The translations under genes were made by a program, and so were the position numbers. The notes below the pieces were generated by a model. The model saw only the letters and a list, made by a program, of their open reading frames with translations. It was not told the origin of the DNA and did not search any database. A stretch of 64,000 nt of DNA from a bacterium (GTDB lineage: Bacteria > Armatimonadota > JACIXR01), in assembly GCA_014360495.1 (NCBI GenBank), contig JACIXR010000003.1:62001-126000 (forward strand), written 5' to 3'. This document shows positions 1 through 64,000 of this stretch, one piece after another; position 1 is the stretch's first letter; every line of letters starts with the position of its first letter.

Positions 1-123
1 TCCTTTAAAGTTTCCCTTTGATTGTATGAGAAGGAAACGTTAACGACTTTTAAAATTTCCTTGTTCATTTAATATTATTTTAGCGAGATTATGAGATAAC
101 CTCAATTTAAGTTCCCTCATATA

Positions 124-142
124 GATTTTCCCCGAGAAAATC
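124..142. terminator. Weak hairpin downstream of the btuF operon
   Basis: A 7-bp inverted repeat (GATTTTC / GAAAATC, loop CCCGA) lies about 37 bases past the stop of the btuF-like gene. It is AT-rich and is not followed by a clear T-run on the minus strand, so it is only a possible transcription end. The rest of 1-178 holds no recognisable gene. Confidence 0.25.
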
Positions 143-178
143 CTCTCGTATTCCGATGGAAGCTATTTTAAATCAATC

Positions 179-1075
179 TCATCTCTTTTGATAAAGCAAC
201 CTGTGTAGAATCTCAACAGCTTGAATTAGCCGAGGTCCAGGGCGGTCTATTATATCCGCATCTATCGCATAGACCCTTCCTTCCCTCACTGCCTTCAATT
301 TGTCCCAATTAGCCCTTCTTTTTACTTCGCTCAGGGGGTTTTGAACTTTTGTCATATGAGCTAATATAATTACATCGGGCTGCCTTTCAATTAATGTCTC
401 AAGGCTTATCTGAGGATAAGCAACCTTCCCATCCATTATATTCCTGCCACCTGCAAGCTCTATAACCTCATCTCCGATGCTTTCCTTCCCAAAAACTATC
501 AAGGGATTATACCAAAGCTCAATCACGACCTTGGGACGCCTTTCATAGGGAATTTTCGCCACCTCCTTCCTAATCTTCTCCAACCTCCCCATCAAATTCA
601 TTACAACCCTGTTAGCCTCTTTGCTTCCCGTTAGCTCACCTAACTTCTTCATTCCCTTGAGAACATCGCTTACGCTTTTAGGGTTAAGCGCGAAGACGGG
701 ATAGCCCATTTTCTCCAACCTCTCAAGAAGAACAAGGGGATTGCCCCTCATTGCGACGATGAGGTCAGGCTTTAACTTTACGATATTCTCCAAGCTTGGA
801 TTGATAAATCCTCCAACTTTTGGAATATTTTTCGTTAAGGATGGATAATTGCAGTATGTGGTAACTCCCACTACTTTATTGCCCACACCTATCGCGAAGA
901 GCATCTCCGTAGTGGCAGGTGCAAGGGAGACTATTCTATTTGGTGCCTTCTTTAAAACAATTAATTTGCCTCTATCATCCCTCGCTTTATAGTCAGCAAG
1001 GGATAGGTGAAGGGAAAGGGATATCAGGAGAATTTTAATGATTGAGTTTCCTATCAATGCCTTTAATCCTCTCAT
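179..1075 (-). CDS. btuF: BtuF-like cobalamin/siderophore ABC transporter substrate-binding protein
   Basis: Periplasmic binding protein of the helical-backbone (BtuF/FhuD, PF01497) family, expected to deliver cobalamin to an inner-membrane BtuCD-type importer. An N-terminal signal peptide (hydrophobic stretch around residues 10-28) is followed by the family opening RIVSLAPATTEMLFAIG, the GVTTYCNYP segment and the block around KPDLIVA. Its length of about 298 residues is normal. It is the second gene of a cobalamin-riboswitch operon, 20 bases after the pseudopilin stop, which supports B12 rather than iron-siderophore as the ligand. No Shine-Dalgarno sequence precedes ATG 1075 (an adjacent in-frame GTG at 1078 is possible). 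Instead the start region is GC-rich and complementary to the riboswitch terminator. No permease or ATPase gene is visible nearby. Confidence 0.88.
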   Translation of the reverse strand: MRGLKALIGNSIIKILLISLSLHLSLADYKARDDRGKLIVLKKAPNRIVSLAPATTEMLFAIGVGNKVVGVTTYCNYPSLTKNIPKVGGFINPSLENIVKLKPDLIVAMRGNPLVLLERLEKMGYPVFALNPKSVSDVLKGMKKLGELTGSKEANRVVMNLMGRLEKIRKEVAKIPYERRPKVVIELWYNPLIVFGKESIGDEVIELAGGRNIMDGKVAYPQISLETLIERQPDVIILAHMTKVQNPLSEVKRRANWDKLKAVREGRVYAIDADIIDRPGPRLIQAVEILHRLLYQKR

Positions 1076-1090
1076 CACGGGCGTGCGGGA
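1073..1090 (-). promoter_or_regulatory. btuF translation start region complementary to the riboswitch leader
   Basis: On the minus strand this reads TCCCGCACGCCCGTGATG and ends with the btuF start codon. It can pair with leader bases 1898-1881 (CATCGCGGGCGTGCGGGA) over 18 consecutive positions with a single G-U pair. A short flanking GAGG/CCTC extension is possible after a small internal loop. There is no Shine-Dalgarno in this segment. The pairing is seen directly; its regulatory use is inferred. Confidence 0.6.
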
Positions 1091-1095
1091 TTAGT

Positions 1096-1809
1096 TCACT
1101 TGAGGAATAGGCTATCGTCTTCGCAGGGTTCTCCCAGGAAGTTGGAATTGAAATCGGGGTCCTTTAAGACGGGCTTAAGAGCCTTGATATGACCATCGCA
1201 GAAGGCGACATTGGCTGTTTCGTTGTGGCGAAAGTGCATATCATACCAACCCCAGGTCTGGCTCGGAGGAGTGATAGCAACGCTCTCCATCAAGCCTTCT
1301 CCCATCCAGTTTTTAACTGCGGAATCAGCAAAGCAGATTGTCTCAGCAGGATGGGAAAGCTCCGAATCGGAGGCGGGGATTGGCACCCACCAGAGATTTG
1401 GGTCGGGTCTGCCACCTATGTAAAACCAATTGTAGCCGTAACCCCATCCTCCTGTAGCTGGGTTGGGGGATGTCGCTGACCAGGTGGGGCAGGTCCTGAT
1501 GTCCTTGTTTTTAAGATAGGGATAGATGAGCCCACGAGTGAGGTCTACTGTCCCGTCGTTTCTTCTATAGCCGTACCAGTAGTAGGAACCGCCTCCATCG
1601 CTTCCAGCCCAGAAGGGTGGGAATTTACCGTCCCAATCTTGGACATACATCAGGGTAGCAGTGATTAATTGCTTCAAATTGCTCTGGCAAGATGCTTTTC
1701 TCGCCATTTCCCGTGCTCTCGCAAAAACGGGAAAGAGAATTGCTGCCAGGATAGCGATTATCGCTATCACCACCAGCAATTCAATCAATGTAAAACCTCT
1801 TTTTTTCAT
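1096..1809 (-). CDS. DUF1559 family type II secretion/type IV pilin-like protein under cobalamin control
   Basis: Pseudopilin-like secreted protein of 237 residues. The class III prepilin leader is very short (MKKRG), is cleaved before the Phe of [10 protein letters not shown] and has the conserved Glu5. A hydrophobic helix runs to about residue 30 and ends [23 protein letters not shown], typical of DUF1559/H-X9-DG proteins. The C-terminal signature [12 protein letters not shown] is present near residue 200. The body contains many Trp/Tyr/Gly residues and Cys pairs. It is the first gene after the cobalamin riboswitch and is followed by btuF. The start has an excellent Shine-Dalgarno (AAGGAGGTG) 5 bases upstream. 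Its function is unknown; a surface fibre or adaptor in cobalamin capture is an inference from the operon. Confidence 0.9.
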
Positions 1810-1836
1810 AAAAACACCTCCTTCTTAAAAAATTAA

Positions 1837-1859
1837 CCCATCGTGCTCCGCACGATGGG
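1837..1859 (-). terminator. Second, perfect hairpin between riboswitch and pseudopilin gene
   Basis: Perfect 10-bp stem CCCATCGTGC / GCACGATGGG with a 3-base loop, followed on the minus strand by TTAATTTTTT and then the ribosome-binding site of the pseudopilin gene. It looks like a second intrinsic terminator, or a 5' stabilising hairpin protecting the processed mRNA. Confidence 0.65.
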
Positions 1860-1872
1860 CAGGGGATAAAGG

Positions 1873-1911
1873 AAAAAGCCTCCCGCACGCCCGCGATGCG
1901 GAGGTAGGCTT
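1873..1911 (-). terminator. Riboswitch expression-platform terminator
   Basis: Minus-strand hairpin formed by CCTCCGCA and TGCGGGAGG (one bulged G) plus AAG/CTT, followed by a run of five T. It starts 4 bases after the aptamer. Its 5' arm GCCTAC (within 1904-1910) is complementary to GTAGGCT at 1947-1953 inside the aptamer, giving a plausible antiterminator. Cobalamin binding would therefore favour termination before the pseudopilin and btuF genes. Confidence 0.75.
1881..1898 (-). other. Anti-btuF segment in the riboswitch terminator
   Basis: Minus-strand RNA CAUCGCGGGCGUGCGGGA lies in the loop and 3' arm of the terminator. It is complementary over 18 bases (one G-U) to the btuF start region at 1073-1090. 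In a terminated leader this segment is partly in the hairpin, so trans pairing would need the hairpin to open or pairing to begin from the loop. Confidence 0.6.
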
Positions 1912-1914
1912 AAA

Positions 1915-2064
1915 GGGAGTGAATCGGTCTTCCGGCTTCCGGCTTGAGCCTACTCCCTGCGCCTTCCCAGGACTTAAAGTCCCAGTGGCATAATGCAGGT
2001 TTCGTTCCGGTCACGGCTGCGGGGCAGCGGCGGATTTTCACCGCTCTTCCCGGCATCCACTCCC
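1915..2064 (-). promoter_or_regulatory. Cobalamin riboswitch aptamer
   Basis: Reading the minus strand, P1 pairs GGGAGTGGAT (2064-2055) with ATTCACTCCC (1924-1915). The core blocks follow in the canonical order: GGGAAGAGCGGTGAAAATCC, GCTGCCCCGCAG, then the B12 box GCCACTG, GGGAAGGCGCAGGGAG, and CCGGAAGACCGATTC closing P1. These match the conserved cobalamin riboswitch consensus. It lies between its own promoter and the terminator hairpins, and reads into the pseudopilin-btuF operon. Confidence 0.95.
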
Positions 2065-2109
2065 TAAAAATCAACTTTTATTGAAACCACTAAGGGTTTC
2101 TACTTATTT

Positions 2110-2138
2110 ACTATATCCCTTTCCTATATCTTTGTCAA
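2110..2138 (-). promoter_or_regulatory. Promoter of the cobalamin riboswitch operon
   Basis: TTGACA (2138-2133), a 17-base spacer and TATAGT (2115-2110) on the minus strand form a near-consensus sigma-70-type promoter. The predicted transcript starts near 2103, about 40 bases before the aptamer. The -35 box overlaps the last codons of the upstream GH20-like gene. Confidence 0.8.
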
Positions 2139-3052
2139 ATATAAATCTCTCTTCCCCTTTTAACAGCCTCCAAAGCCTTTATATGAGTTTCAAACCACTT
2201 CTGGGTTGTTGGACGCCAAGAGGTTTGAAGAAAACCCAACAGATGCTCATCTGGGATGTTCTTTTTGCAAAACTCAACTGTCAAAGGAAAGTTATCCTCG
2301 CAACTCCAATTGCTTCCAGTGGGTATCTGGTCATAACCAGCCTCTGCAAGTTCTAAATAAGCCCTTACATACACTATCTCCGAGCTAAACTCTTTATCGT
2401 AATACCAATTGCTTTGCACTACTTGTTTAGGCATTTTCTTCAGGAATTCCTCCTTGTGCCTCCAAAGATGGTCAGACCATATCCAAGCCCTTGCACCATT
2501 TCTCTCAACCTCATTGACGAGGAATAGAAAATCGTGCCACCACAAATCATATTGCCTGACCACAACATAAAGCATATCCCTCTGATGTTCGTAGGTTTCC
2601 TCATCCATCCCAAGATGGAAGAACCTCGGTCCACCAAATATATCAATCACCTCGTTTATCAGGTCCCTACAAACTTGGTAATATTCCTCGGTTGAAACAC
2701 AACGGGAGTATTTGCCGAGCCAGTGGTCATGGGTTGTAGAAAAATTGAGCTTGGGGATTGGTTCCAGTCCTTTATCCCTCATCCTCTTCAATTCTCCTTT
2801 TAATGTGTCCACCTCCCAAGCGCCCTCAATAGCGATTTCCGGATGGCTTCTATACTTCACTCCCTCTCCCAGGTCAATTACGACCATATTAACACCGTAT
2901 TTCGGCATCTCTTCAACAAGCCTGTCCCATACTTCCTTCTCGCAGCGAAGGGAGGTTGTGTATACTGAGTCGCTCCCCCTATAGTTGGGATGCTCCCAGT
3001 CAAGCCACATATTATAGCCGAGATGCAGAAGGTAAGCCCATATTTTTTCCAT
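2135..3052 (-). CDS. GH20-like TIM-barrel glycoside hydrolase, cytoplasmic
   Basis: Protein of 305 residues without signal peptide, resembling the catalytic barrel of family 20 beta-hexosaminidases. The key feature is HLGMDEE around residues 147-151, which matches the GH20 motif His-x-Gly-x-Asp-Glu, where the Asp-Glu pair supports substrate-assisted cleavage of N-acetyl amino sugars. The third Gly of the usual HxGGDE is Met here. Trp-rich strands (WIWSDHLW, SNWYYDKEF, GFLQTSWRPT) could line a sugar site. It is shorter than most GH20 enzymes and lacks the N-terminal alpha/beta domain. It starts after AAAGGAGGATTGTT. It follows two surface-sugar genes and may share their transcript. Substrate is unknown. 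Confidence 0.65.
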   Translation of the reverse strand: MEKIWAYLLHLGYNMWLDWEHPNYRGSDSVYTTSLRCEKEVWDRLVEEMPKYGVNMVVIDLGEGVKYRSHPEIAIEGAWEVDTLKGELKRMRDKGLEPIPKLNFSTTHDHWLGKYSRCVSTEEYYQVCRDLINEVIDIFGGPRFFHLGMDEETYEHQRDMLYVVVRQYDLWWHDFLFLVNEVERNGARAWIWSDHLWRHKEEFLKKMPKQVVQSNWYYDKEFSSEIVYVRAYLELAEAGYDQIPTGSNWSCEDNFPLTVEFCKKNIPDEHLLGFLQTSWRPTTQKWFETHIKALEAVKRGREIYI

Positions 3053-3088
3053 AACAATCCTCCTTTCTTTAAAAGCAAAATTGCGAGC

Positions 3089-4201
3089 TTAAGTTGACTC
3101 TACTTTCTCCTTTATTGCCTGGCAAATGAATCTTATATCTTCCTTACTGAGCTCGGGAAACATCGGGAGGGAGAGCACTTCCCTCGCAACCCTTTCCGCC
3201 CGAGGAAAATCACCATCTCCATAACCCAAATCTCTATAAATAGAAATCAAATGAAGGGGAACGGGGTAATAAACCGCCGTCTCAATCCCCTTCTCCTTGA
3301 GATGCTGTTGCAACTCATCCCTCCCCTCAAGTGCGATGACATAGGAATAATATATATGCTTGCACCCTTCCCTCTCTACTGGCAACCGAAAGCCCAAATC
3401 CCTCAACAGCTCGTTATAAATCCTCGCGTTTTCCCTTCTTCTCTCGTTCCATTCGTCTATATATTTCAACTTCACGCTCAAAATCGCCGCCTGCAAGGCG
3501 TCAAGCCTGCTCTTGTATCCATCCCTTATATATTCCCTATATTTGCTTTTCGCTCCGTGAACCCTCAACGCCCTCACTTGCTCGGCGATTTCCTCATCAT
3601 TCGTCGTCACGAGCCCACCATCCCCATAACAACCGAGATTCTTCGTTGGGAAAAAGGAGAAACAACCTACATCCCCGATTGAGCCCACCTTCCTTCCCTT
3701 GTATTCCGCTCCAAATGCCTGAGCGCAATCCTCAACCACCTTCAAATTGCGCTCCCTTGCAATCTCCATTATCCTGTCCATCTCCGCTGGATGACCATAT
3801 AAATGAACAACTAAGATAGCCTTCGTCTTCGGGGTTATCTTTTTAAAAATCTCCTCAGGGTCTATGTTGTAGGTTTCCTCCTCTATATCGGCGAAAACGA
3901 CCTTCGCTCCCCTCCTCCTTATAGCCTCAGTGGTTGCTATGAAGGTGAAGGGAGTGGTTATCACCTCGTCCCCTTCACCAATTCCCAAGGCGTCAAGGGC
4001 GAGAAGGATGGCATCGGTTCCCGAGCCGACTCCTACCGCGAACTTCGTTCCTATGTATTCCCCTGCCCTCCTCTCGAATTCCTCCACCTCGGGACCCAAA
4101 ATGAACCTTCCACTCTCCAGAACCCTGTCAATCGCCGATTTTATCTCGTCTTTTATTGTATGATACTGGACAACCAAATCTACAAGCTGGATTCTCCTCA
4201 T
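3089..4201 (-). CDS. DegT/DnrJ/EryC1/StrS sugar aminotransferase
   Basis: PLP-dependent aminotransferase acting on a 3- or 4-keto nucleotide sugar (family PF01041). The PLP fold is clear: [11 protein letters not shown] near residue 60 (phosphate binding), the EDCAQAFGA segment with the PLP-ring Asp, and SFFPTKNLG with the Schiff-base Lys. Length is 370 residues, normal. The start ATG 4201 is chosen because it overlaps the stop of the upstream acetyltransferase as ATGA and gives the typical MRRIQLVDL opening; a 5-residue longer start is possible. The pair aminotransferase plus hexapeptide acetyltransferase matches WbpE/WbpD-type synthesis of N-acetylated amino sugars for surface polysaccharide. 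Confidence 0.93.
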
Positions 4202-4947
4202 TGGTTCTCCACCCACTCCTCGGGAGGGACCTCCCTTTCCGCTCTTGCGGGCACTCCCTTGACGAGCTTATAAGGAGGGACATCACGAGTCACAATTGCG
4301 CCCGCAGCGACGAATGCCTCTTTCCCTATTCTTATATTTGGCAAGATGATGGAATTGGCTCCCACCCTCGCCCCAAACTCAATATACGCTCCCCCCTTGT
4401 ACTTGAATCTCTCCTTCGTTCTTCCCATAAAGTTATCGTTGGTTGTGACCACGCAGGGAGCAATGAAGACATAATCCTCAATTGTTGTGAGGGCACAGAT
4501 ATAAGCAAGGGATTGCAATTTAACATAATTTCCTATTTTGACATCGTTATCAATCACGACACCCCTGCCAACAATCACATAACTTCCGATCTCGCAGTTC
4601 TCCCTTATTGAGGCAAGGTCGGCGACCATCGTTCTCTCTCCGATTTTAACTCCCGCATAAATGATAGCAGATGTCCCAATTAGGCAGTAAGGACCTATTT
4701 GAGTGGGAGGTAGGGGTTTCTCTATCTTAACAGTGGAGGTGGGAGCAGGAGTAGGCTGTTTACCGATAACCACATTATCACCTATAAAAGTATGATGCCC
4801 GATGAAACAGCCAGGGTAAATCACCACATTGTTCCCAATCTTCACTTCGTCCTCAATGACGACATCGTCCTGAATGACGACATTCTCTCCCATAACGATG
4901 CCTTTACCTAACTTCGCTTTATCGCTGATATAATTCACATTAGACAA
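4198..4947 (-). CDS. Hexapeptide-repeat (left-handed beta-helix) sugar N-acetyltransferase
   Basis: Protein of 249 residues made almost entirely of [LIV]-G-x-x-x-x hexapeptide repeats (for example [30 protein letters not shown]). A loop insertion sits near residue 70 ([14 protein letters not shown]), and the C-terminal [19 protein letters not shown] is typical of WbpD/WlbB-like acetyl-CoA dependent acetyltransferases. It would acetylate the amino group added by the adjacent DegT aminotransferase. It starts after AAAAGGAGGTTGTCTA. A possible promoter (TTCCAT, 17 bases, TAAAAT, 5012-4984) lies upstream. Exact acceptor sugar is not determinable. Confidence 0.9.
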
Positions 4948-4983
4948 CCTCCTTTTGGGGGCGATTAAAAAATTGTTAGGATA

Positions 4984-5012
4984 ATTTTAGCAAATGCAAG
5001 GAAAAGATGGAA
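4984..5012 (-). promoter_or_regulatory. Possible promoter for the acetyltransferase-aminotransferase operon
   Basis: TTCCAT (5012-5007), 17-base spacer and TAAAAT (4989-4984) on the minus strand, 36 bases before the start codon. The -10 is good; the -35 is weak. Confidence 0.4.
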
Positions 5013-5126
5013 TTGATTTTTGCATTTTGTCATTTCTGGCAAGTGTAAGGGGGTTAAAAAGGCTTCTCGTAGCTTCACAATAACAAAAATCTTTTTACTT
5101 TTTATTCGCCTACCACCAACTTCCCC

Positions 5127-6122
5127 TTATCTTCCAAGGGGTTTGTAGAATTCTTCCTCAATATACCTCTTCTTTTCCCTCCACCAATCTTCGTTTTCTT
5201 CATACCATTGTATCGTCAGTTTCAGCGCTTCCTCAAATCCATATTTCGGCTCCCAACCAAGCTCTTTTACCTTATCCGCCCTCAAAGCATAACGAATATC
5301 GTGTGCGGGACGAGAGCCGCGGAAAACTATCTTGCTTTTTGATTTAGGAATCAGGCGCAAAATCGCCTCCGCTACCTCTATGTTTCTAAACAGATTCCCT
5401 CCCGCTATATTATATATTTCCCCCTCCTTCCCCTTCTCAAGCAGAAGCCATAAAGCGGAGCAATGGTCTTCCACGAAGAGCCAATCCCTTACTTGCCCAC
5501 CACCATCCCAAATCGGTAGCTCATAGCCCAGAAGTGCATTTGTTATGTGGCGAGCTATGAGACGCCTCACATCAAGATAGGGTCCGAAATTGTTCGTGCT
5601 TCTCGTTATTATCACGGGAACTTTATATGTCTTGAAGTAGGCGAGACATAGAAGGTCAGAGGCCGCCTTTGAAGCGGAATAGGGACTGGAGGGATTGAGG
5701 GGATAGCTCTCATCGGCGAAACCAGTGGGGATAGGGCCGTATACTTCATCGGTTGAGATATGGAAGAATCTTTCAACTCCATATTCCCTCGCCTTCTCGA
5801 GGAGAACATTCGTCATGAGAAAGTTAGATGAAGCGATGAGGGGATTTCTAATGCTTTCGTCCACATGGGCTTCAGCGGCGAAGTGGAAGACTATATCGGG
5901 AGAATAGCGACGAAAGATGAAATCCAAGAGGGGAAAATCCTTTGTTAGGTCACCCTGAAAGAATCTTAAGCGAGGGTCGGGCAAAAGGTGGGAGATGTTC
6001 TCCAGCCTCCCAGTTGAGAGGTTATCAATAATAATAACTAATTGAGGTCCTTCTTTATTCAAGATAAAGCGAGCCAAATTAGAGCCTATGAATCCCGCTC
6101 CGCCAGTTATCAGAATTCTCAT
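5127..6122 (-). CDS. rfbB: NAD-dependent dTDP-glucose 4,6-dehydratase-like epimerase/dehydratase
   Basis: Extended short-chain dehydrogenase of 331 residues. It has TGGAGFIGSNLAR at the N-terminus (NAD-binding Rossmann loop), HFAAEAHVDESIRNP, STDEVYG with the catalytic Asp-Glu pair of 4,6-dehydratases, and YSASKAASD with the YxxxK catalytic pair, followed by RSTNNFGPY. These are RfbB hallmarks, so it should convert a dTDP- (or UDP-) hexose to the 4-keto-6-deoxy form for surface polysaccharide. The start ATG 6122 follows AAGGAGGTAAAG and places the Rossmann motif at the N-terminus; upstream in-frame codons would add an implausible tail. Nucleotide specificity is uncertain. Confidence 0.9.
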   Translation of the reverse strand: MRILITGGAGFIGSNLARFILNKEGPQLVIIIDNLSTGRLENISHLLPDPRLRFFQGDLTKDFPLLDFIFRRYSPDIVFHFAAEAHVDESIRNPLIASSNFLMTNVLLEKAREYGVERFFHISTDEVYGPIPTGFADESYPLNPSSPYSASKAASDLLCLAYFKTYKVPVIITRSTNNFGPYLDVRRLIARHITNALLGYELPIWDGGGQVRDWLFVEDHCSALWLLLEKGKEGEIYNIAGGNLFRNIEVAEAILRLIPKSKSKIVFRGSRPAHDIRYALRADKVKELGWEPKYGFEEALKLTIQWYEENEDWWREKKRYIEEEFYKPLGR

Positions 6123-6141
6123 CTTTACCTCCTTCATTTCA

Positions 6142-6170
6142 ATATTACAAACCTTCCTCAATTCTTGCAA
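6142..6170 (-). promoter_or_regulatory. Promoter of the dTDP-glucose dehydratase-like gene
   Basis: TTGCAA (6170-6165), 17-base spacer, TAATAT (6147-6142) on the minus strand. The predicted start near 6135 leaves a leader just long enough for the Shine-Dalgarno. Confidence 0.6.
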
Positions 6171-6572
6171 TGACAAAGCGATTCACATTTGTCGCCACTT
6201 TTTAAAGAAAGAGGTTTTTATCTTTGAACAAAAGGTTTTGTTGCAAAATTTACAAAGTGACAGGGAACTATTCTCCAATTCCCGAAATTCAAAAGAAATA
6301 TTTACAGCTTTTTCAAAAGTCAATTTTAAAACTATTGCTCTCAAAAACCTTTGAATTTATTTATGCCACAAGACTAAAGAAACTCTTATAACTTTACAAA
6401 TACTAAATTTTCTATTACATAATTTTCTACTAAAAAAGTTCTTGGCTCAAAGCGAAAAAACGCTGCCTTCTCGTGATATATCATCTCCCTTATGTGCTAA
6501 TTTCTTTAAATTTCTTTTTTAACATTATGGAAAATGAGAATCCAAAGAATCTGTCATTCTTTCTATATTAAC
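6171..6572. other. AT-rich intergenic region, no gene seen
   Basis: Between two divergent promoters. Reading frames here are short and AT-driven. The only structure seen is a 10-base palindrome TGATATATCA near 6473-6482, too small to call. Confidence 0.5.
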
Positions 6573-6601
6573 TTGCCGAAATGAGGAATTGTGAATAAAA
6601 T
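6573..6601 (+). promoter_or_regulatory. Promoter of the small secreted protein gene
   Basis: TTGCCG (6573-6578), 17-base spacer, TAAAAT (6596-6601), 32 bases before the start codon at 6634. Confidence 0.55.
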
Positions 6602-6633
6602 TGATTAAAATAATCAAAAAAGGAGGTCATAGT

Positions 6634-7137
6634 ATGAAAAGCACTCTTCTCACGATTTGGATAGCTTTCCTTATGCTCTGTCTCGGTTTTCTCTTGGGCT
6701 TTGAGCTAAAGCCTAATTTAGGGAAAATCTCCTATCTACCTCCCCTATGCAGCGACCCTTACATTCCTACTTCCACGGAATGGAAATCTCTTCATTTGAC
6801 TGCTGAATACAATAATGAGCAAGGGCTGACTGATAAGCTTATTCAAACTCACTTCTCTTGCTATCCTTATCCGAAATGGTTTCAGGTTATTTTGGACTTA
6901 AAATGCCAGCCAACTTGGCACCACTATTTGGGCAACGGCGTCTTTGATGTGAGTGAGGAGGAAGTGAGGTCGGCTTTAATGGAAGGGGTTAAGGTCATAA
7001 TGAAGTTGATACAGGGACCGATGCCCAATGTAACGGATGATGTGGTGAAAATGGATATATACATGAGGGGTTTCCCCGTTGCTACTTATGAAAAAAGAGA
7101 GCTTGTTTTCAAGGAGAACTTGAAATTCAAGGAGTAG
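6634..7137 (+). CDS. Small exported protein of unknown function
   Basis: Not recognised. The product is 167 residues. A signal anchor or signal peptide (MKSTLLTIWIAFLMLCLGFLL) has a Cys at the end of the hydrophobic core but no convincing lipobox. It is followed by a mature part with Cys pairs (LCSDPY, SCYPYP, KCQP) and aromatic residues, ending in a mixed beta-type sequence (VKMDIYMRGFPVATYEKRELVF). The start is chosen at ATG 6634 because AAGGAGG lies 7 bases upstream; an upstream in-frame TTG would place charged residues before the signal. It stands alone between a divergent sugar gene and a convergent TonB receptor gene. Confidence 0.75.
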   Translation: MKSTLLTIWIAFLMLCLGFLLGFELKPNLGKISYLPPLCSDPYIPTSTEWKSLHLTAEYNNEQGLTDKLIQTHFSCYPYPKWFQVILDLKCQPTWHHYLGNGVFDVSEEEVRSALMEGVKVIMKLIQGPMPNVTDDVVKMDIYMRGFPVATYEKRELVFKENLKFKE

Positions 7138-7431
7138 AAAAGGATAAGGGGTGAGGATATTTCTTAATGAACAAAATTGGACTCTTCTGAGACTTGGCAT
7201 ATTGCTTAGCCATAAACTCCCGAATAGAGTCAATTTGAATTAAATCTCCGGGAAATTTCGGGTAAAAATTGTCTCTTGTTATATGTATTTGTATCACCGT
7301 TTAATCAACGTTTCTTCTTGGATTTTATAGATTGTGCTTCTTGAAACACTAAAAGCTTCCTTCTATTCAACTCTATTTATCTTTTAAAAATTATTCAATT
7401 AAGTAGTAAAAAATCTAATATGATAGTTTTG
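7138..7431. other. Intergenic region between convergent genes, no gene seen
   Basis: AT-rich spacer. A small imperfect inverted repeat around CCGGGAAATTTCGGG (near 7247-7261) is the only local structure. No supported reading frame. Confidence 0.5.
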
Positions 7432-7457
7432 GAGGGCAGGCGTAAACGTCCGCCCTC
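7432..7457 (-). terminator. Terminator-like hairpin after the TonB receptor gene
   Basis: On the minus strand GAGGGCGGACG and CGCCTGCCCTC pair around a TTTA loop, with one wobble and one mismatch, 7 bases after the receptor stop codon. The T-run is poor, so it may act with Rho or as an mRNA end. Confidence 0.5.
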
Positions 7458-7463
7458 TTAACT

Positions 7464-9344
7464 TTAAAATCTCTGGGAAAATTCAAAGAGAAACCATCTT
7501 CCCGCCTGGGGATAGTATATTATCTCATTCCAATCTTTATCAAATAGATTTGAAATGGAGAGGCTAAAGCTTCTTCCTTTCTCCGATTGCTTTGAGATTT
7601 TCAGATTGAAAATCGTAGCTGAAGGCACACTTTTAGGAACCAAAACCTGCTTTGGCCCTCCCTCCGCTCCATACCACCATTCCAAACCCTCACTATCAGT
7701 TGCCCTCTTACCCCAATAGAATATCTCTACAGTATAGGAAAATCCTCTCTTGCCATTTAAAGTTAAGCCCGCCTTTAAGGTATTCTTGGGCTCGGATGTG
7801 CGATAAGCGGCAATAAGGGGCCGCTCGTGCTCGCAATCCCAAGCATCAAGATAGGTATAATTTGCCCAAAGGGATATATTCCCAAATCGCTTTTCGTAAG
7901 ATAGCTCCAATCCCTGTTCAATTGCCTTGCTGATATTAATATAACGACCATCCTTGTCGTTCCCAATGAGATCCTTTTCTTTGGAATAGAATAGAGTTGC
8001 GGTGAATCTCCCATTTGGCAGATTTCTTTCCCAGTCAACCCCGATGCTATTAGCAACGAAAGGTCTTAGATGGGGATTGCCTATAAAGCAGCCACCACCA
8101 TAAAGCTGCTCCAAAAAGGGGAATAGCTTGTTTCGTCCGAGGGAAATCCGTAAGGTTGTGAGCTCGTCGGGTTTGACATTGTAAGAAATGAAAGGGACCA
8201 GTGCAGTTCCACCTGGACTTGCCTCTTCATGTCCTAGAGAAAACATGATACTTCTTCGCTCTCCTAACCTGGTGGTGCTTTCTACAAAAAGCCCCTTTCT
8301 TTTCATCTTCTGCTTATTCCAAGGTCCAAGGTTCGGTTCCTCAGCGGGAACAGTGGCACGCCTCCAATCTCCTTGCCACCAAGCTCCCAAAGATAAATTA
8401 CCCGAAGAAGTGGTGATATTGTAATTAAGCTCAGAGCGTAGCAATTTATATCTCAAGAATGTTACCATTGGGACAACTTCTTTCCTCTGGAAATCCCACT
8501 GCTTGTAATATAGATTAGAGCTGAATAAAACGGGAGCGATGCGAAAACGAAGAGCCGAATTTTCCTTTAGCCTTCGCTCGTAGGTGAGTGAGAGCGCGGG
8601 TCGGCGGCTCTGAGGCCACCATTGTTCCCATCTATCAGCTAGATTCGGCCCAGTTGGCTTAAAGCCTGCTTGCTCCCCCTGCAACATAGCGCCAGCTATC
8701 GTGAACTTTTCATCCTCTCCACCGTTTACAATTTTGAACGAGAAGTCTGAGAGGTCGGTCTTCATCTTCTCCCTCCACTCATTTCCCACTATCCGATTAA
8801 AGGCTATGAAATAGTTCCTGTTCTCATCCCCTCCACTGGCTGATAATTCGTATATCTGGGTATTGTAAGTGCCAAGGGCATAGGAAACAGAAGCGCCAGG
8901 GTAATCTTTTCCATTCTTTAAAGTTATTAAAACAACACCCGAGAGACTTCCCATAAACCTAGGAGGAAGTGGAGCTTTGAAGACATCAACGCTTTCTATT
9001 GCGGTCCAAGGGACACGGTCTAACACACAGCTTATGATGGGATTCACATTCATTCCCTCAACCAAAACCTGTCGCGAGCCGAAATGGGAGCTTCTTATGG
9101 TGAGACGAGGCGAAACCATAACGCAACCATATATTCCCTCCGTCCCTGGGAGGCGATTTAGAACATCGGCTATGTTTTGTATAGCCACCATTCTTTGCCC
9201 TTCTTCAGCTGATACGGTTTCAACTTTTACCGGCTTCTCCTTCTCAGCTTCAACTTCAACCTTAACCTCAACCGTAGGAAGTTCCTGGGCGAAGCCCAGA
9301 ACAAGAGACAAGATGAACGAGACGAATATTTTTGATTTAACCAC
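7464..9344 (-). CDS. TonB-dependent outer-membrane receptor
   Basis: Outer-membrane energy-coupled transporter of 626 residues. A signal peptide (MVKSKIFVSFILSLVLGFAQ) is followed by a charged linker rich in Glu/Val/Lys, then a plug domain (about residues 45-145) with VADVLNRLPG-like IADVLNRLPGTEGIYG, RSSHFGSRQVLVEGMNV and ESVDVFKAPLPP. The rest is an amphipathic beta-barrel with alternating aromatic residues, ending in a C-terminal Phe (WFLFEFSQRF) as expected for Bam-dependent insertion. It is slightly short for the family. It shows that the cell has an outer membrane. GTG start after AAAGGAGGTTTTGTAA. The substrate may be cobalamin or glycan; no riboswitch was found upstream, so no specific name is given. 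Confidence 0.92.
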   Translation of the reverse strand: MVKSKIFVSFILSLVLGFAQELPTVEVKVEVEAEKEKPVKVETVSAEEGQRMVAIQNIADVLNRLPGTEGIYGCVMVSPRLTIRSSHFGSRQVLVEGMNVNPIISCVLDRVPWTAIESVDVFKAPLPPRFMGSLSGVVLITLKNGKDYPGASVSYALGTYNTQIYELSASGGDENRNYFIAFNRIVGNEWREKMKTDLSDFSFKIVNGGEDEKFTIAGAMLQGEQAGFKPTGPNLADRWEQWWPQSRRPALSLTYERRLKENSALRFRIAPVLFSSNLYYKQWDFQRKEVVPMVTFLRYKLLRSELNYNITTSSGNLSLGAWWQGDWRRATVPAEEPNLGPWNKQKMKRKGLFVESTTRLGERRSIMFSLGHEEASPGGTALVPFISYNVKPDELTTLRISLGRNKLFPFLEQLYGGGCFIGNPHLRPFVANSIGVDWERNLPNGRFTATLFYSKEKDLIGNDKDGRYINISKAIEQGLELSYEKRFGNISLWANYTYLDAWDCEHERPLIAAYRTSEPKNTLKAGLTLNGKRGFSYTVEIFYWGKRATDSEGLEWWYGAEGGPKQVLVPKSVPSATIFNLKISKQSEKGRSFSLSISNLFDKDWNEIIYYPQAGRWFLFEFSQRF

Positions 9345-9485
9345 TTACAAAACCTCCTTTTCCTTTTTGGACTATTTTACTCAATTTCTATGTCAAAAAT
9401 TTGTCATGAAAATGGTTTATGTTGAAAAAAAAATAAGGTTTCACCTCCGAGCAAAAGTTTTTAAAAAATATTTTAAATAACCTTT

Positions 9486-12400
9486 TTAAAATCCCCTTCT
9501 GTTCGCGAATGCTAAGTGCAAATTCTCGCCTCTCCAATCCTCAACTGAAATCACAATATTCCCCTTAGGAAGCTCAAAGCTTATCTCTTTCCCCTCTCTA
9601 GGGAGCAGGAAAAAATAATTATCGGAAAAGATTGGTTGAACGTCAATACCCTCCGCTTTTATCCTGAGGAAAAAAGAAATGCTATCTGAAAGGTTTGAAA
9701 CGGTTATAATACCCCTTTGACCTTCCTTTCTTCCCGAAACTTTCAAATTTACAGGAGGAAGGTTGTCCAATCCAATCGCCTCTTCCTCTAAGTTTTCCAC
9801 CTCCCCTTCCCTATTAGCGAGATATCCTAAAAGCCTTGCGAGAAAAAGAGGGTACTTATCCCATCCCCTTACAGCCACAGCCCAACCACCCCTTAATCCA
9901 GAGGTATAGGCAAGGCATCTTCCCTTGCCATATGTCCTTTCCGCTAAAAGAGGTGAGCCGTTAGAGAGGGAAAGCAAGATATTTGCCCCTTCCCTTACCT
10001 CCTCCTCATTATAGCCACCTATCTTTATGCGAGAGAAGGATAAGCCACGCAGAATGGGATGGTCGGATGATTTAACGACAATCCCCAAATCCCTACGCTC
10101 TCTAAGTGAATTCTCTTTCATCACAAATGGAGAAATCTCCTCTATTATTGTTCCCTTTAAACCTCCCTCTCCATAGGCGTTCCAACCGCCGTCCAATAAA
10201 ATCCCTTTTCCCGAGCTCACTAAATCCGCTATTCGCTCCATCGCTTCTTTTGACAACTTCTTGCCAATTCCTTCGCTTTCTCCGATGATGAAGCAATCGT
10301 ATCCCTCCAAATCTGGAAGGGAATCAGCGGTAGCTATTTCCAACTTCACTCCGAAGGACATAAGCAATTCCCCTATCTCCTTCCATCCCTCCGCTTCCTG
10401 TCCAAATGTGGAGAGGATTACCAAGGCTTTTAAAGGCTTTGTAAATCCTCTCACTCTCCTAACGGGAATGGGATAAATCTTCTCAGAAATTATTTTCCCC
10501 TCTTTCTTAACTCTCGCTATAAGAAATACTACCCCTTCTCTATAATCTTGGGGAATCTGAAAATTCAGGCTCCAAAGCCTTAGGGATTGTTGGGCAGGTA
10601 AGGGAATATTTTGAGATAGTCGCTTGAGAACTTTTCTCGGAGAAGCTATGGTGAACTCAGCTTGACAATTTTCCCTCTTTGTCGTTAGATTTATCGCATA
10701 GACGCCGATATTTAGCGATTCCCCTACCCTCAATGTCGTCTTATCGTAATCAATTGCAAGATTTATCGGCGAGCTCGCTTTTTTGAACCAATATAAAGAA
10801 GGCTTCGGATTTCCATACCAATCAACCATACTCCAAGAGATATTAGGCCAAGGGTCGTTGAACTGCCAAATCAAACATCCTGAATTCCTCCAGATGTTTT
10901 TCAAGCAGGAATCCAAATTGAACTGATAGGTTATCGCTTGGGCGAGCTGGGCTTTTTTAACGAAATTGTTTAAATCAGAGGTTCTTCCGTATTGCTTTGC
11001 ATACATCTCTATCTTCCTCGCATCAGCGAGATGATAGCTCCATTCCTCAGAGGGAGGGAAAATACCAGAAGTGGAAAGGAATCTGAGCAGGTCCTCCTCA
11101 GGGGGAGGTGATTGGAGTCCCGCCTCGCTGCGGAAGACCGTGAATTGGCGATAGTTTGTATAGGGAGCTGAGCCATGCCATACGCTCCAATCGTGGACAT
11201 CTCCTCCATAGGGAGAGGCGCGATGGAATGGACGAGTCCCGTCCAGCGCTTTACAGAGCCTCTCCAATCCATCAACCAATTCCCTATTGCTTTGGTTGTC
11301 GGGATTAAATTCATTACCTCCACACCATAAGACCAAACTCGGATGATTTCTCAAGCGGATTATGGAATCTCTTGCATTTTCAAGGAAGGCATCCCTTGGC
11401 AAATTGGGATAATCGGCGCAGGCAAGGGGGAATTCCTGCCATAGCATTATCCCATATCTATCGCATAGCTCATATAATATATCCTCCTCCATAATCCCTC
11501 CACCCCAGATTCTGAACATATTTATACCTGCAAAGCTCGCTAGCTTTACTAATCTTTCGTATCTCCGAGGGGATAAATCATAAAGGGAATCGGCTGGCAC
11601 CCAATTGGCACCCTTGCAATAGATTCTTACGCAATTCACTTTCACAATCCAAGGATAAAGCTCGTTTGTATTGGGATTTTTCTCCCATTCCAATTGCCTT
11701 GCTCCCCAAATAAATGAAAGGCTTGAAGAAACTTTCTTCCCCAGAACGAGGAAAAGCGAGACTTTGTAAAGATTTTGCGGTCCAAAACCAGCAGGATACC
11801 ATAATTTGACATCTGGGATGGCGAATTCAAAATTTAAAATTCCCTCTCCCTTTCCAACCTCAACCTCCTTCCTTAACTTATAACTTTTACCCCTGAAATT
11901 CACCCCTTCCAATTTTATGTAAATTTCCGCTTTTCCCTTGGTTGCGGAATCATATCCCATTATTAAATTAACGATGGCTTTATTTCCATTCAATTTGATC
12001 AACTTCAGGAAGGGATTTTTTAAGAGGACCTCTCCACTCTCCATAATCTCAACGGGACGCCAAACTCCGATGGGGATGATTCGGGGAGCGAAATCCCAGC
12101 CATAGGACATCTGACAGGCTATCGCTTTCGTTCTCTCCTTCTCAGGCAAGATTCTTATCCTCAATTTATTCGCACCATCTCTCAATAACCCCGTTATCTC
12201 CCAAATCGGCTGGACAAACATCCCCTCTATTTTGCCGATGAGCTCCTCGTTGAGATATACCTCTCCTCTTGGAGCCACCCCTCCAATCTTCAAGAAATAT
12301 CTTCTGCCCTTCTCTTTTTTGAAGGAGAAACTCTTCTCGTAAATCCAATTATGAACCTCCACCCATTGTGATTCCTCGTTCCTTGTTGAGAAATAAGGGT

Positions 12401-12587
12401 CGGGAATCAATTTTGCCTTTAAAAGAGCCATCTTCACAGTTGAGGGAACATCTGAGGCAGTCTTCGCGCTTCCGTCCTCGGAATAAATCACCCATCCCTT
12501 ATTCAAACTTTGAGGAAAAACCGCTACAGCAAGGAAAAGTTGAAGGCAAAACCATGTTTTTAAATCAATCCCTCTTAAATCTCTCAA
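9486..12587 (-). CDS. Secreted GH2 beta-mannosidase-like enzyme with C-terminal amidotransferase-like domain
   Basis: Protein of 1033 residues. Signal peptide around residues 10-26; N-terminal jelly roll (about 30-185), Ig-like domain (about 190-295), TIM barrel (about 305-600). The acid/base Glu is E426 in WCGGNEF and the nucleophile is probably E488 in VFRSEAGLQS. The FRIWGGGIMEEDILYELCD and LWQEFPLACADYP segments are characteristic of GH2 beta-mannosidases. Residues about 720-930 form an added Rossmann/ThuA-like glutamine-amidotransferase fold, possibly carbohydrate-interacting. TTG start, with GGGAGG upstream in the spacer after the URO-D gene. Last gene of an operon with URO-D, DUF6785 and GxGYxYP proteins. 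It should release beta-linked mannose or a similar sugar outside the cytoplasm. Confidence 0.87.
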   Translation of the reverse strand: MRDLRGIDLKTWFCLQLFLAVAVFPQSLNKGWVIYSEDGSAKTASDVPSTVKMALLKAKLIPDPYFSTRNEESQWVEVHNWIYEKSFSFKKEKGRRYFLKIGGVAPRGEVYLNEELIGKIEGMFVQPIWEITGLLRDGANKLRIRILPEKERTKAIACQMSYGWDFAPRIIPIGVWRPVEIMESGEVLLKNPFLKLIKLNGNKAIVNLIMGYDSATKGKAEIYIKLEGVNFRGKSYKLRKEVEVGKGEGILNFEFAIPDVKLWYPAGFGPQNLYKVSLFLVLGKKVSSSLSFIWGARQLEWEKNPNTNELYPWIVKVNCVRIYCKGANWVPADSLYDLSPRRYERLVKLASFAGINMFRIWGGGIMEEDILYELCDRYGIMLWQEFPLACADYPNLPRDAFLENARDSIIRLRNHPSLVLWCGGNEFNPDNQSNRELVDGLERLCKALDGTRPFHRASPYGGDVHDWSVWHGSAPYTNYRQFTVFRSEAGLQSPPPEEDLLRFLSTSGIFPPSEEWSYHLADARKIEMYAKQYGRTSDLNNFVKKAQLAQAITYQFNLDSCLKNIWRNSGCLIWQFNDPWPNISWSMVDWYGNPKPSLYWFKKASSPINLAIDYDKTTLRVGESLNIGVYAINLTTKRENCQAEFTIASPRKVLKRLSQNIPLPAQQSLRLWSLNFQIPQDYREGVVFLIARVKKEGKIISEKIYPIPVRRVRGFTKPLKALVILSTFGQEAEGWKEIGELLMSFGVKLEIATADSLPDLEGYDCFIIGESEGIGKKLSKEAMERIADLVSSGKGILLDGGWNAYGEGGLKGTIIEEISPFVMKENSLRERRDLGIVVKSSDHPILRGLSFSRIKIGGYNEEEVREGANILLSLSNGSPLLAERTYGKGRCLAYTSGLRGGWAVAVRGWDKYPLFLARLLGYLANREGEVENLEEEAIGLDNLPPVNLKVSGRKEGQRGIITVSNLSDSISFFLRIKAEGIDVQPIFSDNYFFLLPREGKEISFELPKGNIVISVEDWRGENLHLAFANRRGF

Positions 12588-12605
12588 TTCTGCCTTAAAC
12601 CTCCC

Positions 12606-13676
12606 TTACCCTTTATAATCCATTACCTCCTCAAGGGTTTGACAGATAGCCTCAATGTTTTCCAAAGGGACATCGGGCTCGCATTCCGCCTCCAACATCA
12701 ATCCTCCCTCCGGCATATAAAGAGCCTCAACTGCAGTCCAGATATGTTCTCTAATCTCGTCCGGCGTGGCGAAAGGGAAGAGCTGGCGGTCCAAATCCAA
12801 ATTTATACACACCCTTCCCTTACAGGTCTTCACCAATCCCTCCAGCGTATTAGCTCTGATTTGAGGGTTTATTATGTTCATTCCCGCCTCAATCAAATCG
12901 TCCATAATCTCAAGGATGTGCCCATCGCTGTGAAGATATACATAAGCTCCCGCCTCCCTCACCCTCCCGAACATCTTCTTGAAACAGGGAGTGAAATATT
13001 TTCTGAAATGGCGTGGGCTTATCGGAAGGCTCTTCTGGGCTCCCAAATCATCGCCGAAGCTGATGATATCCGCTCCTATCTCCAGCCACTTCTCAATGAG
13101 GCGCATATTGTGCTCCAAAACCATATCAATTAGCTTTTGCAGGCGTGGGTCCTCGGTGGCTATATCTATCATAAAGTTCTCAAAACCTCTGAGATAATAA
13201 ATCCTCATATACATCGCACCATGAGGAAGCCCGCCCCAAGCCAAATTCCCCGCCGCTTTAATCCTCTCAAAACGCATCTTCATCTCCTCCCAATCTGGAG
13301 CTGGACCTCTATCCCATTGGACAAGTGGGTCTGGGACTTTATAGTTCTCAAGGGCGCTCCAATCTTCAAGTGGATGCCCAACGACGATTCCCTCCATCCC
13401 CTCCTCAATATTCTCCCAGACGCATCCCCAAGAATCGGTAAACCTCCCCTTGCGATAGCCTGGGTCGTGAACAGCGTCAAAATCTATTCTTCCCTTCTTG
13501 AAATTTGGGAAGAGGCGGGGATGCCTAAGGACTATTTCCTCAAGCGCCTCCCTATATTTTCTCCAGGTAGCTGGGAGGATTCCCACGGAACAAGGTATCC
13601 AGTCAGGGTAGCGGAAATCTACGACCTTTAAGAAATTCTCTGCTTCCTTCGTCCAATTTCTCGGTTCCATCGCCAT
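12606..13676 (-). CDS. Uroporphyrinogen decarboxylase (URO-D) family protein
   Basis: URO-D superfamily TIM barrel of 356 residues. Supporting segments are DPLVQWDRGPAPDW, SFGDDLGAQKSLPISPRHFRKYFTP, YVYLHSDGHI and a C-terminal MLEAECEPDVPLENIEAI. The decarboxylase/methyltransferase active-site layout is present, but the zinc motif His-x-Cys of methylcobamide methyltransferases reads His-Ser-Asp here, so it is not simply a Zn-dependent MtaA/MtbA. No haem-synthesis genes are near. It sits between a DUF6785 membrane protein (34 bases) and the GH2 enzyme (18 bases), so a glycan-linked role is likely. Start ATG 13676 follows AAAGGAGAG. The reaction is unknown. Confidence 0.88.
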   Translation of the reverse strand: MAMEPRNWTKEAENFLKVVDFRYPDWIPCSVGILPATWRKYREALEEIVLRHPRLFPNFKKGRIDFDAVHDPGYRKGRFTDSWGCVWENIEEGMEGIVVGHPLEDWSALENYKVPDPLVQWDRGPAPDWEEMKMRFERIKAAGNLAWGGLPHGAMYMRIYYLRGFENFMIDIATEDPRLQKLIDMVLEHNMRLIEKWLEIGADIISFGDDLGAQKSLPISPRHFRKYFTPCFKKMFGRVREAGAYVYLHSDGHILEIMDDLIEAGMNIINPQIRANTLEGLVKTCKGRVCINLDLDRQLFPFATPDEIREHIWTAVEALYMPEGGLMLEAECEPDVPLENIEAICQTLEEVMDYKG

Positions 13677-13710
13677 AGCTGATCACTCTCCTTTACATTT
13701 TGATAGATTT

Positions 13711-15558
13711 TTAAATGAAAAACCTATAGACTTCGTTTTTTGATATTATACCCCAAAATATCCATAACGCTCCAATTGAAAATTCCCCTACTATAAGACC
13801 GAGAAAAAACGGTAGATATGTTTTATAGATTTTCAAACCACCTAATTTCAAGAGAAAAATTTTAATTAACCAACTTAAGAACATGGAGAACCATAAGTGA
13901 GACATCGTCCAGGAACCTGCAACAGCGTAGCCAACTGGATGGAAGGGATTAAATGGCCAAACTTTCTTCATACCGAAGAGAAAGCTAACAAACAGAAAAC
14001 CATAAGAATAATGTCTTATTGAAAGAAAATCTGGACTTTGAGGCTGAGTTAACCATCTATCAAGCCTATTAAAGGCTTCCGCGGCTAAATGAATTCCGTA
14101 ATAATTGGTAAGCTTATTTACCAACCCCCATGTATTAAATATATACAAGAACACGAAAAATGAAGAAACAAAACCAATCGCGCAGGCGTAAAGTATAGGA
14201 TAGGCTAAATTAAAATTTTTCATCCCTTTTTCCTGGCTCGCTATTTTCAATCCTTCCAATTGATGTCCGATAGGGTGGCTTCTATAATCTCTTGTTATCC
14301 AATAATAGAGAGTGAACATTACAAGATTACTATTTCCGAGCATTTTTGTCCCCAGAAAGGAAGTAAGAATCCAATCGGGTCCAGCAAAGTATAAATCATG
14401 GGTGGGCGGACCGAGCTCCGCTCGCATCCTTGCTATTGACACACAAATAAGAAAATAAATAATAAAAAACAACACACTGACCCAGACAGACATACCTGCT
14501 AAACCACTGAATATACAGAGGCTTAAAAAACCAAACAAAAATCCCCACAAATATTTTCTTCCAGGTCCCTTATAAACTTGCTTCACGTATTTTCTTGCCC
14601 CCCATAAAGCTATTACTCCTATGCCTATCCATGCACCTGATGATTGAGCACTTTGGTAAGGGCCAGGCATAGGTGGAATCCCAACAAGACTACGGACCAC
14701 CATTTGAAATTTCCAAAAGAGATAGAAAAACCAGCAAGAAAAAGCAAGGTCAGTGGGGATAAAATAGCTCAACCCAACCGCAAAAGGGTAGAAACACAAA
14801 GGGGTCCAACCTATTGCATTCCACGGTGGACTTAAATTGACAATATAAGGACTAAGGTCCCACCTTGTTTGTAAATCCGGCAGGTAAGGAAAGAGAAAGT
14901 GTAAGCCGTGCCAAATATCTAATACACCAGCGAAAGCACATCCCAACCAAAATAATTTGCTTTTAAGCAATTGACTTTTCTCATCAGTAATCTCTAAAGG
15001 AATTTGTGCAACTGGAAATGCCAAACGCTCTTGTGAAATCCATCCATCCTTGTATAAACAATTAAGACAGTAAAAGCTCCAGAAAAGAAGCAATGTAAAA
15101 ATTCCCCAATTAGCCATGGGAAGCAAAAATATTTTTAGGTTTTCGAAGATTGAAACGCCGCCATTATATAGACCATACAAAGCTTCCCTATCCGAGACTA
15201 TTAACCAAGCAGGCAGATACTGAAAAAATTTTTCCTCCCATTGATTTTGTTCATTAGCGAACCAATGAGCGTGCCCCAATGAAGTCATAAGTATCTGCAT
15301 CATATCATGCCCACATAAGGAGGTTGCCATACAAAGCATAATATAAAGCGTGAGAATTTCCGCGCGGGTTAAAAAATTCTTGTTGAACCTTTTTAGTATG
15401 GCATTTATAAACATCAGCAAGAAGAGGGTGATTATGGCATTATAAAATAGAACAATGGCAGTGGAATGAAGGGGGTAATAAAATACCTCGCCCATTGCAA
15501 CAAAGTAGCAATTGAGGGGGATTAACATAAGAGATAGGGCGAATACTCTTAACCTCAT
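13711..15558 (-). CDS. Polytopic membrane protein, DUF6785/DUF6784 family
   Basis: Integral membrane protein of 615 residues with roughly 12-14 hydrophobic helices (for example around residues 7-25, 33-53, 63-85, 145-165, 225-250, 330-385, 450-475 and 585-605). The conserved-looking loops RMRAELGPPTHDLYFAGPDW and GYAVAGSWTMSHLWFSMFLSW match a family that is expanded in Armatimonadota-type genomes. No ATP-binding or transporter signature is seen; it could be a transporter or a membrane scaffold. It begins 3 bases after the GxGYxYP gene stop, implying tight translational coupling. Family name is from memory of the fold pattern, so moderate certainty. Confidence 0.75.
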   Translation of the reverse strand: MRLRVFALSLMLIPLNCYFVAMGEVFYYPLHSTAIVLFYNAIITLFLLMFINAILKRFNKNFLTRAEILTLYIMLCMATSLCGHDMMQILMTSLGHAHWFANEQNQWEEKFFQYLPAWLIVSDREALYGLYNGGVSIFENLKIFLLPMANWGIFTLLLFWSFYCLNCLYKDGWISQERLAFPVAQIPLEITDEKSQLLKSKLFWLGCAFAGVLDIWHGLHFLFPYLPDLQTRWDLSPYIVNLSPPWNAIGWTPLCFYPFAVGLSYFIPTDLAFSCWFFYLFWKFQMVVRSLVGIPPMPGPYQSAQSSGAWIGIGVIALWGARKYVKQVYKGPGRKYLWGFLFGFLSLCIFSGLAGMSVWVSVLFFIIYFLICVSIARMRAELGPPTHDLYFAGPDWILTSFLGTKMLGNSNLVMFTLYYWITRDYRSHPIGHQLEGLKIASQEKGMKNFNLAYPILYACAIGFVSSFFVFLYIFNTWGLVNKLTNYYGIHLAAEAFNRLDRWLTQPQSPDFLSIRHYSYGFLFVSFLFGMKKVWPFNPFHPVGYAVAGSWTMSHLWFSMFLSWLIKIFLLKLGGLKIYKTYLPFFLGLIVGEFSIGALWIFWGIISKNEVYRFFI

Positions 15559-15561
15559 TTT

Positions 15562-18390
15562 TTATTTTCTTAACAATCTAATTTGGGCTATCAGCTCACC
15601 ATTTAGGGGGTACCATTCTCCATTATCACCTTGATAAAAGGAATGTCCACGATTTATTGAGGAATCACCAGCGGTATATAATCTTGCAAAAGGGTTTCCT
15701 GTATAACAGATTTCATTTATTCCCTTTCTTAAAATTGAAGGTTCTACTCTTACCCTTGCCCATTCCCAAGGGAGGCTACCTTTTAATCTACAAGTGTATT
15801 CCTTACCATTGATCAAGATTTTTACAATTTGTCCATTTTTCCCCTTTACTAATACCCCTACCTCCGCTTTACCGAATTTTTCAAGCTCTTTTATAGATGA
15901 CAAATCAAGGACTTTTTTAACCCAAGGCGTACCATAAGGATCTGTATACCACCCGCTAATGTCAACATTCCCATTATCCTCGCGTATCACGCATCCCTCC
16001 TCAAGCCACTTGTTATATAAACTCGTTAACATATCTGGGCGAACTATTATAAAGTCTTCACCTAATTCTTTAGTTATCTCTTTAATCTCGCGTGGGCCGA
16101 TGCTGAAGCCATTAACAGATGAAACCAAAAAAGCAGGACACTCTTTAGGGATAGAATTTTTAATCTTACTTGCGTAGCTTTTAGGGTTTTTGAAAGCTTC
16201 ACCTGGCCAACCTTCCCATGGGTGTGTTATTGGCCAATAAACAAAATATCTCTTCCCTCTATTAAGGTATGAAACCCTAGATGTTTCCCCTGAAGTAGGA
16301 GGGGTCCATTCAGCATATATTGCTGAAGGCTCCAGGACCTCCGCTGCTTCCTGAATTCTGCCACTTCCTTGCAAAATCCAAAATTGGTCATGGGATAAAA
16401 GCCTCATATATTTCTTAGAAAGAAGCAAAAATTCCTTATAAATTTCTCTCGGATTCTGGTAATTTTGTCCGTAAAAGTCAGCCCAAACATAACCTATACC
16501 GTCGGCACTGAGGAAATAATCATTCACTGTAGCGGTGGCATAAAAATGCTCAATTGCAAGAGGAGTTAGCTCCACTTGGGTAGGGCAAAACGGCCACCCC
16601 ATTGGTATCTCTCCTCTCTCCTTTTGGTTCCATTTGCTCTTAATCACGCCAGATAGATTCATTCCAAAGTTATCGCAGTCAGAGAGGAGAAAAGAAAGGT
16701 ATACTTTGGGTTCAACTTCCTTCACTTTCAAAGGCTGTTGTCGCAAATGCTGTGGCATCTTAACACCACTATGAACGCTAAGATTAGGGCAAAGGGCAGT
16801 GGCTACAGTAACTTTTCCATATTTTGAGGAAAACATTACTCCTGTGGACTCACCGATGCCCGAACCCGCTCCATCGTCCCACCACCCCAAAATGGGTATA
16901 TGGAGAGGAGTAGAAACTAACAGCTTTTTCAAAAAAGATATATCCTCGGGAGGAAACCAGCAATTGGCTTCACCTTCTATCCAAAAAGTAAAAGCTTTGA
17001 ATTCTATTAAATAATCGCGAGGGAAAATCCAAGCAGGATGCATCATAGCTAAAATTGAGTGGTTTAACTCACGCCACAAAGATTGATATGCCCATTCATA
17101 AGCTTCAATGCGATTTTTGAATCTATTCCTTAAATCCTCAGTTATAGGAAACGTATTCAAACGGGAAGCAATACGAGGAGACGCTATCACTGCTTCCTTC
17201 ACTGCGGAAATCATTGTTGCGATATTTATCGTATCTGGAAACTCGGGGTCATATACCACAAGACCTTTAATCTCTTTCTGAAATTTTCTAAGCAATTCCC
17301 ACACATTGTTTACTAAAAGTATTTCATGCCCTTTCTTCCTCAAAAGCTCAAGCCATTCCCAATCAAAATTACTTGATAAAAGATAGATTCTCGGTCTTTT
17401 ACGATTGACAATCCCTTGTAAAGAAACTGCGAGCAATCTTTCGCTCTGCGAGAGAGCCCCAATATCTAAAACATATAGATTCTTCTCAAGGGGTTTTGAG
17501 CGCGGAAGCCATGAATTACATGTTTTTGGCTGTTTATTAATCTTTGCATATGTTGGAAATTTTTCCTCAGCTTTCTTAACATAAGTCTTATAAACTTCAT
17601 TATTAATAACTCTCTTTTCTCTCAGTACATAGGCTGTGCTTTTGACAACGAGCTGGTAAATATAATCTTCCGGCAACAAAGATAATAAATTGACACCAAG
17701 CCACACATCAATCGCGCCTCTGAAACCATCGCAATTGTGTTTTATGACAGCAAAAGGATAACCTTTTATATTTCCCTCTTTTTTAACCCCTACGATTCCT
17801 ATTAACTCATCTTCAGGGTTATTCGGCACAGGATATTGAACTACGGATATACTGGGAATGTTTTCCCAGTTATAATTTCCAAAACCAATAACATCGCACT
17901 TTCTAAAATATGTGAATTCCTCTGGATGAATCACTTGTTCAACTCCAGCTGTTCCAATTTTGGCATCACTATAGAAGTCTGAACCCATTGAAGAAGTGAC
18001 ATCTATCCATTTGCTTCCTTCGAGTTGGCAAGGATGTGTAAAAGGAGCCCCACCAATGAATATGAAGCTCCCTCCTTGACTATGAAATAGACGAAGATTT
18101 TCCCAGGCTTTAAGCGGGAAAGTATTGCCGTAGACATAAATTAGGGCTGAAAATAGGTTAATATTAAATTCTTTTTCATCACATAATTGTTCTACATTGA
18201 CAAATTCTGCATCTATGCCACATTTCTTTAAAGCGTCACAAACAAGTTCTGCCCGGACACTTACAGGCGAAATGTAGTAAGGGAAACTTTTCTCTCTAAA
18301 TATCGCTACTTTAGAAGTTATGGCTGTACAATACATTTGAGGTAGGAACACAAGTGCTATAATTGAAAATTTCACTAAACTTTTAGCCAA
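15562..18390 (-). CDS. Secreted GxGYxYP-family protein with N-terminal ThuA-like domain
   Basis: Protein of 942 residues. Signal peptide at residues 8-25. Residues about 28-270 form an alpha/beta domain of the ThuA or beta-galactosidase trimerisation type (VAIFREKSFPYYISP, SFIFIGGAPFTHP). Residues about 300-790 form the GxGYxYP putative glycoside hydrolase module: NLYVLDIGALSQSERLLAVS, GLVVYDPEFPDTINIATMIS, YLSFLLSDCDNFGMNL and the degenerate signature GIGYVWADFYGQ in place of GxGYxYP. The C-terminal region (about 810-940) is a beta-sandwich with a VGVLVKGKNGQIVKILING core. TTG start after AGGAGGATTGGAAA. First gene of the operon with DUF6785, URO-D and GH2. Enzymatic activity is unproven. 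Confidence 0.82.
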   Translation of the reverse strand: MAKSLVKFSIIALVFLPQMYCTAITSKVAIFREKSFPYYISPVSVRAELVCDALKKCGIDAEFVNVEQLCDEKEFNINLFSALIYVYGNTFPLKAWENLRLFHSQGGSFIFIGGAPFTHPCQLEGSKWIDVTSSMGSDFYSDAKIGTAGVEQVIHPEEFTYFRKCDVIGFGNYNWENIPSISVVQYPVPNNPEDELIGIVGVKKEGNIKGYPFAVIKHNCDGFRGAIDVWLGVNLLSLLPEDYIYQLVVKSTAYVLREKRVINNEVYKTYVKKAEEKFPTYAKINKQPKTCNSWLPRSKPLEKNLYVLDIGALSQSERLLAVSLQGIVNRKRPRIYLLSSNFDWEWLELLRKKGHEILLVNNVWELLRKFQKEIKGLVVYDPEFPDTINIATMISAVKEAVIASPRIASRLNTFPITEDLRNRFKNRIEAYEWAYQSLWRELNHSILAMMHPAWIFPRDYLIEFKAFTFWIEGEANCWFPPEDISFLKKLLVSTPLHIPILGWWDDGAGSGIGESTGVMFSSKYGKVTVATALCPNLSVHSGVKMPQHLRQQPLKVKEVEPKVYLSFLLSDCDNFGMNLSGVIKSKWNQKERGEIPMGWPFCPTQVELTPLAIEHFYATATVNDYFLSADGIGYVWADFYGQNYQNPREIYKEFLLLSKKYMRLLSHDQFWILQGSGRIQEAAEVLEPSAIYAEWTPPTSGETSRVSYLNRGKRYFVYWPITHPWEGWPGEAFKNPKSYASKIKNSIPKECPAFLVSSVNGFSIGPREIKEITKELGEDFIIVRPDMLTSLYNKWLEEGCVIREDNGNVDISGWYTDPYGTPWVKKVLDLSSIKELEKFGKAEVGVLVKGKNGQIVKILINGKEYTCRLKGSLPWEWARVRVEPSILRKGINEICYTGNPFARLYTAGDSSINRGHSFYQGDNGEWYPLNGELIAQIRLLRK

Positions 18391-18428
18391 TTTCCAATCC
18401 TCCTTTTCAGGTTAAGAGGTAATTAACA

Positions 18429-18467
18429 CCCTCTCCCTATTATCAGTGAACGATAATAGGGAAAGGG
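18429..18467 (-). terminator. Hairpin between the pseudopilin and GxGYxYP genes
   Basis: A 10-bp stem CCCTATTATC / GATAATAGGG around a 7-base loop, extended by a CCCTCT/AAAGGG outer part. It lies after the second pseudopilin gene and before the GxGYxYP gene. It has no strong T-run, so it may be a partial terminator or processing site that lets the first gene be expressed more strongly than those downstream. Confidence 0.6.
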
Positions 18468-18504
18468 TAATGGGATAAAAAGAAGTTTCCTTGGATTTAC
18501 AGTC

Positions 18505-19323
18505 TTACTCCCACATACTCATACGAATTGTTCCACCGAAATTGTAATCTTTACACTTACTCCAATGATACCATTTTGCATGTCCATCCATAAAAATTAT
18601 CACTTGACCACCACTATGTCTGGTTTTTGCTTCGGCAACATCTTGGAAGTAAAATCCTCGGGCACAGCAATGGGGTTCAAGATCCCAGTTTGCTGTTGCC
18701 ACTCTTCTAAGTATTCCTTGAAGCGGATGCCCCGAGCAGCACAGTCCTGTTCCAAATACTTGTGTTCCCATACTTTCACCAATGAGGAATGTCTCAGCAG
18801 GATGTCCGTAGCGCGCAAGGCTCGCACGTCCCTGATAATCATTGGCTATAAGCTCATCATACCCGAAGCTGATCCGACTTAGCGGTTCTCCTAAATTCTG
18901 CCACGCTCTTTGTCCACAGGATGTGGTGTCATTAACAACTCCACCACACCCTTGGTGAACAGCCCAGCCGGTATGGGAAGGGCAAGTAAACACCTGTCCG
19001 TTCTTGACATAAGGGTAAATTCTTTCCCACCAGGGCTTGTTGTCTGGGCGATTATTTCCTCCTGTCATTGAACTTCCGGGAGCATAAGCTGGACCTGTCC
19101 AGCAAGGCGTCCACCATACTGGAAAGTGTTCGTCCCAATCCTGAACATACATCATAATAGCCGTTCCAATCTGCTTGGCGTTTGAAAGGCAAGCAGCTTT
19201 ACGAGCATTATCCCTTGCTCGGCTGAAAACCGGGAAGAGAATGGCAGCCAGAATGGCGATGATAGCTATGACGACCAACAACTCAATCAATGTAAAACCG
19301 CTCTTTTGTCTTTTCATTAACAT
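18505..19323 (-). CDS. DUF1559 family pseudopilin-like protein (second copy)
   Basis: Second H-X9-DG pseudopilin, 272 residues. The class III leader MLMKRQKSG precedes [18 protein letters not shown], with a continued helix [19 protein letters not shown]. Near the C-terminus [13 protein letters not shown] gives the His-x9-Asp-Gly signature. The middle contains several Cys residues and Trp-rich segments ([11 protein letters not shown]). Start ATG 19323 is chosen because AAAGGAGGCG lies 8 bases upstream; a TTG at 19371 would add an unlikely charged extension. It precedes a GxGYxYP/DUF6785/URO-D/GH2 operon, separated by a hairpin. By analogy with pilin-like fibres it may bind polymer outside the cell; function is not shown. 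Confidence 0.88.
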
Positions 19324-19360
19324 TTTTAAATCGCCTCCTTTTGTTTTTAAAATTTTGTAT

Positions 19361-19413
19361 TTTGCCCCCAATCTTTATTTTCCGATCTTTCCGGCGGGGA
19401 AGAAGGGGGCAAA
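19361..19413 (-). promoter_or_regulatory. Long-range stem-loop in the pseudopilin leader
   Basis: A perfect 9-bp inverted repeat TTTGCCCCC / GGGGGCAAA encloses 35 bases that contain a smaller CCG/CGG hairpin. The 5' arm lies inside the short leader ORF (19375-19443) and the 3' arm follows its stop, just before the pseudopilin Shine-Dalgarno. This is the geometry of translation-coupled attenuation. No T-run follows. Confidence 0.5.
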
Positions 19414-19443
19414 GGCTCTTCCCTCCTTTCTATAACTCTCCAA
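19375..19443 (-). CDS. 22-residue leader peptide upstream of the second pseudopilin
   Basis: Short reading frame starting at TTG 19443 and ending TAA at 19377-19375. It is preceded by the strongest Shine-Dalgarno in the region, AAGGAGGTGAT, 9 bases from GGAGG to TTG. The peptide begins MESYRKEGRAF and ends PAGKIGK, is basic and contains FAPFFP. It lies 51 bases before the pseudopilin start. Its position across one arm of a 9-bp stem suggests that ribosome movement on it controls the downstream gene. It could also be a chance frame behind a strong anti-SD match; no homologue is known to me. Confidence 0.45.
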   Translation of the reverse strand: MESYRKEGRAFAPFFPAGKIGK

Positions 19444-19485
19444 GCTATATCACCTCCTTGAAATTAAAATATTTTAGTTTCACTA

Positions 19486-19513
19486 ATTATAAATTTTTAA
19501 AAATATATGACAA
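19486..19513 (-). promoter_or_regulatory. Promoter of the second pseudopilin gene
   Basis: TTGTCA (19513-19508), 16-base spacer, TATAAT (19491-19486) on the minus strand. The transcript would start near 19479, giving a leader of about 155 bases that includes the short leader ORF. Confidence 0.7.
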
Positions 19514-20007
19514 CAATTTTTTCGCCTTTATTCTGAAAAAAATTTGAAAACGAGCTTGCGCCTTTTAAAAACCCGTTGGGAGTAATAAGAAAACATCCCG
19601 TACGATTAATTCCATTATAGACCCTTCTTAAAAGGAAATTCAACTAAGTAAATGTAGGGTAAAGGAATATATTAGATGATGAGAAACAAGTACATTACAG
19701 GAAAAAGAACAGGATATATAGAGAAGTACTTTTTGGGGGTTTCTGTTCTTTGTTATAACTCCCTTTTTAATCGGTTAAATATTTTTCTACTCTTTCCTAC
19801 ATTGCCTCCTCCCAGCGTTCTTCAAACGTATTCTTCGCAAGCCCAGGGTCATTGTCATTCTCCTTCTTGTGTAATGGTAACAGCCTCCACATTCCATAAC
19901 GGGATTGGCGGTTTTTTATTTTACCTTGCATATTTTATCTTCGGATTTGTTATTTGTCTTTCCTAACTATTATTTGAACAAAGTGACCGCTGTAAACGCT
20001 ATCGGAG
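19514..20007. other. Intergenic region with a second upstream promoter and one weak ORF
   Basis: Contains a second minus-strand promoter candidate, TTGAAT (19643-19638), 18-base spacer, TATAAT (19619-19614). A 44-codon minus-strand frame at 19797-19931 (ends RWEEAM) has no Shine-Dalgarno and is not called as a gene. Nothing else is supported. Confidence 0.4.
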
Positions 20008-22974
20008 CTAACCATCTTGTTCCTTTTTGCTTATTACTTGGAATATATCTATACAATCTATAGCTATTGGTATTTTACCTTCCCAGAAAACCCTTGTCTC
20101 AATCGGCCCGCCTGGATGCTCGAAGCATAAAGCGAAACATTTGAACTCTCCAATTGGAAGCTCATTGGACCAAATGTCTTGGGAGCTTGTCACAGGTTTG
20201 CCACCTCCTACACAGGTATCAATAGACACTACTCTCCCTTCCCCCTCGCTGAGTCTTTTTAACCTAAAAAGAGCGATATACAGTCCTTTTTCTAAAGGCA
20301 TATAAGGTCCATATACAATATGAGTATTAACTGTATCACCACTTCTAACTTCCCAGACCTTTCCGCCACTTGCCAACGGGTCTTCCTGCATTTTTCCCGC
20401 TGGGTGGAGTAAATCCTCAGCTTCTAAATGTTTGATGAATTTCATAATGATATCGGGTTGTAATTCCAACGGATTTACTATCTCCTTAGATTCGGTCAGC
20501 TTGAGGTTGATTTTTACGATTTTTTTGAAAGTTTTCGTACCGAAGATAATTTTTCCCTCTGTTCTTATCGGCACTCCATAAACCATAATATCTGCTGATT
20601 GCGATGGTAAAAGGTTGAACTTTGCAATGCTAATTTTTATATTTTTGAACCCCTCAACTTTTATTATTCCGTTTAGTCTTTCATCACATACGTTTTGAAT
20701 GCTAAAAGCGAAAACCATAGGCTGCCCCTGGATACCAACCAAAATGGAGGGAACCCTTATAAAAAGTTTTTCCATCTCCGCATACTTTTTATAGAGCTGG
20801 CCAAGATGGTCAGGACGCACAACGACATAATCGTCCCCGAGCAATTGGACAATCTCGTCTAGCATAGAGATATCAAAAAACCAGTTGCAAATGAAAACAT
20901 TTAGAAAAGCAGGTCGCTGAGAAGGGGTGATAGAGCGCACTTGGGAAACAATATTTGCTATCTGCTGTTCCCTTGAGAGGTTTTCTTTCCAGTTAGTTGC
21001 TGCGTGGAAGACGGGCACATTCTTTGAGGTTATATAAGTTATGTCAGAATAATCGTACAACTTTTTGCCGTAATCCGGGAAAATCGCGCTTAAATGGTGA
21101 ATATGTTCCGCATATCTATTTATCAATCTGAGCTCATTAGCTATCGCGAGCCATATAGTTCTTATACCCATTCGCTCCATAAGTTTTGCCGTAAGGTCAA
21201 GATACTCGTTGAAAACTTTGTCTCTCTCTTTATATCGCGCACCATAGTTGTCGGGCACACCTACACCCAATCCACAAGCAGCAACAAAAGAATCCATTGG
21301 GGTGGCGGTAGAGAAATAATAATCAACAATAGAGGGGATAAGCATAGGCGCGGCTAGATCAATTGTCCATCCAATTGGGAACTTGCCCCTTCTCTTATCC
21401 TGCCAAAGTTGCGGAAAATTGCTCACGCTTAGAACTGGGAGATTATCACCATCAGATATGATAAAGGATATATAAACTTTGCTCGTGTCCAATGCGGGTG
21501 GAGGAGGTGAAGGAGGTGGCGAAAGGTTTTCAATTTGGATACCGCTGTGCACTGTTAAATTTGTGCATTCTATTGAACCAATGCCAAACTTGGCAAATTC
21601 TGAGAAAAAAGCGAATCCTTTAACATCCCCCCACCCTACACCAGGAAATCCTGCCAAGGGTGTTCCGATGCCTGCCCAAGGAGCTCCTAATATCGGAACA
21701 TTTGGAGGCGCTTTACTTAAAAGTTCCTCCACGAAATGAACTTCCTCCGAAAGATTGGAATAGGGTTCTGCACCATCTATTTGCCCTGGGAGCCAAAATG
21801 TAAATATTTTATTCGCAACAAGATAATCCCTTAACCAGTAATTATCGGGATATAAACAAGCAAGGACCTTATGATTCATCTTTTCCCATAGATTATCAAA
21901 AGCCCAGCGGTAAGCTTCAAAGCTCCTTTTCCAGCGTCCTCTTAAATCCTCGACCACGGGAAGACCTAACTCCTTGGCTAGGCGTGGTGAAACGACGATT
22001 GCAGTTTTCAAACTAGCGAGCATAGTGGCAATGTTCTTCGTTGCTGGTAAGCGAGGGTCATAGATGATAACCCCTTTTATTTTATGTCTAAATTTATCCA
22101 ATAGTTGGCTTATTTCCTTAATTTCTTCTACTCGCTTAACGAAGCCCCTTTTTTCCATCCATTCAAGCCAAAATTCATCGGTCGGCAAAAGAAGGAGATA
22201 AATTTGAGGTTCTTCCCTATTTATTATTCCTTGCAGTGTAATCGTTGCCAATCGCAAATCACTTGGTGCTTTTGTCAGGTCGTATACATAAAGAACTTCA
22301 TTGGGAGAAGAAGAACGTGGGAAAAGAAAGCGCAAAGGATGTTTTGGGAGAGGGGAAATTAGGTTACCAGGTTCGCCTGAGGGAACAGGTTGGGGTGGGA
22401 ACTTTCTGACAAAATCTTCAGCATTTCCGCCCTCAACTTTATATAATTCTATCTCATCAATTCTCAGGGAGGCTGTGCCCAACCAACCTACTCTTAGTTC
22501 AATCTTTCCTTCCTGATAGCGAAAGGGTAAGAAAACCCAGGTATAGCGATTAATTATTAGGTCTGAGGAGTAAATAGTTTTGATATTGAGTAACGATTTT
22601 GTCAGGTTGTTATAAACATATATACTTACAACCTCATCGTCTACATCTTGCAACAATTTGAGACGAAAGAAAGCAACAAAATCTCCGCTTTGGAGTTCAA
22701 TGTAAGGGCCGTAAATGACGATACCAGGCTGGCAATTTAGAGAATTTACTTCCCAAGCTTTACCCTTCTTAGCTTCAGGGTCCTCTACCAAGCTACCACC
22801 TTGATGAAGTAAATCCTTCTCTACATTCCAAACTTTTACTAGCTGATATTCCCCTTTGGGGAGATTACTAGAGGACGATAAAGGGGATAAGTGGCCAGTA
22901 TCCCGCCCATTCTCTGCAAGAGCAAAGCTTAACAGAATTATAGCTATACCCAAAAACACTCTTTTTAAAAACAC
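20008..22974 (-). CDS. Secreted GxGYxYP-family protein flanked by duplicated carbohydrate-binding-like domains
   Basis: About 988 residues. Signal peptide MFLKRVFLGIAIILLSFALA. Residues about 35-185 and about 840-980 are related beta-sandwich domains: both carry DLLH-x-x-G, EDP-x-A-x-x-GK-x-WEV, VYGPY and A-x-FRLK in order. Between them is a GxGYxYP-type core (NEVLYVYDLTKAPSDLRLAT, GVIIYDPRLPATKNIATML, YISFIISDGDNLPVLS) with the signature degenerate as CGLGVGVPDNYG. The Asp-rich SDGDN motif could bind a ligand or metal. GTG 22974 is preferred because GGAGGCGAG lies upstream; the ATG at 22992 overlaps that Shine-Dalgarno and has none of its own. It lies 47 bases downstream of the GH38 gene, probably co-transcribed. 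Confidence 0.82.
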   Translation of the reverse strand: MFLKRVFLGIAIILLSFALAENGRDTGHLSPLSSSSNLPKGEYQLVKVWNVEKDLLHQGGSLVEDPEAKKGKAWEVNSLNCQPGIVIYGPYIELQSGDFVAFFRLKLLQDVDDEVVSIYVYNNLTKSLLNIKTIYSSDLIINRYTWVFLPFRYQEGKIELRVGWLGTASLRIDEIELYKVEGGNAEDFVRKFPPQPVPSGEPGNLISPLPKHPLRFLFPRSSSPNEVLYVYDLTKAPSDLRLATITLQGIINREEPQIYLLLLPTDEFWLEWMEKRGFVKRVEEIKEISQLLDKFRHKIKGVIIYDPRLPATKNIATMLASLKTAIVVSPRLAKELGLPVVEDLRGRWKRSFEAYRWAFDNLWEKMNHKVLACLYPDNYWLRDYLVANKIFTFWLPGQIDGAEPYSNLSEEVHFVEELLSKAPPNVPILGAPWAGIGTPLAGFPGVGWGDVKGFAFFSEFAKFGIGSIECTNLTVHSGIQIENLSPPPSPPPPALDTSKVYISFIISDGDNLPVLSVSNFPQLWQDKRRGKFPIGWTIDLAAPMLIPSIVDYYFSTATPMDSFVAACGLGVGVPDNYGARYKERDKVFNEYLDLTAKLMERMGIRTIWLAIANELRLINRYAEHIHHLSAIFPDYGKKLYDYSDITYITSKNVPVFHAATNWKENLSREQQIANIVSQVRSITPSQRPAFLNVFICNWFFDISMLDEIVQLLGDDYVVVRPDHLGQLYKKYAEMEKLFIRVPSILVGIQGQPMVFAFSIQNVCDERLNGIIKVEGFKNIKISIAKFNLLPSQSADIMVYGVPIRTEGKIIFGTKTFKKIVKINLKLTESKEIVNPLELQPDIIMKFIKHLEAEDLLHPAGKMQEDPLASGGKVWEVRSGDTVNTHIVYGPYMPLEKGLYIALFRLKRLSEGEGRVVSIDTCVGGGKPVTSSQDIWSNELPIGEFKCFALCFEHPGGPIETRVFWEGKIPIAIDCIDIFQVISKKEQDG

Positions 22975-23021
22975 TTTAAAACTCGCCTCCATTTATGCCA
23001 CGCTGTTGAAAAGTCAAGACG

Positions 23022-25928
23022 TTATTGTAATTTGAAGGTCTTGATTTCAAAGGGATGGACATCAAATAGGAGGGTGTTGTCGGATATTTCAACTTCATCC
23101 GTCGGTCTTTCCAATAGGTCGCATTCTACAGCCTCTTTTATATCACTTGTTATTTTGATTTGGGCTCTCGTCCAGCGTCCCAAGGGCTCGTAGCATCGGA
23201 TTATCAAAGAATCGTCATCCTCCGCTTTCTTAACCGCTCCTATTATCACTCCCTCAGCAGACATGAAGGAGCACTGGCTGGGCAAATCTCCCTTGTGTAT
23301 GCTTTCTATCTTGGCAATCAAGGGAACATTGAGGTCATAAGCCCATTCAATCGTTGAATCCAAGCCAGCTTTATGGGGATGGAGGGCATAGGTGAACCAA
23401 TGTTCACCTTGGTCGGCTTCCGGATCGGGTGCCGTGGGAGCCCTCAACAGGCTTAGACGCATCACATTATCCCTTATATCGTATCCATATTTGCAATCGT
23501 TCATAAGGCTTACGCCGTAAGAGCTGTCTGATAGGTCAGCCCACTTATGCCCGCTTACCTCAAACCTCGCCTGCTCCCAGCTGGTGTTCCTGTGGGTAGG
23601 TCGCTGGAGGTTGCCGTAGGCGATATTGTAAGTCGCATAGCGAGCCCTCACATTAACGGGAAATGCCACTTTCAAGAGTTTATGCTTTTCGCGCCAATCA
23701 ACATAAGTGACGAAATCAATGCGTGGGATATCTCTGTAAATGGTCAAATCCTGAACCATTCGTGAGTTTCCGAACTGCCACTCCAAGCGGAGAACACCGC
23801 GCAAGGGTCCTCTCTCCACAACCTGCTTTTTGACCTTGCCTAACTTCCAAGACTTGACCTCGTAGTCCTTCTCCACCTCCCACGCATCGCCGAGGTCGTG
23901 GAAAAGCAAGAGCTCGTTGCCCGGCGCGGAGAGCACCTCCCTATCATTCACCTTATCGTAAAGCCTCGTTATCCTCCCCTCATCGTCTACATCCAAGCTG
24001 AACAAATCGTTCTCAAGGTGGTCTTCCCTAACTGTCAACCCACCTTCTTCCGGCTCTCCCTCAATTACTTGATAAACCCTATATCCCATTGGAGGGACAT
24101 CGGCTGTAAATAGAAGCTTTTCCCCGAGACGCTGGCAATCTGCGTTCACCTTAACTCCCCTGGGAAGCTCAATCTCTACCAGGGATTTCCTCGGGAAGGA
24201 AAGACTATTGAATACAATGACCGCCTCTTTCCCATCGCCTTCAGTGTTTATCCTTTCTCCCAAAATCCTCAAGGCATTCCCCTTTATCTCCTCACCTATG
24301 CTGAAAATTTCCTTATAATCCCTTTCGCTATCCACATATACCTCTCCGATGGAGCTTCCGGGCAGGATGTCGTGAAACTGGTTGAGGAGGACGAGCTTCC
24401 AAGCCCTATCAAATTTCTCCTTTGGATAGGAACCGGAAAAGAAGGAGAGGAATTCCGCATCTCGAAGAAGGAACTCAGCCTTCCTGTTCCATCGCTTGTT
24501 TCTCGCCTGCGTCGTGAGGGTTCCCCTGTGTCTTTCAAGATAGAGCTCATCATCCCAAACGGGAAGGTTTTCCTTTCCCTTAATGGATTCAAAGAATTCC
24601 TTTGCCGTTGAGAACTTCAAGGAGGGAAGAGCAGGAAGCTTGGAAAAGCGTTTTCCCTTCTCTATCTGCTCCCTTGTTGGTCCTCCGCCTCCATCTCCAT
24701 ATCCATACAAATAGGCGATTTCGGGCGCCGGTCCCGTTTCCTGAAGCCTTTGCCAAGCCTCCCTTAACTCCCTCACATTTATGTCCTGATTTAAGGCTCT
24801 TGGGAAGAAAGTTTCAATTGTAGTTCCGTCTATTCCCCTCCAAAGGAAATGTGTGTAGGGAAAGCGATTAGTATCATTCCATCCTATTTTTATCGTCATA
24901 AAGTAGTCCATGCCCGCCTTTTTCAGTATTTGGGGAAGTGCAGCGGAGAAGCCGAAGACATCGGGAAGCCATTCTATCTTCGTCTCAATCCCGAACTCCT
25001 CCATAAAGAAGCGCTTACCGTAAAGAAGCTGACGAACAAAAGATTCCCCTGAGGGGATGTTGCAATCGGGTTCAAGCCACATCCCTCCCACGAGCTCCCA
25101 TCTCCCTTCCTTAACCATCTCCTTTATCTTCTCGTAGACATCGGGATAATGGAGCTTGACGAATTCATAGGCTTGTGGCTCGCTTTGAGCATAGCGAAAT
25201 TCGGGAAATTCCCTCAAGAGATTGATTATCGTTGAGAAGGTGCGACCACATTTGCGAACGGTTTCCTTCAATGGCCAGAGCCAGGCAATATCAATGTGAG
25301 ATTGCCCTAAAAGGTGGATTTCCCCAGGGGGCTTAGGTAGGTCAACGCCTTCCCAGAGAACCTCCCTGGCTTTCTTATAATCGTCTTCTTTAATTGACCT
25401 CTCCATCGCTGATAGGAGAGTTCCCCTTATCAGGGGGTCTGTTTCGTTCTCCACAATCTCCAAAAAGGATATGAGGTCAAAATAATAATCGTAAACTTCC
25501 CTGTTTATCCCAACAAGGAAGGACCGCTGAAGGGTTAAGGGACCAGCGGAGCGGAAGGAATGGGCGGGAGGACAAAAAGCTTCAATTTCTATCTCCACTT
25601 CATTTAGTTTAGGCAGAGGAACGATTCTTCTGTTGTTATCCAATCCCTGATAAGAATCACCGTTTATCCTAACCAGTGCCTCCCCACCCAAAACGAGCTC
25701 TAACGCGAGATTATCCCTATCGGGGAGCTCTATAGAAGTTGTAAGAAAAACGGTCTCATTGGGATTTCCCCAAATATCCCCCATATTTATCGTTTTCTCC
25801 CCCAAGAACTTATATTTTCCCGGCGCTTCATAATAGGCTACTTTCGCTTTCCATGGCTCAATCCTCTTTATGATTGTAAATGGTTCAAGCTGTCTTATTC
25901 TCTCTCTTATTGTCTCCAGTCTTATCAT
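23022..25928 (-). CDS. Cytoplasmic GH38 alpha-mannosidase
   Basis: Retaining alpha-mannosidase of 968 residues without signal peptide. The zinc site starts with GQSHIDIAWLWP (H211, D213), and the nucleophile is D323 in WLPDVFGFS. Other family blocks are VGGMWLEPDCNIPSGESFVRQLLYGKRFF, LYGYGDGGGGPT and LVLLNQFHDILPGSSIGEVY. The C-terminal GH38C beta domains (about 560-968) end with LLFDVHPFEIKTFKL. The order and length match bacterial and class II alpha-mannosidases that work on imported oligosaccharides in the cytoplasm. ATG after GAAAGGAGGAAAGCGAAT. Divergent from the secreted enzyme genes at 26065 and 30845, forming a paired inside/outside mannosidase arrangement. Confidence 0.94.
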   Translation of the reverse strand: MIRLETIRERIRQLEPFTIIKRIEPWKAKVAYYEAPGKYKFLGEKTINMGDIWGNPNETVFLTTSIELPDRDNLALELVLGGEALVRINGDSYQGLDNNRRIVPLPKLNEVEIEIEAFCPPAHSFRSAGPLTLQRSFLVGINREVYDYYFDLISFLEIVENETDPLIRGTLLSAMERSIKEDDYKKAREVLWEGVDLPKPPGEIHLLGQSHIDIAWLWPLKETVRKCGRTFSTIINLLREFPEFRYAQSEPQAYEFVKLHYPDVYEKIKEMVKEGRWELVGGMWLEPDCNIPSGESFVRQLLYGKRFFMEEFGIETKIEWLPDVFGFSAALPQILKKAGMDYFMTIKIGWNDTNRFPYTHFLWRGIDGTTIETFFPRALNQDINVRELREAWQRLQETGPAPEIAYLYGYGDGGGGPTREQIEKGKRFSKLPALPSLKFSTAKEFFESIKGKENLPVWDDELYLERHRGTLTTQARNKRWNRKAEFLLRDAEFLSFFSGSYPKEKFDRAWKLVLLNQFHDILPGSSIGEVYVDSERDYKEIFSIGEEIKGNALRILGERINTEGDGKEAVIVFNSLSFPRKSLVEIELPRGVKVNADCQRLGEKLLFTADVPPMGYRVYQVIEGEPEEGGLTVREDHLENDLFSLDVDDEGRITRLYDKVNDREVLSAPGNELLLFHDLGDAWEVEKDYEVKSWKLGKVKKQVVERGPLRGVLRLEWQFGNSRMVQDLTIYRDIPRIDFVTYVDWREKHKLLKVAFPVNVRARYATYNIAYGNLQRPTHRNTSWEQARFEVSGHKWADLSDSSYGVSLMNDCKYGYDIRDNVMRLSLLRAPTAPDPEADQGEHWFTYALHPHKAGLDSTIEWAYDLNVPLIAKIESIHKGDLPSQCSFMSAEGVIIGAVKKAEDDDSLIIRCYEPLGRWTRAQIKITSDIKEAVECDLLERPTDEVEISDNTLLFDVHPFEIKTFKLQ

Positions 25929-26005
25929 ATTCGCTTTCCTCCTTTCTTCTTGTAATTCTATATTCTATCACTTGAAGGCAGATATGAGAATAAAATAATC
26001 CCACT

Positions 26006-26034
26006 TTGTGATGATCTGAGATATGTTGTATGAT
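26006..26034 (+). promoter_or_regulatory. Promoter of the giant GH2-like gene
   Basis: TTGTGA (26006-26011), 17-base spacer, TATGAT (26029-26034). The start codon at 26065 follows AAAGGAGGGC. It is divergent from the alpha-mannosidase gene at 25928. Confidence 0.6.
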
Positions 26035-26064
26035 AAAATATAAAGCGATAAAGGAGGGCACAAT

Positions 26065-29000
26065 ATGAGAAGTCTCGCTCCTTTGTTGTTATTAGCTTCC
26101 ATTTTAAGTTCAGCCCAAAGCAATTTGGAAATCCTCTCATCAAAGCGGGAGAGGATTTGTCTAAATGGAAGATGGGAATTTATGCCCGCAATAGACGAAA
26201 ATTCTTTCTCGCAATCATCCTGGGGAATTATACTGGTGCCAGGAACCTGGAATGGAAATTGGAGACTACCGGGCTTAATAACCAAGGGGAAGGGACCATC
26301 TTGGCAGGATATAGACCTCTCAACGCTTGGTAGAGCTTGGTATAGGAAAAATGTTTTAATCCCCAAAAATTGGAAGGGAAAAACGATTCTTTTGACTCTG
26401 GGCAGGGTAAGCACTGACGCAATCGTGTTCGCTAACGGAGTTGAATGCGGGAGAGTAGAATGGCCCTATGGTTCTGTGGATATCGCGAAGGCGGTTGAGC
26501 CAGGCAAGGAAGCAGAAATAAGAATATTAGTAGCCTCGGGCGGCGACGAGAAGGAAGCGAGAGAGCTTCTGAATCTCAAAAATCCCCAATATTCAACTAA
26601 TGCAAAATTGGAAACAAAGGGATTGATTGGAGAGGTGTTTCTTGAGTGTAGACCTATGGGAGCTCATATAGATGATATCTTCATCCAGACCTCTGTGCGA
26701 GAGAAAACCCTGACAATTGAAATAGAAATTTCAGATATCAAAATCAAAGAAGAAGTAGAAATCATCGCTCGGGTTCTAAACGAGAAAGGCAATGAGGAAA
26801 AGAGATTTCAAGCAAGGAAAAAATTATCCGGTAAGCCAAGCGAGAACTTAAAAGTTTCATGGAAATGGGAAAATCCTCACCTCTGGGATTTTCGCCAGCC
26901 AAACCTATACAAGCTATTGCTACAAGTGAAGGGTAAAAAAATAGATGATGAATGGGGCGAAATCTTCGGTTTTCGGGAGTTTTGGATTGATGGAAAGAAA
27001 TTTTTCTTGAATGGAAGAGAAATCCGTCTTCGCCCAGATGAGGCAGGAGATGTATGGAACAATTGTGCGGGAGTTTCCGAGGTAATTGAGGCTATGTTGG
27101 AGGGAGAACTTGCCACCGGTTTCAATATTGTTGAGTTGTGGCCTTGGAACCACGATGAGAGAGGAAGCACCCATTTTAGAGAGCTGTGGTGTGAGATAGC
27201 GGACAGAAAGGGAATCTTAATTATGGCGCCCGCCTTGGATATGGCTCCCTATATCACGTGGGGGGATTTAAATCACTGGTGGCAGGCAGGGGTAAAGGAA
27301 ACATACGAAAAACGAATGTTTGCGGAATTGCGTCGCTATCGCAATCACCCCTCAGTCGTTATGTGGACAACAACAGCAAACTTCGCTGGCTACGATTGGC
27401 AGGACCAAAACCCTCGCTTCATTGGGAGGAAAAACTGGTATGAGGGGAAAAATCCCTCCGCTGATAAGCATTGGAAAGCGATAAGGGAAGGCATCGCCTT
27501 GATTAAGAAATATGACCCTACACGACCGGTTATCGTTCATCACGGAGTGTATAACGGCGATGTTTTCGCTCCCAATACCTATCTCAACCTCATCCCCCTT
27601 CAGGAAAGAGAGGAATGGCTAAGCCATTGGGTGAAATACGGCGATATGCCCTATTTACCCATTGAATTCGGAACCCCTCTCACAACTACTTTTATGCGAG
27701 GACGAGACGGTTACGGAAACGCTATCATCAGCGAACCCTGGGTTACTGAATTCTGCGCCATTTATCTAGGGAGAAAAGCTTACGAACTGGAAACGGATGA
27801 ATATAGAAGGGAAATCGTCAACCGATATCAAGGCGACCAACATTATGCCAACTGGCAGGGACATCCCGCTTTAGCTGGCGCGCCCGCCCTCCAAGCTCTT
27901 GAAAGCCTCTTCATTCAAAACACTTGGAGAAGCTGGCGAACCTGGGGGATAACGGGAGGAATGGTTCCCTGGAGGGATGGAATATTCTGGCAAGAGAAAA
28001 CAGGAGAAATCAAGCTGCCATTTAAAGAAGGAAAGAGAGGAGTGTATAGGGAAACAATTCCAATCTCCCTTTTATATTACCGCCGTCCCGAGGGGAACAT
28101 CATTCACCCTGCTTTGGAGACCTTAAAGAAAGTTAATGGTCCCACTTTAGCCTGGATAGCTGGTCCCAAGGAAGCTTTCACCGCTAAAGACCACAACTTC
28201 TTCGCCGGTCAAAAAATCCAAAAGCAAATAGTACTGATAAATGATGAAAGGGACACTCTACCCTATAACTTCCATTGGGAGGCTTTATTAGGACAGAAGG
28301 TCTTAGCCAAGGGAGAAAAGAAGGGGCAAATAGAACCCGCAACGAATCTTTTCTTCCCCATAGAAATCGTTCTCCCCGATACACTGCCATCCGATAAAGT
28401 AGATGGGAAAATCGTTCTCAAAGCGAGAATAGGAGGATACGAGCATACAGATGAGTTTTCCTTTCGCGCTTTCCGACCAATCCGAAAAGGAAAAGAAGAG
28501 ATTTGGTTGTTCGACCCCGTTGGGGAAACAACTAATCTTTTCCGAAAACTCGGTTACGATGTGAAGCTTGTAAAGAATGCCTTGCCCAGTGGAGTATCAA
28601 GAATCGTGATTGGGAGAAAGGTTCTTTCAAATGGTTTCAAATTGCCCTTTGACTTAAGGGGTTTCCTTCAAAATGGTGGAAGAGCATTGGTTATGTCTCA
28701 AGACCCAGAGTGGTTCAGGCAATACCTTGGCTTACGCGTTGCTCGCCACTTATCCAGAAGGGTGTTCATGGTGAATTCCTACCATCCCGTGGTAAAGGGA
28801 TTAGATGATGAGGACTTGAGGGATTGGAATGGCATAAGCAAATTAGTTGAGGAGTATCCTGAGTATCCGATGGAGCAAATACCACCCTATGGTTGGCATT
28901 GGGGCAACAGGGGAGCTATTACAAGCGCTGCTATTGAAAAGCCGCATAGGGGCAGTTGGCGCCCAATATTGGAATGCGAATTCGATTTAGCCTATTCCCC

Positions 29001-30756
29001 CCTTATGGAGCTCAACTATGGCAGAGGGCTTCTCATCCTCTGCACGCTCGATTTGGAGGACCACGCTCTTTTAGACCCAGCCTGCCAGAAGCTCGCATAT
29101 CAATTGATTGAATATCTTCAAAAGGGAGGCACAGCTTGTAAAAGGGAACAAAAGGTAATTTACATAGGTGGGGAGAGAGGAGCGAGATTATTGGATTTCC
29201 TCGGCGTGAATTATCAAAGGGAAAGCGATTTGAGACAAGATGCTGGATTGGTCATTATCGGCTCCGATGCAGAGGTTGAAGAGGAAAAGTTAAAGGAATA
29301 TATGGAAAATGGAGGTAAGGTCCTCTTTCTGCCAAGGGATAATCCAGACGTACCTTTTGAAGTTAAATTGGAGAAAAAGGGGAGATTTCATGGCTCTTTA
29401 AATATCCCCAACTGGGAGGAATGCTCAGGTTTAAGCCCTTCCGACCTTCACTGGAAAGCGGATTATCCCGCTTGGTTGATAACTGGAGGCTGTGAAGTTG
29501 GTGCAGATGGTCTATTGGGAAGAGTGAAAATGGGCAAGGGGGTGGCCATATATTCCCAAATAGACCCATTCCGTTTCAATTCACTTGAAAGGGTGAGAAA
29601 TGGCGATTTCTCATCCCAGCTGGATGGATGGACATTCGGTCAATATGGAACAGCAAAAGGTGACGCGGTAGTGGATATTAACATCCCAGAAGAGCTAAGG
29701 AAAGCTAATCCATCCGCAAAATCAGTCAGAATAGCCGTGAGTCAAGCAAGTGACCAGACTTGGCATATTCAATTTCGCCAGCCTGTGGGAAGAATTGAGG
29801 CGGGAAAAAGCTACTCGCTGAGCTTCTGGGCTAAAGCGGATAGAGATTGCCGTGCCGTTGTCGCATTGATAATGGACCACGAGCCTTTCAATGTTGTTGA
29901 CTTCAGCTCCAACCTCAATTTAAGCAATGAATGGAAATTCTTCCAGTTCACTATACGTGCCACAAAGGACGAGAAAGTAAGGGTAGAGTTCCAGCTTGCG
30001 ATTCAACCAGCGACCTATTGGCTTACAGCTATATCCTTCCAACAAATGGGGAAAGACATATGGGAAGAAATCGTGGCTACCTACTTCAGATTCACTCGCT
30101 GGCGGGAGACAAGGGCTTTATCCCAAATCCTCTCCAATCTCGGCGCAAGCTTCAAAAGCGATGAAATCTTCTTTTCCCCGATGCCAAGGGATATCCCTTT
30201 GCCGGAAAAATGGCAATATCAGATAACCCTTAAACTCCTTCCCGCACCTTCACCAGACAAAGTTCACTCCGACCCCGGAATCAGCGAGAAAGCGAAGAGA
30301 TTGATAGAAAATCCATCTGAAAAGGGATGGAAAGAGACGAATGTCCCCGGATTGTTGAGAGAGTTTCAAGAAATAGATGGAGAAGCTGTTTTCCGAGCAA
30401 CTATTGAGATTCCGCCTCAATGGCAAGGTAGGGATTTGTTGCTTTCCCTCGGAGCAATTGATGACTACGATTTCACCTTCTTCAATGGAGAGTTGATAGG
30501 TTCAACTGATAATAGAACACCCAATTGGTGGTCCGCCCCTCGCACATATACAATACCGGGCAGATTGGTTAAAGCGGGCAAAAACACGATAACTGTTAGG
30601 CTGTTTGATAATTATGGTGGAGGCGGCTTTGCTGGTGCAGCCCAGCAGATGAAGATTAGACTAAAGGAACCTCCCTTCCCAGTGGATTTCTATCATCCAG
30701 ACCATATACCAGACTTCCCCCTTGGAGATGACCCCTACCGTTATTTTAGATGGTGA
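26065..30756 (+). CDS. Giant secreted GH2-like multidomain protein with altered acid/base site
   Basis: Protein of 1563 residues. Signal peptide 1-18; jelly roll with ICLNGRWEFMP and the RAWYRKNVLIP strand (about 28-195); Ig-like (about 200-305) ending FGFREFWIDGKKFFLNG; TIM barrel (about 310-640). The usual GH2 Asn-Glu acid/base is N439-F440 in WTTTANFAGYDW, while a nucleophile candidate E534 (YLPIEFGTPL) remains. Then come two amidotransferase/ThuA-like regions (about 810-1010 and 1030-1180), a CBM4/9-like module (about 1180-1330, NGDFSSQLDGWTFGQ) and a C-terminal galactose-binding-like jelly roll (about 1390-1535). It may use another acid/base residue or act as a binding protein. First gene of a plus-strand set with the secreted GH38 enzyme. 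Confidence 0.82.
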   Translation: MRSLAPLLLLASILSSAQSNLEILSSKRERICLNGRWEFMPAIDENSFSQSSWGIILVPGTWNGNWRLPGLITKGKGPSWQDIDLSTLGRAWYRKNVLIPKNWKGKTILLTLGRVSTDAIVFANGVECGRVEWPYGSVDIAKAVEPGKEAEIRILVASGGDEKEARELLNLKNPQYSTNAKLETKGLIGEVFLECRPMGAHIDDIFIQTSVREKTLTIEIEISDIKIKEEVEIIARVLNEKGNEEKRFQARKKLSGKPSENLKVSWKWENPHLWDFRQPNLYKLLLQVKGKKIDDEWGEIFGFREFWIDGKKFFLNGREIRLRPDEAGDVWNNCAGVSEVIEAMLEGELATGFNIVELWPWNHDERGSTHFRELWCEIADRKGILIMAPALDMAPYITWGDLNHWWQAGVKETYEKRMFAELRRYRNHPSVVMWTTTANFAGYDWQDQNPRFIGRKNWYEGKNPSADKHWKAIREGIALIKKYDPTRPVIVHHGVYNGDVFAPNTYLNLIPLQEREEWLSHWVKYGDMPYLPIEFGTPLTTTFMRGRDGYGNAIISEPWVTEFCAIYLGRKAYELETDEYRREIVNRYQGDQHYANWQGHPALAGAPALQALESLFIQNTWRSWRTWGITGGMVPWRDGIFWQEKTGEIKLPFKEGKRGVYRETIPISLLYYRRPEGNIIHPALETLKKVNGPTLAWIAGPKEAFTAKDHNFFAGQKIQKQIVLINDERDTLPYNFHWEALLGQKVLAKGEKKGQIEPATNLFFPIEIVLPDTLPSDKVDGKIVLKARIGGYEHTDEFSFRAFRPIRKGKEEIWLFDPVGETTNLFRKLGYDVKLVKNALPSGVSRIVIGRKVLSNGFKLPFDLRGFLQNGGRALVMSQDPEWFRQYLGLRVARHLSRRVFMVNSYHPVVKGLDDEDLRDWNGISKLVEEYPEYPMEQIPPYGWHWGNRGAITSAAIEKPHRGSWRPILECEFDLAYSPLMELNYGRGLLILCTLDLEDHALLDPACQKLAYQLIEYLQKGGTACKREQKVIYIGGERGARLLDFLGVNYQRESDLRQDAGLVIIGSDAEVEEEKLKEYMENGGKVLFLPRDNPDVPFEVKLEKKGRFHGSLNIPNWEECSGLSPSDLHWKADYPAWLITGGCEVGADGLLGRVKMGKGVAIYSQIDPFRFNSLERVRNGDFSSQLDGWTFGQYGTAKGDAVVDINIPEELRKANPSAKSVRIAVSQASDQTWHIQFRQPVGRIEAGKSYSLSFWAKADRDCRAVVALIMDHEPFNVVDFSSNLNLSNEWKFFQFTIRATKDEKVRVEFQLAIQPATYWLTAISFQQMGKDIWEEIVATYFRFTRWRETRALSQILSNLGASFKSDEIFFSPMPRDIPLPEKWQYQITLKLLPAPSPDKVHSDPGISEKAKRLIENPSEKGWKETNVPGLLREFQEIDGEAVFRATIEIPPQWQGRDLLLSLGAIDDYDFTFFNGELIGSTDNRTPNWWSAPRTYTIPGRLVKAGKNTITVRLFDNYGGGGFAGAAQQMKIRLKEPPFPVDFYHPDHIPDFPLGDDPYRYFRW

Positions 30757-30780
30757 AAATAAACAAAAAGATAAAAATTA

Positions 30781-30809
30781 TTGACCATCTTTGTGGACTT
30801 TTTTATATT
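30781..30809 (+). promoter_or_regulatory. Promoter of the secreted alpha-mannosidase gene
   Basis: TTGACC (30781-30786), 17-base spacer, TATATT (30804-30809). It lies between the giant GH2-like gene and the GH38 gene and shows the latter has its own promoter. Confidence 0.7.
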
Positions 30810-30844
30810 CAATTAATAAAGCGAGAAGGAGGCTGGTAGAAAAT

Positions 30845-33800
30845 ATGCGCCATTTTAAATTCTTAGTCTTTCTGTTTCTCTTTCCTTACCTGCTAATTCC
30901 CCAGCAGGATAAAATTTCCCTGTTAAGGGAGAGAGCCTCTTATCCCCTACATAGCTGGCGTTTCATCCTTAGAGACCCTACTCCTTCCTCCTTGGAGGGA
31001 TATGTGTTCGTTGATATCAGTAGAGATTGGAAATTCCAAACTGACCCAAATGATATAGGCTTGAAGGAGAAATGGTTCTCTCCTTCCCTCGACGATTCCA
31101 AATGGGCTAAAATAGATTGCGGGAGACCCTGGGAACAGCAAGGCTACCAAGATTACGATGGAATAGCCTGGTATAGGAAGGTAATCCTCATTCCCAAAGA
31201 ATGGATGGGAAACCCCTTGTTCGTAATTTTCGGAGGAGTTGATGATGAATACGACCTTTTCGTCAATGGTCAGAAAATTGCTCACTATGGAGGCAAATCC
31301 ATAGGAAGCGTCCACGAAAGCGCAACTTACACCGATATATCTCGCTATGTGAAATATGGAGAAGGAAATTTGATCGCTTTAAGGGTAAATGATTGGGGTG
31401 TTTGGGGCGGACCGAGAAAGCCGCCTATCGTTATAACTCCTGATAAGATGGTTCTAAGCAGGTTGGGTATCGGCTTCCTCTCAGAGCTTGATTACGACGA
31501 TTCCTCTTGGCAGATGGCTGATATCGGCTTCAGGTGGAATGTTCCAGAAAGCCACGGCTGGTTCAGGAAGGTTATAACTGTCCCAGAGAATTTAAACGGT
31601 TTTCCCATTGAGGGTAAACCATTGTATTTTAAGGTAGGGATAGATGACGAAGGGGAAATTTATGTGGATGGTAAGCTCGCTCAGCGCTTTCGTTGGGCAG
31701 ATGGAAATGTGAAGCTGAGGAATAAAGCCGTTCCTGGTGAGAAGATATTGATAGTAGTAAGGGCGATAAACCACCCTGCGGAAGGGCGATTGATGTTCGC
31801 ATATCTTCAAACCGAGGAACAAAAAGAACTTGAAGATTTGCTGAACGCCCTTCAAAGACTACAAAATGCTAAGGAGTGGGATAAGGCAAACTCCCTTCAC
31901 TACGAGGAAATCTACAATTCAGCTTTGCAGACAATAGACGAGAAGGCTCTGCAAGAGGGAAACATCCACCTTTTCCGCCAATCCCTCGCGAAGGCAACCG
32001 AGCTTGTAAAGGAAGCGGATTCACTTATGAAAAGATTTGCCAACTACATCATCCCTCAATCGCACATTGACGCGGCTTGGCTTTGGCGCTGGCCTGAGAC
32101 GGTGGATGTATGCAGATTTACATTCACCCAAGCTTTGGACATTATGGATAAAGTTCCCAGCTATACTTTCACGCAAAGCGCCGCTCAATACTATCTCTGG
32201 ATGCAGGAGAAATATCCTGAGATATTTAAGAGAATTAAGCAGAGAGTGAAGGAGGGAAGGTGGGGAGTTGTTGGTGGAATGTGGGTGGAATCGGATTTGA
32301 ATATGCCCAATGGAGAGGCGCTCGTCCGCCAATTCCTCTATGGAAAGAGGTATTTCCTCTCCGCCTTAGGAGTGGATGTCAAAGTAGGCTGGAGTCCTGA
32401 TACATTTGGTCATAGCTGGCAATTGCCCCAGATTTTGAAGAAATCGGGTATAGATTACTATTTCCATTACCGTTGTTCTCGTGGACCACTTTATTGGTGG
32501 GAAGGAATAGATGGTTCAAGGGTTCTGGTTCGCACGGGAGAGGGCGGCTTAAACGAAATGAAGAAAAGGTATGACCTCAACTGCAATATGTATTTGATAG
32601 GACCAGGCGACCACGGTGGAGGAGCAACTTTGAAGGATGTAGAGGAAATCGTTGAGCGTTCTAAGAGCTTGGTCACCCCGAAGATGGTTTTCACAACCCC
32701 TGAGACTTTCTACAAGCAGGCTGAAAAAGAGGGTAAAGATATACCAGTTGTGAAGGAAGAACTGAACTTTGAGTTTGAGGGTTGCTACACTTCTCAGGCA
32801 AAGCAGAAATACAATAATCGCAAATCAGAATACGCTATGCTGAACACGGAACTCCTCTCAACGATAGCGAACTATCTAGGCATTCCCTATCCCAAAAAGG
32901 ACATAGAGAAAAACTGGCATCTTGTCCTTTTCAATCAATTCCATGACCTTCTACCAGGCTCGGGAATCCACGCGATCTATGAAGATGCCCAAAAGCAATA
33001 CAATGAAGTTTTCGCATTCACCCGCAAAACAATCAATTCCGCTCTTTCCTCAATAGCAGGAAAGATATCAACTCAAGGGGAGGGAATTCCCCTCCTTGTC
33101 TTCAATCCCCTTTCCTGGGAAAGAACCGATATAGCCATTGGCGAGGTCCTCGCCCCAGCGGGAACAAAAGACCTTGAAATCTTTGATTTTCAAGGAAACA
33201 GGGTTAATAGCCAGATTCTAGATTCAATCACAACCACAAAAGGAGAGAGAATAAAAGTCGCCTTTTTTGCAGAAAGAATACCCGGCTGGGGTTACAAGCT
33301 ATTCTACGCAAAGCCCTCCAATATTACCCCTAATTATGCCTCCCGCTCCGATTTCAAAATAGATAATCAATTCTACTTGGGAGAAATAGACCCTAAATCA
33401 GGCAATATCTCTCGCCTATACGATAAAAGAGCCCAAAGGGAAATTTTCTCCGCTCCTGCAAATGTCCTCCAAGTCCTTGGTGAAGGACCGGGAGGTATGT
33501 CCGCTTGGGTGATTCATCTTGATGGAAATAAGTGGGAGCTAAACGATTCCGCTTATGTGATAAGAAAAGATGGACCGCTTTTCACCTCCTTCTATACCCT
33601 TCACCTCTTCTCCAACTCTTCCTTTGATAGGGAGATAAGATTTTACAAAGACATTCCCCGCGTAGACATCATCTTCTATGCTAACTGGCAAGAGCGTAAT
33701 CGCCTTCTCAAAGTTGCTTTCCCCACGACACTGACCTCCACAAGGGCTTTCTTTGAAATTCCTTATGCGGTCATAGAGCGTCCCTCCGATGGGAGAAAGC

Positions 33801-34405
33801 TTCCCTCCGGCACATTCACTCCCCCTCCAGATGGAGGACACGAGGTTCCCGCTATCACATTCGCCAACATAGATTCCACGGATGGAAGCTATGGAGTTGC
33901 TATCCTCAACGATTGCAAATATGGCTATGATGTGAAAAATGGAAGCATCCGCCTTACACTACTCAGAGGTTCCGTTGACCCCGACCCTCAAGCGGATATC
34001 GGCTATCATAAAGCCTCTTATGCGATATATCCCCATCAGGGGAATTGGCAGGAGGCAGAGGTTTTGAAAAAAGGCTGGGAATTCAATAACCCGCTCATAG
34101 TCTATCAAACGACAAATCACGAAGGAAAGCTTCCTCCTGAATGGGGATTTTTGAAAGTTGAAGGCGATGCGATAGCGACAGCGATAAAACTTGCGGAGGA
34201 TTCAAATTCCCTCATAATCCGCCTCGTTGAATTCAACGGCAGGAAAGCAAGAGCAACCATCACTTTCCCCGCCCCTATCTCCTCAGCCAACGAAACGAAC
34301 CTCCTCGAGAAAAAGATTAAACAGATTCCCTTCAATGGCAACCAAATCATGGTCAATCTCTCCCCTTATGAAATAAAAACCCTTGAGATAAGCCTAAAGA
34401 AGTGA
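30845..34405 (+). CDS. Secreted GH38 alpha-mannosidase with two N-terminal beta-sandwich domains
   Basis: About 1186 residues. Signal peptide MRHFKFLVFLFLFPYLLIPQ, then two GH2-type jelly-roll domains (about 55-200 with WKFQTDPNDIGLKEKWF, and 210-325 with WFRKVITVPENL and VGIDDEGEIYVDG). A helical linker precedes the GH38 domain: zinc residues in PQSHIDAAWLWRWPE (H407, D409) and the nucleophile D519 in GWSPDTFGHSW. YLIGPGDHGGGAT, LVLFNQFHDLLPGSGI and a complete GH38C region end in LSPYEIKTLEI. Start ATG 30845 is chosen for the signal peptide and the GGAGG upstream; an earlier in-frame codon would bury the signal. The cytoplasmic paralogue is at 23022. Together they predict stepwise removal of alpha-mannose. 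Confidence 0.93.
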   Translation: MRHFKFLVFLFLFPYLLIPQQDKISLLRERASYPLHSWRFILRDPTPSSLEGYVFVDISRDWKFQTDPNDIGLKEKWFSPSLDDSKWAKIDCGRPWEQQGYQDYDGIAWYRKVILIPKEWMGNPLFVIFGGVDDEYDLFVNGQKIAHYGGKSIGSVHESATYTDISRYVKYGEGNLIALRVNDWGVWGGPRKPPIVITPDKMVLSRLGIGFLSELDYDDSSWQMADIGFRWNVPESHGWFRKVITVPENLNGFPIEGKPLYFKVGIDDEGEIYVDGKLAQRFRWADGNVKLRNKAVPGEKILIVVRAINHPAEGRLMFAYLQTEEQKELEDLLNALQRLQNAKEWDKANSLHYEEIYNSALQTIDEKALQEGNIHLFRQSLAKATELVKEADSLMKRFANYIIPQSHIDAAWLWRWPETVDVCRFTFTQALDIMDKVPSYTFTQSAAQYYLWMQEKYPEIFKRIKQRVKEGRWGVVGGMWVESDLNMPNGEALVRQFLYGKRYFLSALGVDVKVGWSPDTFGHSWQLPQILKKSGIDYYFHYRCSRGPLYWWEGIDGSRVLVRTGEGGLNEMKKRYDLNCNMYLIGPGDHGGGATLKDVEEIVERSKSLVTPKMVFTTPETFYKQAEKEGKDIPVVKEELNFEFEGCYTSQAKQKYNNRKSEYAMLNTELLSTIANYLGIPYPKKDIEKNWHLVLFNQFHDLLPGSGIHAIYEDAQKQYNEVFAFTRKTINSALSSIAGKISTQGEGIPLLVFNPLSWERTDIAIGEVLAPAGTKDLEIFDFQGNRVNSQILDSITTTKGERIKVAFFAERIPGWGYKLFYAKPSNITPNYASRSDFKIDNQFYLGEIDPKSGNISRLYDKRAQREIFSAPANVLQVLGEGPGGMSAWVIHLDGNKWELNDSAYVIRKDGPLFTSFYTLHLFSNSSFDREIRFYKDIPRVDIIFYANWQERNRLLKVAFPTTLTSTRAFFEIPYAVIERPSDGRKLPSGTFTPPPDGGHEVPAITFANIDSTDGSYGVAILNDCKYGYDVKNGSIRLTLLRGSVDPDPQADIGYHKASYAIYPHQGNWQEAEVLKKGWEFNNPLIVYQTTNHEGKLPPEWGFLKVEGDAIATAIKLAEDSNSLIIRLVEFNGRKARATITFPAPISSANETNLLEKKIKQIPFNGNQIMVNLSPYEIKTLEISLKK

Positions 34406-35394
34406 AAATTCTCCTCCTTGCTCTTATTTTCGTTGTTAGTTCCTTCCCTTTACAGGAGGAATTTATCAGGAAAATAGGGGATAAGATATTGGAATATCAA
34501 GCGTCCGATGGAGCTCTTTTTCTTTATCCTCTAAAAAGGAATGATAACATCGTCATTCCCTATTTCTCCAACTATGCCTCAATTGGGCTTTGCCTTGCAT
34601 ATGGCAAAACGAAAGACAGAAAATACTTGGAAGGGGCAAAAGCTTGGCTAAACTGGTATGCTTCTCATCTTAATCCTGATGGAACAATCTTTGATTACAA
34701 AGGAATACCCTCAAAGCTCAAGCCAACGGGAGATTACGATTCAAGCGATGCCTACGCTGGAACCTTTATCACCGCTGTATGGTATTTCTATAAAGCATCC
34801 CAAGACAAACGCTATCTAAAAGAGATATATAAAGCGGTTAAGATTGCTGTTGAGGGGGTTAAGTTAACCCTTCAGGAAGACAACCTTACATATGCAAAAC
34901 CAAATTACCCAATCAAGTATCTGATGGACAATGTTGAGACTTGGCGTGGTATTAGAGATGCTGGAAGAATAGCCCACGCATTAGGATACAAAGAAGATGG
35001 TGACAATTTCACATCCCTCTCTTCAGCGATGTTGAAAAGCATTGAGGAGAATCTTTGGGACAAGGAACACAATTGCTATGCCTGGGAGCTTTCCCCAAAT
35101 GGTAAAAGGTCAAGTGGATTGAGCGGGTGGTATCCCGAGCAGATGGCGAATCTTATGGCAATCGCTTTGCTTCCCTTCTCGGAGAGAAGGAAAGAACTTT
35201 ACCTTGCAATGAAGGAGAAGCTTTCTCCGTTTAATGAAACCGACCTCGAAAAGCTAATTTGGTGGGGAATGGCGGCGAAAGGGGCCAAAGACGACGGGGA
35301 TGTAGAACTATTTCTCAAAAGGATTTTTGAAAGCGATTTTTTAAGCCTTATCCCTCCACTTTTAGGACATTTGCTCTATATAATCACTGATTAG
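34402..35394 (+). CDS. Secreted alpha/alpha-barrel (six-hairpin) glycosidase-like protein
   Basis: Protein of 330 residues starting at GTG 34402, which overlaps the stop of the GH38 gene (GTGA), so it is translationally coupled. Signal peptide MKILLLALIFVVSSFP. The rest is helical with repeated segments typical of (alpha/alpha)6 barrels: SIGLCLAYGKTKDRKYLEGAKAWLNWY, YDSSDAYAGTFITAVWYFY, RGIRDAGRIAHALGY and GWYPEQMANLMAIALL. No family number can be assigned by eye. It overlaps the convergent zinc-ribbon gene by 11 bases. Likely part of the mannoside-degrading set; substrate unknown. Confidence 0.75.
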   Translation: MKILLLALIFVVSSFPLQEEFIRKIGDKILEYQASDGALFLYPLKRNDNIVIPYFSNYASIGLCLAYGKTKDRKYLEGAKAWLNWYASHLNPDGTIFDYKGIPSKLKPTGDYDSSDAYAGTFITAVWYFYKASQDKRYLKEIYKAVKIAVEGVKLTLQEDNLTYAKPNYPIKYLMDNVETWRGIRDAGRIAHALGYKEDGDNFTSLSSAMLKSIEENLWDKEHNCYAWELSPNGKRSSGLSGWYPEQMANLMAIALLPFSERRKELYLAMKEKLSPFNETDLEKLIWWGMAAKGAKDDGDVELFLKRIFESDFLSLIPPLLGHLLYIITD

Positions 35395-36352
35395 GAAATT
35401 GGTAGAAGGAATGATGCCATAAAACATCGCGGAAGAGGGAGAGGATTGTTTCCTCTGTGGCTTGCAGTATTTCCTCACGGCTTATCGTTCCTTGAAACGC
35501 TTGCTCAGTGGATGAATCAATGGGAACAAGAAGCCTCAAAGTGAAAGATTTTATCTCGGCGTCCGCCTTCGTAGCTGCTTGTAAAACGGGAAGAGAGATT
35601 TTCATCAAAAGAGCCAGCACATCCTGGTAATTGAAAGGAACTCTGGAGAATATGTCAATAATAGCTTTCTGATTGACGGCGTCCACTACAACTCTCACTC
35701 TTTCTATCCCCGGAATCTGGGCGTTCATTATCCATTGCCTTATATTTTCCTCCCTTGGAGTATATGGAGAGGCGGGGGGCGCCTCCTCAGTGGGAGTAGG
35801 AAGGGAAATGGGAGGAGTAGGAGAAGAAGGGGGCAAGTTGGGGATGTAAGATGGATAATTTATGGAAAGTTCCGCCTTGGAATGTCTCCATTGAATGAAG
35901 AGGAAAATAGAGAACGAAATCAACATAAGGGCAAATGCTAAGGCTCCCCAAGTTATCATCTTCCCTTTGGATTGTTTTTCTCTCTCCGCTAAAATCCTCT
36001 TCACCCTTTCCAGTTTCTTCTTGTCGGCTTGTGATGAAGGCGCAAGCTCAACAGCTAGTTCATACCACTCTTTCGCTTCCTCCCACCTCCCTTGGTCAGC
36101 ATATATATCCCCTAAAAGGGAATGAGCGGCGGGATTGTTTGGATAACGACGGAGAACCTCTATGCACTTATTCTCCGCTTCCTGCCACAGTCCTCTAACC
36201 CTATATAAATTAGCTGTAGCCAAGAGGGAATAGACCTCCCTCTCCATTCCCCAGTCTCCGGAGTCCCCGAATTTCTCCTCTATGGGAGCTCCACAGTAGG
36301 GACAAGCAACAGCGTCATCGGGAATCTCGGCTCCACAGTGCCCACAAATCAT
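35384..36352 (-). CDS. Zinc-ribbon, TPR and single-TM protein
   Basis: Protein of 322 residues. N-terminal zinc ribbon (C3-GH-C6 and C17-PY-C20), about two to three TPR-like helical pairs (residues 38-118, NPAAHSLLGDIYADQGRWEEAKEWYELAVELAPSS region), a transmembrane helix at about 133-152, a Pro/Ser-rich linker, and a C-terminal domain of about 110 residues with VVVDAVNQKAIIDIFSRV. This topology places the zinc ribbon and TPRs in the cytoplasm and the C-terminal part outside. Its start lies 1 base after the GGDEF stop, so they probably share regulation. The function is unknown, perhaps protein-protein contact in signalling or envelope assembly. Confidence 0.82.
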   Translation of the reverse strand: MICGHCGAEIPDDAVACPYCGAPIEEKFGDSGDWGMEREVYSLLATANLYRVRGLWQEAENKCIEVLRRYPNNPAAHSLLGDIYADQGRWEEAKEWYELAVELAPSSQADKKKLERVKRILAEREKQSKGKMITWGALAFALMLISFSIFLFIQWRHSKAELSINYPSYIPNLPPSSPTPPISLPTPTEEAPPASPYTPREENIRQWIMNAQIPGIERVRVVVDAVNQKAIIDIFSRVPFNYQDVLALLMKISLPVLQAATKADAEIKSFTLRLLVPIDSSTEQAFQGTISREEILQATEETILSLFRDVLWHHSFYQFPNQ

Positions 36353-36353
36353 C

Positions 36354-37886
36354 TCATCCTACCTCTATTCTATCTCCGCCCTTTGATTTTGCCTTGTACA
36401 ATAACTCGTCTGCCCTGTGAAGAAATTCCCCCATTCCCTCTCCCATTCTATACATAGTTAAGCCACCGCTAACAGTAATAACTTTATCTCCTGCGGAGAG
36501 CCCGAGCTTCTTTACGCTATCCCTTATCCTTTCACAAACAATCATAGCATCATTAACCTCGATATGAGGGAAAAGTATGGCGAATTCATCTCCCCCATAG
36601 CGAGCGAGTATATCGGTTTTACGAACGAGCTTCTTCATAGTTCGGCTTATTTTACGCAAGACCTCGCCTCCAGCTAAATGTCCATATTTATCATTATAAG
36701 CTTTAAACCCATCTATGTCCAAAAACACCAGGGAAATAGGTATCTTATAACGATTAGCCCTATTGATATCTTCTCGTAAAAAATAGAGGAAATATCTCCT
36801 GTTAGCGAGGGAAGTCAAAGGGTCGGTAGCAGCAACCTCAACCGCCTTTTCCAAGTAGAGGATTTTCTCAATCGCCGGCATTACTTCCCCGAATATGTCT
36901 ATCAAAACCTCTTCCTCTTCTTCGCTGAACTCCTCGTCCCTCTCCAAAATCACCTCTCCATTGAAATCAGAGCCTGCAAACCGCCTTCGCAAACGAAAAG
37001 TTTCACCATCTCTTTTATCCCCTGGTGGAGGGGTAGATTGAAAGGAAAGTGGCTCAACCTCCTTCCCTTCAACAGATAAAGAATATCTCGTTGAGGGAAT
37101 ATTTTCCAATATATATTTCAAAACTGTTCCCATCGCCTCTTTGAAACTTTCCTGTTCCAAAACCTCCTTACCCAACGGCCAGAAGATTTGCAATCTGTTT
37201 ATCATCTTCTTCAATCTCCTATAATCGTTAACAAATAATCCAAGTGTGGCACTACCACCTCCTAAAATCGGTGCCCATATCAATAAGAACAGCCCTTCGT
37301 CCTTATATCCTAAAATTCTTCCATATAATATCCCCCAAATGAGTGGTATGAAGCCAGCCAATCCCCCTAACCACCCGCTCTCCCAAGTAATGATTGAGAA
37401 GGGAATACACATCATAAGTAGGAGTGAAGGATAATGGAAAACAGGGAAAGAAGGAAAGAAAGCTCCCAATAGGATGAGGTCTGTAATAATTGTTAGCCAA
37501 AGAACTGCCCCCTTATGAAGGATGGGATAAAAGAGAAGCTGCGCCCACAAAGAAAAGACTATGATAATATGAATGGGGAATCTGAAATCCGAGGTGCTTA
37601 AGCCGAGAGCCATCAAAACTATCATTAATAGGGCGAACATCGTGAAGCGAGCACACCTAATGGGTGATTTACTCTTTATCGCATAAATCCCCGGCAAAAT
37701 TAGAAGCCAGGAGCAAAGAGAAACAACCAATCTTTCTCCAACATTTGCCCCATAGCCCGCTGCGAGAAGAAGGACGGAGAAAAACACTAAAGCGAGGATT
37801 AATGTGGATATAACAATAGGGAAGATGCTTCTTCCCCGAGTTACATTTCCTTTTCCAGAAGGGATATCATTCGTAAAACCGGGCAA
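36354..37886 (-). CDS. Membrane-bound GGDEF diguanylate cyclase
   Basis: Protein of 510 residues. N-terminal membrane region with about eight helices (residues 20-235), a linker/sensor stretch (about 240-345), then a GGDEF domain (about 350-508). The signature ARYGGDEFAILFP is intact, and an inhibitory RxxD site (RKTD) sits exactly five residues before it, so product inhibition by c-di-GMP is expected. TDPLTSLANRRYFLYFL and SLVFLDIDGFKAYND are complete. It should synthesise c-di-GMP in response to an unknown membrane signal. The start TTG 37886 overlaps the DUF763 gene by 20 bases, with AAGGAAAC upstream. Confidence 0.9.
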   Translation of the reverse strand: MPGFTNDIPSGKGNVTRGRSIFPIVISTLILALVFFSVLLLAAGYGANVGERLVVSLCSWLLILPGIYAIKSKSPIRCARFTMFALLMIVLMALGLSTSDFRFPIHIIIVFSLWAQLLFYPILHKGAVLWLTIITDLILLGAFFPSFPVFHYPSLLLMMCIPFSIITWESGWLGGLAGFIPLIWGILYGRILGYKDEGLFLLIWAPILGGGSATLGLFVNDYRRLKKMINRLQIFWPLGKEVLEQESFKEAMGTVLKYILENIPSTRYSLSVEGKEVEPLSFQSTPPPGDKRDGETFRLRRRFAGSDFNGEVILERDEEFSEEEEEVLIDIFGEVMPAIEKILYLEKAVEVAATDPLTSLANRRYFLYFLREDINRANRYKIPISLVFLDIDGFKAYNDKYGHLAGGEVLRKISRTMKKLVRKTDILARYGGDEFAILFPHIEVNDAMIVCERIRDSVKKLGLSAGDKVITVSGGLTMYRMGEGMGEFLHRADELLYKAKSKGGDRIEVG

Positions 37887-38931
37887 GTTTCCTTAAAACC
37901 TCCCACTTATCCTTTTTCCCTAACTTTGCCAGCCTTACAGCCTCCTCCAATACCTGGATGGTTTTTTCGTAAGTTTTCCTATTTACCGGATAAGGATGTC
38001 CGTCTTTCCCGCCGTGAGCGAAGGAAAACTTCACTGGGTCCCGATAGGAAGGCTTGGCTCCAAAGATTAGCTCCCCAAGGAGCGCCAATGCCCTTATCGT
38101 GGCTGACCCTACCCCCTCAATGCCAAGGAGCTCTTCAAAATCCCTTGGTTTTCGCTCGTAAGTTTTCAGCAACACCTTCCTTAAGCTTTCTTTTCTGATT
38201 ACCACTGGATGCTCTTTGGGAAGCCGAAGAACTTCTATTCTCTCCAGCTCCTTAAGGGTTTTCTCGGGTCGTTCGGAGGAAAGAAGAGTCACAGCTTCCC
38301 TCGCCTTTCCACTTTCCTTCGCCACCATATTCAAGACGGTTTTTTCAACCATTTGAGAAACTATGGATGAATGCGGTTCACATACGAAATCGCATACCTC
38401 ATCGCTCAACCAGTGATAGCGACGAGCATAGCCTGTCCTCTCGTTCATCCCCTGCTGTATAACACACCACTTCCCAGACCTCGTGAAAATGAATGTATGA
38501 TGATAGATTTGATAACCATCCTGAAGAGCAGAGTTATCCACTTTAGCGGACATCCTTGAAGCATATATCAAATGTCCCACCTCCATACCCTCCTTATCGC
38601 CCACCATTTCTATCTCCTGTGGAGTTTTGAGGGATGTTTTCCCTTTCCCTCCCGCAATCCATAGCCCCAAATCCCTTTCCATCCCTCTTATTCCCTCCTT
38701 CAATGCCCCACATAGTGTGGTAGTTAGCCCAGAGGAATGCCAATCAAATCCCAAAAGGCAACCAAGAGCTTGAAACCAAAACGGGTCGGAAAGCCTCCTC
38801 AAAACCTCCTCACTACCGTATTCCTCAGCTATCCCCTCTATTATCCCCCTACCCAACCGCTTCATCTTCACAAAAAGCCAGGGAGGACAAGCACCGTAAT
38901 GCAAAGGACTATCAGCTATTCCCCTTCTCAC
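37867..38931 (-). CDS. DUF763 family protein
   Basis: Protein of 354 residues with the conserved DUF763 start (MRRGIADSPLHYGACPPWLF), the SDPFWFQALGCLLGFDWHSSGLTT block, GHLIYASRMSAKVDNSALQDGYQIYHH and a helix-hairpin-helix-like LLGIEGVGSATIRALALLGEL. The family occurs in archaea and thermophilic bacteria and has no established reaction; the HhH suggests nucleic-acid binding and DNA repair has been suspected (inference). GTG start after AAAAGGGGAA, overlapping mazG by 20 bases. Operon with mazG upstream and GGDEF downstream. Confidence 0.88.
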   Translation of the reverse strand: MRRGIADSPLHYGACPPWLFVKMKRLGRGIIEGIAEEYGSEEVLRRLSDPFWFQALGCLLGFDWHSSGLTTTLCGALKEGIRGMERDLGLWIAGGKGKTSLKTPQEIEMVGDKEGMEVGHLIYASRMSAKVDNSALQDGYQIYHHTFIFTRSGKWCVIQQGMNERTGYARRYHWLSDEVCDFVCEPHSSIVSQMVEKTVLNMVAKESGKAREAVTLLSSERPEKTLKELERIEVLRLPKEHPVVIRKESLRKVLLKTYERKPRDFEELLGIEGVGSATIRALALLGELIFGAKPSYRDPVKFSFAHGGKDGHPYPVNRKTYEKTIQVLEEAVRLAKLGKKDKWEVLRKLARFYE

Positions 38932-39682
38932 TTCCCCTTTTAGCCTCCTCCCAGATCTCGTCCATTTCCTCCAGACTCATATCTTTAAGGTTAACACCCT
39001 TCTCTTTTGCTCTTGCCTCTATTTGGCTAAATCTCTCTATAAATCTTCCCGTTGCCTTGCGAAGAGCGGACTCGGGGTCAATTCCTAAGTGGCGAGATAG
39101 ATTGACGAGGACAAACAAAACATCTCCCATTTCCTCTTCCAACCCTTCCCTCTTATCCATAGCTTCTTTTAATTCCTTCAACTCCTCTTCCACCTTCGCC
39201 CAAACATCTTCTGCCTTTTCCCAGTCAAACCCCACCGCCTTAGCCTTCTCAGTTATCCTGTATGCCTTCAGAAGAGCGGGCAAATCCTTGGGAACACCCG
39301 CCAGGACGGAATCCCTGCCCTCTTCATTTTTTATCTCCTCCCACTGCTTTAAAACTTCCACACCAGTTTGCAAATTCCTGTTCCCAAATACATGGGGATG
39401 TCTGCGGATTAGCTTCTCCTTTGTCTCCCTTAGAACATCAAAAAGAGTGAAAGAACCTTCTTCCTCCCCAACAACAGAATGGAATATCACCTGAATCAAT
39501 ATATCCCCCAGCTCCTCTTTCAATTCCTTGGGATTTTTACTATCAATGGCTTCAGCTGCCTCAAAACACTCCTCAATGAGATATTTTCTCATGGACTCGT
39601 GCGTTTGCTCCCTATCCCAGGGGCATTCCTTTCTTATCCTCCTTATTGTTTCAACCAGCTGGGCGAATTCCTCTCCTTCCAT
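38912..39682 (-). CDS. mazG: Nucleoside triphosphate pyrophosphohydrolase MazG
   Basis: House-cleaning pyrophosphohydrolase of 256 residues with two MazG helical domains. The first has LVETIRRIRKECPWDREQTHESMRKYLIEE followed by EELGDILIQVIFHS (Glu/Asp metal ligands). The second has EKAEDVWAKVEEELKELKEA and EEEMGDVLFVLVNLSRHLGIDPESAL. It converts NTPs or damaged dNTPs to monophosphates plus pyrophosphate. Length and motif order match canonical bacterial MazG. ATG start after AAGGGTTAACG, 2 bases after the DUF6485 stop. Confidence 0.95.
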   Translation of the reverse strand: MEGEEFAQLVETIRRIRKECPWDREQTHESMRKYLIEECFEAAEAIDSKNPKELKEELGDILIQVIFHSVVGEEEGSFTLFDVLRETKEKLIRRHPHVFGNRNLQTGVEVLKQWEEIKNEEGRDSVLAGVPKDLPALLKAYRITEKAKAVGFDWEKAEDVWAKVEEELKELKEAMDKREGLEEEMGDVLFVLVNLSRHLGIDPESALRKATGRFIERFSQIEARAKEKGVNLKDMSLEEMDEIWEEAKRGSEKGNS

Positions 39683-39684
39683 CG

Positions 39685-39882
39685 TTAACCCTTCTGAAGA
39701 GAAAGAAATCTCCTTATGCTTCTATCATAAGTCCTCTCCACTTCTGGAGGGAAGAAACACGCAGGAAGCTCCTTATGGGAAAGGTGGTATCTTAGACATT
39801 CACAGCAGATTCCTTTCCTAGGACAAGGTTCGTATGTGCAGTTGCAACGGGATAGATTGATATCCAACTTGCATTCTCTCAT
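39685..39882 (-). CDS. Small Cys-rich DUF6485-type protein
   Basis: A 65-residue protein with six Cys (RECKL, RCNCTYEPCPRKGICCECLRYH) and a C-terminal PPEVERTYDRSIRRFL. The spacing suggests binding of zinc or an iron-sulphur cluster. It starts at ATG 39882 after AAGGAGGGATTTTT and has a strong promoter, so it is a real gene. It leads the operon with mazG. The family is widespread in anaerobic and thermophilic bacteria but its role is unknown. Confidence 0.85.
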   Translation of the reverse strand: MRECKLDINLSRCNCTYEPCPRKGICCECLRYHLSHKELPACFFPPEVERTYDRSIRRFLSLQKG

Positions 39883-39909
39883 AAAAATCCCTCCTTACTT
39901 TTTTCAGAA

Positions 39910-39938
39910 AATATATAGTCAAAACAGAATTTAGTCAA
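39910..39938 (-). promoter_or_regulatory. Promoter of the DUF6485-mazG operon
   Basis: TTGACT (39938-39933), 17-base spacer, TATATT (39915-39910) on the minus strand. It is back-to-back with the RicT promoter, leaving 26 bases between the two -35 boxes. Confidence 0.75.
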
Positions 39939-39964
39939 GAAATAGGAAATCTTATCCCGGTGAT

Positions 39965-39992
39965 TTGACAATCCATTTATATCTTTTAATAT
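39965..39992 (+). promoter_or_regulatory. Promoter of the RicT-like gene, predicted leaderless
   Basis: TTGACA (39965-39970), 16-base spacer, TAATAT (39987-39992). Only 11 bases separate the -10 box from ATG 40004, and no Shine-Dalgarno exists, so the mRNA should begin at or a few bases before the start codon. Confidence 0.7.
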
Positions 39993-40003
39993 TATTTTTT
40001 GAG

Positions 40004-40792
40004 ATGGCAAAGGCTATAGTTACCTATGGGAAAATAGAAAACACACTGGTCTGCGATACAAAAGGCCTCCCCTTGAAAGAGGGAGATAGTGTAGTGGTTA
40101 AAACTCCCAGAGGAGAGGAGCTGGGAACAGTTGAGGAGATAAGAGATGATGCATCTGGTGAGGAAAGCGAAGGGGAAATTCTCCGCTTAGCAACTCCTGC
40201 GGATTTAGCACTTTATAAAGAAAGAGAAGAGAAGGCTAAGGAAGCATTCCCGATTTGCGAGGAGGAAATTGAGAAACACCATCTCCCTATGAAACTCATA
40301 GCAGCGGAGTATACGCTTGATGGAACCCACCTTATATTTTATTTCAGCGCTCAAGAGAGAGTTGATTTTCGCGCCCTCGTGAGGTCGTTGGCAAGCATCT
40401 TTAAGGTTCGCATTGAATTGACGCAAATAGGGGCAAGGGATGAAGCAAAACGGTTTGGTGGTATCGGACCCTGCGGAAGGCTATGCTGTTGCTATCTCTT
40501 TCTCAACTCCTTCCGCTCCATATCCCTAAAGATGCTCAGGGAACAAAACCTTTTCGCCAATCCAAGCAAGCTAACAGGCACCTGTGGCAGACTAATGTGT
40601 TGTCTCGCTTACGAGCTGGAGTATTATCAGAAATTGAGAGAAGAACTACCCCCTATAGGGGCAGAGGTAGTGACCCCTCAAGGCAAGGGGAAAGTCGTTG
40701 ATTTGAACTTCCTAAAAGAATTAGTCCTCGTAGAAATTGAGGAAAAAGGCGTGATGCCCTTCCCCAAGGAGGAGATTAATTTCCCTCGTTAA
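40004..40792 (+). CDS. ricT: PSP1-domain protein, RicT-like iron-sulphur cluster subunit
   Basis: Protein of 262 residues with the PSP1 C-terminal domain. Cys clusters GPCGRLCCCYLF and GTCGRLMCCLAYE bracket the motif KMLREQNLFANPSKLTG, the hallmark of RicT (YaaT) proteins. In Bacillus RicT pairs with RicA/RicF to form a [4Fe-4S] complex affecting RNase Y processing; no ricA or ricF is seen here. The N-terminus (about 1-90) is a small beta domain with EGDSVVVKTPRGEELGTVEE. Start ATG 40004 is chosen because the promoter ends 11 bases upstream; an earlier in-frame codon lies inside the promoter. Next is an FmdB-like gene with its own promoter. Confidence 0.88.
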   Translation: MAKAIVTYGKIENTLVCDTKGLPLKEGDSVVVKTPRGEELGTVEEIRDDASGEESEGEILRLATPADLALYKEREEKAKEAFPICEEEIEKHHLPMKLIAAEYTLDGTHLIFYFSAQERVDFRALVRSLASIFKVRIELTQIGARDEAKRFGGIGPCGRLCCCYLFLNSFRSISLKMLREQNLFANPSKLTGTCGRLMCCLAYELEYYQKLREELPPIGAEVVTPQGKGKVVDLNFLKELVLVEIEEKGVMPFPKEEINFPR

Positions 40793-40795
40793 TGT

Positions 40796-40824
40796 TTGGC
40801 TATTATCCGCTATCTGGTTATAAT
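40796..40824 (+). promoter_or_regulatory. Promoter of the FmdB-metG operon
   Basis: TTGGCT (40796-40801), 17-base spacer, TATAAT (40819-40824), 31 bases before the FmdB-like start codon. Confidence 0.75.
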
Positions 40825-40855
40825 TTAAATGAAAATTTTGGAGGTGAACTGCGAT

Positions 40856-41071
40856 ATGCCTATCTATGAGTTCCTCTGTGAGAATTGTGGGCATAAGTTC
40901 TCTACTCTTTGCAAGGTTGGGGAAGAAGTTCCCTGCCCCGTGTGTGGAGGGGAAACGCAAAGGCTTTTCTCCACTTTCGCAATCGGCTCCAATAATTCCT
41001 CCGGTGAAAGCACTTCCTCCTCATCCTGCTCCACCTGTACACTGCCTTCTTGTAGCACTTGTAAGCTGTAA
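40856..41071 (+). CDS. FmdB family zinc-ribbon protein
   Basis: A 71-residue protein opening MPIYEFLCENCGHKF, with the second knuckle CPVCGGE, the classical FmdB zinc ribbon. A Ser-rich tail ends in CSTCTLPSCSTCKL, which adds a second Cys set that could bind another metal. The start ATG 40856 is chosen because GGAGGTGAACTGCGAT precedes it and it gives the standard family N-terminus; an in-frame upstream ATG would add nine residues. It overlaps metG by one base. Its role is uncharacterised, perhaps transcriptional or metal-related. Confidence 0.88.
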   Translation: MPIYEFLCENCGHKFSTLCKVGEEVPCPVCGGETQRLFSTFAIGSNNSSGESTSSSSCSTCTLPSCSTCKL

Positions 41072-42960
41072 TGGGCAAAGTTTTCTATATAACTACGCCT
41101 ATATATTATGTAAATGATGTCCCTCACATAGGCTCAGCCTATACCACCCTCGCCGCTGATATCATTTCACGGTATATGAAGATGAAGGGGAGGAGGGTTT
41201 TCTTCGCCACGGGAACGGATGAAAACGCCCCCAAAGTGGCAGAAGCGGCGAGGAGCAGAGGTGAAGACCCTCTGAGCTTCTGTGATAGGATGGCTGAGGA
41301 ATTTAAAAAGGCTTGGAAAGAACTTGACATCTCCTACGACGCTTTCATTAGAACCACTGAACCACGCCACAAAAAGGTTGTGCGAAGTTTCATAGAGGAA
41401 CTACTGAAAAGGGGGTTGGTCTACGAGGGCTATTATAAAGGTTGGTACTGCATTTACGATGAAACTTATTTCCGGGAAGAAGAGGTTCAGGATGGTTTAT
41501 GCCCCAATCCCGAGTGCAGACGTCCCCTTCAAAAGGTTTCAGAGAGAGGATATTTCTTCCGCCTCTCCGCTTTCCAGGAATCCCTTCTTCCCTATCTCCA
41601 AGATGAGAAAGTGATGCCCGATTTCCGCCAGAGGGAGGTTCTGAATTTCGTTTTAAGTGGATTACGAGATTTATACATAACGAGAAAATGGAACAACTGG
41701 GGAATTCCTTTTCCTGGCGACGATGGGCTCCAAGTATATGTTTGGATTGATGCGTTGATAAATTACCTCACGGTAGCGGGATATTTGCAAGACGAAGAGA
41801 TGTTCTCCTCAATCTGGCCTCCAGATGTGCAAGTGATGGGAAAGGACATACTCGTTCGCTTTCACGCTACCCTTTGGCCAGCTATGCTTATGGCTCTTGA
41901 TTTACCACTTCCTGCCCTCTTATTTGGACACGGTTTTTGGACGGTAAACGGGGAAAAGATGTCAAAGAGCAAAGGAAATGTCGTTCATCCCATATCGGCT
42001 CTAAAGGAGATAATGCGTTTTTCCGGTTGCGAGGAACCCTTCGCTCGCGATGCGCTTCGCTTTTACCTATTCCGTTCCACCCCCTTCGGGGCTGATGGAG
42101 ATTTCTCCTATGAATCTCTGAGGGCTTGCTATAATGCCGATTTAGCCAATAACCTCGGAAATCTTTTAAATCGTCTGACCTCAATGGCTGTTAAATATCT
42201 CCAAGGCGAGCTCCCTCCACCAGGAGCTGACTTCTCCCTTGAAGTGGAAACGGCGCTCAATGAATACTCTCAAGCAATGGAGAGATTGTCCTTTCATTCC
42301 GCCATCTCCTCCGCCTTCCACCTCCTTGATTTGGCAAACAAGCACCTTGACGAGACCGCTCCTTGGCGTCTATATAAAGAGGGGAACATCGCTGCCGTTC
42401 GCAGTTCTCTTGGCACGGCTATAGATCTTCTCAGAATCTCTTCCATACTTCTCCATCCCTTCCTCCCATCCGCCTCAAAGGAAATCCTCTCTCATCTCGG
42501 TTATGCCCCTTCTTTCTCCCTAAATGAGGCAAAATGGGGGGCATTTACAAGCCTTGAAAGAACAGGTAAAATTAAACAAGCAAGACCCATATTCCCTCGT
42601 ATGGAGGAGGTGATAAAGATTTCCACACCGGAGAAAGAGATAAGCATTGAGGAATTTGCAAAAATTGACCTGCGGGTCGGCAAGATAAAATCCTGCAAGG
42701 TCGTAGAAGGAGCGGAGAAGCTCTATCAGATGGAGATAGACTTGGGCGAGCTTGGCACAAGACGAACCGTTGCCGGCATTGCCCCCTACTACACGCCCGG
42801 AGAGCTTATCGGGAAAAGCGTCATCTTTGTGGCAAATCTTGCCCCAGCGAAGATTAAAGGGTTGATATCTGAAGGAATGGTTTTAGCGGTTGATTCTCCC
42901 CAAGGGGTTGTGCTCGTCTCCCCTGAAAAGGAGGTCCCCCTGGGTTCCAAAGTTCGCTGA
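41071..42960 (+). CDS. metG: Methionyl-tRNA synthetase
   Basis: Class I aminoacyl-tRNA synthetase that charges tRNA-Met. The N-terminus FYITTPIYYVNDVPHIGSAY contains the HIGH-type motif. A Cys knuckle occurs at YCIYDETYFREEEVQDGLCPNPECRRP, the anticodon-side signature KMSKSKGNV is present, and the C-terminal EMAP/tRNA-binding domain (about 520-629) carries FAKIDLRVGKI and LAPAKIKGLISEGM. Length of 629 residues fits a bacterial MetRS with fused tRNA-binding domain. Start ATG 41071 overlaps the FmdB stop (TAATG), showing coupling. Confidence 0.97.
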   Translation: MGKVFYITTPIYYVNDVPHIGSAYTTLAADIISRYMKMKGRRVFFATGTDENAPKVAEAARSRGEDPLSFCDRMAEEFKKAWKELDISYDAFIRTTEPRHKKVVRSFIEELLKRGLVYEGYYKGWYCIYDETYFREEEVQDGLCPNPECRRPLQKVSERGYFFRLSAFQESLLPYLQDEKVMPDFRQREVLNFVLSGLRDLYITRKWNNWGIPFPGDDGLQVYVWIDALINYLTVAGYLQDEEMFSSIWPPDVQVMGKDILVRFHATLWPAMLMALDLPLPALLFGHGFWTVNGEKMSKSKGNVVHPISALKEIMRFSGCEEPFARDALRFYLFRSTPFGADGDFSYESLRACYNADLANNLGNLLNRLTSMAVKYLQGELPPPGADFSLEVETALNEYSQAMERLSFHSAISSAFHLLDLANKHLDETAPWRLYKEGNIAAVRSSLGTAIDLLRISSILLHPFLPSASKEILSHLGYAPSFSLNEAKWGAFTSLERTGKIKQARPIFPRMEEVIKISTPEKEISIEEFAKIDLRVGKIKSCKVVEGAEKLYQMEIDLGELGTRRTVAGIAPYYTPGELIGKSVIFVANLAPAKIKGLISEGMVLAVDSPQGVVLVSPEKEVPLGSKVR

Positions 42961-42969
42961 ACCATCCCT

Positions 42970-44091
42970 ATGAACCTGCTCCATAAATCAAACCTCCTCG
43001 GGGAAGCGGCAAGGTTTGATATCTGTTCTCAGCAAGGAAGGTTCTCTCGTGCTTTCCGCTCAATCTATTACGCTGTTCAGGGAGGAAACAAGTGTATTCC
43101 CCTCTTCAAAACTCTTCTTTCCTCTCGTTGTCAGAACAACTGCTTATATTGCCCAATAAGAGCAGGTAGGGATATCCCCCGCGCCTACTACACACCAGAG
43201 GAATTAGCGGATATTTTCTTCTATCTCTTAGAGAAGGGTTATGTGAGAGGTTTATTTCTCTCCTCCGCCGTTGACAAATCTCCCCTCTACTCGATGACAA
43301 GGATGATAGATGCGGTGGAGATAGTGAGGAGAAGGGGCTTTAGGGGTTATATACATCTCAAGATTTTACCAGGGGCGGATTTGCAGAGTGTCGAGAGGGC
43401 TATGCAGCTCGCCGATAGAGTCTCTATAAATTTTGAGGCACCCACTCAGTTCCACCTTTCCCGTCTATCAAAAGAAAAATTCATGGAGGATTTTATGCAG
43501 AAGATGGAGTGGCTGAGGAAACTTTCTCAAAGGATTGAGGTGCCTGCCGGCTTCACTACCCAGTTCGTCGTGGGTGCCGCGGGGGAGAGCGATTTTGATA
43601 TCCTCACTTTCGTTGATATGCTCTACTCCGAATATTCCCTTCGTCGCGCCTACTATTCCGCATTCCATCCCGTTGCGGGGACACCTCTTAGGAATTACCC
43701 TCCCACATCCAAGCTAAGGGAGAATCGCTTATATCAAGCTGACTTCCTCCTCCGCAAGTATAAGTTCTCCTTTGAGGAACTTCCCTTTGATAAGAATGGG
43801 AATCTCCCACGCAACCAGGACCCCAAACTAGCCTCAGCCCTTCTGAGAAAGGATTTCTTCCCCCTGGAAATCAATAAGGCGAGCCTGGAGGAGCTATTGA
43901 GAGTGCCCGGCATAGGACCAATCTCCGCCAGGAGAATATTGGAGGTAAGGAAAACAGAGAGAATCACTTCCTTAGAAACCTTGAAAAAGCTGGGAGCAGC
44001 AACGAAGAGGGCGAAACATTTCATAACGATAAACGGTCGCTATTTTGGAACTCTTGACAAAATAAGGGAAAGCCAGCTCTCCCTCTTTTGA
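42970..44091 (+). CDS. Radical SAM protein with C-terminal HhH, putative DNA modification/repair type
   Basis: Protein of 373 residues with the AdoMet cluster motif CQNNCLYC (CxxxCxxC) at about 52-59 in SSRCQNNCLYCPIRAGRD. It also has FLSSAVDKSPLYSMTRMID, ILPGADLQSVERAM and a C-terminal helix-hairpin-helix ending VPGIGPISARRILEVRK. The pattern matches the TIGR03916 group usually encoded beside a uracil-DNA-glycosylase-like protein (TIGR03915); no such partner is present here. It may act on nucleic acid through the HhH domain. No clear Shine-Dalgarno; start 9 bases after metG. It overlaps pcm. Confidence 0.85.
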   Translation: MNLLHKSNLLGEAARFDICSQQGRFSRAFRSIYYAVQGGNKCIPLFKTLLSSRCQNNCLYCPIRAGRDIPRAYYTPEELADIFFYLLEKGYVRGLFLSSAVDKSPLYSMTRMIDAVEIVRRRGFRGYIHLKILPGADLQSVERAMQLADRVSINFEAPTQFHLSRLSKEKFMEDFMQKMEWLRKLSQRIEVPAGFTTQFVVGAAGESDFDILTFVDMLYSEYSLRRAYYSAFHPVAGTPLRNYPPTSKLRENRLYQADFLLRKYKFSFEELPFDKNGNLPRNQDPKLASALLRKDFFPLEINKASLEELLRVPGIGPISARRILEVRKTERITSLETLKKLGAATKRAKHFITINGRYFGTLDKIRESQLSLF

Positions 44092-44762
44092 CCTTGGAAA
44101 GGGACAAGACATACCACACACCTGATAGATTGACCTTGGCAAAACAGAGGATGATAGAGGAAGATTTGGTGGGTAGGGGAATTTATGATAAGAAGGTTAT
44201 ATCTGCTTTTTCAAAGGTGCCAAGAGAGGAATTCGTCCCCCCGAACTATCGGCATTTAGCCTATGAGGATTACCCTTTGCCCATTGGGGAAGGACAGACG
44301 ATTTCCCAACCCTATATGGTCGCTATAATGCTTCAAGAGATGCATTTAAAGGGTGATGAGAAGGTGTTGGAGGTTGGAGCTGGCTCAGGTTATGTGGTCG
44401 CTCTGCTCGCCGAGATTTGCCGAGAGGTGTGGGGTATTGAGAGGATACCATCTCTTGCTGAGCAAGCGAGGGAACGCCTTGAGCGACTCGGCTATAAAAA
44501 CGCCCATATAGTTGTAGGCGACGGAACCAAGGGGCTTCCTGAACAAGCTCCCTTTGATGCCATTTTGGTCTCGGCGGCTGCAAAGACAATTCCTCCCGCC
44601 CTTATTGAACAACTGGCGGAAGGAGGACGCTTAGTCCTTCCTTTGGGCGATGACTACGGGCAAATTCTCACTATAATTGAAAAGAAAGAGGGAAAGATAA
44701 CGAAGAGGGAGGCTGGACCTTGCCTCTTCGTCCCTCTCATAGGAGAAGAAGAAAGGAGGTAA
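44088..44762 (+). CDS. pcm: Protein-L-isoaspartate O-methyltransferase
   Basis: AdoMet-dependent repair methyltransferase of 224 residues that restores isoaspartyl damage in proteins. Family blocks are RVP-like KVPREEFVPPNYRHLAYEDYPLPIGEGQTISQPYMVA, the SAM loop VLEVGAGSGYVVALLAE, DGTKGLPEQAPFDAILVSAAA and LVLPLGDDYGQILTII. Start TTG 44088 overlaps the previous stop as TTGA. It ends 8 bases before the GH123-like gene, so both may be in one transcript. Consistent with a thermophilic lifestyle, where such repair is useful (inference). Confidence 0.95.
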   Translation: MTLERDKTYHTPDRLTLAKQRMIEEDLVGRGIYDKKVISAFSKVPREEFVPPNYRHLAYEDYPLPIGEGQTISQPYMVAIMLQEMHLKGDEKVLEVGAGSGYVVALLAEICREVWGIERIPSLAEQARERLERLGYKNAHIVVGDGTKGLPEQAPFDAILVSAAAKTIPPALIEQLAEGGRLVLPLGDDYGQILTIIEKKEGKITKREAGPCLFVPLIGEEERR

Positions 44763-44770
44763 TTTTAAAA

Positions 44771-46432
44771 ATGTTAAAGTCTTTTTTGCTCACTACCTCA
44801 TTATTAACGGTCTCTGGCTTATCGTTCGGCTCGGTTTCCCTCTGGGTTGTTGACCCAATGGTGAAGGTCTTCAAGGACACTCAACCCATCATCCCGAGGA
44901 AGACAATCAGGCTTGAATGCGCCGCTAATGAATACGAACCAGCGCAAATAGCGATAAGAAGCGATTCCCCCTTGCAAATCTACGGCATTGAGTTCAGCGA
45001 TTTAGTGAGAGGGAAGGAAAAGGTCGGGAAGGAAAACTTCCAGTACAACTTCGTTGGCTATGTTCCCATTAAGAAAAATACGCCATTTACTCCCGAGGAA
45101 GAGCTCGTTCGCCTCGCACCCTGCGAGATTCCAGATGTCCTTCTCAACCATAAAAGCATAGACGTTCCCGCTAATACTACCCAGCCAATCTGGCTGACAT
45201 TCTTCGTTCCACCGGGGACAAAAGCGGGAAATTATAAGGGCAATATAACGGTTAGAACTTCGCAGGGCGATTTCAGCATAGATGTTTTCCTCAGGGTGTT
45301 TCCTTTTGAACTGCCCGCGGAAAGCCATCTCTGGCTGACGAATTGGTTCAATCCTTGGAACATCTCCAAGTTCCACAAGGTGGAGATGTGGAGCGATGAT
45401 TTCTGGCGAATCGTGCGAAAATACGCAAGAAATATGGCTGAACATAGGCAAAATGTCATCATCACTCCGGTTTTATCGCTTACGAAAATAACCAGAACTA
45501 ACGGCAAGCTTTCCTTTGATTTCTCCCTTTTGGATAAGTGGGTGGAAATCTTTAAGGAGGAAGGAGTGATAGGGAGAATAGAGGGAGGACACCTAGGTGG
45601 AAGGGAAGGAGGAGCTTGGGAGGCTAAAGAATTCGTCCTTTCGGGATATACCGTTTTGGAAGATGGGAAAGAGAAACGGATGCCCGAGGTCAAGGTTTCC
45701 TCCAAAGAAGCGGACGAATTCCTCTCCCAATTCCTTCCTGCTTTACAGAAGCACTTAGAGGAGAAGGGATGGCTCGGCATTTATATGCAACATCTTGCAG
45801 ATGAACCCATAGATATAAATGCTGAATCCTATAATCTATTTGCTTCCTATGTTAGGAAATATGCCCCGAAATTGAGGATAATAGAGGCGAACCAAACGAT
45901 GCAAATCGTCGGCTCCATAGATGTCTGGGTGCCTATTCTCCACGAATTCCATCGCTACCTTACTTTTTATAGAAAGAGACCGAAGAAAGAGGAAGTTTGG
46001 TTTTACACCTGTCTTGCCCCAACGCAAAAATATCCTAACAGGTTCTTGGATTACCCCTTAATTAAAGTGAGGCTCCTGCATTGGCTTAACTGGCTCTACA
46101 ATACCCAGGGTTTTCTCCACTGGGGGTTGAACTATTGGTCGGATAAACCGTTTGAGGATTTAGAGCCTGGTGGTCTTCCACCAGGAGATTGTTGTATAAT
46201 CTACCCAGGCGAGGACGCACCCTTGAACTCGATAAGATGGGAGATGTTAAGACAAGGGATGGAGGATTACGAATATCTATGGTTATTGCAGAAGCTATCG
46301 GGCGGAAGGGAGAAAGGGACTGAGATATGTAGGAGTTTCATAAGAGATATAAACGATTACGAAAAGAATCCGAGGAAACTTCAACGAGCAAGGAGAGAGA
46401 TAGCGGAGGAGATAGAGAAGCTGATGAAATAA
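44771..46432 (+). CDS. Secreted GH123-like (DUF4091) glycosidase
   Basis: Protein of 553 residues. Signal peptide MLKSFLLTTSLLTVSGLSFG; N-terminal beta-sandwich (about 22-185) with RLECAANEYEPAQIAIRSD; then a TIM-barrel DUF4091/GH123 module. The Asp-Glu pair needed for substrate-assisted cleavage is D344-E345 in YMQHLADEPID. Downstream blocks WFYTCLAPTQKYPNRFLDYP and NSIRWEMLRQGMEDYEYLWLL are typical of the family. GH123 members are beta-N-acetylgalactosaminidases, so amino-sugar cleavage is expected. Start ATG 44771 follows AAAGGAGGTAATTTTAAAA. It sits behind pcm in a housekeeping operon, an odd place for a glycosidase. Confidence 0.85.
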   Translation: MLKSFLLTTSLLTVSGLSFGSVSLWVVDPMVKVFKDTQPIIPRKTIRLECAANEYEPAQIAIRSDSPLQIYGIEFSDLVRGKEKVGKENFQYNFVGYVPIKKNTPFTPEEELVRLAPCEIPDVLLNHKSIDVPANTTQPIWLTFFVPPGTKAGNYKGNITVRTSQGDFSIDVFLRVFPFELPAESHLWLTNWFNPWNISKFHKVEMWSDDFWRIVRKYARNMAEHRQNVIITPVLSLTKITRTNGKLSFDFSLLDKWVEIFKEEGVIGRIEGGHLGGREGGAWEAKEFVLSGYTVLEDGKEKRMPEVKVSSKEADEFLSQFLPALQKHLEEKGWLGIYMQHLADEPIDINAESYNLFASYVRKYAPKLRIIEANQTMQIVGSIDVWVPILHEFHRYLTFYRKRPKKEEVWFYTCLAPTQKYPNRFLDYPLIKVRLLHWLNWLYNTQGFLHWGLNYWSDKPFEDLEPGGLPPGDCCIIYPGEDAPLNSIRWEMLRQGMEDYEYLWLLQKLSGGREKGTEICRSFIRDINDYEKNPRKLQRARREIAEEIEKLMK

Positions 46433-46519
46433 CATCTTTTCTCTACACCTTTAGTCAATCTTTAAGGAACTAAGTTCATTTTAAGGAAAAATCCGTTTGG
46501 GAGGTAATGCCTCTTTTCA

Positions 46520-46548
46520 TTGCTATAAAGGGACAATTGCTTTAGAAT
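46520..46548 (+). promoter_or_regulatory. Promoter of rodA, predicted leaderless
   Basis: TTGCTA (46520-46525), 17-base spacer, TAGAAT (46543-46548). ATG 46559 is only 10 bases further and has no Shine-Dalgarno. A small GAGG/CCTC hairpin with T-run at about 46500-46516 just upstream may end the previous operon. Confidence 0.65.
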
Positions 46549-46558
46549 TTAATTTGTA

Positions 46559-47671
46559 ATGTGGAAAAGGATTCTGCGAGAAATAGATTACCCCAGTTTT
46601 ATATCTATGCTCCTTCTTATCCTTGTGGGGCTTCTACTGATATATAGCGCCGCCCTTGGCATATCTTCCTCAAACACAACCTCAATTCTCCTGCTTTTAA
46701 GACAGGGGACTTGGGCGGTCATCTCCTTATTTGTCTTCTTTTTAATGGTGCAGATAGATTATAGACAATTACCTCGCTTTTCCTCGCTTTTGTATTTCTT
46801 AATGTTTTTAATGCTTCTCTCAGTCCTACTTTTGGGGAAGAAAACAAGCGGGGCGCAGAGATGGTTCGCCCTCGGACCAATCACCATCCAACCTTCCGAG
46901 TTCGCAAAATTTATCGCCCTGATAACCCTATCATCCTTCTGGGCGAAGAATTATCAGGAAGCAAGCAATCTAAAAGTTCTCTTCCGCTCCTTCCTTCACA
47001 TCTCCATCCCTCTCCTTTTGGTCTTCCTTCAACCCGACTTGGGAACATCCCTAACATTCCTAATAATATGGCTCTCCTCCCTTATCTTCGTAGGAGCAAA
47101 GGCGAAACATATAATAGCCATAGGATTTACCCTCATCCTCTTAGCAGTGGCAGCCTGGCACTTAGACATCCTTCGTCCTTACCAGAAGCAACGAATTCAG
47201 GCTTTCCTCAACCCTAAAGCAGACCCCCTCGGCGCAGGCTATCACATAATACAGTCCAGGATAGCGATTGGCTCTGGAGAGGCACTGGGAAAAGGGCTGT
47301 TTAAAGGAACGCAGAACCGTTTAAATTATATACCCGCTCAGCATACCGATTTCATCTTCACGGTAGCAGGAGAGGAACTCGGATTCGCCGGATGCATAGC
47401 GATTTTGGCTCTCTTCTTTATAATTGTTTGGCGCTGTTTCTTTACAGCCCTCAATACAGAGGATATGCTCGGTCAACTGATAGCCGCTCAAGTAGGCGTG
47501 CTCCTCATTTTTCATAGCTTCGTAAATATCGGTATGACGCTTGGCTTGCTTCCCGCTGTAGGTATACCCTTGCCATTCCTCTCCTATGGAGGTAGCCACT
47601 TATTGACTTTCTGCTTGCTATTGGGACTTACTCAAAGCGTCTATAGGAGGAGAAAAAAGCTCTCATTCTGA
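46559..47671 (+). CDS. rodA: RodA/FtsW family SEDS peptidoglycan glycosyltransferase
   Basis: Polytopic SEDS protein of 370 residues, about 10 membrane helices, polymerising lipid II for cell elongation. Motifs present include TSGAQRWFALGPITIQPSEFAKFIAL, QPDLGTSLTFLIIWL, the extracellular catalytic-loop block PYQKQRIQAFLNPKADPLGAGYHIIQSRIAIGSG and PAQHTDFIFTVAGEELGF, ending LLPAVGIPLPFLSYGGS. It is more RodA- than FtsW-like by length and lead. It is first in an operon with two membrane proteins (overlap TGATG with the next) rather than near mreBCD. Confidence 0.95.
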   Translation: MWKRILREIDYPSFISMLLLILVGLLLIYSAALGISSSNTTSILLLLRQGTWAVISLFVFFLMVQIDYRQLPRFSSLLYFLMFLMLLSVLLLGKKTSGAQRWFALGPITIQPSEFAKFIALITLSSFWAKNYQEASNLKVLFRSFLHISIPLLLVFLQPDLGTSLTFLIIWLSSLIFVGAKAKHIIAIGFTLILLAVAAWHLDILRPYQKQRIQAFLNPKADPLGAGYHIIQSRIAIGSGEALGKGLFKGTQNRLNYIPAQHTDFIFTVAGEELGFAGCIAILALFFIIVWRCFFTALNTEDMLGQLIAAQVGVLLIFHSFVNIGMTLGLLPAVGIPLPFLSYGGSHLLTFCLLLGLTQSVYRRRKKLSF

Positions 47672-49239
47672 TGACGAAAAGGGAAGAGATAACCTGGATA
47701 TCAGCAGTTTTCCTCATAGTTGCCTTCCTCTTCTCCCTTCCCTATATAGTGGGCGCCCTTCTCACACCCCCAGGTAGCAAATTCCTCGGTCTTCTAAGGC
47801 TCAAGGACGACCTCGCCGTTTACCTTTCCTGGATTGAGCAAGTGAGGCAGGGCAATATATTTTTCGTCAACCTCTTCACCTCCATTAGACAACAACACCC
47901 GTTTTTCAATTTCTTCGCTCTTTTACTCGGGGGAATTTCCCGCTTCCTCCATCTATCGCCCCTTAAACTCCTCTTCCTCTCCCGCTACCTATTCGCTCTC
48001 TGTCTCGTTTTTCTTTTATACTCTTTCCTCCATTTCTTCTTGCCCTCCACTTCCATGAAGAGAGCTGGCTTGTTGATTCTCCTTTTCTCCTCGGGAATTG
48101 GCTGGTTAACTGGCGGTTATTCTCCCGCCAGGGGAACCAATAATTCTGTTGATTTATGGCAACCCGAATCCACTATTTTCTTCACTTTTTATGTCAATCC
48201 CCTCTTCACTTTCGCACTTATTTTCATCATCTTTTTCTTCTACTCCCTTTTGAAATGGAAGGATTGGAAAGGTGGAATCATCGCGGGAATTTGCCTCCTT
48301 ATATTAGCCAATGTCCATACTTATGATGTTGTCATCGTGGGATTAGTATGGATTTTCTTCGTCATTTCTTTGTTAATAAAAAACAAAAAGCTACCCATTC
48401 CCGAGATTTATAGCGCCCTGATATCTCTCATAATAGCCTCTCCCGCTATCTATCACCAGCTTTTCCTTCTGCGCAATGAACCTCTCTTCTCCGCAAGAGC
48501 GGCTGTCCCCACACTTTCACCTCCCATCTATTTCTATCTATCAGGGATGGGATTCCTCATCCCACTCGCCATTTGGGGAATTACTAAAAGGTTTAGAGAG
48601 AAAAAGATTGATGATTCGCTCCTATTTTTAATTTCTTGGTCTATTGCTGGCTTCATCCTCCCATATTTACCATTCTCCTTCCAAAGGAAGCTCTTTATGG
48701 GAACCCAAATACCTTTGGCGATTCTAACTACAATTGCCTTGGCACCCAATTACATAGATGTCAAGAAAAGAATCTTTCCCTTCCTTTTAATCGCGCTCTT
48801 CCCTTCAAATGCTGTCATATTGGGAACGGATATTTATAGCCTGATGACAAATAAACCGCTCTATCCTCAACCAAACTATGTTTCTCAAGCAGAGGAGCAG
48901 GCTTTGGATTGGTTAAAGAATTACACCACGAAAGAGGAACCAATCCTGGCAATTCCGGATTTCGCTTGTTATATCCCTGCTTTGTGTGGGCGGAGAGTGT
49001 ATGCGGGACATTGGGGAGAAACGCCGAATTATACCGATAAATACAAGGAAGTTTTGCGCTTCTTTAGGGGCACAGAGGAAGTGGCAAAAGAGAGATTTCT
49101 CAGGGAAAATGGGGTTAAATATGTTTATTATGGGGATTATGAGCGATTTTTGGCGCCAGAATTCCCGAACCGTTTTATGCCCTACCTTCAGCCAGTTTAC
49201 CGCAATGAGGAAGTGATAATTTGGAGGGTTAGATATTGA
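47671..49239 (+). CDS. Polytopic membrane protein, GT-C glycosyltransferase-like
   Basis: Protein of 522 residues with about 11 hydrophobic segments and a soluble C-terminal part (about 425-522). The first outer loop contains LLRLKDDLAVYLSWIEQVRQG with an Asp pair, a feature of GT-C enzymes that use lipid-phosphate sugars. The C-terminal block EEQALDWLKNYTTKEEPILAIPDF and VKYVYYGDYER resembles the periplasmic parts of such enzymes. No exact family is recognised. Start overlaps the rodA stop; its stop overlaps the YfhO-like start. A role in glycosylating envelope polymers is inferred. Confidence 0.8.
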   Translation: MTKREEITWISAVFLIVAFLFSLPYIVGALLTPPGSKFLGLLRLKDDLAVYLSWIEQVRQGNIFFVNLFTSIRQQHPFFNFFALLLGGISRFLHLSPLKLLFLSRYLFALCLVFLLYSFLHFFLPSTSMKRAGLLILLFSSGIGWLTGGYSPARGTNNSVDLWQPESTIFFTFYVNPLFTFALIFIIFFFYSLLKWKDWKGGIIAGICLLILANVHTYDVVIVGLVWIFFVISLLIKNKKLPIPEIYSALISLIIASPAIYHQLFLLRNEPLFSARAAVPTLSPPIYFYLSGMGFLIPLAIWGITKRFREKKIDDSLLFLISWSIAGFILPYLPFSFQRKLFMGTQIPLAILTTIALAPNYIDVKKRIFPFLLIALFPSNAVILGTDIYSLMTNKPLYPQPNYVSQAEEQALDWLKNYTTKEEPILAIPDFACYIPALCGRRVYAGHWGETPNYTDKYKEVLRFFRGTEEVAKERFLRENGVKYVYYGDYERFLAPEFPNRFMPYLQPVYRNEEVIIWRVRY

Positions 49240-51446
49240 GGCGTAACCTCTTCTATTTAATCCTTCTTTTCCTCTTGGTGTTGTTGTTCTTCTATAAAAT
49301 TTTCGCCGGAAATGTCCTTCTTCCCGCCGATTTGAGCCTCCGCATCCAACCCTGGAGGAGCTATTCCCATTCTCTTTTCCCAGATTTTCAAAAGGTTTAC
49401 AACCCTCTTTTAGATGTCACTCTCTATTTCTACCCTTGGCGAGTCCTTCTTGAGCAAAGCTTGAGAGCCGGCTTCATCCCCCTTTGGAGCAGTTACAATT
49501 TCTGTGGTCAACCATTCTTGGCGAATATGGCATCCGCCTGCCTCTATCCATTCAATTGGCCCCTGCTTTTCCTATCAGCCCACATACTGATGACCATCAA
49601 CATCATCCTTCATTTCCTTCTCACATCCATATTCACTTACTTCTTCCTCCTTTCCCTTGGCGTTAGGAAAATCTCTGCCCTTCTCGGCGCCATTATTTGG
49701 ACCTTCTCCGGTCCTATGGTTGCCTGGGCTGAATATCAAACTCCTATTGCCTCCATGTGCTGGCTTCCCCTCTCCCTTCTTCTCTTTCAGCTCTTCCTCA
49801 AAAAGGGAAATTTCCTCTTCGCTGTTCTCTCCTCCCTTCCTTTAGCTTTAAGCCTATTAGCTGGACATACCCAATTCGCCCTTTATGGCTGGTTCACCTT
49901 CTTCTGCTTTGCCTGTTTCCGAATATTTTCTGAAAAGAGGTATAAATCGGGATTTCTCGCGCTTTTCATTTCCCTCCTCTTGGGCTTTCTTCTATCCTCG
50001 CCCCAACTCCTTCCCTCATTTGAGCTCTCCGCCAGAAGCCATCGCTCCCTTGGAACTTCCTTCTCCGACCTCTTAGCTACAGCTATGCCCCTCGACCACC
50101 TCTACACCTTTCTCGTTCCCGATTTCTATGGTAATCCCGTGGATTACGATTATAGAGGTGCTTTCAATTATGTGGAATTATGCGGATACTTCGGAATTCT
50201 TCCCTTCTTCCTTCTCCCATTCGCTCTGAAAAAGAGAAAAGAGAGCATCTTCTTCTTATCGCTCTCCTTCCTCGCCATCCTCTTTGCCCTAAGAACTCCA
50301 CTACTTAAAATTTTCATCTACCTACCAGTTTTCAAATTCCTTGCCGCCCCCGCAAGGGACCTCTACATCGTCTCCTTCTCCTTCGCTGTTCTCTCCGCTC
50401 TTGGAATGGACAATCTCCCCGAGAAAAAATCCCGTTTGCCATTGCTCATCCTCTTCATCCTCTTGCTACTCTTCGCCCTTGGCTTATCACAAAAGGGCGT
50501 GGAAATAGGCTTCCCCTCCTTGCGAGCTACCCTCTCCTTCCTCTTCATTAGTATTCTTTCTTTGGTTCTCCTCAACCTGAAGAAAGAACACGCATTGGTG
50601 GCTTTAGCAATCGTTGATATGTTCGCCTTCAGCATGCGTTTCAATCCCGCCACCTCTCCCAAAATGCTTTTTCCCTCCGTCCCAATAGCTGAACAGTTGA
50701 AAAGCATCTCGGAGAAAGGTCGCTTTCTTGCGCTTCCGGGAGCAAGAGACCCTCTTGATACCCTCCTCCCCAACTGCAACATTCTGCTGAATTTGAGGGA
50801 AGTTCAAGGAGGCGACTCCCTCTACCCCCTCCGCTCCCTTCTCTTCGTTCAGCAAATTAATCAAACCGATGAACGGAGCAATGCCCTATATGTAAAGAAT
50901 CCTTCATCTCCTCTCATTGATTTGATGGGAGTGCGCTTCATTTTCTCAAGCAAGGATAGAAGCATAAAAGAAAACGAGAATTCGCTACCGCTCTTTTATC
51001 TCGTTGGTGAAACGATAAATGTGAGGAACATCAGAGAAGCAATTGAAAAACTTCATCTCGCTTCAAAAGAGAAAGCGGTCTTGGAAGGAGGAGAAAGACT
51101 TGAAGGGAGAAAGTTGGAATATAGTATTAGAATCTTAGAGGAGAGGTCGGGGAAGCTGAGGCTCTATGTTAAAAGCAATGAAAAAGCTTACTTGATAATC
51201 TCCGAGACATTTTATCCTGGATGGAGAGGATTCGTAGATGGGAAAGAAGAAGAAATCGTTCCCGCGAACCTGTTATTTAAAGCCCTGCTTTTGCCGAAGG
51301 GCGAACACGAAGTCCTTCTATGCTACCGCCCTTTCTCTTATAAAGTTGGGCTCTACCTTTCCCTCTTCGCCTTATCCTTTATCGTTTCCTCGCTCCTTTT
51401 TAAAGTTAGAGGGAAGAAGGATAAGCCTCTCAAAGGCAAACTTTAG
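49236..51446 (+). CDS. YfhO-like large membrane protein
   Basis: Protein of 736 residues. N-terminal region VLLPADLSLRIQPWRSYSHS and VTLYFYPWRVLLEQSLRAGFIPLWSSYNFCGQPFLAN are typical of YfhO-family proteins; about 12-13 membrane helices follow, then a soluble domain (about 480-690) with YLIISETFYPGWRGFVDGKEE and a last helix. YfhO in Gram-positives glycosylates lipoteichoic acid; here the target is unknown. TTG start overlaps the previous stop (TTGA) and follows GGAGGG. The last 75 bases overlap the convergent radical SAM gene. Operon with rodA suggests an envelope-polymer job. Confidence 0.87.
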   Translation: MRRNLFYLILLFLLVLLFFYKIFAGNVLLPADLSLRIQPWRSYSHSLFPDFQKVYNPLLDVTLYFYPWRVLLEQSLRAGFIPLWSSYNFCGQPFLANMASACLYPFNWPLLFLSAHILMTINIILHFLLTSIFTYFFLLSLGVRKISALLGAIIWTFSGPMVAWAEYQTPIASMCWLPLSLLLFQLFLKKGNFLFAVLSSLPLALSLLAGHTQFALYGWFTFFCFACFRIFSEKRYKSGFLALFISLLLGFLLSSPQLLPSFELSARSHRSLGTSFSDLLATAMPLDHLYTFLVPDFYGNPVDYDYRGAFNYVELCGYFGILPFFLLPFALKKRKESIFFLSLSFLAILFALRTPLLKIFIYLPVFKFLAAPARDLYIVSFSFAVLSALGMDNLPEKKSRLPLLILFILLLLFALGLSQKGVEIGFPSLRATLSFLFISILSLVLLNLKKEHALVALAIVDMFAFSMRFNPATSPKMLFPSVPIAEQLKSISEKGRFLALPGARDPLDTLLPNCNILLNLREVQGGDSLYPLRSLLFVQQINQTDERSNALYVKNPSSPLIDLMGVRFIFSSKDRSIKENENSLPLFYLVGETINVRNIREAIEKLHLASKEKAVLEGGERLEGRKLEYSIRILEERSGKLRLYVKSNEKAYLIISETFYPGWRGFVDGKEEEIVPANLLFKALLLPKGEHEVLLCYRPFSYKVGLYLSLFALSFIVSSLLFKVRGKKDKPLKGKL

Positions 51447-52817
51447 ATAGCTGAATAGGGAAGCGGGAGAAGGAGAATGGAGGAGAGTGCGGAATATATA
51501 GCTTGGGCGGAGGTAAAACCTATGAATCGCCTTCCTCCGCCATTTTACCAATTCCTCTCGTGAGAGGAAAAAAGTCCTCGCAATGGGAAATGTGTGGTCG
51601 TAGCCTCGGAAATTCCCTTCAACCAATCCTTCCCGATGCACTATATCGTAGAGCTCTGTTCCAGGGAAGGGAACCGCAAGGTGGAATTCGGCGAAATCTG
51701 AATCCAGCTCAATTGCAAAATCTATAGTTTCCCTCACATCTACCTCATTCTCCCAAGGCAAACCGAAGAGATAGAAAGCATATGTCTTTACGCCAAATTT
51801 CCTGCAGAGCTCAACAGCCTTTCTCGCCTGCTCCTTCGTTATTCCCTTTTTCATCAAATCCAATATCCTCTGGGAACCGCTTTCTATCCCCAAGGATATT
51901 AGCCAACAACCCGCTCCCCTCATCCACCGCAACCTCTCCTCATCCAAAGTATCAACCCTGCTATTACAAACCCACTTTATCCTCAAATCCCTCCGGATTA
52001 TCTCCCGACATACATCAATAACCCATTCCTTCTTCCAAGTGAATGTATCTGCTCGGAAAAAGAAATTTCTGATATTGAAGCGATTTATACATTCCTCTAT
52101 TTCATCTACTATGTTCTTAGGGGAACGAAGCCTGAGCTTTTTACCCGATAATCTTCCCGCAAGGCAGAAAACACAGCTGCCAGGACAGCCCCTATTAGTT
52201 TGAATTGTCGTTTGGAGCTCGTTGGTATCGGGACGCCTATAGAGGGAATTGTTCAACAGATGGCGTGCGGGAAAGGGCAAAGAATCCAAATCCTCTATGA
52301 ACTCCCTATCGGGATTTCGCTTGATTTCTCCATTCTCCCGATATGTTATCCCCTTTATCTCCTCAAGTGGAATATCCTTAGCCAGCTCCTTCATAGTTTC
52401 CTCGCATTCCCCACGCAAGACGATGTCTAAATAAGGATGACTTTTCAAAGCGAGCTCATCAAATACCGTTGTATGTCCCCCCTTCGCCATCGTTATGATT
52501 GAGGGGTTTATCTCCTTTGCCAGCTCGCAAGCCTTCATATCCAGCTCAAAGGTTGGAGTCGTGACATTCACGAGAAGGATGTCGGGAGCTAATGAAGACA
52601 AATCTTTTTTCAGTTCACGCCACCCCCTTCCCTCCACGGGATAATCTCTTATAAAACATTCCACTCCTTCTCTTTCCAAAATCGCCCCTAGATAAGCGAG
52701 GTCTATGGGAGGGCGAGGAGCAGTGGCAGTTAATCCTTTAACGGGAACCTGACACCTTTCCTCCCTGATATATAAACCAGAGGGCGGATTGATTAAAAGT
52801 GCTCTTCTAAGCCTCAA
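51372..52817 (-). CDS. B12-binding-domain radical SAM protein
   Basis: Protein of 481 residues. N-terminal Rossmann-like B12-type domain (about 1-150; PRPPIDLAYLGAILEREGVECFIRDYPV, DILLVNVTTPTFELDM, RGECEETMKELAKD), then a radical SAM barrel with CPGSCVFC (CxxxCxxC) at about 210, and IKWVCNSRVDTLDEERLRWMRGAGCWLISLGIESGSQRIL. It belongs to the BchE/HpnJ-like group that often uses cobalamin for methylation or ring chemistry. A DxHxxG motif was not seen, as in many of this group. TTG start just after the URO-D stop, with GAGGGG upstream. Its 3' end overlaps the YfhO-like gene by 75 bases. Confidence 0.87.
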   Translation of the reverse strand: MRLRRALLINPPSGLYIREERCQVPVKGLTATAPRPPIDLAYLGAILEREGVECFIRDYPVEGRGWRELKKDLSSLAPDILLVNVTTPTFELDMKACELAKEINPSIITMAKGGHTTVFDELALKSHPYLDIVLRGECEETMKELAKDIPLEEIKGITYRENGEIKRNPDREFIEDLDSLPFPARHLLNNSLYRRPDTNELQTTIQTNRGCPGSCVFCLAGRLSGKKLRLRSPKNIVDEIEECINRFNIRNFFFRADTFTWKKEWVIDVCREIIRRDLRIKWVCNSRVDTLDEERLRWMRGAGCWLISLGIESGSQRILDLMKKGITKEQARKAVELCRKFGVKTYAFYLFGLPWENEVDVRETIDFAIELDSDFAEFHLAVPFPGTELYDIVHREGLVEGNFRGYDHTFPIARTFFLSREELVKWRRKAIHRFYLRPSYIFRTLLHSPSPASLFSYLKFAFERLILLPSNFKKERGNDKG

Positions 52818-52818
52818 T

Positions 52819-54033
52819 TTATCCCCTCTCTTTCACCTCTTTAACGGTTTCCATAAGAGCGATAATGTTTTCCACTGGCACATTCGCCTGGATATTGTGG
52901 ACTTGACAGAAAACGAATCCGCCACCCTTGGAGAAAATGCTTATCCTCTCCTTGACATGCTCTCTCACTTCCTTAGGTGTGGCGAAGGGAAGGACCCTTT
53001 GGGTATCACAACCTCCGCCCCAGAAAACTATGTCCTTGCCAAACTCCCTCTTCAACCTCTCCGGCTCCATATTCACCGCTGAGGTCTGCACTGGATTAAG
53101 AATATCCACGCCCTCTTCAATTAAATAGGGAATAAGCTCGTATATCCCTCCACAGCTGTGGAGGAAAACAAAGATATGAGGCTTCTTTTGATGGACAAAC
53201 TGGTATATCTTTTTATGAGCGGGGGAAATAAGTTCCTTATAAAGGCGAGGAGAGAGCTGAGGTCCGTTCTGCGTTCCCAAATCGTCTCCCATCTGTATTA
53301 TCTGGATATAATCTCCCACTGCGTTAAGGTAAAGCTCCAAGTTTCTAAGATGCCCTTCAACCAATTTTTCAATAAGAGCTTCCACCAGTTTCCTATTGGC
53401 GAGCAGGGCGGTCATAAAGTTCTCCCAACCCATTAGAGATTGACCATGCTCAAGTATATTCCCCCCGAAAGAGCCCATAATTGCATAATCCGTGTTTTCA
53501 TAAAGATTCTTTGCCTCTCTCCTCAAAGCCAATAGGAATTCCTTGCTGAGGGTTCCCATCTCCCATTTCTCAATATCCTCAACAGAATCAGCATTGCTCA
53601 AGGGGTGATGAACCTCGTCGAAATAAAATCCTCCCGAGGGCATCTTGCCAACCACCATATTCCCCTCATAAAGAAATCGGCTTCCATCCTCGGCCTCCTC
53701 AACTCTGAAATTAGCGGGAAGAAGAGCAGCTGTTCCATTCTCATCGGGAAGATTATAAGGTCGCCAGCCATAGAGATAGTCCGCCCCAACCTTACCGTTA
53801 TCAAGAGCGATGACATCTATGGGAAAAATTCTTCTAATATCCTCATCAACCCAGGCCAGCTGCTGACCGACATCGTAAACCTTTATCCCATCCAGTGGGA
53901 GCTTGAGCGCTCTTCTCAATTTAGCATAGGCGATAGCCATAATACCGGTTGAGCGCATACCTCCTAAGTCCCAGGGAATGGTATCGGGCTCCTTGTGCTT
54001 CAGCGCTGTTATAACTCTTTCCCTCGGCGTCAA
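52819..54033 (-). CDS. URO-D family protein resembling methylcobamide methyltransferases
   Basis: TIM-barrel URO-D superfamily protein of about 404 residues. TPRERVITALKHKEPDTIPWDLGG is the family start; QMGDDLGTQNGPQLSPRLYKELISP, IFVFLHSCGGIYELIPYLIEEGVDILNPVQ and FWGGGCDTQRVLPFATPKEVREHVKE follow. The His-x-Cys plus downstream Cys pattern (HSC and GGC) corresponds to the zinc ligands of MtaA/MtbA-type methylcobamide:thiol methyltransferases, so a corrinoid-linked methyl transfer is plausible. TTG 54033 is chosen because GAGGAG lies 10 bases upstream and the protein then begins exactly at the family start; a longer version begins at 54051. Two bases after the DUF72 stop. Confidence 0.88.
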   Translation of the reverse strand: MTPRERVITALKHKEPDTIPWDLGGMRSTGIMAIAYAKLRRALKLPLDGIKVYDVGQQLAWVDEDIRRIFPIDVIALDNGKVGADYLYGWRPYNLPDENGTAALLPANFRVEEAEDGSRFLYEGNMVVGKMPSGGFYFDEVHHPLSNADSVEDIEKWEMGTLSKEFLLALRREAKNLYENTDYAIMGSFGGNILEHGQSLMGWENFMTALLANRKLVEALIEKLVEGHLRNLELYLNAVGDYIQIIQMGDDLGTQNGPQLSPRLYKELISPAHKKIYQFVHQKKPHIFVFLHSCGGIYELIPYLIEEGVDILNPVQTSAVNMEPERLKREFGKDIVFWGGGCDTQRVLPFATPKEVREHVKERISIFSKGGGFVFCQVHNIQANVPVENIIALMETVKEVKERG

Positions 54034-54034
54034 T

Positions 54035-54835
54035 TCAATCACTCTCCTCAAGAAGTTTTTTAAGATAGAGGGCGTTTTTCACCGCATAGCCATGGGCATC
54101 GTTGTTGAAATAAACATAGACATCCTTTCCCGCACTCAACCATTCCCTTATATACCTCGCATCCCTCTCCAATTCCTCATCGGAATAGTTTGAGGCATAG
54201 AGGGCAACAGCACCATGCCTGCGGATATATAGGAAATCAGCTGTTTCCTCCACGGCTATTTTCGGCGTTCTGTATTTTATAATCCCTATTTCCTGCGGTT
54301 TTCCCTCCGTTTCAAGGATGAAGGGCCAATCCGCAAGAGCGAGGGAAAAATTGTGCCCTCTCAGAATATCATAAACCTCCCGGCAGAACCAGGATTTATC
54401 GCGAAATTCAAAGGCGTGGAGATATCTTCTCGCCTTTGGATGGGATGACAAAAGCTCGCAAAATTTTTTCAGCTTTTCCGCATCCAACTTAAAGCGAGGG
54501 GGCAATTGCCAGAGAATCACTCTCCCCTTCTCCCCCATTTCCTCCGCCCTCTCAAGGAATAGCTCTAATGGTTCCTGGCAATCACCGAGCTTCTTTATGT
54601 GCGTGATGAACCTTGAGCCTTTTAAAACAAAGACGAAATCCTCTGGGCTTCTATTCCTCCAGCTTCTAAAGGTAGAGGCAAGAGGAAGCCGATAGAAAGT
54701 GACATTCAGTTCAACTGTGTTGAAGAATCGGCAGTAGAATTCAAGCCATTTGGATTGGGGCAAGTCAGGAGGATAAAAAACTCCCCTCCAATGCCCATAG
54801 GAATAACCACTCGTTCCGATGTATAAAGAGCTCAT
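54035..54835 (-). CDS. DUF72 family TIM-barrel protein
   Basis: Protein of 266 residues with the full DUF72 pattern: YIGTSGYSYGHWRGVFYPPDLPQSKWLEFYCRFFNTVELNVTFYRLP at the N-terminus, FVFVLKGSRFITHIKKL, RVILWQLPPRFKLDAEKLKKF, AFEFRDKSWF and the C-terminal RHGAVALYASNYSDEEL and DVYVYFNNDAHGYAVKNAL. The family is widespread, uncharacterised and related to endonuclease-like TIM barrels. First gene of a minus operon with the URO-D-like and radical SAM genes. No Shine-Dalgarno; a promoter lies 9 bases before the ATG, so it is probably leaderless. Confidence 0.92.
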   Translation of the reverse strand: MSSLYIGTSGYSYGHWRGVFYPPDLPQSKWLEFYCRFFNTVELNVTFYRLPLASTFRSWRNRSPEDFVFVLKGSRFITHIKKLGDCQEPLELFLERAEEMGEKGRVILWQLPPRFKLDAEKLKKFCELLSSHPKARRYLHAFEFRDKSWFCREVYDILRGHNFSLALADWPFILETEGKPQEIGIIKYRTPKIAVEETADFLYIRRHGAVALYASNYSDEELERDARYIREWLSAGKDVYVYFNNDAHGYAVKNALYLKKLLEESD

Positions 54836-54844
54836 TTCAATAAT

Positions 54845-54873
54845 ATTTTATACCAGTTTTACCCTGTTTACAA
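54845..54873 (-). promoter_or_regulatory. Promoter of the DUF72 operon, predicted leaderless
   Basis: TTGTAA (54873-54868), 17-base spacer, TAAAAT (54850-54845) on the minus strand; the ATG at 54835 is 9 bases on and lacks a Shine-Dalgarno. Confidence 0.6.
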
Positions 54874-55005
54874 GACAGTTGTAATTCTACATCATTTGAG
54901 AATCCTTTGGTTATTAAATTCATCTCTACCGCTAACTGGTTAATTGCTTCTCCTCTGCTTTCTCTTTTCCCCTTCTTGAAATTATTCAGATTCTCAAAAT
55001 ATTGA

Positions 55006-55034
55006 TTGACTTTCTCTAAAAGAGAAGTTAAAAA
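55006..55034 (+). promoter_or_regulatory. Promoter of the GH42-like gene with a palindrome in its spacer
   Basis: TTGACT (55006-55011), 17-base spacer, TAAAAA (55029-55034), ATG at 55044. The spacer is almost filled by the inverted repeat TTCTCT-AAA-AGAGAA (55012-55026), which could be an operator for a dimeric repressor. No Shine-Dalgarno precedes the start, so the mRNA is probably leaderless. Confidence 0.6.
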
Positions 55035-55043
55035 ATTTTCACA

Positions 55044-58000
55044 ATGAAAAATCTATCAAGAATAAAGATTTTCTTCCTTCTCGTTTGCCTCGTTCCCTTC
55101 GCCTTTGGAGGCAATGAAAATTTAATTAGAGGAGGATTCGAGTTTCCCGCGGGCTGGAGTTTCCCACCAACCTCTTCCTTAGACCACTCAGTTTTCAAAT
55201 CCAATCCGCCATCCCTTAAAATTGAGGGGAGCTATGGAGCAACTTACTCCCTCTTCGTTGGGGAAAACGAGAGATTCACTCTATCCGGCTGGATTAAAAC
55301 GAAGGAAGTGAAGCCCACTGTTGAAAACAAGGGATATGCCTTCCTCGCCGTTTACGAATACGATTTCCACGGCAGATTGCTCGCCTTCAAGGACATCGTC
55401 CAAATAACGGGAACCCAAGATTGGAACTTCTACTCCTATTCCTTCACAACCCCACCCGGCACTTTTTACATCAACATATACTGCGGGTTATTCCAGGCGC
55501 AGGGAACAGCCTGGTTTGATGATATAGCTTTAACAAGAGGAGATGAGCCACTGATGTCAACAAAAGATAAACCGCTCCCACCAGCAAGGGGACGCATTGC
55601 CATATTAAAGGATAATATCCCACCGAAGGGAGCTCTCACCTCTCCCGACCTCCTTTATTCCCTTCTAAAGCAGGCGGGTTTTAATCCCTTCTTCATCTCC
55701 GCGGACCAGCTGGAAACGGAGCTTAAAAGGGAAAATTACGACCTCCTCATCATTTCTTATGGGGAATCCTTCCCCGCGAAAGGAGCAAGAGCCCTCTTCA
55801 ATTTCTTGAGGGAAGGAGGCTGCCTCTTCACAACGGGAGGTTATGCTTTTCAAAATCCCCTCTATAAGATGGGGGATAAGTGGGTGGGAGAAGAGGAAGC
55901 CAATTCCCTTAAGCCAAACCTTCTTCCCGCTGGCGATTTCGCGGACCTATCGGTATGGAAAATAGGTAGGGGTTGTGAACTTGACGAGGAAAACAGATTT
56001 CAGGGAAAGCCCTCAGCTAAGGTATCCCTCCCCTATCCTTCCTCAAGCGAATGGTCTACCGAATTAACCCTCCCTCCCGCTAAACTTTATCGCTTCTCCG
56101 GCTGGCTGAAGACAAAAGATGTAAAAGGCGGTTATGCCTTCCTCGCCCTTTACTGTTATGATGAAAAAGGAAACATAACGCTATGGAGGGATGTTGGTAA
56201 AGGAATAGGGACAAACGATTGGCAATATTTCTTCTGGGATTTCTCCCCGCCACTGGAGACGAAGCGAATCGTCATTCGTTGCGGAATATATCAGGGACAG
56301 GGAGAAGCCTGGTTCAGCTCTTTGGAGATAAAGGAGAGATTTGAGACGAGAATAAACACCGCTAAAGGGGAGCCAATGGATGGGCTAATTGTTCAACCTT
56401 TTCAGATAGGCATATTTGACCCTTCCTATAAATTGGAGAGGGTGGCTTACGCAAAGCCCGCTGAGGGAGGGATATTGAATTGGGATTTCCGTCTCAATGG
56501 TCCTTTCACTGGCTATGCCTCATCGGGGGTGACGGGTTCGGATGACGCCCGCTGGGTCTCCCTCTTAAAGGGGTACGATAAATATGGGAGATTGAGAGGA
56601 AGCTTGGGAGCTCTGCTCCTTCACTATTCAGGCTTTTACGCCGGCTCTCGCTGGGCTTTCTTTGGGGTTGATAACAAGGATTTGTTTGAAGATGAAAATA
56701 TGCGTAAAGCCTTCCTCAAGGTAACTCGCTTCCTTTTGAAGGGAGTTTTCCTCCATAACCTCAAAAGCGATTATGCTATTTACGAACAGGGAGAGGATGT
56801 GAAATTAAGCGTCAAGGTCTCGGATTTCGGAGAGGATGTCAGCAAAGCTAAGCTCGTCTTTAGGGTAGAGGAGAGGAACAAAGGGAGGGTTTGCTGGGAA
56901 AAGGAGATGGATTTGTCTTTGAGCGCTGGGGAAACGAAAGAATTTCATGCCATTTGTCAACTTGGACGATTCAGCGATAACCTTTACAAAATTTCAGCCT
57001 ATCTCTATTTGGATGGGGAAAAGTGGGACTATATGGAGAGCGGATTTATGGTGCGGGATGAAACCATTCTCAAGAACGCGAAACAACTCTCCTTCCATGA
57101 TAATTACCTTTGGTTTGATGGAAAGCCGCGCTTCATCCTTGGAACGGATGATTACGCCGATACCCTGCTCGCCGCCCGAATGAATCCGCTAGTTTGGGAT
57201 AAAGAACTGAGAACCCTTAAGGACTACGGTGTGGACTTATACGAGAATCTATGGATAAGCCCCGCTTGGTATGGCTACAATATCCCCGAGAATATCTGGC
57301 GAAAAACGGACGCCCTCGCCTTCCTCACCCAGAAGCATAATCTCCTTTTCTTCCCTTGCATTCTCTGTGGGTATAATGTCGCGGTAAGCGAAGAGGAAAG
57401 AGAAAAGCAAAGGCAAGTTTGTTCTCAATTCGCCCAACGCTACCACATCCTTCCTTCCCTCATTTATTACATAAACGGAGACCTTCAATTCAACGAAAAC
57501 GACGCGAGGAAATATCACAAAGCTCTTTTCAACGAGTTTCTCAAATCAAAATATAAGGATATGGAGGAATTGAAATCCGCTTGGAGGCTATCGCCTCCCA
57601 AGGGAGAATGGGGAGATATTGAATTGCCAAAACCGAAATGGGGCAATTGGGAAGACACAGCTACAGCTGACCTCCTCTCCTTCTACGGATTTTTATCCTC
57701 AAAATGGATTGATTGTATGGCCTCAGCCCTGAAATCTGTCGACCCTAAACATCCCACAACATGCGAATTCTATCAACTGCCTGTTGGAGGTATTGACCTC
57801 CGAGAGGAGATTAACAACCTTGATATCTCCAACATCGGCTACTTCGGACCACCTAAGGAAGACATAATTCGGCTTCCCTCCACCCTTAAATACCACGACC
57901 TCCGCTCGCTTGGGAAAAGCTTCTCCTTGGGAGAGTTCGGAGCAAAGACTCACCCTGCTTGGCTCACTGGCTCTGGTTATCACATCCAAAGAAGCGAAGA

Positions 58001-59285
58001 GGAAAGAAACAAGCTTTTCCTCGCCGCCATTTTCTACTCCTTCGGTATGGGCGCCTCAAGAGCCAACAACTGGTGTTTTAAGGACCCTTCATCCACCATC
58101 TTCCCATGGGGGCTCTTTTATCCCTGCGATATGGTGCCCAAGGAATGCGGTTTGGTTATGAGGGCTGGCGGATTTCTTCTCCGTCAAATCCACCCTGCCC
58201 CTCCCTCTCCTCCTTCCACATACCTTCTCATTCCCACTATGAATAGGGTAAGCGGAGCGAGGGAGAGAATCCACTACGCCATCCTTCGCTCCATAAATGC
58301 CTTGATAGAACTCGGAGTTGATTTCTGGATAATAGATGAGCCCCAAATAGAGAAGATTCCTCCAACGGTTAAAAACATAATCTATCCCCTTCCCCTCTGC
58401 GTTCCCGATAGGGTTTACTTTTGGCTTAAATCCTTCGTTGAGAAGGGCGGAAATCTCTTCATCAGCGGGGATATCTCTTTTGGTCCATCCAGAGAAAGAA
58501 ATAAAAAGGAGAGACTGGAAGAGCTTTGTGGAGTGAGATTTATAGAAGAGGTAGCGAAACCTTTAGAGGAAATCCCCCCAAAGGAAGCTTTTATTAGAGT
58601 GGAACCGATTAAGGCAAGAAGTTTGCTTGGGAAAGACCTCCTATTTGAAAACGAGATTGGGAAGGGCAAGGTATTCTTCACGCCATATTTGGAAGAGTTA
58701 AGACCCGCATCCGAGATTATGCGAGAAATTTTTCTCACCTTCTTGCAAATCGCTGGGATTGAGAGGATAAGGGAAATCAAGCCCGACTTACCTTCCCTAC
58801 ACCGCTTCCGAGTTAATACCTTGGATGGCAAAGCCTTCGTCGTCTTCAATCAAGGTGAGGAGCAGAGAATTTTTATTGAAGGGGATTCCCAGAGAATAGG
58901 GTTAACCGTTGGAACAAATATGCCAGGCTTCGCTCATATAACGAAAAACGGAGTTGTCAAGCTCGTTGGGAAAGGGGATATGAGGATAAACGGAGAAATC
59001 CTTTTCCGCTCCCAGCCCCATGTAATCCTCTCCTCCATTGACGGAAAACCCTTGAGCGAATCCAACTATATCTTGCTCATTCCCTTGGAGGAAGGGGAGA
59101 TAACCTTCCCCCAAAATTTCAAGATACAAATTGGAGAGCTTGAGGATGGCAAATGGAGGCAATTGGATAAAATGAGCGAGAGGAAATCCCTAAAAATAGA
59201 CGGAGACCTTCGTTTCACGCCAATCATCCTCTATAAAGATGAAGCACCAGACAAAGAATGGATAGAGAGAATCCTCCTTCCCTGA
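55044..59285 (+). CDS. Giant secreted GH42-like beta-galactosidase-type protein with duplicated CBM4/9-like modules
   Basis: Protein of 1413 residues. Signal peptide 1-22; CBM4/9-like modules at about 25-165 and 291-432 that are clear duplicates (SGWIKTKEVK/SGWLKTKDVK, GYAFLAVYEYD/GYAFLALYCYD, QAQGTAWFDDIAL/QGQGEAWFSSLEI). The first is followed by a ThuA/amidotransferase-like segment (183-290), continued at 440-570. Then a linker beta domain and a GH42-like TIM barrel (about 690-1060) with nucleophile candidate E964 (SLGEFGAKTHPAW). Where GH42 enzymes have an acid/base Glu, this one reads YYINGDLQ (N811-G812-D813). Trimerisation-like and C-terminal beta domains follow. First of an operon with an MFS transporter and a sugar kinase. 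Substrate uncertain. Confidence 0.8.
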   Translation: MKNLSRIKIFFLLVCLVPFAFGGNENLIRGGFEFPAGWSFPPTSSLDHSVFKSNPPSLKIEGSYGATYSLFVGENERFTLSGWIKTKEVKPTVENKGYAFLAVYEYDFHGRLLAFKDIVQITGTQDWNFYSYSFTTPPGTFYINIYCGLFQAQGTAWFDDIALTRGDEPLMSTKDKPLPPARGRIAILKDNIPPKGALTSPDLLYSLLKQAGFNPFFISADQLETELKRENYDLLIISYGESFPAKGARALFNFLREGGCLFTTGGYAFQNPLYKMGDKWVGEEEANSLKPNLLPAGDFADLSVWKIGRGCELDEENRFQGKPSAKVSLPYPSSSEWSTELTLPPAKLYRFSGWLKTKDVKGGYAFLALYCYDEKGNITLWRDVGKGIGTNDWQYFFWDFSPPLETKRIVIRCGIYQGQGEAWFSSLEIKERFETRINTAKGEPMDGLIVQPFQIGIFDPSYKLERVAYAKPAEGGILNWDFRLNGPFTGYASSGVTGSDDARWVSLLKGYDKYGRLRGSLGALLLHYSGFYAGSRWAFFGVDNKDLFEDENMRKAFLKVTRFLLKGVFLHNLKSDYAIYEQGEDVKLSVKVSDFGEDVSKAKLVFRVEERNKGRVCWEKEMDLSLSAGETKEFHAICQLGRFSDNLYKISAYLYLDGEKWDYMESGFMVRDETILKNAKQLSFHDNYLWFDGKPRFILGTDDYADTLLAARMNPLVWDKELRTLKDYGVDLYENLWISPAWYGYNIPENIWRKTDALAFLTQKHNLLFFPCILCGYNVAVSEEEREKQRQVCSQFAQRYHILPSLIYYINGDLQFNENDARKYHKALFNEFLKSKYKDMEELKSAWRLSPPKGEWGDIELPKPKWGNWEDTATADLLSFYGFLSSKWIDCMASALKSVDPKHPTTCEFYQLPVGGIDLREEINNLDISNIGYFGPPKEDIIRLPSTLKYHDLRSLGKSFSLGEFGAKTHPAWLTGSGYHIQRSEEERNKLFLAAIFYSFGMGASRANNWCFKDPSSTIFPWGLFYPCDMVPKECGLVMRAGGFLLRQIHPAPPSPPSTYLLIPTMNRVSGARERIHYAILRSINALIELGVDFWIIDEPQIEKIPPTVKNIIYPLPLCVPDRVYFWLKSFVEKGGNLFISGDISFGPSRERNKKERLEELCGVRFIEEVAKPLEEIPPKEAFIRVEPIKARSLLGKDLLFENEIGKGKVFFTPYLEELRPASEIMREIFLTFLQIAGIERIREIKPDLPSLHRFRVNTLDGKAFVVFNQGEEQRIFIEGDSQRIGLTVGTNMPGFAHITKNGVVKLVGKGDMRINGEILFRSQPHVILSSIDGKPLSESNYILLIPLEEGEITFPQNFKIQIGELEDGKWRQLDKMSERKSLKIDGDLRFTPIILYKDEAPDKEWIERILLP

Positions 59286-60424
59286 AAATTCCCCCCTTTT
59301 TCATTCTCAGTTTATCCTATGCTCTGACATTCGCCGGCGCAGGAGCGCTTCAGCAATTCGTCATCCCCATCCTCCGCCAAAGGGGCTTTGAGGAATTGAG
59401 GAGTTATTTGCCATTGATTGTAATATATTCCTCCTTCACCTTTTTCCGCTTCTTCTCAGGGTTATTCGTGAAAGCTTTCGGGGTAAAAATATCGCTCATC
59501 CTCGGCTCATTAACCTATGTCTTATTTCCCTTCGCCCTCTTGTTCTCCCTTCCCTACCTCGCCTTTCTCTTTTTGATGTTCCTTTGGGGATGGGGAGCAG
59601 CTATTTATTGGACCGCTGGGACAGTAGCGGTTTTGCTTCTCTCCAGGGAAAACAAATACGGCTCCTACACAGGTATCCTCTACACATGGCTTCAAACCGG
59701 TTTCGCAATCGGAGTAGCTATTTTAGGGGTATTGCATACGATAAAGGGAGAAACGCATATGTTCTCCTTCGCTTTCTCCCTTTCCCTCCTCGGCACCGTT
59801 CTCCTCTTACTTTTGCCCAGTTTCCCCCATAGGATGGAAAGCGTTCCACCTAAAGAGCTATTTGAGATAGCTTTTAGCAAAGAGAGCAGATTGCCGGCAT
59901 TTTACCTCTTCATCTCAGCCATATCCCTTGGTATTATGTTCGGCAGTTTCGGGGAATGGATAACCAAGCATTATAACTTCGCTTACCTTTCCCTCATCAC
60001 CTTTATCGGCTATGCGGGAAGGATTTTCTTTGCCTATCCCGGCGGATATGTAGCCGATAAATGGGGAGAAAATATGTCCCTTTTCCTCGCTTTCCTCTTC
60101 AGCTCTATAGGATTAGGAATAACTTCCTTTTTCTCCTCGCCCCTCACCTTATCCTTCGCTGCTTTATCCCTCGGCTCCCAGATGAGCATCGTTCCGATTT
60201 CCGCAACAGCATATATTGGAAGGAGATTCCCGAAAGAGATTTACCATTTAGCCTCCGGCGCCCTTTTAGCTTGGAATTCACTTGGTGTTGCAGTATCGCT
60301 TCTTATGTGTGCCCTCTTGGAAAGCCTCTGGAAAAAGCTCCCGCTCGTATTCCTTTTGTTTGCAATCATATTCTTCCTTTGTGGTATACTATCATTAAAT
60401 AAAGGTAACTCAAAAAGGAGGTAA
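59258..60424 (+). CDS. Major facilitator superfamily transporter
   Basis: Protein of 388 residues with about 11-12 hydrophobic helices in two halves. It carries RFFSGLFVKAFGVKISLILGS in the first half and YAGRIFFAYPGGYVADKWGENMSLFLA, an MFS loop motif, in the second. It overlaps the giant enzyme gene by 28 bases and ends 4 bases before the sugar kinase gene. By context it imports the monosaccharide or oligosaccharide released by the GH42-like enzyme. No specificity motif is recognised. Confidence 0.85.
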   Translation: MDRENPPSLKIPPFFILSLSYALTFAGAGALQQFVIPILRQRGFEELRSYLPLIVIYSSFTFFRFFSGLFVKAFGVKISLILGSLTYVLFPFALLFSLPYLAFLFLMFLWGWGAAIYWTAGTVAVLLLSRENKYGSYTGILYTWLQTGFAIGVAILGVLHTIKGETHMFSFAFSLSLLGTVLLLLLPSFPHRMESVPPKELFEIAFSKESRLPAFYLFISAISLGIMFGSFGEWITKHYNFAYLSLITFIGYAGRIFFAYPGGYVADKWGENMSLFLAFLFSSIGLGITSFFSSPLTLSFAALSLGSQMSIVPISATAYIGRRFPKEIYHLASGALLAWNSLGVAVSLLMCALLESLWKKLPLVFLLFAIIFFLCGILSLNKGNSKRR

Positions 60425-60428
60425 CGAG

Positions 60429-61502
60429 ATGATAGTTGAGACCATTGCCCCCGGAAGGATTTGCCTCTTCGGAGAGCATCAGGATTTCCTTGGCTTATGG
60501 GTTATAGCTTCCGCCATTGACCTCCACATACACATAAAAGGAAAGAAGATAAAGGATAAAATCCTTGAAATAAATATGCCCGATATCCAGGAAAAGCAAA
60601 CCATTGATTTGGAAAAGGAAATCGTCTATACAAAGCCTCGCGATTATTTGAAGGCAGGCGTGAAAGTGCTTTTGAATAGTGGTTATGAAATTGATTCGGG
60701 AGTGGAATGCGTTGTGAGAGGAGAACTGCCAATAAACGCGGGAGTTTCCAGCTCCTCAGCTTTAGTTGTCGGATGGATTAAGTTCCTCCTAACCCATATG
60801 GGAGTTGAGCTTCCCCCAGATCACCTGGCGAGGCTCGCTCATAGAGCGGAGGTTTTGGAGTTCAATGAACCAGGTGGGATGATGGACCATTTCACCTCAA
60901 GCATCGGCAATACCATCTTCGTTGATTGCGTCCCTCCTTTCTCCTATGAATCCCTACCTGTTAATCCAGAGGGCTTCGTCCTCGGGGATAGCCTGGAAAG
61001 AAAGGAAACGCTTGAGGTTTTGAGACGCTCACATGAAGAGGCTGAGGAAGGGATAAGGAAGCTAAAGGAGATTTACTCTCCATTTGATATACGCAAAACC
61101 CCTTTAAAAGAAGTTGAGAGATATCTAAAACAGTTGCCATCCCATCTGGCTGATAAGGTTTATGTGAACATAATTAATAGGGATATATGCTTGGAAGCTT
61201 ATGATATGTTTAAAAAGGGGAAAATAGAGGAGAAAAGATTGGGCTCGCTTCTAAATAAGCATCACGAGATGCTGAGAATATTGGGAGTATCAACGGATAA
61301 ATTGGATGAGCTTTGTCAGGCTTCATTGGCGGCGGGAGCTTTGGGAGCGAAGCTCGTCGGTTCAGGCGGTGGCGGCTGTATGATAGCCTATGCTCCAGGG
61401 AGGCAGGAGGAAGTAGCAAGAGCGATAGAAGAAGCGGGAGGGAAGGCATATATGGTTAAAATTGATAAAGGATGCCATAGCATCGTCTACGAAGAAGAAT
61501 GA
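60429..61502 (+). CDS. GHMP-family sugar kinase, galactokinase-like
   Basis: Protein of 357 residues with the GHMP fold. APGRICLFGEHQDFLGLWVIASAI near the N-terminus corresponds to the sugar-binding galactokinase signature GEHxD (with Gln instead of Thr). PINAGVSSSSALVVGW is the ATP loop, GGMMDHFTSSIGN supplies the catalytic Asp region, and KLVGSGGGGCMIAYAPG is the third motif. It would phosphorylate galactose or a related sugar at C1. The sugar is undetermined. ATG start after AAAAAGGAGGTAACGAG. Last gene of the GH42-like/MFS operon, ahead of a terminator. Confidence 0.88.
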   Translation: MIVETIAPGRICLFGEHQDFLGLWVIASAIDLHIHIKGKKIKDKILEINMPDIQEKQTIDLEKEIVYTKPRDYLKAGVKVLLNSGYEIDSGVECVVRGELPINAGVSSSSALVVGWIKFLLTHMGVELPPDHLARLAHRAEVLEFNEPGGMMDHFTSSIGNTIFVDCVPPFSYESLPVNPEGFVLGDSLERKETLEVLRRSHEEAEEGIRKLKEIYSPFDIRKTPLKEVERYLKQLPSHLADKVYVNIINRDICLEAYDMFKKGKIEEKRLGSLLNKHHEMLRILGVSTDKLDELCQASLAAGALGAKLVGSGGGGCMIAYAPGRQEEVARAIEEAGGKAYMVKIDKGCHSIVYEEE

Positions 61503-61548
61503 ATAAGGGATAGAAACTCGGGAAATCTTCCCAAGAAGTTAACCCCCT

Positions 61549-61583
61549 CCCTAATCTTTAGGGGTAGCTCCCCCTATCTTTAT
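61549..61583 (+). terminator. Terminator after the sugar kinase gene
   Basis: Two alternative stems, CCCTAA/TTAGGG (61549-61563) and AGGGG/CCCCT (61560-61575), followed by ATCTTTATT. Good candidate for ending the GH42-MFS-kinase operon before mraZ. Confidence 0.55.
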
Positions 61584-61652
61584 TAATTACGACAACCCCC
61601 AGACAAAAATTTTTTCACTTGCATCTTTCTTAAAAATCCCTTAAAAATTTAG

Positions 61653-61751
61653 TGGAGACTTAGTGGATTTTGAATTAAAATTTTTAAAAATTTATTGACT
61701 AATTTTCGCATTTGTCCCATAATTATGGTAGCTAATGGTAGAAAAGTGGAG
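61653..61751 (+). promoter_or_regulatory. Candidate MraZ operator boxes around the mraZ promoter
   Basis: TGGTA at 61726 and 61736 and TGGAG at 61747 occur at 10-11 base intervals between the -10 box and the start codon; the last overlaps the Shine-Dalgarno. Two more copies, TTAGTGGAG and TTAGTGGAT (TGG at 61653 and 61664, 11 apart), lie upstream of the -35. This is the spacing of known MraZ boxes (TGGG-N repeats every 10 bases), suggesting autoregulation. Confidence 0.5.
61695..61723 (+). promoter_or_regulatory. Promoter of the division cluster
   Basis: TTGACT (61695-61700), 17-base spacer, CATAAT (61718-61723). The predicted transcript starts near 61730, within the second TGG box. Confidence 0.7.
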
Positions 61752-61759
61752 GAAATAAC

Positions 61760-62218
61760 ATGCCTATCTTTACCGGTCTTTTTGTGCATACATTAGATGA
61801 CAAGGGAAGGTTAATTCTTCCCGCTAAGTTTCGCCTTCTCTTAGGTGAAACCTTCTACCTCACTAAGGGGATAGGAGGATGCGTCTTCCTCTTCCCCGAG
61901 GATGGATGGCGTCAATTGGCCGAACAACTTACCAAGCTCTCTTTCTTTGATAAAAACGCCGTTATTCTCCAAAGGCTCCTTGTGGGAGGAGCTGAGGCAG
62001 TATCCTGCGATAGACAGGGGAGGCTCGCTATCCCTGTTTCCTTGAGGGAATACGCCGGCTTAAAGGAAAACTCCGACGCGGTAGTTATGGGAATAGGCAA
62101 CCGCATAGAGATATGGAGCAAGGAAAGATGGGATAAGTTTGAGGAAGAACTCACACCTGAGGAAATAGCTAAAGCCGCGGAAAAACTCGGCTTTCTGGAA
62201 ACTCGCCCTCCCCTTTAA
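61760..62218 (+). CDS. mraZ: Transcriptional regulator MraZ
   Basis: Two-domain AbrB/SpoVT-type protein of 152 residues that binds the promoter of its own division cluster. The first half has GLFVHTLDDKGRLILPAKFR and the second VSCDRQGRLAIPVSLREYAGL, the two DxxGR repeats of MraZ. ATG start after TGGAGGAAATAAC. It is the first gene of mraZ-rsmH-ftsL-ftsI and abuts rsmH with no spacer. Confidence 0.97.
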   Translation: MPIFTGLFVHTLDDKGRLILPAKFRLLLGETFYLTKGIGGCVFLFPEDGWRQLAEQLTKLSFFDKNAVILQRLLVGGAEAVSCDRQGRLAIPVSLREYAGLKENSDAVVMGIGNRIEIWSKERWDKFEEELTPEEIAKAAEKLGFLETRPPL

Positions 62219-63094
62219 ATGAAAATTTACCATCAGCCGGTGATGGTAAAGGAGGTGTTAGAGATTTTACAACCTGAAAGAGGAGGCATATTTGTTGACT
62301 GCACAACAGGAGAAGGAGGGCATTCCCTCGCTCTTCTCCAGAAATTGCCTCCCTCCTCCACCTTAATCTGCATAGATAGGGATTGGGAAATGCTGGAAAT
62401 CGCTAAGGAGCGATTGAAAGCTTTCCCTCATAAAACCCATTTTTATAAAGCCAACTTTTCCCAGCTTCAACCAATCCTCGCTGAACTTGGCTTAAATGAG
62501 GCTGATGGCATCCTTTTCGATTTGGGAATCTCCTCTCGCCATATTGAAATCCCCGAGCGAGGGTTCAGCTTTCAGAGCGAGGGACCATTGGATATGAGGA
62601 TGGATAGAAATCAATCCCTAACCGCTGAGGATTTGGTAAATAGGCTTTCAAAAAAGGAACTGGCGAGAATCTTTATGGAATATGGAGAAGAACCATTCGC
62701 AGAGAGAATCGCCTCTGCTATCGTTGAACACAGAAAGAGGAAGAAGATTAGCTCAACAAGGGAACTGGCGGAGATTATAGAGAGAGTCGTGAGAAGAAGA
62801 GGGCGAATCCATCCTGCAACGAGGGTCTTTATGGCTCTACGCATAGCTGTTAACAAAGAATTGGAGGAACTTCGTTCCGCTCTTCCCATAGCGATATCCC
62901 TTTTAAAGAGAGGTGGGCGCCTTTGCGTCCTTTCTTACCACTCCCTTGAGGATAGGATTGTAAAAGAATGTTTCAGGGAGAAGAAGGACGAATTAAACAT
63001 CATAACACCCAAGCCACTGCGTCCCTCAATGGGAGAGGTAAGTATAAATCCAAGCGCGCGGAGCGCTAAACTTCGCGCGGTGGAAAGGAGGTAG
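62219..63094 (+). CDS. rsmH: 16S rRNA m4C1402 methyltransferase RsmH
   Basis: AdoMet-dependent rRNA methyltransferase of 291 residues. HQPVMVKEVLEILQPERGGIFVDCTTGEGGHS contains the SAM-binding start; FDLGISSRHIEIPERGFSFQSEGPLDMRMD and ALRIAVNKELEELRSALP are the family signatures, and VLSYHSLEDRIVKECFRE completes the active-site region. Length is normal. Start ATG 62219 follows the mraZ stop directly and is most likely translated by coupling. Confidence 0.97.
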   Translation: MKIYHQPVMVKEVLEILQPERGGIFVDCTTGEGGHSLALLQKLPPSSTLICIDRDWEMLEIAKERLKAFPHKTHFYKANFSQLQPILAELGLNEADGILFDLGISSRHIEIPERGFSFQSEGPLDMRMDRNQSLTAEDLVNRLSKKELARIFMEYGEEPFAERIASAIVEHRKRKKISSTRELAEIIERVVRRRGRIHPATRVFMALRIAVNKELEELRSALPIAISLLKRGGRLCVLSYHSLEDRIVKECFREKKDELNIITPKPLRPSMGEVSINPSARSAKLRAVERR

Positions 63095-63100
63095 AGGAAG

Positions 63101-63451
63101 ATGGGAATGGCTTTACCGAAAGAGAGACACCGCCCCTATAGAAGAGGAGTATCTCGCATCCCCCGAAGGGAGGAAGCCTTGTCGCCTGGATTGAGGAAGG
63201 CGGCTATTTCCACAGCTCTTGCCCTTATTATCCTCTTGTTGGGGCAGGTGGTAATGGGGAAAATCATAAACACCAAGGAATATTGGAAGGGAAAGTACTC
63301 AACAACCCAAAAGGTCCTGAAAGAGGAAAATGCCTTTTTAAAGGGACAGCTAAGCGACCTTCTTTCGCCTGTAAATGTTGAGAAGATAGCGAAAAGCAGA
63401 AATATGAAGAGGGCAACCATAGAATATTTTCTCACGATTGGGGAGAAATGA
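63101..63451 (+). CDS. ftsL: FtsL-like cell division protein
   Basis: A 116-residue bitopic protein. A basic N-terminus (KERHRPYRRGVSRIPRREE) is followed by one membrane helix (STALALIILLLGQVV, about 36-52) and a coiled-coil-like periplasmic part (TTQKVLKEENAFLKGQLSDLL), ending VEKIAKSRNMKRAT. Position between rsmH and ftsI and the architecture support FtsL. It starts after GGAGGTAGAGGAAG and its stop overlaps the ftsI start (ATGA). Confidence 0.85.
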   Translation: MGMALPKERHRPYRRGVSRIPRREEALSPGLRKAAISTALALIILLLGQVVMGKIINTKEYWKGKYSTTQKVLKEENAFLKGQLSDLLSPVNVEKIAKSRNMKRATIEYFLTIGEK

Positions 63452-64000
63452 AAGTTTCGCAAAAAACTAAGCAAAAGAGGATATCTTTTTTAGCCGCCTT
63501 TTTCCTCATTTGCATCCTCTTGCTCCTTTCCAACCTCTTTTATCTCCAAGTGGTTAAATTCCACTATTACAAAGAGCTCTCAAAGAAGTGCAGCGTTAGG
63601 CAAAAGGAAATCAAACCTCGAAGGGGAGCGATTTTGGACAGGAAGATGCGTCCCTTGGCCCAGGAAGCGCTGGGAGGCTCTATATTCCTCCGCCCCAGCG
63701 AGGTGAAGGACGCCACTCTCTTGGCTGCGAAGCTTTCCCCTCTTCTCTCCATAGAGGAGGACGATTTGGAGAAAAACCTTTTTAGCCCCCGTCCCATCGT
63801 CGCCTTGCAGAGGAACCTTGACTACGCAACCTTTCATAAAGTCAGGGAAATTATAAAAGAGAACCGAATCAAGGGAATCGAGCTTCAGGAAGAAAGAAAG
63901 AGGATTTATCCGAACGGCTCGCTTGCTGCTCATGTTCTCGGGTTCTGCAACGTTGACGAGGAGCCTCTTGAGGGATGCGAGAAAAGCCTGAACAAGTATT
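63448..64000 (+). CDS. ftsI: FtsI/PBP2-type penicillin-binding protein, N-terminal part (cut by window end)
   Basis: Only the first 184 residues are in the window and the frame stays open. Start ATG 63448 overlaps the ftsL stop. The N-terminus has a basic stretch (MKVSQKTKQKR), a membrane helix (about 12-35), then the dimerisation/pedestal domain with IKPRRGAILDRKMRPLA, RKRIYPNGSLAAHVLGF and GCEKSLNKY. These are standard for class B penicillin-binding proteins that cross-link septal peptidoglycan. The transpeptidase domain would follow outside the window. Confidence 0.93.
   Translation, partial: MKVSQKTKQKRISFLAAFFLICILLLLSNLFYLQVVKFHYYKELSKKCSVRQKEIKPRRGAILDRKMRPLAQEALGGSIFLRPSEVKDATLLAAKLSPLLSIEEDDLEKNLFSPRPIVALQRNLDYATFHKVREIIKENRIKGIELQEERKRIYPNGSLAAHVLGFCNVDEEPLEGCEKSLNKY

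Follow-up and report, generated by a model that had tools for sequence, protein, structure and literature searches.

An Armatimonadota gene run with mannosidase genes encodes a DUF6785 membrane protein with a predicted OPT-like fold

The window analysed here, a stretch of 64,000 nucleotides, comes from an Armatimonadota genome of 2.55 Mb; the order to which it belongs is represented by three genomes, all from a single genus. The genes considered below all lie on one strand, and are given in the direction of reading:

23022-25928, minus strand: GH38 alpha-mannosidase (Pfam), an upstream neighbour of the run
20008-22992, minus strand: second GxGYxYP protein (Pfam), upstream of the pilin-like gene
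18505-19371, minus strand: pilin-like gene with N_methyl and DUF1559/SBP_bac_10 (Pfam), first in the run
15562-18390, minus strand: GxGYxYP putative glycoside hydrolase (four GxGYxYP Pfam domains)
13711-15558, minus strand: DUF6785+DUF6784 membrane protein, a predicted OPT-fold transporter (Pfam and structure model)
12606-13676, minus strand: URO-D-fold enzyme (PF01208 and structure model)
9486-12587, minus strand: GH2 beta-mannosidase-like enzyme (PDB match and Pfam)
7464-9344, minus strand: TonB-dependent receptor (Pfam TonB_dep_Rec and Plug), downstream of GH2, its membership of the run being uncertain

From the pilin-like gene onwards, the spacers to GxGYxYP, DUF6785, URO-D, GH2 and the TonB receptor are 114, 3, 34, 18 and 141 bases, respectively. 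The strongest promoter-like match on the minus strand, a match to the consensus only, is located 5' of the pilin-like gene, at 19513-19486. An earlier note on this DNA had described GxGYxYP, DUF6785, URO-D and GH2 as closely spaced genes in one direction, with the membrane protein coupled to GxGYxYP by 3 bases. Open reading frame coordinates, together with Pfam matches that exceed the curated cut-offs for GxGYxYP, DUF6785/DUF6784, URO-D and GH2, confirmed the four genes, their order, single strand and spacing, including the 3-base spacer. The range given for the unit, 12606-18390, holds three of the genes but stops short of GH2 on one side and of the pilin-like gene on the other. In one of the other genomes of the genus (G002), GH2 is likewise followed by a TonB receptor gene, there encoded on the other strand.

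GxGYxYP and GH2 are the ordinary components of the locus. The GxGYxYP protein has all four domains in common with the solved protein BT2193 (3sgg; E 2.9e-17), and its conserved E514, D571, D573 and N574 correspond to the Glu, Asp, Asp and Asn proposed to be catalytic there. It differs from BT2193 in an extra N-terminal region of ~300 residues and in the motif that gave the family its name, which reads GIGYVWA; a signal peptide appears likely by eye. GxGYxYP genes accompanied by GH2, GH38 and GH92 genes have been known in other bacteria since 2014 (PMC4071793), and the GH2 and mannosidase context in the window matches the published one. No demonstrated activity for GxGYxYP was found in the published work covered. 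The GH2 protein, also with a likely signal peptide as judged by eye, has beta-mannosidase 5n6u as its best PDB match (E 1.5e-96), with the same domain order and with glutamates at both catalytic positions (E426 and E488). Its classification as beta-mannosidase-like, made previously from the letters alone, is thus borne out at the sequence level. Relative to 5n6u, it carries an additional C-terminal GATase1-like region (PF07090, residues 775-923). The nearby GH38 alpha-mannosidase, together with this GH2 enzyme, also supports the earlier description of the genes as a glycan operon.

The four genes had further been proposed to form a recurrent unit, to be checked by looking for the same order in other genomes. 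Within the genus, one genome (G001, L087) retains the order with an extra gene, as pilin, GxGYxYP, DUF6785, URO-D, a gene for a 1199-aa protein, and GH2. In G002 (L088) GH38, URO-D and GH2 are contiguous, with 10 bases between GH38 and URO-D, and neither GxGYxYP nor DUF6785 is present at the locus. The URO-D gene is located beside a mannosidase gene in all three genomes of the genus. Among 18 neighbourhoods of URO-D orthologues from outside the genus (L089-L106; about 48-58% identity), DUF6785 or GH2 was nearby in none, and GxGYxYP was found in one, ~6.7 kb away (L096). Close relatives of DUF6785 (n = 29) had GxGYxYP nearby once and URO-D once, both in G001. Two of 29 GxGYxYP relatives lie near DUF6785, one in G001 and one in G252 (L167); the latter is the sole DUF6785-GxGYxYP pair found beyond the genus, with a 6-base spacer and the order reversed. 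In 80 DUF6785 loci of other genomes, mostly Poribacteria, GxGYxYP was found within about 8 kb in none, a lower bound since many contigs end near the gene, and URO-D was near DUF6785 in two. These counts include profile matches only, and genes in the GC-rich relatives were called by a simple frame score, so that some may be false. In one other genus, three genomes have a less similar URO-D gene in the vicinity of GxGYxYP, with a release-factor-3 gene between them, and in the source genome a second URO-D gene precedes a DUF6785 gene by 10 bases (L038). The full order was thus found in one genome of the same genus, and not in unrelated genomes across the 18 URO-D, 29 GxGYxYP and 80 DUF6785 loci. 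After this comparison of neighbourhoods within and across phyla, a recurrent four-gene module was rejected. The unit is a genus-level arrangement, unstable even inside the genus, plus one distant DUF6785-GxGYxYP pair.

The new element of the locus is the assignment of the DUF6785 protein to the OPT fold. Neither Pfam family, DUF6785 or DUF6784, is named in any paper in the literature searched. The model of the protein (pLDDT 91) matched barley Yellow Stripe 1 (7wst) over its full length, with TM scores of 0.68/0.69 and E 7.6e-7; no second match in the PDB was significant, the next having E 0.26. Sequence identity to Yellow Stripe 1 is 13%, and searching the PDB by sequence with DUF6785 gave no match. 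With the OPT profile, PF03169, matches close to or slightly over the cut-off were obtained for three DUF6785 proteins from related genomes, one of which scored 25.7 bits in a direct scan where the cut-off is 25.8; the window protein and 42 other aligned members gave no match. Profile-profile comparison of DUF6785 with two OPT proteins was weak (probability 19). The resemblance of the predicted structure to the OPT family fold (PF03169; 7wst) is strong, and it suggests common ancestry of DUF6785 and OPT proteins, short of proof.

Armatimonadota genomes carry many DUF6785 genes each, and the family is frequent in Poribacteria. In the source genome 18 copies are intact, and a further one is interrupted by stop codons. 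Ten of the intact genes are located in same-strand runs with glycosidase genes (a raw count), their partners being GH39, GH29 with a GH42-like gene, GH116-like, GH2 or GH2-like, GH20 and GxGYxYP. GH39 accompanies three DUF6785 copies in two loci, each of the two strong GH39 genes in the genome is adjacent to DUF6785, and GH2 or GH2-like genes accompany two copies besides the one in the window. Beyond this genus DUF6785 has varied neighbours, often with no link to glycans, in contexts that include GH32 and DUF4838, TldD/PmbA peptidases and FG-GAP proteins; therefore, the substrates of DUF6785 proteins probably vary. Alternatively, the OPT-like DUF6785 protein may carry peptides or metal chelates rather than glycan products, its proximity to glycosidases in the source genome being incidental. 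The structure it matched is that of an Fe(III)-chelate transporter, in another family TldD/PmbA peptidase genes lie 8-9 bases upstream of DUF6785, and the Poribacteria loci inspected had no common glycan theme. Against this alternative, which we regard as rather unlikely, stand the glycosidases in ten of the 18 loci, which belong to several unrelated families, and the placement of both strong GH39 genes. DUF6785 here also differs from the known OPT family in its setting, having glycosidase genes as neighbours rather than chelate or peptide genes.

The URO-D protein matches PF01208 over residues 160-350 only, and no signal peptide was seen. Its model (pLDDT 95) has MtaA (4ay8) as the best PDB match. 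With MtaA (4ay7/4ay8) and CdmB (9rui) it has the fold and sequence similarity in the C-terminal half in common, but it has neither a His-Cys-Cys site nor a neighbouring corrinoid protein. The zinc site of S-methyltransferases is replaced by H249-S-D251, with Ala at the position of the second Cys. A HemE role was rejected because the profile did not match over the full length, and the site residues were the grounds for rejecting an MtaA-type S-methyltransferase. Cys332 was likewise rejected as the MtaA zinc cysteine, being two positions off and Ile in a 93% identical orthologue. In O-methyltransferases of the UroD superfamily, Cys is replaced by carboxylates or non-ligands (PMC10418091), and CdmB, with the same fold, needs no zinc (PMC13222342). 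The missing Cys is therefore no argument against a corrinoid role. As far as its residues allow a judgement, the site is compatible with O-demethylation, short of demonstrating it, and would also fit an unrelated function.

Demethylation or decarboxylation of a modified sugar, or a corrinoid-linked step on a methylated glycan such as mannan, had been suggested for this protein. Nothing specific was found in support of decarboxylation or of a methylated mannan, and the evidence on demethylation or a corrinoid step is divided. The protein could be an O-demethylase of the methyltransferase I type that takes the methyl group from O-methylated sugars and passes it to the only stand-alone corrinoid protein of the genome, encoded elsewhere (G000:C2), which would be reactivated by the adjacent RACo. 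Such a role would be an addition to an operon for glycan use rather than a replacement for it. Besides the closeness to MtaA and the zinc independence of CdmB, its His-Ser-Asp site without the second Cys matches the reported O-type members, and the genome does encode two PF02607 proteins, the one beside RACo and a fusion with an MtaA-like URO-D adjacent to MtaB (C7). However, neither a corrinoid protein nor an activase was found in the neighbourhood of the gene, the genome has about 25 URO-D genes for these two PF02607 proteins, and in one clade of relatives the site His is replaced by Ser. Furthermore, URO-D and corrinoid-protein counts were uncorrelated (rho -0.006) across 103 genomes selected by the presence of a close URO-D match. 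This comparison is coarse, as its URO-D counts are unconfirmed candidates from a first look with one protein query and its corrinoid counts include methionine synthases. We consider O-demethylation by this protein unlikely. The same unrelated copy numbers argue for an enzyme that works independently of corrinoids, such as a lyase, isomerase or decarboxylase of a sugar acid or keto-sugar, in a UroD-fold family expanded in this lineage. Several paralogues and orthologues adjoin SIS, GFO/IDH/MocA, aldo-keto reductase, GH3 or sulfatase genes, and D210, Q214, Q272, D294, D296 and Q298, nearly or fully invariant, differ from the MtaA site. On the other hand, other orthologues adjoin housekeeping genes such as GcpE, and apart from HemE we know of no lyase, isomerase or decarboxylase with the UroD fold. 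We hold this explanation tentatively, at somewhat less than an even chance.

For the locus as a whole, we give an even chance to a PUL-like mannoside-utilisation operon with an OPT-fold importer. The basis for this reading is which genes are present and in what order, the fold predicted for DUF6785, the conserved putative catalytic residues of GxGYxYP and GH2, the recurrence of DUF6785 beside varied glycosidases in the source genome, and the position of URO-D beside a mannosidase throughout the genus. In the proposed pathway, a mannose-containing glycan would be trimmed outside the cytoplasm by two exported proteins, GxGYxYP, a putative glycosidase, and GH2, and DUF6785, as an inner-membrane OPT-fold protein, would import the trimmed product. 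Its processing inside the cell would fall to the GH38 alpha-mannosidase, taken to be cytosolic, and to the URO-D-fold enzyme. Transport by DUF6785, its direction and substrate, the URO-D reaction, where in the cell each protein resides, the order of the steps and co-transcription are all parts of the proposal. Counted against it are the silence of PF03169 on the window protein, the weak profile-profile score, the mixed neighbours of DUF6785 beyond the genus, and the lack of DUF6785 and GxGYxYP at this locus in G002. Like polysaccharide utilisation loci (PULs), this one combines secreted glycosidases with a predicted transporter and a TonB receptor close by. Unlike in PULs, no SusD-like gene was seen and no regulator was identified in the run, and the inner-membrane transporter has a different fold.

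Placement in the OPT fold gives DUF6785 a testable function. If DUF6785 imports saccharides, it would represent a new type of transporter for PULs, and the substrate range of the OPT fold would be wider. The large expansion of URO-D genes without matching corrinoid proteins is a separate question, which can be tested here in a mannosidase context. A broader scenario, which we regard as quite improbable, is that DUF6785 forms a widespread branch of the OPT fold, much expanded by duplication, which serves in some Armatimonadota as the inner-membrane importer of glycan loci, different copies being paired with different glycosidases, and that here a URO-D O-demethylase, served by one corrinoid protein in trans, processes an imported methylated mannoside.

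Pilin-like genes were also observed at other DUF6785 loci. In the same genome, one adjoins or shortly precedes several of the other DUF6785 genes, and among the close DUF6785 relatives in the phylum, 7 of 29 loci have a pilin-like gene nearby.

In some genomes of the phylum, the phylum search returned 60-86 URO-D candidates, where corrinoid proteins of the PF02607 type number only 1 or 2. The window's own genome (G000) carries corrinoid genes at C7 and C2, in the following loci:

L275:5998-9132 (G000:C7), MtaB gene, then a fusion of a URO-D protein with a corrinoid domain
L274:12917-15431 (G000:C2), stand-alone corrinoid protein adjoining the activase RACo

The fusion is MtaA-like with the His-Cys-Cys site present, and together with MtaB it likely constitutes a methanol methyltransferase system. 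No methyltransferase gene adjoins the corrinoid protein and RACo pair.

A second URO-D gene lies within the window, in the middle of three genes with hardly any gaps (51372-54835, reverse strand):

51372-52817, reverse, radical SAM protein with B12-binding domain
52819-54051, reverse, second URO-D gene
54035-54835, reverse, DUF72 gene

The radical SAM gene is a B12-linked neighbour of another kind for this URO-D paralogue.

Among the DUF6785 partners checked in this analysis, pilin-like N_methyl/DUF1559 genes were the commonest, adjoining DUF6785 repeatedly (L038, L043, L050, L039, L052 and window 18505-19371). The DUF6785 copy interrupted by stop codons (L052:8168-8839 and adjoining; G000:C5:71.7-72.8 kb) adjoins a pilin-like gene. 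A different family of this phylum has DUF6785 directly behind a TldD/PmbA metallopeptidase gene (L182:6568-9899; L183:3339-6638), with 8-9 bases from the end of the latter to the start of the former; this adjacency would fit peptide transport.

Divergent from the GH38 gene, two consecutive genes are found on the forward strand:

within 26065-34405, forward, GH2 protein of 1563 aa with a CBM4_9 domain
within 26065-34405, forward, fusion of a GH2 sugar-binding domain and a GH38 alpha-mannosidase, 1204 aa
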